The notes beneath the pieces were generated by a model. It did no database searches. It was not told the origin of the DNA and saw only the letters and a program-made list of their open reading frames with translations. A stretch of DNA of 26,659 nucleotides, taken from positions 1-26,659 of the IMG/VR virus record IMGVR_UViG_3300026484_000318; one strand, given 5' to 3'. Position numbers and translations under genes: made by a program. The stretch's first letter is position 1; the number at the start of each line of letters is the position of its first letter. This document shows, piece after piece, positions 1 through 26,659 of this stretch. This stretch comes from a virus.

Positions 1-30
1 CAGTTATTTAATTAATTAATTAAATAACTG
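1..30. repeat. Left hairpin telomere (perfect 30-bp palindrome)
   Basis: Bases 1-15 are the exact reverse complement of bases 16-30, with the symmetry centre between 15 and 16. Read inward from the centre, positions 3-20 are AATTAAATAACTGTTAGT, and the right end has the same 18 bases at the same distance from its own centre. This is what an assembly gives when reads run round a covalently closed hairpin and back along the other strand. The true tip is then 15/16, and bases 1-15 duplicate 16-30. With a protelomerase gene 400 bp away, a telomere is the best reading. Confidence 0.88.
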
Positions 31-431
31 TTAGTCAAAAAATATTTCAAAAAATAACTGTCAAAAATAATAAATAACAGTTAGTTTTTATAGACTTATT
101 CACATTTTTTAAGGACTATGTGAATAACTAACCGTTAGTTTTTCACACTTATTTTTTGCATTATGTGAATAACTTTTATAAAATTTGTTTTTAAGCTTTA
201 TTATGTTAAACTTCATTTGCAAAAAGGTTTCTTTAATCATTTGCAATAAGAGAGTAAAATTATTTTATATACATACTATTATATTATTATACTTTTTATT
301 ATTTCCAACTATATAGGCTTTTAACTATTTTTATAATACTATAATACTATACATACTATTATAATAATTTAAGGTTAGTTAATGTATAATTTCAACAGTT
401 AGCAAGAAAAAAACAAAACAAAGGAATTACA
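31..431. other. Left subterminal non-coding region
   Basis: About 400 bp of very AT-rich DNA without a credible gene. It holds DnaA-box-like sites (96-172), partial copies of the telomere core (TAACAGTTAGT at 75-85, and the palindrome AACTAACCGTTAGTT at 126-140), and a 14-bp direct repeat TACATACTATTATA at 270-283 and 350-363. A 15-mer TACTATAATACTATA at 337-351 recurs at 26379-26393. A TATAAT at 385-390 could be the -10 of the protelomerase operon; no good -35 is visible. Possible roles are replication initiation, resolvase or partition-protein binding. Confidence 0.6.
96..172. promoter_or_regulatory. Cluster of DnaA-box-like sites, left end
   Basis: Exact TTATTCACA lies on + at 96-104, and its complement TGTGAATAA at 119-127 and 164-172. 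A TTTTTCACA variant lies on + at 139-147. TTATTCACA is the DnaA-box form described for Campylobacterota. The right end carries the same 9-mer three times. Positions 119-139 and 26499-26519 form a 21-bp repeat with one mismatch, joining a DnaA box to a telomere-core-like palindrome. Binding by DnaA is inferred. Confidence 0.55.
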
Positions 432-1775
432 ATGGTTAAGAATACAGCCTTTACTAAGTTAATGAGTGGAGATAAGGTTAGAGCCTCTACATGGGATAAA
501 GATAGATTTATCACAATGAATAAAGAGGGTCAAATAGTTGATAATGAAAATAATATCTTTAATATGATGACTGCTAAAGAAAAGAAGTGGGATTTATATG
601 TAGAACCAAAGAGTGAAGCAACACTCACAGACAATACAGAAGTTTTAAACCTTATTAAAGAGCTTATGGCTGAAGTTAAAGAGCTTAAAGAAGCGAAAGG
701 CAATACAGAAGCCGTTTGTGATATTGATAGCGATGATATAGCCTCTCATGTAGCCGATGAGGTTATAGATGCAGTTGAGCAAAAAGTAACTCAGGCTATA
801 AAAGATAATGTTCCTCAGGAAGAGAGAACACATGAGGATATTGTTAAAATATTTTATGGTGTTTCAGCATTAAAAGAAGTTAGAGAGCTTTTTAAACAAG
901 ACTTACTTAAATGTGAAGATAAAAGAGATATTGCACTAACAGTTACCAAGTATCTACCATATTGCTGGATGGGTGCAAGAAGTATTAAAACTGTAGCTCG
1001 TTATTATGCAGACATGAGAAATGTAATCAAAGATGTAAATGACAACTTTCAAGATTATGCACTGGAGCTTTTTTCAGTTCCTCAAGATGTTTATGAACGA
1101 ATTAAAAAAGCAGATACTAAAAAAGTACTTGATAAGCTAGAAGCAGACAAAGAGACTTTTGAAGTGAAAGATATTGAAAGCACTATATCAAGCCTAAAAG
1201 AAACAGTTAAAAAAGCTTTAGAGCTTGGTTCTGAGGTAACTATTGAACAATGGAAAGCTAACGGCTTACCAATCTCTAAACAACAAACAGTTGATAGAGC
1301 TAGAGCTTACTTATTCGCTACTTATATAGCTTTTGTTACAGGTCGCAGAATTACTGAAATTTTAAAAACTCTATCTCTTGTAAAAAAAGAGGGTGGATGG
1401 TATTACAAGGGCATAATGAAAAAAGGCTCTGAGGGTGTTGAAATAAAAGCTTATAGCTTAGATAGTGACTACGAACTGTTATCTAAACTTTTTAAACAAC
1501 TTAGAGAAGATATAGACACTTCAAATATGACAAACCAAGAAGTAAACAGTAAATTTAATCATATTTTCAATAGAGCAATGAAAAATATTACAGGGCTTAA
1601 ATACACTTACCACGACTTAAGAGAGATATTCGCTGAAATAGCTTATATTGAATACGGTAAGAAAAACGGCTCTGATAGAGAGAAAGAGGACTTTATCTCT
1701 GATATTTTAGGGCATGAAATAAACAAAGATAGATTAGTATCAGCTAACCACTACATGACAAAAGAGGGAAAATAG
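432..1775 (+). CDS. Protelomerase (hairpin telomere resolvase)
   Basis: This enzyme would cut the duplicated palindromic telomeres made by replication and rejoin the strands as closed hairpins. The C-terminal half carries a tyrosine-recombinase active site: TGRR with Arg306, candidate Lys330/331 in the beta-hairpin (GIMKKGSEG), HDLR at 394-397, LGH with His428, and candidate nucleophile Tyr441 in NHYM six residues from the end. The 447 aa, the long helical N-terminal part with a coiled-coil-like stretch near 65-90, and the compact C-terminus fit protelomerases better than ordinary integrases. His428 to Tyr441 is 13 residues, longer than the usual 9. RBS AAGGA at 421-425 supports the ATG at 432. 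The stop lies one base before the ParA-like gene, so the two are probably co-transcribed. An integrase is the alternative, but the flanking hairpin palindromes argue against it. Confidence 0.87.
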   Translation: MVKNTAFTKLMSGDKVRASTWDKDRFITMNKEGQIVDNENNIFNMMTAKEKKWDLYVEPKSEATLTDNTEVLNLIKELMAEVKELKEAKGNTEAVCDIDSDDIASHVADEVIDAVEQKVTQAIKDNVPQEERTHEDIVKIFYGVSALKEVRELFKQDLLKCEDKRDIALTVTKYLPYCWMGARSIKTVARYYADMRNVIKDVNDNFQDYALELFSVPQDVYERIKKADTKKVLDKLEADKETFEVKDIESTISSLKETVKKALELGSEVTIEQWKANGLPISKQQTVDRARAYLFATYIAFVTGRRITEILKTLSLVKKEGGWYYKGIMKKGSEGVEIKAYSLDSDYELLSKLFKQLREDIDTSNMTNQEVNSKFNHIFNRAMKNITGLKYTYHDLREIFAEIAYIEYGKKNGSDREKEDFISDILGHEINKDRLVSANHYMTKEGK

Positions 1776-1776
1776 C

Positions 1777-2391
1777 ATGAGAATATCAGTAATTACAACG
1801 GATGGAGGAGCTGGTAAAACGGCTCTATCATTTGCACTTGCTAAAGAACTCAACTATTACCTACTCAGCAATGATGATAGTGTGATAGAAGCCGTTTATA
1901 AAGATATGGCACAAATCACAAAAGAGCTTCCAATTATAGAAGATGTAGTTTATGACTTCGGTGGCTTTGTTGATGCAGGAGTGCTTGATATTATCAAACA
2001 TAGCGATATTGTAATAGTACCTTGCATTAATGACTTAAACTCAAAAATGAAAGCTATCAAAACAATAAACGAGCTTAAAAAATATAATAATCGTTTTTTA
2101 GTTGTAGCAACTAGACTTGAAACACAACAAGATTTTAAAGAGATAAAAGCAGATATACGAGAGCAGTTCCAAGATATAGAGGTGCTACCACTTCGCAAAA
2201 CAAAAATGCTAAAAAATGGTTTAGAGTATGGAATGAGTCCACTTGAACTTATAGCTGAAAGCAAACAAATAGCTTATGCTGGTCGTAACTTCATTCCAGA
2301 GTATAAAGAGATTCTAAAATATGTTTTAGATAATGAAGCTCTTTATATTGAGCTACTAGAAGAAAAATCAAGAGGAGATAAAAATGATTAA
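1777..2391 (+). CDS. ParA-like partition ATPase, atypical P-loop
   Basis: A 204-aa MinD/ParA-type P-loop ATPase, expected to segregate the low-copy replicon together with the following gene. The Walker A stretch is TTDGGAGKTA at residues 7-16 and a Walker-B-like VVYDFGG ends near residue 63 (Asp60). A second strand VIVPCIND lies near 78-86. ParA proteins normally have KGGxGKT; here the signature lysine position is Asp9, so the dimer-type hydrolysis mechanism may differ. It lies in an operon: one base after the protelomerase stop, and overlapping the next gene by 8 bp. A small ParA next to a ribbon-helix-helix protein resembles type Ib partition systems. Function is inferred from fold and context. 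Confidence 0.75.
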   Translation: MRISVITTDGGAGKTALSFALAKELNYYLLSNDDSVIEAVYKDMAQITKELPIIEDVVYDFGGFVDAGVLDIIKHSDIVIVPCINDLNSKMKAIKTINELKKYNNRFLVVATRLETQQDFKEIKADIREQFQDIEVLPLRKTKMLKNGLEYGMSPLELIAESKQIAYAGRNFIPEYKEILKYVLDNEALYIELLEEKSRGDKND

Positions 2392-2695
2392 AAAAGATAA
2401 ACCAAAAATAGGCGACTTAGTTTCAAAAGTAGAAGTGTCTCACTCTTTTGAGGGGGCAGATGCAAAAGAAGCCGAGCATAAAGAACTAAAAGAGATAGTA
2501 GAAGCAAAAAATGGAGAAAAAAAAGCTGGTCGAAAGATGAAAGGGAAAAGCAAAGCTGCACACAAAATAGCTTTTTATGTAAACGATGAGGAACTAGAAT
2601 ATTTAGAAAGCTTAACAAATAGAAAAGAACGAACTCCAAATGCTGTTTCTAAAAAGATTTTAATCTCTCATATAGAGTTGCACTTAAATAAATAA
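2384..2695 (+). CDS. Ribbon-helix-helix-like partition partner (ParB-type)
   Basis: A 103-aa basic protein. The N-terminal half is charged and probably flexible and includes a lysine/arginine-rich stretch (AGRKMKGKSKAAHK, near 49-62). The C-terminal part, KIAFYVNDEELEYLESL followed by a helix with NAVSKKILISHI, has the strand-helix-helix pattern of ribbon-helix-helix DNA-binding proteins. It overlaps the ParA-like gene by 8 bp, as centromere-binding partners of type Ib ParA usually do. Flexible tails of such partners often stimulate the ParA ATPase. A likely target is the inverted repeat at 2723-2752 just downstream, or the related 11-mers at both subterminal regions. The family match is by eye only. 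Confidence 0.62.
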   Translation: MIKKDKPKIGDLVSKVEVSHSFEGADAKEAEHKELKEIVEAKNGEKKAGRKMKGKSKAAHKIAFYVNDEELEYLESLTNRKERTPNAVSKKILISHIELHLNK

Positions 2696-2712
2696 TTTTT
2701 TTTAAACAACTC

Positions 2713-2752
2713 TTGACATTTTAAATATATCGTACTATAATACGGTATATTT
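2713..2752 (+). promoter_or_regulatory. Strong sigma70-type promoter with overlapping operator
   Basis: TTGACA (2713-2718), a 17-bp spacer and TATAAT (2736-2741) match the consensus exactly. Overlapping the -10 is a 30-bp imperfect palindrome, 2723-2752, in which 13 of 15 positions in each arm pair. A repressor bound there would block transcription of the gene at 2778. The 11-mer TACTATAATAC inside it (2733-2743) recurs within both subterminal regions, so the ribbon-helix-helix protein encoded just upstream is a candidate binder. The site could also serve as a centromere. Confidence 0.75.
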
Positions 2753-2777
2753 AAAAAAGAATAACACAGGATTCAAG

Positions 2778-3122
2778 ATGAAAAAAATTATAGAAGAACT
2801 ACAAAAAAGATTAACAGAAGATTGTACTTACTTTAATATATTTGATAATAATGGAAATGAAGTTAAATCAGAATTAGAAATATTGAATTTAAAAATAGAT
2901 GCAATCGTAAGTTTTGAAGTAAAAGATAGAAATTACAAAGTATCAAAAATAAAAAAAATCTATCCAATTCAAAATAAAAGAATTTATTATGCAGAAATTT
3001 GTGAAATAGAAATATTTATAAATGACAGTAGTGAGTTTATATTTGTATATGCAGAGTTAAAAGATAATGAAGATAACACAACAAGTGTTAAAAGTTGGAA
3101 AATTTCTCAAGATAGATATTAA
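2778..3122 (+). CDS. Hypothetical protein (114 aa)
   Basis: I do not recognise this family. The protein starts with an amphipathic charged helix and continues with alternating hydrophobic and charged residues suggesting beta strands. It has no cysteine cluster, signal peptide or membrane segment. AGGA just upstream sits about 7 bases before the ATG at 2778. It is the first gene after the consensus promoter at 2713-2741, so it should be strongly expressed when the overlapping operator is free. The next gene starts one base after its stop, suggesting translational coupling. A role in plasmid maintenance or a small regulatory module is possible but unsupported. Confidence 0.6.
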   Translation: MKKIIEELQKRLTEDCTYFNIFDNNGNEVKSELEILNLKIDAIVSFEVKDRNYKVSKIKKIYPIQNKRIYYAEICEIEIFINDSSEFIFVYAELKDNEDNTTSVKSWKISQDRY

Positions 3123-3123
3123 C

Positions 3124-3333
3124 ATGACACATTTCAACAACACAACAGGAAAAAACAAAGGCAAGTTACAACTTACAAAACTTGCCACTTTTTTAGGTAA
3201 AACAGAGGGAGCTTTGAGAGCTACTAAAAAAAGAAGCGAAAAAGAACTCACTATCTTACATCTTGGTGCATTATGTGTAGCAAATGGAATTAGTGAAAAA
3301 GATTTAGAGGAATTTTTAAAAACAAGGAGGTAA
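3124..3333 (+). CDS. Small helix-turn-helix-like protein (69 aa)
   Basis: The reading frame is open from an ATG at 3067 inside the previous gene, but the ATG at 3124, one base after that gene's stop, is the likelier start by coupling; no good Shine-Dalgarno is seen at either. The segment LTKLATFLGKTEGALRATKKR (about residues 17-37) has the spacing of a helix-turn-helix, followed by more helices. A DNA-binding regulator of the upstream promoter/operator is possible. A toxin-antitoxin-like pair with the 114-aa protein was considered, but no family match supports it. The gene ends just before the stem-loop at 3360-3401. Confidence 0.5.
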   Translation: MTHFNNTTGKNKGKLQLTKLATFLGKTEGALRATKKRSEKELTILHLGALCVANGISEKDLEEFLKTRR

Positions 3334-3359
3334 ACAGTCGCTCAAAAGAGCCAACTATT

Positions 3360-3401
3360 TACAGATACTAAAAAACTTTGCACGGAAATTTAGTATCTGT
3401 A
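3360..3401. promoter_or_regulatory. 13-bp perfect stem-loop and possible promoter
   Basis: Bases 3360-3372 and 3389-3401 are exact reverse complements around a 16-base loop. No T-run follows on +, so a simple terminator is unlikely. Just beyond, TATATCG (3403-3409) and AATACGG (3413-3419) repeat both arms of the operator at 2726-2745 with a shorter spacer. TTGCAC (3378-3383) and TATTAT (3400-3405), 16 bp apart, could be a weak promoter for the genes from 3429. The same regulator may act at both sites. Confidence 0.45.
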
Positions 3402-3428
3402 TTATATCGAATAATACGGAGAAATAAA

Positions 3429-3545
3429 ATGAGTTACAAAAAAATGAAAGAAATAAGCACACTAGCAGAAAAGCAGGGTATAGAGTTGAAAACAATATCA
3501 GATTTTTTACAATTCGCTAAGGAGTTTGATAATGGAAAAGATTAA
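3429..3545 (+). CDS. Small protein (38 aa)
   Basis: ATG at 3429 follows ACGGAG at 3416-3421 with a 7-base gap. The frame encodes MSYKKMKEISTLAEK and continues to a TAA at 3543-3545, overlapping the next gene by 14 bp. It is lysine-rich and probably helical, with no recognised domain. The good ribosome-binding site and overlap suggest it is translated and coupled to the next gene. It may be a leader peptide. Confidence is moderate because so short a frame can occur by chance. Confidence 0.42.
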   Translation: MSYKKMKEISTLAEKQGIELKTISDFLQFAKEFDNGKD

Positions 3546-3873
3546 ATTTGATGTAAGTAACCTATTCGCTAAAAAAGAGGTTCTAATCTCTAAAGATGAA
3601 ATTGTCGAGATCGTTCACTTTGCTATTCAAAATGGAATAGTAAAAATAGAAACTCAATCTATGGATGTTGAGGAAGATGAAAACTATATGCGATTAGAAG
3701 ATAGAGTTCTAAGACTTGGCTTCACTAATACAGTTGAAAATATACTCATAAAACCATTTGACTACAAAGATGGAGAGGAATGTTCATCATGTCATGGAGA
3801 TAAAGAGTATGAAGTATCAGCAGGAACTCACTCAATTTTTCAAGAGTGCCATTGTACAAAGGAAAATATATAG
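3532..3873 (+). CDS. Hypothetical protein with C-terminal Cys cluster (113 aa)
   Basis: The ATG at 3532 has AAGGAG at 3519-3524, 7 bases upstream, and is preferred over an in-frame TTG at 3526. The protein has helical, hydrophobic-patterned N-terminal and middle parts. It ends with CSSCHGDKEYE then ECHC, five cysteines/histidines in CxxCH and CHC arrangements that could bind zinc in the manner of DnaJ-type or rubredoxin-like knuckles. No family is recognised. Its stop TAG (3871-3873) directly abuts the ATG at 3874 that would start the PAPS-reductase-family gene, so the two are probably one transcription unit and may act together. Confidence 0.6.
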   Translation: MEKIKFDVSNLFAKKEVLISKDEIVEIVHFAIQNGIVKIETQSMDVEEDENYMRLEDRVLRLGFTNTVENILIKPFDYKDGEECSSCHGDKEYEVSAGTHSIFQECHCTKENI

Positions 3874-3933
3874 ATGAAAAAATCAAACATACTAACTAAA
3901 CTACTCAATGGGGGGGGGGAACTTCTCAGATAA
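3874..3933 (+). other. Probable native start of the PAPS-reductase-family gene, out of frame at G10
   Basis: ATG 3874-3876 lies immediately after the stop of the upstream gene with AAGGA about ten bases before it. It reads MKKSNILTKLLNGGG and then, because the tract has ten Gs, runs to a stop at 3931-3933 after 19 codons. Removing one G (G9) would join this frame exactly to the long frame that begins SDKTIFIISISGGKDS. By contrast the ATG at 3908 has no ribosome-binding site. So as sequenced the gene looks switched off or reduced, unless the G count is a sequencing error. Confidence 0.65.
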
Positions 3934-4999
3934 GACTATATTCATTATTAGTATAAGTGGAGGTAAAGACTCAAAGGCAACTCTTATTGTGTCTTTACCA
4001 CTACTTCTTAAAATAGTTAAACCCTCTCAAATTAAAGTAGTGTTTTGCGATACAGGTTGGGAAAAAGATGAGACTATGCAGGAAATTGAAACTATAAAAA
4101 TTAGATTAAAAAAGTTTGATATAGAGTTCCTATCTTTGAATAATTCTAAATATCCAAACGGTATGACCGACCTTTTGCTTCATAAGAAAATATTCCCATC
4201 AAGATTAACAAAGTTTTGTACAGAAGAGTTAAAAATGATACCTGCATTAAATTACTATAAAGAGTTATCTTCTAAAGGTCTTGATGTAATTGTATTAGTA
4301 GGAAAGAGAAGAGATGAGTCAACAGATCGTGCAAACACTCCAGAGGTTCAATTTGAAAAAAGAAAACATTGGAGCTTCACAATTTATCATCCGATTGCTG
4401 ATTGGACTGAAACAGATGTTTATAGTTATTTAGATGAAACTTGGGGTATTCCAAGTTCTTATTTTAACGGAAACACAAGAGTTGGTTGTGATGAGTGTTT
4501 CCAAGCAACATTAAAAGCCGTTTCACTTATGAGTGAAGATAAAATAAAACAAATGGAAGAGGTAGAGGAAAAAGTAAATAATCATCACTCTGATTACGAG
4601 CATGACAAATATGCATTCTTTTATAGAAAAAGTAAATCATTTCCTCAAGGTTATGCTCCTATTAGAGAGATAGTGAATTATGCAAAAGATAAATACAATT
4701 TTAACTATTACACTTTTCACACTAGAGCATTAAAAAAGATGTCTGACAAAATAGGTCAAAAAACACTTAGATACAAATTTATACAATCTGGATACATTCC
4801 AAACAAAAGTAATTTTTCAAAATATATAAATGGAGTTTTATCAGTTCCTCAATCTATGCAGTTTGATGTAGAGGTATTAACTACCAAGATTTTAACTTCT
4901 AAAGAAAGAAGTGATTTATTGAAGTTTGAAAAGTTAGAAGCTATTTCTAAAGAAAATGATAATTTATCATGCGACTGTGAGAGTTACAATATGTTTTAA
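3908..4999 (+). CDS. PAPS-reductase/adenine-nucleotide alpha-hydrolase family protein
   Basis: A 363-aa protein with the PP-loop SISGGKDSKAT (about residues 15-25), which binds the pyrophosphate of a nucleotide. VVFCDTGWE follows near residues 47-55, then a CTEELK motif, KRRDES, IADWTETDVYSYL and a VGCDEC cysteine pair, the order seen in PAPS-reductase-like and DndC/IbrA-like proteins of phages and islands. Members activate or transfer sulfur or act on nucleotides; the substrate here cannot be told. The C-terminal third is unlike a classical CysH. The annotated ATG lies at the edge of the G10 tract and has no Shine-Dalgarno; the native start is probably 3874 when the tract is G9. Possible roles include DNA or tRNA modification protecting the element from host defence. 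No dnd partners or ParB-like IbrB are nearby. Confidence 0.72.
   Translation: MGGGNFSDKTIFIISISGGKDSKATLIVSLPLLLKIVKPSQIKVVFCDTGWEKDETMQEIETIKIRLKKFDIEFLSLNNSKYPNGMTDLLLHKKIFPSRLTKFCTEELKMIPALNYYKELSSKGLDVIVLVGKRRDESTDRANTPEVQFEKRKHWSFTIYHPIADWTETDVYSYLDETWGIPSSYFNGNTRVGCDECFQATLKAVSLMSEDKIKQMEEVEEKVNNHHSDYEHDKYAFFYRKSKSFPQGYAPIREIVNYAKDKYNFNYYTFHTRALKKMSDKIGQKTLRYKFIQSGYIPNKSNFSKYINGVLSVPQSMQFDVEVLTTKILTSKERSDLLKFEKLEAISKENDNLSCDCESYNMF
3910..3919 (+). repeat. G10 homopolymer, candidate phase-variation tract
   Basis: Ten consecutive Gs in a genome of very low GC, sitting about 12 codons into the probable coding sequence. In Campylobacter and Helicobacter, G/C runs of this length change by slipped-strand mispairing and switch genes on and off. 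One base fewer restores a continuous frame from the well-placed ATG at 3874. Confidence 0.75.
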
Positions 5000-5129
5000 T
5001 ATTTAACAACTATTACTTCATAATCTCTACATAAAGTTCATGCTCTTTTGATATGAACTCCTTTTATATTTATCAATGTATAATCTAGTTATACATAATT
5101 TAATTATGCTTTTGATATTATTCCACTCT

Positions 5130-5160
5130 GGAGAGTGTAGGGTCTCATTTCTCACTCTCC
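5130..5160. terminator. Hairpin between convergent genes
   Basis: GGAGAGTG (5130-5137) and CACTCTCC (5153-5160) form a GC-rich 8-bp stem with a 15-base loop in an AT-rich gap. It lies between the PAPS-reductase-family gene (ends 4999) and the convergent lysozyme gene (ends 5192). It lacks a clean T-run on either strand, so it would be a weak or bidirectional terminator. The rest of 5000-5191 shows no gene. Confidence 0.4.
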
Positions 5161-5177
5161 TCTTATATTCGGTTTTA

Positions 5178-5186
5178 CCCCCCCCC
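5178..5186. repeat. C9 tract (G9 on the minus strand) 3' of the tail operon
   Basis: Nine Cs lie five bases beyond the lysozyme stop. It is a second G/C homopolymer in a low-GC element, on the opposite strand to the G10 tract. It is not inside any reading frame I can support, so it cannot switch a gene by frame. It might be a decayed switch or affect 3' RNA structure. Confidence 0.5.
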
Positions 5187-5191
5187 ATATA

Positions 5192-5590
5192 TCATTTTTT
5201 ACCTCGCATTATTTCACTTAGTTTTTTAGCCCTCTTTGAAGTTTGAACAGCCCAGCGACTTTTTAACATCTCATCAGCTGCACTCTCAAAATCTCCACTT
5301 TTTAAAGCTCTCCACATTCTTTTAAAAAGAAGTACTCCACCAACACCCATCTGATAACTCATTTCATAAAGCACTTTTTGCTTATCATCAGGCAAGTTAT
5401 AGACAAACGGCATAGCTATGATTAACTCATCTCTTTTTTGCTCAAGTCTATATTTTAAAAGAATTTCTGCTTCATTTTCATTTATAGGTAACTTAGTACC
5501 AAATCCAATAGTAAGAAACCCTAAACTATCATCATAAGGCATACCACTAAATCCCTCATGCTCTTTTAACTGTTCTTCTAAATCTATCAT
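5192..5590 (-). CDS. Phage lysozyme, T4-type (glycoside hydrolase 24)
   Basis: A 132-aa muramidase that would cleave the peptidoglycan glycan backbone. The triad of T4 lysozyme is visible with exact family spacing: Glu12 in KEHEGF, Asp21 in PYDDSLG and Thr27 in FLTIGFGT. The usual His after GxG is replaced by Thr. It has no signal peptide, so export would depend on a holin. It is the last gene of the minus-strand tail operon, after a lipoprotein and a DUF1353 protein; this is the expected place of a lysis enzyme releasing finished particles. The start ATG has GGTGG about 8 bases upstream. The hairpin and C9 tract follow its stop. Confidence 0.88.
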   Translation of the reverse strand: MIDLEEQLKEHEGFSGMPYDDSLGFLTIGFGTKLPINENEAEILLKYRLEQKRDELIIAMPFVYNLPDDKQKVLYEMSYQMGVGGVLLFKRMWRALKSGDFESAADEMLKSRWAVQTSKRAKKLSEIMRGKK

Positions 5591-5617
5591 TATATTACCA
5601 CCAACATTTTATTCCCA

Positions 5618-5875
5618 CTACTCTTGCATCTGAGTAGAATTTACACTCACTTTTTTTTTGCTTTTTTGTCGCTCTATCTCATCAACCATTGCCGTACGAC
5701 TTTTGTCATAAGTAACTATGACTTTATCCATCGCCTCAAGCTGAGGGTTATCTATATCAAGCTCTATATATGCAGTTCTCGCACCAACATAGATAACTTT
5801 CCCAGTACTATATGCTTTATCAGCACATCCACTAAAAGAGAAAACTATCATCATAAAAAGTAAAATTATTTTCAT
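5618..5875 (-). CDS. Small lipoprotein, possible outer-membrane spanin
   Basis: An 85-aa protein with a classic lipoprotein signal peptide: a short lysine start, a hydrophobic core, and FSFSGC with the lipidated cysteine at residue 17. The mature part has a beta-like stretch (VIYVGARTAYIELDI) and a lysine-rich charged C-terminus. Lying next to the lysozyme it could be an o-spanin (Rz1-like) or another envelope factor for lysis. Real Rz1 proteins are usually proline-rich, which this is not, so the assignment is weak. The ATG overlaps the upstream DUF1353 stop by 3 bases (ATGA). A run of nine As in the coding strand near the C-terminus is a possible slippage site. Confidence 0.6.
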   Translation of the reverse strand: MKIILLFMMIVFSFSGCADKAYSTGKVIYVGARTAYIELDIDNPQLEAMDKVIVTYDKSRTAMVDEIERQKSKKKVSVNSTQMQE

Positions 5876-6321
5876 TTATTTTTATCCTCATATCTGTTTT
5901 TAACTTCCTCTATTTTATTATAGAGTTCATAACTAAAGGGCTGTTTTTGTCTATGCTCTTTCCAAGCTTTACCACCTCCGACTTTAAGTCCTTTGCGAAC
6001 AAAGAAAACTCTCCACCACACGACATTGAGGGACTTCATAGCCTCTTTAAGCATATCATCGCTCTCCGCTCTTGTAAACATCCCAGTTTTATAGAGATAA
6101 TCATGAAGCACGTAAGCAAAAAGAGCTTTTCCGTCTTTTGGAAATATCCCCTGCAAAAACTGCGGAATACTCCCTAAATCAGTTTCAAATCCAACAGGAA
6201 CAACGATAAGCTGATTAACAATACTTTCAGAGTAGTAAGTTAAAATTGACTTAGTTGTTCGCAAAACTCCATCTCTTCCTACTCTTAAATCAATCTCTTC
6301 TTCTAAAAATCCAATTTCCAT
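5872..6321 (-). CDS. DUF1353 family phage protein
   Basis: A 149-aa protein with the hallmarks of DUF1353: VPVGFETDLGSIPQFLQGIFP (about residues 41-61) followed by ALFAYVLHDYLYKTG (about 67-81), in which Asp, Ser and the HDYLY block are conserved. Family members occur widely in tailed phages near tail or lysis genes, and their function is unknown. One suggestion is a peptidase or lysis role; I cannot decide from sequence. A lysine/arginine-rich C-terminal half follows. RBS AAGGG precedes the ATG. Downstream overlap with the lipoprotein gene indicates a single operon. Confidence 0.8.
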   Translation of the reverse strand: MEIGFLEEEIDLRVGRDGVLRTTKSILTYYSESIVNQLIVVPVGFETDLGSIPQFLQGIFPKDGKALFAYVLHDYLYKTGMFTRAESDDMLKEAMKSLNVVWWRVFFVRKGLKVGGGKAWKEHRQKQPFSYELYNKIEEVKNRYEDKNK

Positions 6322-6336
6322 CTAAACCCTTTTTTT

Positions 6337-7272
6337 TTAATTTTCTATCTCAAAAGAAGTAAGCCAACCAGCAGTTCTACTATAAGTATGACTACAACTA
6401 ACTACACTATAAACGCCATCATCTTCCCCATCATAAGTATTAAACAAGTCAACTTTAGTCCCAGCATAAACACTTTTTCCTTTTAAAGAAAGAGATCCAC
6501 TAACTGTTCCCTTGTTTATGCTTTTTAACTTAGCTTTTGCTTTTACTAAAGCGTCCTCAGCATCTATAAAAGTGCTTTTCATTTTAAATACTGGCGAACC
6601 ATCTCCAGCGATAACTTTTTTAGTTTTTGAACTATCTACATCATGCCACGATGCTTCACATGATTTGTAAAATGTTTTTGATGAATGCTTGAGAGAAGAA
6701 GAGCTGCATAAACTCACATCTATTTTCACGACAGGAAGAGATTTATCATCTTTATTCACAAAATACAGAAAATCATTTTTTATGGAAAAAGTACAGTTGT
6801 AAGTTTTAGAGAGTCTATCAAGAAAGTTAATATCGCTCTCGTTTGTTTGATTAAGAGATTTTATATCTATATCATCAGCTTCAAACTTCAACTTATGTCC
6901 TAGTCTATCAGCAACGATTTTCAATATCGAGGAGAGAGAACTATTCTGATAATGTTGTGACTGTTTATCTTTCTGTTTATCGCTAAACTCTATCCCAGTA
7001 GCACTAAAAGAGAGTGCCTTTGAGTTCGTTCTAGTAACAGTTTGAACATGAAAAAGACCACACTCGAGGGACTCTATTTTTTTATCATTTTTAAACGTTT
7101 CAAAAGTAAGCTCAATCTTAGAATTTGGGGCAGGTTTTGGAAAGTTTGGCATAACTTTAACAGAAACTTTGTCCGACTTTACTCCCGCACTATCACTAAA
7201 GCTAAGTGATAAAACATTTTCAATATATACATTTATCCCATCTATAGAGAGTTTTATAGTATCTCTTACCAT
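6337..7272 (-). CDS. D: Tail protein D (P2 gpD-like baseplate hub)
   Basis: A 311-aa protein resembling phage late control gene D. In contractile tails gpD forms the baseplate hub (like T4 gp27) that carries the spike V. The N-terminus sets out a beta barrel (IKLSIDGINVYIENVLSLSFSD). The middle contains LSSILKIVADRLGHKLKF and then SDINFLDRLSKTYNCTFSIK (about residues 155-174), the classic gpD signature. The C-terminus gives beta strands ending VVSCSHTYSRTAGWLTSFE, typical of the family. It follows X by overlap, matching the P2-like order U-X-D. Confidence 0.88.
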   Translation of the reverse strand: MVRDTIKLSIDGINVYIENVLSLSFSDSAGVKSDKVSVKVMPNFPKPAPNSKIELTFETFKNDKKIESLECGLFHVQTVTRTNSKALSFSATGIEFSDKQKDKQSQHYQNSSLSSILKIVADRLGHKLKFEADDIDIKSLNQTNESDINFLDRLSKTYNCTFSIKNDFLYFVNKDDKSLPVVKIDVSLCSSSSLKHSSKTFYKSCEASWHDVDSSKTKKVIAGDGSPVFKMKSTFIDAEDALVKAKAKLKSINKGTVSGSLSLKGKSVYAGTKVDLFNTYDGEDDGVYSVVSCSHTYSRTAGWLTSFEIEN

Positions 7273-7484
7273 AAAGCAACTCGCTCTTTATCTTCCACGA
7301 TTTCACTACTCTCTACAACAAACTCAGGAAGATCAAGCTCTAAGCCACTCTCTAAATTCAAAGACTTAAAGAAGAGAACTTTATTAGCACTTATCACATC
7401 GTTTAAATGTTTCAACTCTCCATAGTGTTTCAATACTATCAAATCTATTCTATCCCCATCTACACACTTATACAAGCTCATCAT
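7266..7484 (-). CDS. X: Tail protein X (LysM-like)
   Basis: A 72-aa protein of the phage tail X family, which has a LysM-like fold and helps attach the baseplate hub or tube. It shows DGDRIDLIVLKHYGELKHLNDVISAN and the final LELDLPEF stretch, as in P2 X. The annotated ATG is followed by a second ATG; AAAGAGG lies about 4 bases upstream. It overlaps U by 17 bp and D by 7 bp, so the three are translated in coupled order. Confidence 0.85.
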   Translation of the reverse strand: MMSLYKCVDGDRIDLIVLKHYGELKHLNDVISANKVLFFKSLNLESGLELDLPEFVVESSEIVEDKERVALW

Positions 7485-7872
7485 AAACCTCTTTTAAGGA
7501 TAAACTATAATCCTGAACTGTGTAGTCACCATTATCTAAAAAATGACTCTGATTGATATTTAAAGATGTTATAACGACACTAAAACTCTCTCTTAAAGTA
7601 GTAAGTTCAAGAGGCTCTCTAGCTTCTGCATAATCTTCTAAGCTCTTCAAAGCATTAAGAGGCTGAAGAACAAGAAATCCATTTAAAGAGATAGTTTTTG
7701 AAAATCCTCCACTATCGCTAAGTCTCTCTTGCCCTTTTATAGGCTTGAAACTTCCAAAAGTGACACTTAAAGATTTAGATATTTTTTTGTACTCATTTTT
7801 ATTCATATAAAATTTAAAATCGCCTATCTTCCCCATATCCATTCCGTTTACAAGTGTAGAAAGTGTACTCAT
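7468..7872 (-). CDS. U: Tail protein U (P2 gpU-like)
   Basis: A 134-aa protein of the gpU family, needed to terminate the tail tube or join it in P2-like tails. It begins GDFKFYMNKNEYKKISKSLSVTFGSF and continues GQERLSDSGGFSKTISLNGFLV, the typical N-terminal pattern. It ends with YTVQDYSLSLKEVYDELV. It follows the nuclease gene by a one-base overlap (position 7872). In P2, U directly follows the tape measure T; here a secreted nuclease has been inserted between them. Confidence 0.85.
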   Translation of the reverse strand: MSTLSTLVNGMDMGKIGDFKFYMNKNEYKKISKSLSVTFGSFKPIKGQERLSDSGGFSKTISLNGFLVLQPLNALKSLEDYAEAREPLELTTLRESFSVVITSLNINQSHFLDNGDYTVQDYSLSLKEVYDELV

Positions 7873-8375
7873 TAGTAACTCTTATATATTCCACGATGAT
7901 TGACATTTGCATCACGGCTTAACTCAAGCAGATATGCCTTACGCTCTCTACTTATTTGATTGCTAGGATAGTAAACAGCCAAGCCTTGACGTATTAAAGA
8001 GAAGTTTAAAACATCTATCCACACAAGTTGGCGTTTGTATTTATCTAAGCCATAGTAGTGATATTTAATCATCTTTCCTAAGTATCTATCTTTAACATAT
8101 CGTTGCGCTTCCCATCCTAAAGCTATAACTTTCTCAATGGTGTTTTTCTTATTCATAGGATGCACACTTTTAAGTGTTTCTAACTGTCCAAAAACTCTAT
8201 GATTAAACTTATTTTCAAAAGTATCAAGAGCAATCAAACGAACTTTAAAAGGTTTTGAACTACCTTTCTGAAGCATAAGAGTATCCCCATCAATCACATA
8301 CTTAACTTTTGCTTCTTGCCAATCATTCGCAAATAGTGAAGCCACTACTAACATCATTAAAATTACTTTTTTCAT
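7872..8375 (-). CDS. Secreted thermonuclease-like protein (SNase family)
   Basis: A 167-aa staphylococcal-nuclease-fold protein with a clear Sec signal peptide (residues 1-16, cut after LFA). Core motifs are VIDGDTLML (27-35, Asp31), VRLIALDTFE with Arg46, Asp51 and Glu54, and LDKYKRQLVWI with Arg115. These match the catalytic Arg35, Asp40, Glu43 and Arg87 of the family. LIRQGLAVYYP near 130-140 is the usual C-terminal strand. All catalytic positions are present, so it should be an active calcium-dependent DNA/RNA nuclease of the periplasm or outside. It sits between T and U, an uncommon place. It may be cargo, a moron gene, or a helper degrading released DNA. Confidence 0.87.
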   Translation of the reverse strand: MKKVILMMLVVASLFANDWQEAKVKYVIDGDTLMLQKGSSKPFKVRLIALDTFENKFNHRVFGQLETLKSVHPMNKKNTIEKVIALGWEAQRYVKDRYLGKMIKYHYYGLDKYKRQLVWIDVLNFSLIRQGLAVYYPSNQISRERKAYLLELSRDANVNHRGIYKSY

Positions 8376-8389
8376 TATTTTCCTTTGTA

Positions 8390-10774
8390 TTAAGATACGT
8401 CTTTATATTGTAAATCTTGCTCATCATGAGCCATTCTTCTGTTTACTCTTCCAAGCTTTTCATATAAGTCATCTTCATCAATCTTTCCATCATGAGCATG
8501 AATGGTTACATGATTTGTGACTGTCTGAGTTACTCCTTGAGTGTTGTTTGTGTGTGTATTGTTTTGCATAAATGACTTTGTTTCAGTTATCGCACTATTT
8601 GTAACAGCACTTACACTTTCTATCGGAATTATCGGAATTTTTTTCTCTTGTAAAGAAGAAGATTTAAAGTTTATATTATTTACTGGAGTTCCAACTTTTG
8701 GAATTTCACTTTTTATTTTTGTATCTTTTTTATCATCTCCAAACCCAAAAAAGTTCTTTGTGCTTGACCATGCCGATGATGCTCCATCAGAGATTGAACT
8801 TCCAGTTGACATGGCAAGATTTGCTACTTTCGTGTAACCCTCTATAACCATCGAAACCATGTCTAGTACAGAACTCATAACAGAAAGTAGAATTTTAATA
8901 GGAACAAGTGCAATGCTAAAAGCAGAGCCTATAACACCACCAACACTTTTAAAATTTATTCCTAACCCTCCTAACACACTCCCAAAAGCACTAAATACGG
9001 GGGAGAGTGCAGTAAAAAAACGAAATAAGCTATTTCCAACTTCTGACATTAAGAGCTTCACTTGTAGCATAGGAACAGAGAGCGATTCGCTTATTCCACT
9101 AAAAAGAGAATTTACTCCAGTTCGTACAGATTCAAAATTATTGTAAAGATAAATAGCACCTGCTGACATAGCAGCAAGCCCTAAAACTATAGCCGTTACG
9201 GGGGAGAAAAGAAGTGCTAATCCTGCACCGACTCCACTAGCTACAAGTCCAAATCCAGCAAGTGCTAAAGAGCCAACTACAAACGCTGCACCGAGTCCAA
9301 AGACCCATTTTGAGGCATTTGGAAATTTTTCTGTAAATGATTGAATATGAGTTGTAGCACTTGTGAATCCTTGAATCATGTATTTGATAGATGGAAGTAG
9401 TCCAGTTGTAGCACTAATGCTTAAACCCTCTACAGCAGAGCTTAACAGTTTCATTTGTCCGAGAGTTGTTGCTAGTTGAATATCTGCTATCTTTTTAGCA
9501 GCACCTTTGTAGTCGTTAACTACACTCAAGTATTTATCTAAAGCACCGCTCCCACTCTTTTCGATAAGAGCATTTATACCAGCCGCTGGTTCTGTACCAA
9601 AAACTTTTTTAATAAATCCTAATCTATCCCCACTACCCATATTTTCCGTAGCATTTGCTACATCTTTTAAAAGAAGAGGCATATTTTTAATGTTTCCTTG
9701 CGCATCTAAAGCAGATATTCCAAGTTCACTTAATGCTTTTCGTGCTTTGCCTGTGGGACTTGAAAGTCTAAGTACCATACTTTTTAGAGTTGTTCCAGCC
9801 ATGCTTCCTGAAATACCTATATTTCCCAATAGCCCAGCCATTGAAGCCGTTTCTTGCAGACTCATCCCAGCAGTTTTAGCTATTGGAGCGATATATTTCA
9901 TAGTATCTCCAAGTGAAGACATGTCAATATTTGAAGACGTGATTGTTTTTGCTAATATATCTGATACTGTATTCATCTGAGAAGCCTCAAGACCAAAACT
10001 TTTTAATATATTTCCCGAAATATCTGAAGCAGTTCCCAAGTCAGTAGCTCCAGCAGTAGCTAAGCTCAAAAGACCAGGCATCGCTTTTATAGTCTCATTT
10101 GAAGTAAATCCTTTCATAGAAAGTGACTGCATCCCATCTACTACCTGACCTGAAGACCACTCTGTAGATGATCCTAGCTTAAGTGCCGTATCATTTAAAG
10201 ACTTAAACTCTTGTTTTGTAGCATTACTTAAAGCTTTCACACGAGCCATCTTACTTTCAAACTCTATACTTGATTTAAATGGAAGTGCCAAAACAGTTGC
10301 TACAGCGGCAGCTCCAACAAAAGAACCAGTAGAACTACTACTACTGTTATTAGAGTGTACTGTTGAACTTCCACTACTCCCATCTCTCGTTCTACTTCGT
10401 ACAGCTCTTGAACCTCTTTCGAGATTTATAGCATTTTGTCTTGAAAAAAATGCAGTTTGCGAAGCATCTTGACACATAGCACTAAAATCTTTACGAGCTT
10501 CTCTTAAGCTTCCTCTTGAATCTTCAACATTTAATCTAATAGGATTAGAGCTTATATGAGCCATTTGAGAACGCATCTGTCCCAAGTGATTTTCAAGGCT
10601 TTTCATATTTTTCTTTAAAAGTGGGAAATTTGTTGCTTTTAATAAGTTAAATTTTACTAAAGTTCGAGCAGGGCTAACAAGCTTATTTACGGATGCCTGC
10701 AAGAAGTCTGCCCCGTTTATGGCACTATTCATAACTAAGTTAATAGAAAGACTTGTATCTTTAGCCGTTGCCAT
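8390..10774 (-). CDS. T: Tail tape measure protein (TP901 core)
   Basis: A 794-aa protein that sets tail length and fills the tube lumen. Residues about 165-390 carry the TP901-family core: FKSSIEFESKMARVKALS near the start, then GATDLGTASDISGNILKSFG, SLQETASMAGLLGNIGISGS and GSMAGTTLKSMVLRLSSP. A hydrophobic, glycine/alanine-rich region (about 485-545) has several membrane-like segments, as expected for a protein delivered into a membrane. A serine-rich low-complexity stretch lies near 128-148. P2 T is 815 aa for a tail of roughly 135 nm, so this is a full-length tape measure and no shortening is evident. It lies downstream of the HU-like gene and its terminator. Confidence 0.9.
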   Translation of the reverse strand: MATAKDTSLSINLVMNSAINGADFLQASVNKLVSPARTLVKFNLLKATNFPLLKKNMKSLENHLGQMRSQMAHISSNPIRLNVEDSRGSLREARKDFSAMCQDASQTAFFSRQNAINLERGSRAVRSRTRDGSSGSSTVHSNNSSSSSTGSFVGAAAVATVLALPFKSSIEFESKMARVKALSNATKQEFKSLNDTALKLGSSTEWSSGQVVDGMQSLSMKGFTSNETIKAMPGLLSLATAGATDLGTASDISGNILKSFGLEASQMNTVSDILAKTITSSNIDMSSLGDTMKYIAPIAKTAGMSLQETASMAGLLGNIGISGSMAGTTLKSMVLRLSSPTGKARKALSELGISALDAQGNIKNMPLLLKDVANATENMGSGDRLGFIKKVFGTEPAAGINALIEKSGSGALDKYLSVVNDYKGAAKKIADIQLATTLGQMKLLSSAVEGLSISATTGLLPSIKYMIQGFTSATTHIQSFTEKFPNASKWVFGLGAAFVVGSLALAGFGLVASGVGAGLALLFSPVTAIVLGLAAMSAGAIYLYNNFESVRTGVNSLFSGISESLSVPMLQVKLLMSEVGNSLFRFFTALSPVFSAFGSVLGGLGINFKSVGGVIGSAFSIALVPIKILLSVMSSVLDMVSMVIEGYTKVANLAMSTGSSISDGASSAWSSTKNFFGFGDDKKDTKIKSEIPKVGTPVNNINFKSSSLQEKKIPIIPIESVSAVTNSAITETKSFMQNNTHTNNTQGVTQTVTNHVTIHAHDGKIDEDDLYEKLGRVNRRMAHDEQDLQYKDVS

Positions 10775-10863
10775 TTTTACACCTTTTTTATATTTATTTA
10801 TCTGTTTTTAAAATCCAAAGTCCATGGAACAAATCACACGTTTTAAATTTTAAAAATAGATAG

Positions 10864-10887
10864 AGCAAGAGAAAATGACCTCTTGCT
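10864..10887 (-). terminator. Hairpin terminator after the HU-like gene
   Basis: AGCAAGAG (10864-10871) and CTCTTGCT (10880-10887) form a perfect 8-bp stem with an 8-base loop. On the minus strand it is followed by a U-rich stretch containing five consecutive Us. It lies 15 bases after the HU-like stop and before the tape measure, inside the tail operon. It may attenuate transcription so that HU-like and upstream tube and sheath genes are expressed more than T. Confidence 0.6.
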
Positions 10888-10901
10888 GTTTTGTGGGAAG
10901 A

Positions 10902-11216
10902 CTACGCTTCTGTAGTATTGATCGCAGCTTTAAGTTTATCACTCTCTACAAATTTAACATGAAGACCAGCATCAGAAGTTCCAGATGTACCATCAGGAAG
11001 AACATAGCTTCTCTCTTCATGAGAACGAACTTCAAGAGTTCCAAGACCACTTACTTTGATACCTTTACCACCAGCTAATGCATTGAAAAGTAAATCATTT
11101 TGTTTATCCATGATTTTATCTACTAAAGTTTTAGTAACTTTAACACCATCAGCTTCAAGACCTGCATGAACTGCTTCTCTTTGTTCTTTTTCATTTAATG
11201 TATGTAATTTATCCAT
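10902..11216 (-). CDS. HU/IHF-like DNA-binding protein in the tail operon
   Basis: A 104-aa protein whose residues about 25-100 align by eye with HU/IHF: helices through DKIMDKQNDLLFNALAGGK, then GIKVSGLGTLEVRSHEERS (in HU typically GFGTFEVRERAAR), a variable arm, and HVKFVESDKLKAAIN in place of the final FKxGxxLK block. The DNA-intercalating Asn-Pro at the arm tip appears as Leu-Pro, and the arm carries a different TSGTSD segment. A 20-residue N-terminal extension precedes it. It lies where P2 goes directly from E' to T. RBS GAGGAG, 8 bases before the ATG, is one of the best in the operon. It may bend element DNA, or be a repurposed structural protein. Confidence 0.68.
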   Translation of the reverse strand: MDKLHTLNEKEQREAVHAGLEADGVKVTKTLVDKIMDKQNDLLFNALAGGKGIKVSGLGTLEVRSHEERSYVLPDGTSGTSDAGLHVKFVESDKLKAAINTTEA

Positions 11217-11285
11217 TGTTTGACTCCTCAGTCATAAAATATTTTTTACGGCTTTGCCAACCCACTCACTTTTCAGAGAAGGAAG

Positions 11286-11740
11286 TTATTTGCGATTTAA
11301 TTGCATCATCTCTATCTTTTGTTTGTGTTTTTTAAGTGCAACATCAAAATAATCGAACCACTCACGAACTGAGAGTAGTTTCTGCTCATTTACCGATAGA
11401 AAGAAAAACTCTGAAACTAGACTATAAGCTTCTAGTCGATTAGTACGATTTCCGCCGAGTCGTACAAAAAACCTTGTTGCACAGCATTTACAAGCTGAGC
11501 ATCTGCACGAGATAGTGAAGCAGCTTCTTTTTCAGTTATTCCACAAGATATTGAAATTTCATCATAAACTGTCGCTTGACCTTTTTTCAAAAGTTGCTCA
11601 TCATCAATGCCGTTGAGTTCATTAACTGTTAAAACAGTGATCTCTCTCTCTTCTTTACGAATAGTTGCTTTTTTCTTATCGCCAAATGGATACAAACGGC
11701 TAAGTGCTACTTGTTTGCTTTCATAAATATTTTTACTCAT
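11286..11740 (-). CDS. E': Tail assembly chaperone, -1 frameshift product (E+E')
   Basis: A -1 slip at the TTTTTTG heptamer (11465-11471 on the minus strand) joins the first 92 codons of E to a second open frame of 59 residues. That frame begins VRLGGNRTNRLEAYSL and contains EFFFLSVNEQKLLSVREWF and DYFDVALKKHKQK before TAA at 11286-11288. The product is 151 aa. The same heptamer and the same gene layout (FII, E/E', T) are known in P2, where the long product is a tail chaperone made at low frequency and needed for tail assembly. The second frame has no start codon or ribosome-binding site of its own, which supports frameshifting. Confidence 0.8.
11432..11740 (-). CDS. E: Tail assembly protein E
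   Basis: A 102-aa protein of the P2 gpE / phage tail assembly chaperone type, read in frame zero. It lies between the tube gene FII and the tape measure T, the conserved place for this chaperone. It features KKATIRKEEREITVLTVNELNGID and ends in GFLYDSAEIVLID. The sequence includes the slippery heptamer 11 codons before the stop. The short form is made in excess and binds the tape measure with the long form during tube assembly. The family match is by position, length and frameshift more than by motif. Confidence 0.78.
   Translation of the reverse strand: MSKNIYESKQVALSRLYPFGDKKKATIRKEEREITVLTVNELNGIDDEQLLKKGQATVYDEISISCGITEKEAASLSRADAQLVNAVQQGFLYDSAEIVLID
11465..11471 (-). promoter_or_regulatory. 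Slippery heptamer T TTT TTG for -1 frameshift
   Basis: In the E frame the codons are GGT TTT TTG, so the heptamer T TTT TTG is in the right register for tandem slippage. The -1 frame is open from there to 11286, while frame zero stops at 11432. This matches the known site of P2 E/E'. Confidence 0.8.
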
Positions 11741-11755
11741 TAAAATCTACCTTTT

Positions 11756-12232
11756 TTATATGTTGTTTGAAAAATCAGGAGCCATCGGAATGCCTCCCAA
11801 AAATAAGCTATATGGGCTACGTGTATAAACAATAGATGGAAGTGCATTCACTAACTCAGTATACATATCTACACGAAGCTCAAAAGTTCTTTTAGCAGCA
11901 TCGCCCTCTTTCATCTCAGCAGATATTTTAGTAACTTCACCCTGCACAGTAACAAGAAGAGGAGTATCTTCCCCATCTTGACGAAGATTACCTTTCAAGA
12001 TAAAAGGTGCGCCACTTGCGATATGTGTTATATACATAGGATGTAAGTCTAAAACTTCAAGAGTCATAGTTGGCTGTTTAACTAAGCCTGTACTTTGTTC
12101 ATTTACAGTCTCAAACTCAAACTCAGGGGGCTTAGTCCCATCGCCTGTATATCCAAATGTGTTTTTCCCAGCTATCATAATTGAAAGCCCTGTAAGCAAC
12201 TGGGAATCATTTCCTAAACCATTTTTTGTCAT
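11756..12232 (-). CDS. FII: Major tail tube protein (FII)
   Basis: A 158-aa protein of the P2 FII tube family. Hexameric rings of this protein stack to form the inner tube driven through the target envelope when the sheath contracts. Typical features are FEFETVNEQSTGLVKQPTMTLEVLDL near the first third and ILKGNLRQDGEDTPLLVTVQGEVTKI in the middle, then FELRVDMYTEL. It follows the sheath gene by 3 bases and precedes E, as in P2. The ATG at 12232 is the only sensible start. Confidence 0.88.
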   Translation of the reverse strand: MTKNGLGNDSQLLTGLSIMIAGKNTFGYTGDGTKPPEFEFETVNEQSTGLVKQPTMTLEVLDLHPMYITHIASGAPFILKGNLRQDGEDTPLLVTVQGEVTKISAEMKEGDAAKRTFELRVDMYTELVNALPSIVYTRSPYSLFLGGIPMAPDFSNNI

Positions 12233-12235
12233 CTT

Positions 12236-13423
12236 TTACACCTCCACAGTATAGTAATCATTCGTAGCATAAGGCTGAATAACAATCGCTCTTACACCAA
12301 CATTATTTCCTGCATCGTAATCCATATAAACAACACCGGCCGCGATTTCTTCAGCAGAGTTTTTATCACTCCACCAAACTTTCGCACCAAGTGCCGAACC
12401 ACTTTTTACTGCTTTTAAAAGAAAAGCATCAGCATCAGCTTTCGCTAAAATAAGAACTTCTGCAAAAGGGCGGTGTTTATGTTTTTTAAGAGATTTTTGT
12501 AAATTTTCATTTATCAAATCAAAAAATCGAACTGTCTCAAGCTTGTTGAAACGAACATCATCACTCGGGGACTCAAAGTTATAAAGTCTATTCCCATCAT
12601 CATTTAATAGCAATGCGCCACCAGCATTTACAATAGTGTTCACTTCGCAAGTATCTTCACCCTCCTCATATGTAAGAGGAACAGCTGAACCCTCTACATC
12701 GTAGATAAGTCTATTCGCATGGTCGAAACATTGACCGAACTCGCCAAGGAGTGCATCCCATCTAGCGATATGACCAGCTACGATTGCAGAGTTTGGTTTT
12801 AGAATAGTTTTCTTTTCATACAGAGAGTAAACTTTTCTATAAAAAGGAAATGCTAAGTATCTTGTAGAACCAAGAAGAGGGAGTGTTGTAAGAGACGTAT
12901 TTACACTTGTTTCATTTAAGTCAATTATTGCTATTGTCTTAGTTCCAACTACTAAAGAGTCAAGAGCATTACGAACAGTAATATTATGAGAGAAGTATGA
13001 AGCTATAGATATTCTAACTTTTTCAGTAAAAACAGTACGAGCTTTTTTCAAGTTTTCAATAGCAACTAAAATAGCACTTTTAAAATCTTTATCATCATAA
13101 AACGATTGAGGAGCTTTTTTATCATAATCTGATTTATACTCTACTAGAGAGATAACAACTGGGGACTTCACATTTTGAGCATTTATGTCATATAAATCTT
13201 CTCTTATTGTCCCCGCTTGATTTTCAAACACTTCAAGTGCAGCCTCTGCACTTGAAAAACGAAGAAGTTTAGCTTGAGAGTCATCGTTGTAAAGTGCTAA
13301 AACTTCATCACTAAGTCCATTTAAAGAAGCAGAGCCAACAACACCGATGATCGTTTTAGATGTGATAATCGTTGCAGTAGCACTAGCATTTTTAGTTGGT
13401 AAAATTTTAATTCCGTTTGGCAT
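12236..13423 (-). CDS. FI: Contractile tail sheath protein (FI)
   Basis: A 395-aa sheath protein, the same length as P2 FI (about 396 aa). Contraction of this outer cylinder drives the tube into the target. The N-terminus starts GIKILPTKNASATATIITSKTI, followed by GVVGSASL; the central region has VAGHIARWDALLGEFGQCFDHANR (about residues 213-236, kept here as the sheath signature). The C-terminal domain has the NKLETVRFFDLINENLQKSL stretch and ends AIVIQPYATNDYYTVEV, as in FI-type sheaths. It is intact, with no stop or frameshift, so the tail should be contractile. Confidence 0.92.
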   Translation of the reverse strand: MPNGIKILPTKNASATATIITSKTIIGVVGSASLNGLSDEVLALYNDDSQAKLLRFSSAEAALEVFENQAGTIREDLYDINAQNVKSPVVISLVEYKSDYDKKAPQSFYDDKDFKSAILVAIENLKKARTVFTEKVRISIASYFSHNITVRNALDSLVVGTKTIAIIDLNETSVNTSLTTLPLLGSTRYLAFPFYRKVYSLYEKKTILKPNSAIVAGHIARWDALLGEFGQCFDHANRLIYDVEGSAVPLTYEEGEDTCEVNTIVNAGGALLLNDDGNRLYNFESPSDDVRFNKLETVRFFDLINENLQKSLKKHKHRPFAEVLILAKADADAFLLKAVKSGSALGAKVWWSDKNSAEEIAAGVVYMDYDAGNNVGVRAIVIQPYATNDYYTVEV

Positions 13424-13434
13424 ATTTAGCCTCC

Positions 13435-14133
13435 TTATTCAAACAATGCTTTAACATCATCATCAGTTGCATCTGCACCTAAATCTTTTGCTTTTTCAAG
13501 AACATCTGATACTTTGTCAAACTCTTTCGCTTCAATAAGTTTTCCAACTTGAATACGAAATGCTTCAATTTTTGCATTAAAACTAGAAAGTGCGAGTTTA
13601 TACGCTTCGCCTTTTGCAATAACAACATCAGCAAAATCTGAAATACTCATACCTTGTAACTCAGCCTCAAGAGATAAAATAGACTCACTACTACCATCTT
13701 TTTTATAAGATAATGAAGCTTGATATTTTTCTTCATATCGTGCTAACTGCTCAACTGATACATAAGAATCGTTTATATAGCTTTTTGCTTCAACTGATTT
13801 TTTATCACAAAGTGAAACAAGATTTCTAACAGCCTCAGATTTCTTCTCATCATCGCTTAGCTCTTTTTCAACTATCTCGCCATCTACAAATAGCTTTCCA
13901 AGTACAGAATAGTCTATAGCTTCAAGAGGAGAGAGAACACAGTTCTCTTCATCTGTTTTACTATCAAGTATAGAAACTATCTCTTTTTCATCTGTTAGAA
14001 TAAAATAGATTGCATCTGTATCTTCTACATCAAACTCAATATCTTCTACCTCTGTAACTTCAACAGCTTTTCCATCAAGCTCTGTATCTTCAACCATTGT
14101 ATCTTCTAAAATTTCATCATTTAAAGTTTCCAT
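13435..14133 (-). CDS. Acidic protein between fibre and sheath, possible fibre chaperone
   Basis: A 232-aa, very acidic and mostly helical protein with no recognised family. The N-terminal 35 residues are a run of Asp/Glu/Val (LNDEILEDTMVEDTELDGKA), then a small beta-like segment (AIYFILTDEKEIVSIL), then helices to the end. It takes the place of the P2 fibre-assembly protein G, immediately after the fibre genes and before the sheath. A chaperone for fibre trimerisation is therefore plausible, but this rests only on position and composition. It has 11 bases to the sheath gene and no promoter in between. Confidence 0.62.
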   Translation of the reverse strand: METLNDEILEDTMVEDTELDGKAVEVTEVEDIEFDVEDTDAIYFILTDEKEIVSILDSKTDEENCVLSPLEAIDYSVLGKLFVDGEIVEKELSDDEKKSEAVRNLVSLCDKKSVEAKSYINDSYVSVEQLARYEEKYQASLSYKKDGSSESILSLEAELQGMSISDFADVVIAKGEAYKLALSSFNAKIEAFRIQVGKLIEAKEFDKVSDVLEKAKDLGADATDDDVKALFE

Positions 14134-14149
14134 ATTTTTCCCTTATTTT

Positions 14150-15115
14150 TTATTTTTGCCAAACTGTTAAAAAGTTAAACCAAGCATCGCCTCTTTGTTC
14201 AGAGTTTCTACACTCAACTTTAATCCGACCACCATCGTTATTTGAACGAACACGACAGATTAATGTGTCATCACCATTTACAGTTCCTGAAAAATAGATA
14301 ATGTGATGTGATACAACAACAGCTTTTAAATTCCCAATTACATAGCCACTTGGAGGAGTTATATATCCATAACCACCTACAGCTTTTACAGTACCACTAT
14401 AAAATTTTGTGTTAGAAGTATGGTTTACTTTTGCACCTTTAACATAAGCTTCATTGTAAAAGAAAGTTTTGTTTGAAGCATCAGTTCTTAAAGACCAATG
14501 TCTGTCTTTATTTAAAATACCAATATTGTTCGATTTATCCCAATAAAAATAACCTCTAGCAACATCATTTTCGATAGTACCTTTTATTGCACCACTGGAT
14601 GAACCAGATCTTAATGTCATATCACTTCTATTTTGAGGGTAAATATGCCAGCTGTAACCAGGATTTTTTGGATTGTGCCAATACAAACCACTTGCACCTG
14701 TACCATTATTTCTTATCCAATGTTCATAGTAATTTTCTTTCCAAACATACAAACCATCTGTATTTATTCTTGCAACTCTTTGATTATTTGCAAACATCTC
14801 AAGCTGACCATCTCCATTTTGTCTGAAACCTGTATCGTTATCTCCAAGAGCTAAACCTTTTCCATTGTTAAGATTTCCACTTGGCGAAACACCAATACCC
14901 ATAGAGTGATTAAACTCTTTTTTTGCATCAAAATCAGCTTTCACCTTTGCAATATTGGGCACATTTACCTCTGTAACATTTCCGTGATCATCAAGCATTT
15001 TTACTTTTACTGTCTCAGGTTTTGAGCTATAAAACAGTTTTGAATTGTTTTTTGACCAACTACTAGCTACACTTGTGTAGCTATTTATTTTCGTTTGTAA
15101 TGAATTTAAGTCCAT
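14150..15115 (-). CDS. Tail fibre tip, probable receptor-binding protein
   Basis: A 321-aa fibre protein. After a short helical N-terminus it carries a glycine/asparagine-rich beta shaft with LALGDNDTGFRQNGDGQLEM and ARINTDGLYVWKENYYE (about residues 90-130), as in T4 gp37-type long-fibre shafts. Later repeats such as GYFYWDKSNNIGILNK and HWSLRTDASN follow. The C-terminal 80 residues look like a compact beta tip and are the likely receptor-binding domain. No fibre-cleaving chaperone domain is visible. It would set the target range of the particle. RBS AAAGGAG lies 5 bases before the start. Confidence 0.82.
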   Translation of the reverse strand: MDLNSLQTKINSYTSVASSWSKNNSKLFYSSKPETVKVKMLDDHGNVTEVNVPNIAKVKADFDAKKEFNHSMGIGVSPSGNLNNGKGLALGDNDTGFRQNGDGQLEMFANNQRVARINTDGLYVWKENYYEHWIRNNGTGASGLYWHNPKNPGYSWHIYPQNRSDMTLRSGSSSGAIKGTIENDVARGYFYWDKSNNIGILNKDRHWSLRTDASNKTFFYNEAYVKGAKVNHTSNTKFYSGTVKAVGGYGYITPPSGYVIGNLKAVVVSHHIIYFSGTVNGDDTLICRVRSNNDGGRIKVECRNSEQRGDAWFNFLTVWQK

Positions 15116-15125
15116 AATCTCTCCT

Positions 15126-15800
15126 TTATTTGTTAAGTAACCCTATCGTTTTGGAATTGTCTAGTATCTCAATTCCTAACGATAAAGTGTTTTCAAACAT
15201 ACCTGCATGAAGATTTTCAATCTCTCCAAGCAGTACGTTTATGTTCTGTTTATCTGCCATGGCTCTCTCTTTTAAAAAAAGAATATCTCTACTCATCTCT
15301 TGAATTCTTCTTCTATTTAAACCCTCCTCCTCTGCAAATTCCATAGTCTCACATCCAAAAGTAAGAGCCGTATCTAACGATGCTAGACTCTGCTCTTGTT
15401 CTGAAAAAGGGATATATTTAAAATCAAGTAAATTTTCAGCATTTTGGAAAACAAATTGAATTTTTAAAGTTTGTCGTGCTTGAGGTGGGAAAGGGTATGG
15501 AGGTTTTGCAACCATAAAAAGAGTCCCATCATCTAAGTAAAGACCACAAACAACGGCATAACTTGTCGCATCAGTAGGCTTCACATCACACACAAACTCT
15601 ACAGTGTTGTCATCAAGAACTTGATATAAGTCTATATCTTGTTCTATCCATCCATCTATATCTTTACTCTCAAGCTTTATATCTAACTCAATATCGCTAG
15701 AACAGAACTTGAAATACTTAGGCATCACATCTCTGTTGTTTAAGCTAGCATCTCTTAATGCTTTTAGCCCTAAAGCAGTTATTAAACTCTTTCCTGTCAT
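15126..15800 (-). CDS. Phage tail-collar fibre protein (gpH-like N-terminal part)
   Basis: A 224-aa protein resembling the N-terminal domain of P2 gpH tail-collar fibres. It begins TGKSLITALGLKALRDASL and shows the expected beta pattern with TVEFVCDVKPTDATSYAVVC and GTLFMVAKPPYPFPPQARQT (the PPYPFPP turn is characteristic). This domain attaches fibres to the baseplate. Unlike P2 H it stops at 224 aa and the distal fibre is a separate gene, so attachment and receptor-binding functions are split into two proteins. It overlaps I by ATGA. Confidence 0.8.
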   Translation of the reverse strand: MTGKSLITALGLKALRDASLNNRDVMPKYFKFCSSDIELDIKLESKDIDGWIEQDIDLYQVLDDNTVEFVCDVKPTDATSYAVVCGLYLDDGTLFMVAKPPYPFPPQARQTLKIQFVFQNAENLLDFKYIPFSEQEQSLASLDTALTFGCETMEFAEEEGLNRRRIQEMSRDILFLKERAMADKQNINVLLGEIENLHAGMFENTLSLGIEILDNSKTIGLLNK

Positions 15801-16405
15801 CTTAAACCCTCCATTTTTATGTAGTAAAACGACTCACTCGCAAGACCTATATTTGTTATTTGAGTCATCTCTATATTTTCTTCATAAGCATTATGCATCT
15901 CTAAATTTTGAGAGTTTTCACAAACAAAACCGATATTTATAGAAGAGTTGTTTTCACTTAAATAGTTAAGCTTTATCTCTTTTAGGTGGCTACGTACATT
16001 TTTAGTTCTTTTAATAAGTTTTTCTGTTTTTTCTAAAGTTGTCTTATTAAACTTTCTACACCCATCTTCTATTTTCAAATCAATACTAAAATCTCCACAC
16101 AACAGAGACTTATCTTCAAACCATTCCACAACTTTTGGACTATCAAAATAAACTTTTAAAGCATCTTCCACAGCTCCAACAGTTCCTATGTACTTTCTAT
16201 TAAAAGTTTTTAAATATGCACGAGCTTCATTTTCTTGCATTTCATCAATATTCGCTCCTTTTATAAGAGCTATATGGGGGAGAAGTGATGAGTCACAAAT
16301 GATGGAATCTTTTGTTATATCTTCATAACTTACTTGTGACTGAATGTCTAATAATTCTGCGAAAGATTGATTTTTTAAAGAGTTGTTTTTACTTAAGAGA
16401 CTCAT
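15797..16405 (-). CDS. I: Tail protein I (P2 gpI-like baseplate wedge)
   Basis: A 202-aa protein of the phage tail protein I family, a baseplate wedge part to which the fibre attaches. The stretch SLLPHIALIKGANIDEMQENEARAYL (about residues 40-65) corresponds to the conserved LPxLAWxxxVDxWxxxWxxxxR region. It is followed by RKYIGTVGAVEDALKVYF and the strand KVVEWF. Overlaps of the ATGA type with J upstream and the collar protein downstream show tight coupling, in P2 order J-I-H. Confidence 0.85.
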   Translation of the reverse strand: MSLLSKNNSLKNQSFAELLDIQSQVSYEDITKDSIICDSSLLPHIALIKGANIDEMQENEARAYLKTFNRKYIGTVGAVEDALKVYFDSPKVVEWFEDKSLLCGDFSIDLKIEDGCRKFNKTTLEKTEKLIKRTKNVRSHLKEIKLNYLSENNSSINIGFVCENSQNLEMHNAYEENIEMTQITNIGLASESFYYIKMEGLR

Positions 16406-17592
16406 AGAACAGCCTCTTTAAAATTTATGTTTAAAGCAGAGATTTCAAATATCTGCTTTTCGCTGATAATTACATCAGAAAAATCTGTAGTTACTCTATA
16501 AACTCCATTTATATGGCACTTACGAATCAAGTCACTTCTTACAAAATCTTGTCCTATAAAAAAAGAGTTGCTAAAACTAGCTCTTATATTAGTATCTATG
16601 TCTCCTTGAGACAACATATCAAAAAGTTCTACTTCTACAGTTATCTCATCTATGATTGTTTCTGCGGGGGAGACTATTACTTTATCGTTTAAAGGTCGAA
16701 CATATCTTGCACTACAAGCTTCATAAACTCTATCTATCATTAGAGCATCTACTCCACTAAAAGAAGAAATATAGATGTTTACTTCTAATGCTTTTTCAGA
16801 CAATACAGTTATATCATCTATGCGACTATCTGCACTCAGTGCATGATATTTATATGCTTCTACACTTCCAGCCGTTGAATATCTATCGTTTGATGCAATA
16901 ATTCTTACTCTATATCTATCATCACTTTCGTTTGTTGCACCATTTTTAAAAATATCTAGCTGTTTAATTTTTACTGCGAATTGTAGTGAAGTAACAAGAG
17001 TTTCTGTTTTTACTTCACTCTCTTCTACATACTCTTGAAGTGCTACTTTTACAACAGAACTCATAGCCCCCTTTAATAGTGAAACTGTCTCTAAAACGAT
17101 AGCCTTATATTGTTTAGTTTCATCGCTAAGAATAAGTCCTTTCGGGATATAAACAATTTCATCTTTTGCTACTAAAAGCTTAAACTCAAACTCTGCATAA
17201 GGATACTCTCCATTATCACGAAAAACATTCTCTCCAGCGCCTAGATCATCTAAATCATACCCAGTTGCAGTAGTTACGAGTATCTGCTTAACTGTCTCTT
17301 TTTTATCAGCTTGAGTATGAATCTGTCTAAGAGTAAGTACTCTTAAGTTTTTCATATATGGATCACTCTCTAAAGGCTGCCATTTATCATTTTTGAATAT
17401 ATAGTTGTTTATATAGTTGTCATACTCATCTGTTCCAATTATGTAAGGAATACTCTTTATATATTCAAGTTCCCCATCAAAACATATCTGAGAAAGTTTT
17501 ATATTTACATCTAAAAGATAATCAAAGTCAAGCATTGTAAATGCAGTCGGCTCTTTTAGAGAAGAGAGCTTGCTCTCTATGTCATCATACAT
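16402..17592 (-). CDS. J: Baseplate assembly protein J
   Basis: A 396-aa baseplate J/gp47-type wedge protein that forms the periphery of the baseplate with W and I. Family signatures include TATGYDLDDLGAGENVFR (about residues 108-125), the region with ESDDRYRVRII (about 222-232) equivalent to the conserved EsDe.yR.R, and YKYHALSADSRIDDITVLS. P2 J is about 300 aa, so this is a longer version. It overlaps W by 8 bp and I by 4 bp. Intact. Confidence 0.88.
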   Translation of the reverse strand: MYDDIESKLSSLKEPTAFTMLDFDYLLDVNIKLSQICFDGELEYIKSIPYIIGTDEYDNYINNYIFKNDKWQPLESDPYMKNLRVLTLRQIHTQADKKETVKQILVTTATGYDLDDLGAGENVFRDNGEYPYAEFEFKLLVAKDEIVYIPKGLILSDETKQYKAIVLETVSLLKGAMSSVVKVALQEYVEESEVKTETLVTSLQFAVKIKQLDIFKNGATNESDDRYRVRIIASNDRYSTAGSVEAYKYHALSADSRIDDITVLSEKALEVNIYISSFSGVDALMIDRVYEACSARYVRPLNDKVIVSPAETIIDEITVEVELFDMLSQGDIDTNIRASFSNSFFIGQDFVRSDLIRKCHINGVYRVTTDFSDVIISEKQIFEISALNINFKEAVL

Positions 17593-17881
17593 TTATGACT
17601 CCTTCAATAATTTTATGTTCTATATAGACTTTGTAAGAGATTACCCCATTTCCAACTCGTGAAGAATCTATATCTGCCCCTCTAAACTTTAAACGCTGAT
17701 CATATCTGCAAGCATCTTTTAAACATCTTCTAAAGTCAATCACCCATTCACTATCAAACGAACGATGCTTAAGCTTAAAAAGATTAGTCCCATAATCAGG
17801 ATTACAGATAACTGAGCCTTTTTGAGTTGCTAAAGTATCTCTAAAGCTCTCTTCCTCGCTTACTGCATAGTAGATATTCAT
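17585..17881 (-). CDS. W: Baseplate protein W (gp25-like)
   Basis: A 98-aa protein of the GPW/gp25 family, the conserved core wedge at which sheath contraction starts. It has RDTLATQKGSVICNPDYGTNLFKLKH (about residues 13-38), where the RPDYG-like motif is present as NPDYG, and the C-terminal strand pair. Its start codon overlaps the preceding stop (TAATG). The order V-(61 aa)-W-J-I matches P2 and R-type pyocins. Confidence 0.88.
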   Translation of the reverse strand: MNIYYAVSEEESFRDTLATQKGSVICNPDYGTNLFKLKHRSFDSEWVIDFRRCLKDACRYDQRLKFRGADIDSSRVGNGVISYKVYIEHKIIEGVINV

Positions 17882-18066
17882 TACGATACTTTATAAGTTC
17901 CAGCAGATGAACCACCTGATACTACTACTTCTGCATTTGCTATAATCTCTAATACTACTGCTTTTGCTATTGCATTTGCTAGACACTTGTTGCTATCAGT
18001 CAACTTAATTCCGCAAGCTATTAAATTTACTTCTATTTTAGAGCTTAATGAGCTATCTGTTATCAT
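17881..18066 (-). CDS. Small protein between V and W (61 aa)
   Basis: An unrecognised 61-aa protein joined by ATGA overlap with V and TAATG overlap with W, so it is translated as part of the baseplate block. It has an alanine-rich helix (KCLANAIAKAVVLEIIANAEVVV) and a glycine/serine-rich end. A tip (PAAR-like) or small baseplate part is possible since it follows the spike gene, but no PAAR repeat is visible. Confidence 0.65.
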   Translation of the reverse strand: MITDSSLSSKIEVNLIACGIKLTDSNKCLANAIAKAVVLEIIANAEVVVSGGSSAGTYKVS

Positions 18067-18608
18067 TTTACTGACCTTGTATTTCTGCTTTCATCCATAT
18101 GAGGAGAACCTGTGAATGGGCAGATACTTTCAGCAGTTATAACACCCATTCCACCTTTCCCCAAGTCTATACTTGCACTATCAACTGTTACAGAATTTGC
18201 TTTGAGAGTTGCACTTTCGCACTCTATCTTTACACTTTTTGCTATGTTTATAGTTACTGAGCAGGGAGTAGTTAGTGAGATTTCTTTAGTGTTTGTATTG
18301 TGGGCATATGTAGTTTTATCGTTAAACTTTGCTATAAAAGTATCTTCGTTTGCTTCATCAGGGAGAGGAATATCTTCTTTTGTGAGTCCACGAATCACAA
18401 ATCCATCTTCGTTATTTCCGTAAGGATTTAAGACTATCACTTGATCCCCTATTCTTACTGGAGTGTGAACTACTAGAAAAGAAGATGATTGTGTTTTAAC
18501 TGGAAGCCAATTTGTCACTCTTTCGTCTGTATCAACTTTTACTTCAAGTTTTTTGCCAAGACCTAGCGTTTTGTATCTAAACTCTGTTATCGTTCCATAC
18601 TGAATCAT
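18063..18608 (-). CDS. V: Baseplate spike protein V
   Basis: A 181-aa gpV-type central spike that pierces the target envelope. The N-terminal OB-fold (residues about 1-90) includes ERVTNWLPVKT and GDQVIVLNPYGNNEDGFVIRGL. A repetitive beta-helix shaft follows with TTYAHNTNTKEISLTT and the repeats ATLKANSVTVDSASIDLGKG. It ends CPFTGSPHMDESRNTRSVK, a tip of the kind that binds metal in V spikes. ATGA overlap with both neighbours. Confidence 0.9.
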   Translation of the reverse strand: MIQYGTITEFRYKTLGLGKKLEVKVDTDERVTNWLPVKTQSSSFLVVHTPVRIGDQVIVLNPYGNNEDGFVIRGLTKEDIPLPDEANEDTFIAKFNDKTTYAHNTNTKEISLTTPCSVTINIAKSVKIECESATLKANSVTVDSASIDLGKGGMGVITAESICPFTGSPHMDESRNTRSVK

Positions 18609-18895
18609 AGTTTGCCGCTTCTATCTTTCATTACAAGCTCTTTGAGATGATTTAGTTTTAAGTCTATATCATCTTTATCGTAAAACTTATCGTACAATCT
18701 TGATGATGTAGTATAAGTTCTTTCAAGCGCCTCAATAATCTTTATAACTTCATCTTCCATCGCTTTAAGACGTTTATCTTTATTCTCTTTTGATTTTTGC
18801 AACTCAATAATAATTTGATGGTCATGATACACTTTTGCGAAGTATAAGATCATCGTTGTTGCAGCCGTATAAATGAGCGAAGATGAGATTTCCAA
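18605..18895 (-). CDS. Small membrane/coiled-coil protein, first gene of the tail operon
   Basis: A 96-aa protein starting at a TTG with AAGG six bases upstream. Residues about 7-22 form a hydrophobic segment, followed by a charged coiled coil (HQIIIELQKSKENKDKRLKAM) and more helix. One membrane span plus coiled coil fits a holin-like protein or an i-spanin, which the operon otherwise lacks. P2-type clusters do carry lysis genes close to the tail genes. No family is recognised, so this is a guess from topology. It overlaps V by 4 bp. Confidence 0.6.
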   Translation of the reverse strand: MEISSSLIYTAATTMILYFAKVYHDHQIIIELQKSKENKDKRLKAMEDEVIKIIEALERTYTTSSRLYDKFYDKDDIDLKLNHLKELVMKDRSGKL

Positions 18896-18920
18896 AGCAG
18901 ACCTTTTTTTTAATTACATT

Positions 18921-18952
18921 ATTGTATTAGCATAGTCATTGATAAATCAATG
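18921..18952 (-). promoter_or_regulatory. Tail operon promoter with operator at the -35
   Basis: On the minus strand TTGATT (18945-18950) and TACAAT (18921-18926), 18 bp apart, form a plausible -35/-10 pair upstream of the first tail gene. CATTGAT and ATCAATG (18937-18952, 2-bp spacer) make a perfect palindrome covering the -35. A repressor or activator dimer bound here would control the whole 13.7-kb operon. This palindrome differs from those in the immunity region, so a separate regulator may be involved. Confidence 0.5.
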
Positions 18953-19003
18953 TATCTTTTGATATTTTGTAGTATAATTGCACAAAATAAAAAAAGGTTT
19001 ATG

Positions 19004-19429
19004 ATGACAAAAGAGACTAAGAAAAAAGTTTGGATGGGTGTTATAGGATTTTCTCTATTTATTGGGATTATGGGGGAAAATATAGATGCAGAACCAACAA
19101 AACACGGCATTGAAAAAGTAAAAGAATCAGTCAAAGAGGTTAAAAAAGCTCCCGTAAAAAAAGAAGAAATTAGAGGAGACAAAAACACTCTAGTAGGTGG
19201 CTATGGTGTTTGTATAAGTGCTGAACTCTTTGATGAACTTGTCTCTTTATCTGTTCAAAAAGATTATAAAGGGATGGACTACTTACTTAAAAACGGATGT
19301 TTTGTGCTGCCAAAAGGAGTTAAATTTTCACTTATCGATAGGAGCTTCACTGGAACAGCTAATATACGAGTTTATTTAAAAGATAAATCTATGATAGTAT
19401 GGACTAATAACGAAAATTTAAACTTATAA
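19004..19429 (+). CDS. Membrane-anchored or secreted unknown protein (141 aa)
   Basis: The frame is open from 18950, but ATGs at 19001 and 19004 follow AAAAAGG, so 19004 is preferred. A basic start and a hydrophobic stretch (VWMGVIGFSLFIGIMG, about residues 8-23) indicate a signal anchor. A lysine/glutamate-rich linker and a C-terminal domain with GGYGVCISAELFDELVSL, KNGCFVLPKGVKFSLIDR and VYLKDKSMIVWTNNENL follow. The two cysteines may pair. No family is recognised with certainty. It lies alone on + between the tail promoter and the repressor gene, a place where lysogenic-conversion or immunity genes occur; TATAAT at 18973-18978 could drive it. Protection of the producer from its own particles is a possibility. 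Confidence 0.6.
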   Translation: MTKETKKKVWMGVIGFSLFIGIMGENIDAEPTKHGIEKVKESVKEVKKAPVKKEEIRGDKNTLVGGYGVCISAELFDELVSLSVQKDYKGMDYLLKNGCFVLPKGVKFSLIDRSFTGTANIRVYLKDKSMIVWTNNENLNL

Positions 19430-19433
19430 AATC

Positions 19434-20120
19434 TTAACTTTTTAAGACTCTTCCAACAACAATTCCGAGAATATCAAGCATATCTTGACTCTCAGTTTTG
19501 TTTATTTCCTCACTTGCATAAGAGCTATTACATGAAGATATGACTATATTCCCATTACTCTTAAATGTTAAATTTTTAACCATCGTTCCATTTATAGTCC
19601 TTATGATGTACTTCCCATCATTTAGGTTGTAGATCCCATCCTCTATAGCAGAGAACAGAACTACATCATCAGGATTCACATAGGGACTCATACTATCGCC
19701 TATAACAGTTAATGCACTAATGTCTGAGTTTGAATAAGACCTCTTTATAGATGCTCTATCTATATAAATATACTTTGCTATTTCTATGTTATCTATATAG
19801 CTACAACTGCCTGCGCCTATGTATCCATCTATGAGTGGAACTCTTTTTGTATGTTCTGAAATTTCTTTAAACTGTGGAGCTTTTTTTGTGATAACTTTAT
19901 TTATAGCATTATCACTATCATCGAATAAAAATTGCTCGGGGATATTTAAAATTTCAGCTATTGCAGAAATTATTTCAACTTTTGGACTTACATTTCTTTC
20001 CCACGAATAAATGCTACTTTTTTTGTAATTTGTACCCAAAATATTATTTATAGAATTAGCAATTTGCTCTTGAGTATAGTTTTTCAACTCTCTATATTTC
20101 TTTAAATTATAATTAAACAT
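19434..20120 (-). CDS. CI/LexA-type repressor with S24 autocleavage domain
   Basis: A 228-aa repressor starting at the ATG at 20120, chosen for AAGGAG at 20128-20133; the frame extends further upstream without a site. Residues about 5-60 form an HTH of the XRE type (YTQEQIANSINNILG, SSIYSWERNVSPKVEIISAIAEIL). The C-terminal half is an S24 peptidase: GDSMSPYVNPDD with Ser143, and Lys182 in TMVKNL. An Ala103-Gly104 bond in IGAGS fits the cleavage site. It probably keeps the element silent and is inactivated by RecA during DNA damage, which would switch on the tail genes. It is divergent from the Cro-like gene with three operators between. No SOS assay is implied by sequence alone. Confidence 0.88.
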   Translation of the reverse strand: MFNYNLKKYRELKNYTQEQIANSINNILGTNYKKSSIYSWERNVSPKVEIISAIAEILNIPEQFLFDDSDNAINKVITKKAPQFKEISEHTKRVPLIDGYIGAGSCSYIDNIEIAKYIYIDRASIKRSYSNSDISALTVIGDSMSPYVNPDDVVLFSAIEDGIYNLNDGKYIIRTINGTMVKNLTFKSNGNIVISSCNSSYASEEINKTESQDMLDILGIVVGRVLKS

Positions 20121-20134
20121 TTTAAAACTCCTTA

Positions 20135-20229
20135 TATGTATAATTATATTATACATAAGTACAAATATACTTAACTTTTACAAAATACTAGCTATTAATT
20201 GATATTAAAGTATAAATTTATTATACTTT
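20135..20229. promoter_or_regulatory. Immunity control region with three inverted-repeat operators
   Basis: O1 at 20135-20157: TATGTATAAT, 3-bp spacer, ATTATACATA (perfect 10-bp arms). O2 at 20156-20173: TAAGTA, 6-bp spacer, TACTTA. O3 at 20207-20229: AAAGTATAA, 5-bp spacer, TTATACTTT (perfect 9-bp arms). O1 and O3 are both 23 bp and share GTATAA half-sites; O2 is shorter and related. O1 covers the repressor promoter region and O3 the Cro promoter, so repressor and Cro-like protein would compete as in lambdoid phages. Confidence 0.75.
20199..20227 (+). promoter_or_regulatory. Early (Cro-side) promoter, probably giving a leaderless mRNA
   Basis: TTGATA (20199-20204), 17 bp, TATACT (20222-20227) is a good sigma70-type promoter. 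Transcription would begin about 20234, exactly at the ATG of the Cro-like gene, and no Shine-Dalgarno lies upstream. Operator O3 spans the -10, so binding would switch it off. Confidence 0.7.
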
Positions 20230-20233
20230 GCTA

Positions 20234-20440
20234 ATGGATAATCAATTTAATAAAATTTTTAACATTTCAGCTATAGAATTAAGAGACACAACGAGTGTTA
20301 GTCGAGATACTGCTCAAAAATGGAAAAGTGGGTTTTGCACTCCAAAATTAAAAAATGCCGTATTAATTGAAGATGAACATAATATCCCAGCGAGAATGTG
20401 GGTTGACTATGAAAAATTCATAAAAGAAAATAAATCATGA
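20234..20440 (+). CDS. Cro-like regulator (68 aa)
   Basis: A 68-aa protein of Cro type. The segment IELRDTTSVSRDTAQKWKSG (about residues 11-30) reads as a helix-turn-helix, followed by a region resembling Cro's tail (KLKNAVLIEDEHNIPARMW). It is divergent from the S24 repressor with three operators between, and its ATG coincides with the predicted transcription start. It would lower repressor synthesis and favour the active state. The following gene overlaps its end by 4 bp, so it heads an early operon reaching about 21860. Confidence 0.72.
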   Translation: MDNQFNKIFNISAIELRDTTSVSRDTAQKWKSGFCTPKLKNAVLIEDEHNIPARMWVDYEKFIKENKS

Positions 20441-20898
20441 AAAACTACACAACAGCAAACATAGCGGAACTTCTTCCATCAAATCAGCAGAACGTGAACA
20501 CATACATCAGGAAAGGCTATCTCAAAGCTATATCTGTAAATGGAAGATATGAGATAACACATGAAGACTATCTCTCTTTTAGAGAAGAATACTTTGATTG
20601 TAACAAGCGCAACTCATCGAAAGGTGTCTCTAAGAAACTAACTCACGAACAAATATCTCTCTTTGACATTATGATAAATGACTTAAAGAGCAGAGAAGTA
20701 TCTTTCCAGCAATTTACAGATAGATATGAAAGTAAAAAAGATTCACTTCCCCTTGTTCATGATTTCATCGTGTATAAGAGAGATTCTTCGATAAGAGCAG
20801 ATAAATTAACAAAAAAATATACTAACAACATTTTAGCCATAAACTATGGAATGAGTGTTGGAAGTATCCAAAAAATAGTATCAGAAGGTAATAGATAA
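20437..20898 (+). CDS. DNA-binding early protein with MerR/excisionase-type N-terminus (153 aa)
   Basis: The N-terminal 50 residues (TTANIAELLPSNQQNVNTYI then RKGYLKAISVNGRYEITHED) resemble winged-helix excisionase/MerR-like DNA-binding domains, with the recognition helix followed by a two-strand wing. The rest is helical and charged, with a second HTH-like stretch near 120-150 (SSIRADKLTKKYTNNILAIN). No full-length family is recognised. Its overlap with the Cro-like gene (ATGA) and with the next gene puts it in the early operon. It could activate late tail transcription or replication. Confidence 0.6.
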   Translation: MKNYTTANIAELLPSNQQNVNTYIRKGYLKAISVNGRYEITHEDYLSFREEYFDCNKRNSSKGVSKKLTHEQISLFDIMINDLKSREVSFQQFTDRYESKKDSLPLVHDFIVYKRDSSIRADKLTKKYTNNILAINYGMSVGSIQKIVSEGNR

Positions 20899-21107
20899 TG
20901 AAAAAACAACTAGCACTTATAGTAAATAAATCTTGCAATATCTGCAGACATTGCGATGTGGATGATAATTTCATATCGTTAGTCTGTACAAAATATAAAA
21001 GCAGAGTCGAAGATAAGTTTCTATGTTCTGAGTTTGAAGTTTCAAAAGATGCACTTAGTGACTTCATTTCTATAGAAGAGATAATCGAATATGAGAAGAG
21101 AACATAG
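20898..21107 (+). CDS. Cys-rich small protein (69 aa)
   Basis: A 69-aa protein with CNICRHC at residues 13-19 and further cysteines at about 30 and 43, an arrangement able to bind zinc or an iron-sulfur cluster. A second, acidic, helical half follows (DALSDFISIEEIIEYEKR). It overlaps the preceding stop by one base and abuts the next gene. Family unknown. A small zinc-binding regulator (in the manner of Ogr/Delta proteins that activate P2 tail genes) was considered, since P2-type late operons need such an activator. However, the spacing does not match the Ogr pattern CxxC...CxxxxC. Confidence 0.58.
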   Translation: MKKQLALIVNKSCNICRHCDVDDNFISLVCTKYKSRVEDKFLCSEFEVSKDALSDFISIEEIIEYEKRT

Positions 21108-21638
21108 ATGATACTTCCAAACTTACAACAGGCTATCATCATAGCTCACACGATGAGAAGATTTTTAACTCATTATGAGAGTCACGAACGCACTAAACAT
21201 ATGCAAGTGTTAAGTACTCGCTTATCTAAGTTCTTGAAACAGAGAGAAAGAAAAAATAAAAAAGATTTTATATTCGCAACAGAATTTGAAAGGGTTATGT
21301 GGACGAATGTTACAGAAAAGTATGATAAAAAAACTAAAATATTTGCAATAAATTTCATAGTGCATCTGCACGGATACTTTGAAAGCATCATGACAAAGTT
21401 TACAAATGTAAGTCCTAAACTTATGCTTCAAGTAGCATCGTGCGATCCATTAAAAGAGACAGATAGTAAGCTATGCGTAGAGATAGAATCTAACGATAGT
21501 AACCTACTCAGCACATACCTAGAGATTTTTTATCCTCATAGTGGAGTTCAAAAAAGAAAAAGTCTGTTTGCAGGAAAACTGCTTACTATCAAGAACAATC
21601 TCATTCTTGATGGAAAAAAAATAAATGGTGGATTTTAA
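21108..21638 (+). CDS. Hypothetical early protein (176 aa)
   Basis: Unrecognised protein, rich in Lys and aromatic residues and mostly helical in the N-terminal two thirds (FLTHYESHERTKHMQVLST, KTKIFAINFIVHLHGYFES). There is no signal peptide or membrane segment. Its ATG directly follows the previous stop, so it is part of the same early operon. No catalytic motif is apparent. A role in replication or in antagonising the repressor would fit the position, without sequence support. Confidence 0.58.
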   Translation: MILPNLQQAIIIAHTMRRFLTHYESHERTKHMQVLSTRLSKFLKQRERKNKKDFIFATEFERVMWTNVTEKYDKKTKIFAINFIVHLHGYFESIMTKFTNVSPKLMLQVASCDPLKETDSKLCVEIESNDSNLLSTYLEIFYPHSGVQKRKSLFAGKLLTIKNNLILDGKKINGGF

Positions 21639-21641
21639 AGT

Positions 21642-21860
21642 TTGCAAAAACATCAAGCAAAAAACATAATTTTTAAAATATCAAACATGGATAAAACTGA
21701 ATTGATTAGTTACTCTCAAAAAGTCTATCTTTCAAAAGAAGATATAGATAGAAAATCATTTACTTTTATTGAGAGAGCGCTTGATATGCAGATGGCTAGG
21801 CTTTGCGAGTTTTCAAATGTAAGCCCTATCGCTGTTTGTAGCGAAATAGAAGAAGATTAG
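21642..21860 (+). CDS. Small hypothetical protein (72 aa)
   Basis: Last gene of the early group. The frame starts with a TTG at 21642, three bases after the preceding stop, with GGTGG upstream in the previous gene; the first ATG in frame (21687) has no ribosome-binding site. The product is helical (KTELISYSQKVYLSKEDID, SFTFIERALDMQMARL). No family is recognised. An AT-rich gap with a run of nine Ts around 21900 follows, and a new unit begins at 22006. Confidence 0.48.
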   Translation: MQKHQAKNIIFKISNMDKTELISYSQKVYLSKEDIDRKSFTFIERALDMQMARLCEFSNVSPIAVCSEIEED

Positions 21861-22005
21861 AAGATATGAAATTTAAAAAAAAAGGATAAATTTAATTAGT
21901 TTTTTTTTATAATAACAGCAACATATTATTATTATACATTAGATTCATAGAAGTTTAAAGAGTTTTTGTATATAATTTTCTAAAATTTACTGAAAGAGAT
22001 AAAAA

Positions 22006-22218
22006 ATGAACGAAGAGATTTTTACAATTCCATCAAACGAAAGTTTATTTAGTACTGAAGATAGAAATAAAAAGAAAAATGCTAATTTTTCTATATCTAC
22101 AGATGTTTTGGATGATTTTGATACTTATATCAAAAGTATAGTAGGAATGAAGAAGTCTCCAATAGTTGAAAAACTAATCGTTAATTTTTTAATTCAATCG
22201 GGAGTTAGAGAAAAATAG
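22006..22218 (+). CDS. Second ribbon-helix-helix-like regulator (70 aa)
   Basis: A 70-aa protein whose C-terminal part NANFSISTDVLDDFDTYI followed by a helix with KKSPIVEKLIVNFL has the RHH pattern of CopG/Arc-type DNA-binding proteins. The N-terminal 25 residues are flexible. AAAGAG lies upstream of the ATG. TATAAT at 21971-21976 could be its -10. Located just before the primase-helicase genes and followed by two stem-loops, it may be a copy-number repressor of replication, in the manner of CopG. This is by eye and context. Confidence 0.6.
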   Translation: MNEEIFTIPSNESLFSTEDRNKKKNANFSISTDVLDDFDTYIKSIVGMKKSPIVEKLIVNFLIQSGVREK

Positions 22219-22226
22219 GCATAAAA

Positions 22227-22260
22227 AAAGGGTAACTACTTTTACAAATAGTTACCCTTT
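22227..22260 (+). terminator. 12-bp perfect stem-loop after the RHH gene
   Basis: AAAGGGTAACTA (22227-22238) pairs exactly with TAGTTACCCTTT (22249-22260) around a 10-base loop. It starts 9 bases after the RHH stop. It has three Ts ending the stem and a short A run before it, so termination could work in both directions. It is more likely a terminator than an operator, but adjacency to a second structure suggests an RNA or origin role. Confidence 0.6.
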
Positions 22261-22262
22261 AG

Positions 22263-22306
22263 TTAGATGCAATAATACATCGGTTGGTTGCCGTTATTGT
22301 ATCTAA
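22263..22306. promoter_or_regulatory. Second structured element before the primase gene
   Basis: TTAGATGCAATAA (22263-22275) pairs with TTATTGTATCTAA (22294-22306) at 12 of 13 positions, the other being a G-T wobble. Inside is a CGG...CCG mini-stem (22281-22283 with 22291-22293) with a TTGGTTG loop. It lies 40 bp before the primase start. Candidates are a primase-recognition (single-strand initiation) site, a leader controlling primase synthesis, or a small RNA. No known riboswitch family is recognised. Confidence 0.45.
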
Positions 22307-22345
22307 TTATTTATAAAATGTAAATTAATTAAATAGGATAATAGT

Positions 22346-23506
22346 ATGAAAACCACAAATGAACCTACACTTGAACAGATAAAAAAATCACTTGACATTA
22401 TTACAATAGCCGAAATGTACGGAGAGTTAGTAAGAAGTGGCAATAAAAATAACTTTGTATATAAGAAAAATAAGAGCATATCTTTTAATGAAAACAAGCA
22501 GATATTCAAAGAATGGAACGGCTCAATGGAAAAAGCTGGGTCGGTACTCGACTTAGTTATGCTTATGGAAAACAAAAATCTAAAAGATGGGATAGCTCGA
22601 CTTAAAGAGTTAAGTGCGCTAGATACTTACACAGTTGATCCATCACTTCAAATGCAACGTAGTAAAAAAATCAAAGAAAAAAAGAAAGTCAATTTTAATG
22701 AACTTCAAATATGGGGGAAACAGGAACTTGACTTAGTGGGACAACATCGCCCTGTTGAGTATATAAATAAATATACTAGAACTATTCACTTTGACGTTAC
22801 TTCAGACTTTCAAAAGCTCTTTGAAACAAAAAAACTCCCTCCTGAATCAAGTAAAAAACTTGACTACATATTTTCAAATCTCTTGGGATGGAACAAGCTT
22901 TTTAAATGCCCTAGTATCATACTTAGAGATGATAACGGTAGAATCGTTGACTTGATAGCTTATAGACCGAACAAGCCTGAGAGCTACTCTAGCTGGAGAG
23001 GTGGAAAATACTTCTATAAAAACTCTCATGATAGAGGAAACGATTTTTTGTATCCTTTTAAAAAAGAGATAGAACTCATCATCAATCGTGAAGAGTACTT
23101 AATCGTAGGGGAGGGTATAAAGAACGGTTTAAATGCTTTGCTCTACTCTGTTCCTTTTATATCTCTTGAGAGTACTTCTAATACAATAGATAGTAGATTG
23201 CTTGATTATATAAAAAAGTATGCTCAAAAGAAATTTAAAATTATTTGCATGTTTGATGGAGATTTAGCAGGAGCTAGAGCATTTCTGAACTTTTTAAAAA
23301 GCTTTAATACTAATCTAGTTGTAATAATTGACAACTTTTTAAAGGATAAAGAGAACATTCTATTAAAAGATAAGTCTAATGCTGAAGAGGTTTTATCTAA
23401 CTTTATCAACTTTATAAATTCAAGTAACTTTCCTTTAGATAACTTCTTGGCATTTGATAGCAACATCGACTTTGTAGAGTATTTGCAAGGAGATGACTTT
23501 GAGTAA
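22346..23506 (+). CDS. TOPRIM primase of the replication module
   Basis: A 386-aa primase-like protein expected to lay RNA primers for plasmid replication. The TOPRIM domain (about residues 248-335) carries LIVGEGIKNGLNALL with Glu256 and IICMFDGDLAGARAFL with Asp304 and Asp306, the metal-binding residues. The N-terminal 90 residues follow the layout of a DnaG zinc domain (DIITIAEMYGELVRSG ... SFNENKQIFKEWN ... AGSVLDLVMLMENKNLKDGI), but the CHC2 cysteines and histidine are all absent, so it is a zinc-less version. The linker is lysine-rich. The gene overlaps the helicase by 14 bp. RNA-primase activity is inferred from family. Confidence 0.85.
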   Translation: MKTTNEPTLEQIKKSLDIITIAEMYGELVRSGNKNNFVYKKNKSISFNENKQIFKEWNGSMEKAGSVLDLVMLMENKNLKDGIARLKELSALDTYTVDPSLQMQRSKKIKEKKKVNFNELQIWGKQELDLVGQHRPVEYINKYTRTIHFDVTSDFQKLFETKKLPPESSKKLDYIFSNLLGWNKLFKCPSIILRDDNGRIVDLIAYRPNKPESYSSWRGGKYFYKNSHDRGNDFLYPFKKEIELIINREEYLIVGEGIKNGLNALLYSVPFISLESTSNTIDSRLLDYIKKYAQKKFKIICMFDGDLAGARAFLNFLKSFNTNLVVIIDNFLKDKENILLKDKSNAEEVLSNFINFINSSNFPLDNFLAFDSNIDFVEYLQGDDFE

Positions 23507-25355
23507 TATTTTGAAGAAGATAGAGGCTGTTAAAGCTAGTGCTAAAAATAGTTTAACAGTTAACGATGATAAGTTTAATTTAGTTGCTGGATACATTAAA
23601 GAAGTTGAAAACATTCAAGAAAGCAATAAATACCATAATGAAGAAAAGTCTCTACAATTTTTAGATGAGTTAAAGAATAAGATAGTTAGCATAAACGAGT
23701 TTTACAAGAACAATAAAGAGACTATGACAATAAAAGATAAGCTCAATCAGATAGAAGATGCTTACTTGAAATATGCAAAGAAAAACGCATCTTTTGAAAG
23801 ACTAGGGAAAGCTACTGTTTTTTTTGATGCAGTTACTGCGAAGTATATAAGAATATCACGAGATATTGGTTTAAATAGCATAGGGGAGGAGGTGACACGT
23901 ATAAATGTTGATAGATTGAAAACTGAGACTATAAACAAATATATTGATAGAGAGTCTAAAGAACTAACACACTTGCATATTGACACTAAGAAACGTGGAG
24001 CAATTCCTAGAGAACTTAAAGTTTTTAGAAAAGTGTTTGAGCCTTTAAGACCGACTTTTTATGGAGAGAGCTTCAATACTTATGCGCCTAATGGATTTCT
24101 AGACATAAAAGTAGAAAATGAAATAGAAGTTGATAAATTCACAGAGATAACACTTCCAAAAAGATACCCAGTTATAAATGCTTTATTGAATAATATTGCT
24201 CCGAAACTTGATGAAAGAGTTTTCCTATTAAACTGGTTAAGTACTATTTTGAATACTGCTAAGAAAACGAAAACTGCGATCATTCTTAAAGGGATTCAGC
24301 GAACAGGGAAAGGAGTTTTTACTTCTAATATAATCGAATATGCTATGCACGAATCGAACTGTTTCATCGCTACGAATGGGAATCTTGATGAAAAATATAA
24401 CAATTATCTTGAAGATAAACTATTTATTACGTTTGACGAGGTTAAAGGAGATTTTAAAAATAATAACAGCTTAGCAGATACTATAAAACTTATAATTTCA
24501 GAAGAACGAATATCAATCCGCAGCATGAACACAGATCCCTATATGATTAACTTTCAAGCTAATTGTATATTTTTAAGTAATAATGATTTACCAATTCCTA
24601 TGGATCAGTCTGATAAACGTTTATCAGTTATAGAAACTAAAGATAGAATGCTAATAGAAGTTGCAAACGAGATGGGAATAGATACTACTCATGATTTTTT
24701 ATCTATACTAAAAGAGGAAAGAGACGCATTTCTCGTGCATCTTAAGATGTGTAAATATTCTGAAAAAATGGCTATGTCAGTAATTGAAAACAATATAAAG
24801 AAAACTATACAGAATGCAACAGCTACTACTCAAGCAGTATTAAAAACAGCATTTAGGGCTAAAGACATTGAAACTATAGATGAGATACTTGAAGAGGCTA
24901 TACAGGACACTAAGAGTTCTATTCTTGTTAAAGCTGAAGTTGAAAAAACAGTCAATGGAGAAAATGGAATTATAAAAGTAAAAGAGGCAATTCCTTTTAA
25001 TCATACTAATGTAGAGATGAAATCTCTCTTTATGAAAGAGTTTAAAGCTGGACTTATTTCAAATACGAGTTTGAAATGGTTCAGCAATGTCACTAACATA
25101 GAACACATATTAAAAAGTGATACAAAATTCGGTAATTTTTGGAACATAGTATTAAGTCAGTCAATGCTTATAAAACTAAAGTGGAAAGATAGCATTAATA
25201 CAAAACAAGGGATTCAAGAGCTTGACTTTTCGCATAGTGAAAAATTTAGACCTATTAATCAATATGATGAATTTACGAAATTTCACTTTAATAAAAAAGA
25301 ATTTCTATTTACTGGAAAGAAAACAGCGATAGAATTTTTAGAAGAAATATTTTAA
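23493..25355 (+). CDS. SF3-type replicative helicase (DUF5906-like)
   Basis: A 620-aa protein with an N-terminal helical region and a C-terminal superfamily-3 AAA+ helicase. Walker A is GIQRTGKGVF (267-276, Lys273); Walker B is LFITFDEVKG (310-319, Asp315-Glu316). Sensor 1 is IFLSNNDLPIPM with Asn363/364, and an arginine finger candidate is Arg376 in DKRLSVIE. The acidic and lysine-rich N-terminal 120 residues may bind the primase or origin. With the upstream TOPRIM primase it forms a two-gene primase-helicase, a module common in phages and satellites. It would unwind DNA for theta replication of the linear plasmid. The origin-like region follows directly. Confidence 0.85.
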   Translation: MTLSNILKKIEAVKASAKNSLTVNDDKFNLVAGYIKEVENIQESNKYHNEEKSLQFLDELKNKIVSINEFYKNNKETMTIKDKLNQIEDAYLKYAKKNASFERLGKATVFFDAVTAKYIRISRDIGLNSIGEEVTRINVDRLKTETINKYIDRESKELTHLHIDTKKRGAIPRELKVFRKVFEPLRPTFYGESFNTYAPNGFLDIKVENEIEVDKFTEITLPKRYPVINALLNNIAPKLDERVFLLNWLSTILNTAKKTKTAIILKGIQRTGKGVFTSNIIEYAMHESNCFIATNGNLDEKYNNYLEDKLFITFDEVKGDFKNNNSLADTIKLIISEERISIRSMNTDPYMINFQANCIFLSNNDLPIPMDQSDKRLSVIETKDRMLIEVANEMGIDTTHDFLSILKEERDAFLVHLKMCKYSEKMAMSVIENNIKKTIQNATATTQAVLKTAFRAKDIETIDEILEEAIQDTKSSILVKAEVEKTVNGENGIIKVKEAIPFNHTNVEMKSLFMKEFKAGLISNTSLKWFSNVTNIEHILKSDTKFGNFWNIVLSQSMLIKLKWKDSINTKQGIQELDFSHSEKFRPINQYDEFTKFHFNKKEFLFTGKKTAIEFLEEIF

Positions 25356-25362
25356 ACACCTC

Positions 25363-25640
25363 AAAAAAACACTAACTTAAAATACAGAAACGGGTTAGAA
25401 ACACCACAGAAACACTACTAAAAACACCATAAAGCCCTATTTACAGGGCTAAAACACCAGTGTACTATTTTTCAATTACTTTTATAATATTTTTTTGTTT
25501 TCATTTCATTTTTTAGATATGATAATTCTATAAGTGCTTTAAAGCCCTATTTACTTGGCTTTACGGTGCTTTTATGTAGTGTTTCTTACCCGTTTCTTAC
25601 CCGTTTCTTACCCGTTTTTACTATATATTTTAGTGTTTTT
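25363..25640. other. Origin-like region with inverted repeat, iterons and hairpins
   Basis: Non-coding DNA just after the helicase gene. Three exact tandem copies of GTTTCTTACCC lie at 25581-25591, 25592-25602 and 25603-25613 (11 bp, one helical turn), with a partial fourth after them. Their complement appears once near 25389-25402 (AAACGGGTTAGAAA). About 85 bp at 25363-25450 pair imperfectly with about 100 bp at 25541-25640, flanking a very AT-rich centre. AAAGCCCTATTTAC occurs at 25431-25444 and 25541-25554, each starting a hairpin (25433-25450 AGCCCT/AGGGCT; 25541-25562 AAAGCC/GGCTTT). Iterons, an AT-rich core and a neighbouring helicase gene suggest the replication origin. Confidence 0.6.
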
Positions 25641-25722
25641 TTCTTAGTTTGGTGTTTTTTTTAAGAAAGAGCTAGTAAAAAGAAGTTCTCTCGAAGAAGT
25701 TGTTACTTTGCTTTAATGTAAG

Positions 25723-25751
25723 TTGACTTTATAATCATCAAAATGTAATAA
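25723..25751 (+). promoter_or_regulatory. Promoter of the rightmost gene
   Basis: TTGACT (25723-25728), a 17-bp spacer and TAATAA (25746-25751) form a plausible sigma70 promoter about 30 bases before the ATG at 25782. AGTGAG just before the start could serve as the ribosome-binding site. Confidence 0.6.
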
Positions 25752-25781
25752 TAAAACCAATTTAAAAAAAAGTGAGAAAAT

Positions 25782-26222
25782 ATGGCATATAAAATAAGGA
25801 CGATAGGGTTCGACATCACAACAGAAACAGACACAGAGGCATTATCTATCATGTTAAGGATGTTTGGTATGGACTTAGCCTCTTTTAGCTCATATATGGG
25901 AGTAACTGAGCAGGAAGTTATTATCACGGATGATGATGGAAATGAAACGGTAGCAATATGGGCTATAAACTACTTAAAAGACATCTTGGAAGTAGAACTC
26001 ACACATTTAGGTTATGTAACCAAAGATTTAAAAGCTCAGGGCATATTTGGAGGCTACAACGATACAGAGTTCAATATCAAACAAGCAAGAGATGCAGGAG
26101 CTATTACAGAGAGCCAACCACTTGTTATAAATACAAGTTCAATTATTACAGAGACTGGAACTATTAATATAAAATATCTTGTTAATGCTCAAAATATATT
26201 ACAGGACTTTTTAGATTTATAA
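25782..26222 (+). CDS. Hypothetical protein near the right telomere (146 aa)
   Basis: No family is recognised. The sequence is soluble and acidic, with ITDDDGNETVAIWAINYLKD and helical stretches (EALSIMLRMFGMDLASFSSY), no signal peptide and no Cys/His cluster. It has its own promoter at 25723-25751 and lies alone between the origin-like region and the right telomere. Telomere-proximal single genes can serve maintenance or cargo roles; I cannot choose. Confidence 0.6.
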   Translation: MAYKIRTIGFDITTETDTEALSIMLRMFGMDLASFSSYMGVTEQEVIITDDDGNETVAIWAINYLKDILEVELTHLGYVTKDLKAQGIFGGYNDTEFNIKQARDAGAITESQPLVINTSSIITETGTINIKYLVNAQNILQDFLDL

Positions 26223-26561
26223 ATGGATAAATATCATTTCATGCGAAGTAAAAAATTATGCCGATTAATGTCAATAGTAAAAAAAAATAACTCTCGCACA
26301 TAAAATACTATATTATTATACACACTATTATAAAATTATACTTTTGTTTAAAACACTGTATAAAAGCTTATAACACATTACTATAATACTATATTAATAT
26401 ATATAGAATTATAAAAAGTTATTCACACTTAGACAGTTAGTACATGAATAACATATAACTGTTATTTTATAGTTATTCACATAAAAATAACTGTAAAATG
26501 TGAATAACTAACTGTTAGTACCTACCATACATTAACTTAAATAACGCTTAATAACTGTTAG
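26223..26561. other. Right subterminal non-coding region
   Basis: About 340 bp of AT-rich DNA mirroring the left subterminal region. TTATTCACA lies on + at 26419-26427 and 26473-26481, and as TGTGAATAA at 26499-26507. ACTAACTGTTAGT (26507-26519) is a telomere-core-like palindrome joined to the last box, nearly identical to 119-139. TACACACTATTATA (26319-26332) and TACTATAATACTATA (26379-26393) repeat left-end motifs. I see no convincing gene; a 26-codon frame at 26223-26303 is noted but not called. Confidence 0.6.
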
Positions 26562-26659
26562 TCGTTAGTCTTAATTTTCGTTTAAGCTTAACTAACAGTT
26601 ATTTAATTATATAATTAAATAACTGTTAGTTAAGCTTAAACGAAAATTAAGACTAACGA
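26562..26659. repeat. Right hairpin telomere (perfect 98-bp palindrome)
   Basis: Bases 26562-26610 are the exact reverse complement of 26611-26659, 49 bp per arm with no mismatch or spacer, centred at 26610/26611. Read inward from the centre, positions 3-20 are AATTAAATAACTGTTAGT, shared with the left end. The centre is TTATATAA, differing from the left end's TTAATTAA. This fits a closed hairpin read through and along the second strand, so 26611-26659 would repeat 26562-26610 and would not be extra sequence. Confidence 0.9.

Follow-up and report, generated by a model that had tools for sequence, protein, structure and literature searches.

A ten-G tract as a probable phase-variation switch in a phage PAPS-reductase-family gene

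Does a run of ten Gs near the 5' end of a phage PAPS-reductase-family gene mark a gene that is broken, or one that can be switched on and off? The question is raised by a 26,659-nucleotide stretch of viral DNA (IMGVR_UViG_3300026484_000318; the window, meaning this whole stretch), for which an earlier note, made from the sequence alone, had proposed that the tract phase-varies the gene and that the sequenced copy is in the off state. The note had also placed the gene on a mobile element. This is correct and can be made more precise, for the window is a linear protelomerase phage-plasmid with hairpin telomeres, probably near complete. It encodes a protelomerase with a ResT/TelK catalytic domain (432-1775, plus strand; PF16684, E 3.4e-12), ends on the right in a 98-bp perfect palindrome, read as an unfolded hairpin telomere (26562-26659), and begins with a palindrome (1-30) read as the other telomere, partly assembled. 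A ParA-like gene, an S24 repressor and contractile-tail genes are also present. The window is related to Campylobacterota elements. Among its relatives (L004-L006 and L012-L014), L005, L012 and L013 share an end point relative to the protelomerase, positions 1-104 of L005 being a palindromic end. The host is probably Sulfurimonas-like, judging from L010 and L011. Phages N15 and PY54 (PMC10612081, PMC12042878) likewise have a protelomerase, palindromic ends and ParA-like and S24 repressor genes, but the window differs from them in its relationship to Campylobacterota elements and in its contractile-tail-type structural genes. Campylobacter, Sulfurimonas and Arcobacter are not named in the main text of one of these papers, a recent survey of telomere phages (PMC12042878).

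The G10 tract and the start of the PAPS-family gene

The G10 homopolymer lies at 3910-3919 on the plus strand, in the linker that follows the N-terminal helix of the encoded protein and leads into its first beta-strand, as judged from the sequence and a model of the L004 relative. Directly upstream is the gene for a small, conserved zinc-ribbon-like protein (3526-3873, plus strand) with an orthologue in L004. As the note had described, an ATG (3874-3876) abuts the upstream stop (TAG, 3871-3873) and is preceded by a Shine-Dalgarno-like AAAGGA (3858-3863) at 10 nt spacing; with ten Gs its frame closes at 3931-3933, after the 19 codons of the out-of-frame ORF MKKSNILTKLLNGGGELLR (3874-3933, plus strand). 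With 3n Gs, for example nine, the frame from 3874 would run on into the PP-loop ORF and stay open to 4999, which bears out the proposed fusion to the SGGKDS protein. That ORF, open at G10 from 3908 to 4999 (plus strand), is intact from tract to stop, and its PP-loop SGGKDS (3956-3973, plus strand) is invariant in alignment A1. Tract length modulo three thus sets whether a full-length or a truncated product is encoded, as read from the frames in the window and from the homologous N-terminus lying in the other frame. The sole in-frame ATG at G10 (3908-3910) was confirmed to lie inside the tract and to have no Shine-Dalgarno sequence.

A tract of this kind is not expected from base composition. 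Under a first-order Markov model of the window (32% GC), about 3e-5 runs of ten or more Gs are expected and one is observed; for G or C runs of at least nine, about 1e-3 are expected and two are observed (the G10 and a C9 at 5178-5186). Apart from these two tracts, no G or C run in the window is longer than 5. A Sulfurimonas metagenome-assembled genome (MAG) of 2.6 Mb has G8 or longer at two places.

The native start is indicated by four tract-free relatives of the PAPS-family protein, with 78% (L004 and L005), 64% (L006) and about 69% (L011) identity to that of the window. All four share the N-terminus MKxxxILxKLL (MKKTKILTKLL in L004, LKKSKILTKLL in L005, MKQARILKKLI in L006 and MKQSKILKKLL in L011), and the off frame of the window from 3874 codes for MKKSNILTKLL ahead of the tract. 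We therefore take 3874 as the native start and G10 as OFF, as had been claimed; nine Gs would restore the frame. In a structure model of the L004 protein (pLDDT 61 overall, about 75 in the N-terminal part), a helix at residues 2-13 and a strand at 20-26 precede the PP-loop, suggesting that the tract replaces a non-conserved linker. The L011 homologue (5950-7113) belongs to the same subfamily and lies in a filamentous-phage-like element of a Sulfurimonas MAG; this element carries Zot-like, secretin-like and replication genes.

Downstream of the tract the gene body shows the marks of constraint. The window protein matches PF01507 (83.4 bits against a cut-off of 22.5) and PHROG_424 (E 1.5e-35), both by profile. 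Compared with L004, dN/dS is 0.235, and amino-acid identity to the outgroup L006 is equal for the window (230/359) and L004 (238/370), so that the window gene evolves no faster than its tract-free relative; together, these values argue against an old pseudogene. Searching INPHARED with the window PAPS protein returned matches only at below 60% identity, and 397 Campylobacteria genomes searched for the PAPS and protelomerase genes held almost no relatives. An exact-flank search found no further copy of the window phage, and hence none with another tract length.

Recurrence and length polymorphism of the tract

To look for the same arrangement elsewhere, 2.9 million viral contigs were scanned for G8 or longer followed within 20-50 nt by a PP-loop. 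Among the 20 contigs recovered, 13 (10 distinct genes) carry a PAPS-family gene with the tract in the same linker. PHROG_424, the family of the window gene, was matched by all nine of the ten genes that were tested. In each, there is one length modulo three at which an upstream ATG and a helix, often ending in WYE.WGG, are read in frame with the PP-loop. Eleven of the 13 contigs are out of frame and two (L046 and L048) are in frame; one of the out-of-frame genes (L055/L163) is broken at a second site as well and may be dead. The scan also returned six chance matches (L041, L043, L044, L047, L050 and L052) and one in which the tract sits before the ORF (L039). We ruled out WGG codons before the PP-loop as the sole source of G runs: none of 77 PAPS-family genes fetched regardless of tracts has a G run longer than 4 in the linker, and glycine codons alone therefore do not explain the tract. 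Since this sample favours intact genes, it serves as a control for codon usage and gives no estimate of frequency. Near and distant DNA searches of INPHARED phages with the tract-bearing loci found no useful relatives. In three Campylobacteria genomes (L167, L168 and L169), a G8 lies just before a different PP-loop gene (YDCVIGVSGGKDS), whose product is similar to sugar amidotransferases of the PseA type; tracts in this linker are tolerated in a second PP-loop family too.

Two pairs of near-identical contigs differ in the length of the tract. Over 6,915 bp, L149 and L150 are 99.88% identical. They differ by seven substitutions and one indel, and this sole indel is the PAPS tract (G10 against G9, OFF in either case); none of eight A/T runs of 6 has changed. 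L151 and L152 (97.6% over 7.9 kb) differ by three indel events, one in an A run at 5617, one in the PAPS tract (G9/G8) and one in a poly-C tract of a C5-cytosine methyltransferase (MTase) gene (C8/C10). In L151 the PAPS gene (G9) and the nearby C5-MTase gene (C8) are both open (ON), and in L152 (G8 and C10) both are truncated (OFF). Read from consensus sequences, which in metagenomes can be off by one in a homopolymer, the indels of both pairs fit the pattern expected of slippage switches; were the true tract of the window G9, its gene would be ON and still tract-bearing. The proposal that the tract phase-varies thus gains from length differences and out-of-frame copies in the same gene family, while the window phage itself is represented by a single consensus. 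The comparison of related elements for G9 and G10 gave a G10/G9 pair in distant family members; the closest PAPS orthologues are tract-free.

Tracts are also found in methyltransferase genes. In L005, the C5-MTase gene just upstream of the PAPS gene has a G8 where L004 has GGG, putting out of frame a Cys-rich C-terminal tail that is conserved in L004 and L006. The second tract of the window, a G9 on the minus strand (5178-5186), lies just after the lysozyme gene, at the same place and length as in L013, where a D12 adenine MTase gene follows it; this MTase is absent from the window. An example with many tracts is the 127-kb G405 (IMGVR_UViG_2513237329_000013; L147 and L148), which has eleven G/C runs of at least 8. 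Each of its four G9 runs falls in sequence that belongs to, or can be read as, a modification gene, namely two PAPS-family genes, a C5-MTase (C-terminal part, assigned by eye) and a PF05869 Dam; 9 of the 11 runs fall within about 4.5 kb around the modification cluster or in Dam. Further tract-bearing genes encode a D12 MTase (L157, off), a PF05869 Dam (L164) and a C5-MTase (L154). In G414, adjacent related proteins of unassigned function (PCGGF start; L155, 5186 and 5618) have G8/G9 tracts, one in frame and one out, so that the modification-gene theme is strong and not exclusive.

Several features of these loci are recorded as side observations. In G405, nine of the eleven runs lie within or close to genes for PAPS, adenine-MTase, C5-MTase and Dam, and several genes have two tracts. 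The second tract of the window directly follows ATGATATATG, with its L013 counterpart at 5713-5721; in L013 the end of a tract-dependent small ORF overlaps the TTG start of the D12 MTase, as if coupling translation. An inverted repeat (GAGAGTG...CACTCTC) and a second, AT-rich palindrome are conserved in the lysozyme-MTase intergenic region (about 5130-5160 in the window, 3870-3915 in L014), even where the genes differ. A tRNA-like gene, recognized by eye, adjoins the MTase in L014 (about 2943-3025).

Enzyme function and alternative explanations

The window protein resembles two kinds of PP-loop enzyme and fits the curated model of neither. With DndC, SspD and BrxP, of DNA phosphorothioation and BREX-type defence, it shares the PP-loop SGGKDS and partial profile matches (BrxP 1e-25, SspD 9e-19, DndC 8e-14), but it scores far below the cut-off of the curated DndC model TIGR03183 (44.2 against 290.4 bits), and no dnd, ssp or brx partner gene was found among the part of the window's ORFs scanned against family libraries. 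With CysH PAPS/APS reductases it shares PF01507 above cut-off, and CysH and APS reductases are the nearest solved folds by Foldseek; that search used a low-confidence AlphaFold model (pLDDT 61) and is therefore supportive only. A sequence search against solved structures gave no matches. The assimilatory reading, a metabolic sulfur gene that helps the host and modifies no nucleic acid, draws on these folds and on the filing of PHROG_424 as 'moron, auxiliary metabolic gene', but we regard it as rather unlikely. The window protein misses the curated CysH cut-off (51.9 against 165.1 bits) and has a longer C-terminal part, the ECG(L/I)H motif is absent from P0001-P0004, and the neighbours are those of DNA modification: the PAPS gene follows a C5-MTase gene in L004 and L005 and has one nearby in L151, L154 and G405, and in G414 it is accompanied by a class-V aminotransferase gene. 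This last gene (L156, 3109-4338, minus strand; cysteine-desulfurase-like, with an SAC motif) adjoins a tract-bearing, out-of-frame PAPS gene, possibly forming a pair of desulfurase and PP-loop sulfur enzyme. Sulfur-dependent nucleic-acid modification is thus our leading inference for the enzyme, with sulfate metabolism as its rival. The earlier suggestion of defence evasion or of DNA/RNA modification would fit the neighbouring genes, a D12 MTase among them, and the weak similarity to DndC, SspD and BrxP.

The remaining alternatives concern the tract itself. That the gene is permanently broken by a fixed frameshift in decaying cargo, as might be thought from a phage seen only in the OFF form that has lost the D12 MTase present downstream of the lysozyme region in L012, L013 and L014, seems very improbable: about 360 codons are still open, with no acceleration of rate and a dN/dS of about 0.2, and a random frameshift would not take the form of a ten-G run at 32% GC, and unrelated phages would not share its position. 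We give somewhat more weight, still small, to a sequencing or assembly error, in which the true tract is G9 and the gene ON, with the tract perhaps still variable. No part of an assembly is less certain than its homopolymers of 9-10, and only a consensus is at hand; yet the tract itself would remain, OFF is too frequent across independent contigs (11 of 13), and the two-base C8/C10 difference with its effect on the frame is hard to obtain by error. Similarly unlikely is expression of the G10 form, either from the ATG at 3908, which is in frame at this length, or by ribosomal or transcriptional slippage, which is known on homopolymers from other genes. A start at 3908 is unlikely, since it would fall within the tract, lacks a Shine-Dalgarno sequence and is matched by no start in the relatives; the N-terminal helix conserved in the four relatives would also be lost.

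A proposed switch and its meaning

Overall, we consider it highly likely that the PAPS-family gene is switched by slipped-strand phase variation at its G10 tract, with nucleic-acid modification as the most likely role of the enzyme. Translation would start at 3874, and only 3n Gs (9 or 12) would join the N-terminal helix to the PP-loop enzyme, the sequenced copy being OFF. Because the tract sits in a variable linker that tolerates a few glycines, gain or loss of one G during replication would flip the gene and leave it otherwise undamaged. The same arrangement has arisen repeatedly in unrelated phages, in PAPS-family and neighbouring phage DNA-methyltransferase genes. The enzyme would most likely act in sulfur-dependent or methylation-linked modification of DNA (RNA being less likely), and the resulting phage population would contain modified particles alongside unmodified ones, which might help, for example, against restriction.

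Poly-G/C phase variation is known from bacterial contingency genes, including those of Campylobacter and Helicobacter (review PMC8355987), which likewise have a G/C tract within an ORF, frame-dependent ON and OFF states and length differences between close relatives. In contrast, the tract described here lies in a phage genome and in a PAPS-reductase-family gene; such tracts also occur in phages of other lineages that do not seem to come from Campylobacterota. A poly-G methyltransferase of H. pylori (PMC12003011) provides an example of the phase-variable bacterial DNA methyltransferases, or phasevarions, in which a tract in an MTase gene and restoration of the fusion by a one-base change are again alike; those are host restriction-modification genes, whereas here C5, D12 and PF05869 Dam genes are phage-borne and accompany a PAPS-family gene. 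Searches of open papers turned up no account of phage PAPS genes that phase-vary, nor of phage modification clusters switched by poly-G.

Since G runs of variable length are found both in homologues of the gene and in the DNA-methylation genes of phages unrelated to this one, some phages probably switch nucleic-acid-modifying enzymes at random. More tentatively, and with chances that we put a little below even, many phages of unrelated lineages and hosts may carry a stochastically switched modification module as a bet-hedge against restriction, in effect a phage-borne phasevarion. At its core would be a PAPS-family sulfur enzyme, in many cases with a C5-cytosine or adenine methyltransferase close by, and every gene would have a poly-G/C tract to itself; the particles from one phage clone would thus carry different combinations of DNA modifications. 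Accounts of phase variation usually present it as a means by which bacteria fight phages, yet in these loci it appears to serve the phages, acting on genes whose products probably mark nucleic acid. In that case the members of a single phage clone would differ in modification state and hence in sensitivity to restriction, and databases would contain many phage PAPS and MTase genes that look broken but are in fact switched off. The switch also offers a handle on the function of PHROG_424, through comparison of ON and OFF phage DNA.

Follow-up and report, generated by a model that had tools for sequence, protein, structure and literature searches.

The window analysed here, i.e. the whole stretch of 26,659 bases that makes up one IMG/VR record, encodes a contractile phage tail with lysis genes and no recognised head gene, and its terminal sequences support the conclusion that the molecule, a linear bacterial plasmid closed by a hairpin at either end, is complete. 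Together with its relatives, it represents a conserved, apparently undescribed family of headless plasmids in Campylobacterota. We consider it likely that the members of this family are SOS-inducible, plasmid-borne R-type tailocins; the analysis shows gene content, terminal sequences, conservation and selection, whereas induction, the particle, killing and the benefit to the plasmid are all inferred in this proposal, and neither particle nor killing has been observed.

The family of headless plasmids

Profile searches with the sheath, the protelomerase and the HU-like protein gathered 18 related contigs. Sixteen of them are viral records, and the other two come from MAGs, a Helicobacteraceae bin and a Sulfurospirillum bin. 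The viral records are, after the prefix IMGVR_UViG_, 3300026484_000161 (G001), 3300026512_000052 (G002), 3300037333_000207 (G003), 3300007777_000018 (G004), 3300028584_000530 (G005), 3300003343_000002 (G006), 3300026521_000443 (G007), 3300021978_000040 (G008), 3300025107_000128 (G009), 3300021792_000078 (G012), 3300028398_000027 (G013), 3300026512_000084 (G586), 3300019766_000019 (G587), 3300026484_000214 (G588), 3300005264_000274 (G589) and 3300005043_000021 (G590); the MAG contigs are CAIUZU010000236.1 (G010) and JAERRW010000013.1 (G011). An additional MAG contig of 3.2 kb carries FI, FII, E and HU. Layout and gene order are the same across the 18 relatives, in none of which was a head gene recognised, and this makes a tailocin plasmid a much stronger reading than a one-off deletion.

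Ten contigs (window included) bear a protelomerase gene; all ten have a tail and none has a recognisable head gene. The distances between protelomerases and those between tail genes correlate only loosely (Spearman -0.04 to 0.82 for the tail genes), which suggests that the modules recombine within the family. The protelomerase also bears on the possibility that the heads are encoded by another replicon of the host cell, the two making up a complete virus together. Such a replicon would be invisible in metagenomic records that lack cell linkage; however, headed contigs with a related protelomerase did not turn up among the viral contigs, in a sample of 397 Campylobacteria genomes or in the collections of phages and plasmids, where tblastn with the protelomerase gave no match among 50,697 phage or 72,556 plasmid records. 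We therefore regard a two-replicon phage as very improbable.

Ends of the molecule and maintenance genes

Both ends of the window are read-through palindromes (unstranded). The left telomere (1..30) has 15-nt arms around a centre at 15|16, reading CAGTTATTTAATTAA|TTAATTAAATAACTG, while the right telomere (26562..26659) has perfect 49-nt arms around a centre at 26610|26611, and the arm TAATTAAATAACTGTTAGT is common to the two. Palindromic ends sharing TAATTAAATAACTGTTAGT are the pattern expected of reads passing through a covalently closed hairpin, so that the replicon would extend from 16 to 26610, i.e. over 26,595 bp. A second, independent case is provided by G589 (27,145 bp), which has palindromes with 52-nt arms at both ends. 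Its telomere differs from that of the window (ATTAAATGAAGATTA), in correspondence with a protelomerase that shows only 38% identity to the closest protelomerase of the family. The left ends of G002, G005 and G007 open with the palindrome core of the window, beside the protelomerase gene, and G002 (26,593 bp) and G587 (26,103 bp) are each missing no more than a short stretch at one end. The completeness of the molecule, which the initial annotation had assumed, is thus borne out by the long right and short left palindromes with their shared arm. A truncated record, with head genes lying past its ends, was also considered and is ruled out by the hairpin palindromes at both ends, repeated in G589.

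The genes beside the left telomere, all on the plus strand, begin with the protelomerase, or telomere resolvase (432..1775; PF16684 ResT-TelK_cat, E 3.4e-12, 46.7 bits against a cut-off of 27), homologues of which are present in nine relatives (38-93%). The two features that mark a telomere replicon, a ResT/TelK-type protelomerase and palindromic termini with a shared arm, are therefore both present. The protelomerase gene is followed by that of a ParA-type partition ATPase (1777..2391; PF01656, E 8e-5, just under the cut-off; relatives 73-97%) and by a small RHH-like partner of ParA (2384..2695; weak PF16777), whose position is kept in relatives and whose ParB-like role is inferred. An accessory protein with a PAPS-reductase domain (3908..4999; PF01507, E 2.5e-23) is found in G004 and G589 too. 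On the right-hand side, again on the plus strand, lie a primase (CHC2/Toprim, 22346..23506; PF01807 and PF13155, both under cut-off), a DUF5906/D5-type replicative helicase (23493..25355; PF19263, E 6.5e-20) and a conserved telomere-proximal protein of unknown role (25782..26222; relatives 38-88%). From this gene content it is inferred that the linear replicon would be copied by its own primase and helicase, and that ParA and its small partner would partition it; resolution of the ends into hairpins by the protelomerase is likewise an inferred activity, based on the gene and on the end sequences.

Between these two groups, a CI-type repressor with HTH and S24 peptidase domains is encoded on the minus strand (19434..20156; PF01381, PF00717; phrog_4, E 1e-26). 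Its sequence shows the Ala-Gly in GYIGAGS and the Ser in GDSMS of the self-cleaving type. Two small regulators diverge from it on the plus strand (20228..20898; weak phrog_2439/phrog_8 and phrog_836), one Cro-like and one possibly a late activator.

The tail operon

The initial annotation had placed an intact tail operon at 5192-18895, and these limits hold: the operon runs leftward over 13.7 kb, from the start of its first gene (18895) to the 3' end of the lysozyme gene (5192). Open reading frames were listed, and PHROGs or Pfam searches covered nearly all the plausible genes. The order is holin-like gene, V, small conserved gene, W, J, I, three fibre-module genes, FI, FII, E/E', HU, tape measure (T), SNase, U, X, D, DUF1353, lipoprotein and lysozyme, all on the minus strand. 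V, W, J, I, fibre, FI, T, U, X, D, DUF1353 and lysozyme are recognised by PHROGs or Pfam; FII and E have weak or no profile match, and were assigned via position and homology to relatives. Apart from the additional HU and SNase genes and the lack of a separate collar, this is the gene list given earlier: neither a collar nor a tail terminator gene could be identified in the operon of the window.

The first gene (18605..18895) encodes a protein with an N-terminal membrane segment, a charged coil and no family match, which is inferred to be holin-like; relatives have homologues or positional equivalents with a clear TM segment. It is followed by the gpV spike/baseplate assembly protein (18063..18608; phrog_9992, E 4e-19), a small conserved tail-operon protein (17881..18066; phrog_5576, E 4e-16), the baseplate wedge proteins gpW (17585..17881; phrog_43) and gpJ (16402..17592; phrog_6, E 4e-37), and gpI (15797..16405; phrog_48). 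The fibre module comprises an N-terminal adaptor (15126..15800), inferred from its position, with homologues in G003 and G590 (46-50%) and no family match; the tail fibre itself (14150..15115; phrog_5454, phrog_454); and a protein inferred to be chaperone-like (13435..14133), again from its position (G003 61%). The FI tail sheath (12236..13423; phrog_23, E 4e-23) is directly followed by the FII tail tube (11756..12232), which shares 40-80% with relatives and about 25% identity with FII of chromosomal kin. Next come gpE (11432..11740), with a P2-type -1 slip at T TTT TTG leading to an E' extension into the following gap, and the tape measure of 794 aa (8390..10774; phrog_28, E 1.6e-104). The slip, at T TTT TTG (or TTA) or G GGT TTT, is conserved together with the E' tail in nine members. 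The operon then continues with gpU (7468..7872; phrog_76, E 2.6e-15), gpX (7266..7484; phrog_46, E 4.5e-9), the gpD baseplate hub (6337..7272; phrog_52, E 5e-55), the DUF1353 protein (5872..6321; PF07087, E 9e-18), a small lipoprotein inferred to be spanin-like (5618..5875; signal and Cys in the sequence, kept in relatives, no Pfam match) and the endolysin, a phage lysozyme (5192..5590; PF00959, phrog_7). The contractile tail set is thus complete for sheath, tube, tape measure, baseplate, spike and fibre, with the collar/terminator unidentified, and lysis genes are represented by the lysozyme, holin and spanin being only inferred.

Most of the tail genes are under purifying selection, as seen in pairs of close members. 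In the pair G002/G007, dN/dS is 0.13 for FI (dN 0.025, dS 0.193), 0.08 for FII (0.011, 0.142), 0.07 for U and 0.13 for D, and in the pair G009/G010 it is 0.06 for V and 0.10 for J; a higher value, 0.71, was obtained for X in one pair (G002/G007).

The tail core is kept among members, and the genes between I and FI vary. In G586, genes for a reverse transcriptase (PF00078) and for bAvd (PF22296) accompany a template/variable pair of 109 nt, in which 17 of 17 differences fall at template adenines; this is a diversity-generating retroelement that targets the terminal part of a fibre-like protein of 632 aa, and suggests a weapon able to retarget itself. A partial, diverged reverse transcriptase is located at the end of G005, and the window gave no reverse transcriptase match.

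HU and nuclease genes

Two genes of the operon had been missed in the initial annotation, and encode an HU-like DNA-binding protein (10902..11216, minus strand; PF00216, E 3.6e-6, above cut-off) and a secreted staphylococcal-nuclease-like (SNase) protein (7872..8375, minus strand; PF00565, E 1.8e-7). The HU gene is present in all 19 headless contigs (window included) and the SNase gene in every headless contig covering its place, and both are absent from five chromosomal tail loci; judging from gene content, they are additions specific to the headless family. Known tailocins do not typically encode HU or a nuclease within their operon. In SNase, D31, R46, D51, T52, E54 and R115 are invariant in six members, i.e. 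the catalytic positions are intact, and an export signal was judged by eye. In the AlphaFold model of HU (mean pLDDT 69.8), only the order of elements is HU-like.

Since these are the two operon additions common to the headless family, it is conceivable that the headless tail serves to move the plasmid itself, be it that a tail-making satellite travels in borrowed heads or that its DNA associates with the tails in some other way. We give this only a small chance; if true, the element would represent a mobile element of a new class. A nuclease gene within a tail operon might also indicate an extracellular contractile injection system delivering an effector, possibly the nuclease, in the manner of Afp, PVC or MAC, and Afp is, like the window's tail, a contractile tail particle encoded on a plasmid (PMC10598620). 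However, no AAA+ ATPase family match was obtained among the operon proteins and no effector-loading genes were recognised; the lysis genes, the CI switch and the P2-type hub and fibre genes are instead phage- or tailocin-like, and the nuclease shows, by eye, an export signal, which leaves such a system improbable.

Absence of head genes

PHROGs and Pfam scans of the window revealed no portal, terminase, capsid, protease or neck genes, and targeted searches for PF04860, phrog_2 TerL and PF03864 gave no match. With a non-head assignment for every ORF longer than 250 aa, it is implausible that a portal, capsid or TerL gene of the usual length went unnoticed. As a positive control, the same Pfam scan was run on the headed relative G582, where it detected Portal_Mu, Phage_cap_E, Mu F, Mu I protease, gp36 and tail_S; the scan is therefore able to see heads of the right kind. 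The sole nominal exception in the window is a weak match of FII to phrog_55 'head closure' (E 0.008), and a head-closure role was rejected because FII lies directly after the sheath and is homologous to FII of chromosomal kin. The earlier statement that the window has no head gene is thus upheld, and the genes expected of a telomere phage (head, portal and terminase) are missing.

The initial annotation had offered, as an alternative to a tailocin, a satellite that makes tails and takes its heads from a helper. Such an element would have its 26.6-kb genome packaged with the helper's portal and terminase as well as its heads, and would be the mirror image of capsid-forming PICIs. The lysis genes, the CI-type switch and the autonomous replication do resemble those of a phage-plasmid, the sizes of four members that are complete, or almost so, lie close together (26.1-27.1 kb), HU could serve DNA condensation, and the wide spread of the family requires some transfer route. 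On the other hand, the head-tail joining genes tail_S (PF05069) and gp36, both present in the headed relative, were not recognised in the window, and no satellite-type packaging or capsid-remodelling gene was seen. Nor did the search for head genes elsewhere in the host reveal any: the candidate host MAGs G010 and G011 have no TerL (phrog_2, PF03237), Mu portal or HK97 capsid, and G187 has no PF03237, Mu portal or HK97 capsid matches. This answer is only partial, considering that the three MAGs are incomplete, that the bin membership of the plasmid contig is unsure and that only four head families were sought. A satellite borrowing heads is therefore less likely than a tailocin and, on the whole, unlikely, yet it is not excluded.

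Headed relatives and age of the head loss

Sheath homologues were found in 47 of the 397 sampled Campylobacteria genomes. Among those inspected, three (G582, G493 and G402) are Mu-like prophages that encode a head, with Portal_Mu and Phage_cap_E, while G419 resembles Mu-like prophages by ORFs only and G120 is cut by the contig end. The three headed prophages share with the window the order V-W-J-I...FI-FII-E-T-U-X-D, often with a D12 methyltransferase after D, but they lack HU, SNase and protelomerase. By sequence comparison, the nearest headed kin of the tail are these chromosomal Campylobacterota Mu-like phages; the P2-type tail described initially is thus correct as regards gene order, but P2 is not the closest kin.

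In a maximum likelihood sheath tree, a branch with 100/100 support and a length of 2.72 separates the headless family and small MAG contigs from 23 other Campylobacterota sheaths. This indicates that the absence of heads is old and stable, and the tree is consistent with one old head loss, although the separating branch is long and deeper placement is unsure. A defective telomere phage whose heads were lost recently would be allowed if a single record were considered, but the headless state is shared by 19 diverged contigs that group on a single, well-supported branch and whose tails are under purifying selection, and this speaks against it; recent decay, hardly credible in view of this conserved family and of selection on its tail genes, was rejected.

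Functional interpretation

The tailocin interpretation rests on the complete tail, the absence of a head, the retained lysis genes and SOS-type control, the old and selected headless state and the diversified fibre. A repressor-controlled tailocin on a telomeric plasmid, as first proposed from the window alone, is supported by the headless tail and lysis genes, the self-cleaving type of CI, the hairpin replicon and the 18 relatives, with no particle or killing shown. The CI/S24 repressor would silence the operon until DNA damage leads to its self-cleavage, and the derepressed operon would then produce a complete contractile tail with exchangeable fibres, along with lysis proteins. After cell lysis, the headless particles would bind relatives via the fibre, contract, pierce the envelope and kill. 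HU and the secreted nuclease may act in or after the burst, e.g. in late regulation or in clearing released DNA, a weak inference. Carriers would outcompete plasmid-free kin and the plasmid would gain, as with colicin plasmids. Against a tailocin count the unidentified terminator/collar, the HU and nuclease genes, which might point to DNA handling, and the lack of recognised transfer genes or virions, which leaves the spread across hosts unexplained.

R-type tailocins such as R-pyocins, dickeyocin and carotovoricin likewise have a P2-type contractile tail cluster, lysis genes and no head, and killing would be expected by analogy. Unlike them, the window is a complete hairpin-ended linear plasmid with its own replication, partition and CI switch, and adds HU and a secreted nuclease to the operon. 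Capsid-forming PICIs and other satellites likewise encode half of the virion structural genes; capsid-forming PICIs keep capsids and borrow tails, whereas the window keeps tails, and no helper is known. Telomere phages (N15, PY54, Valp1, Klebsiella NAR688) share the protelomerase, the closed-hairpin linear plasmid and the phage-type control, but they make virions. In the Klebsiella telomere phages, killing is by protein telocins, not by tails (PMC12042878). A recent review on tailocins makes no mention of plasmids (PMC12090994), and we found no description of a tailocin on a hairpin, or linear, plasmid in the open-access literature, subscription papers and preprints being outside the scope of the search.

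The usual view of tailocins is that of chromosomal weapons that have been domesticated. If a family of hairpin plasmids replicates itself and is dedicated to a tail weapon, tailocins would be mobile cargo, much as with colicin plasmids. The family would in addition bring environmental Campylobacterota into the range of tailocins, and would exemplify a stable end point reached by a phage lineage after giving up its head.

The fibre module of the headless relative G586 (IMGVR_UViG_3300026512_000084) contains a diversity-generating retroelement (L087:2792-6902), composed of an RT, bAvd and a TR/VR pair of 109 nt, in which all the changes (17/17) fall at template A positions. An RT related to that of G586 (~49%) was found, together with an Avd-like gene, in the Campylobacterota chromosomal tail loci of G120 and G582 (L067-L070), where the two genes adjoin the fibre genes.

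In the headless relatives G006 (L031-L032) and G009 (L034-L035), a block of three genes, one of them HNH-like by eye, is inserted in opposite orientation between the HU and tape measure genes; this block is missing in the close relative G010. The conserved protein adjoining the right telomere of the window (25782-26222) matched no family, and a role in telomere function or replication is possible.

A different element, the small Campylobacteria contig L090 (G475:C17, 10,916 bp), encodes a distant protelomerase (27%) and no tail genes. Its two ends share near-identical inverted sequence, and it looks like another hairpin plasmid.

A PAPS-reductase domain gene is present in the window (3908-4999) and in the headless relatives G004 and G589. 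It is adjoined by a C5-cytosine-methyltransferase-like gene in two relatives; others carry a D12 adenine methyltransferase gene after the lysis genes. The PAPS-reductase domain and methyltransferase genes may represent DNA modification cargo.
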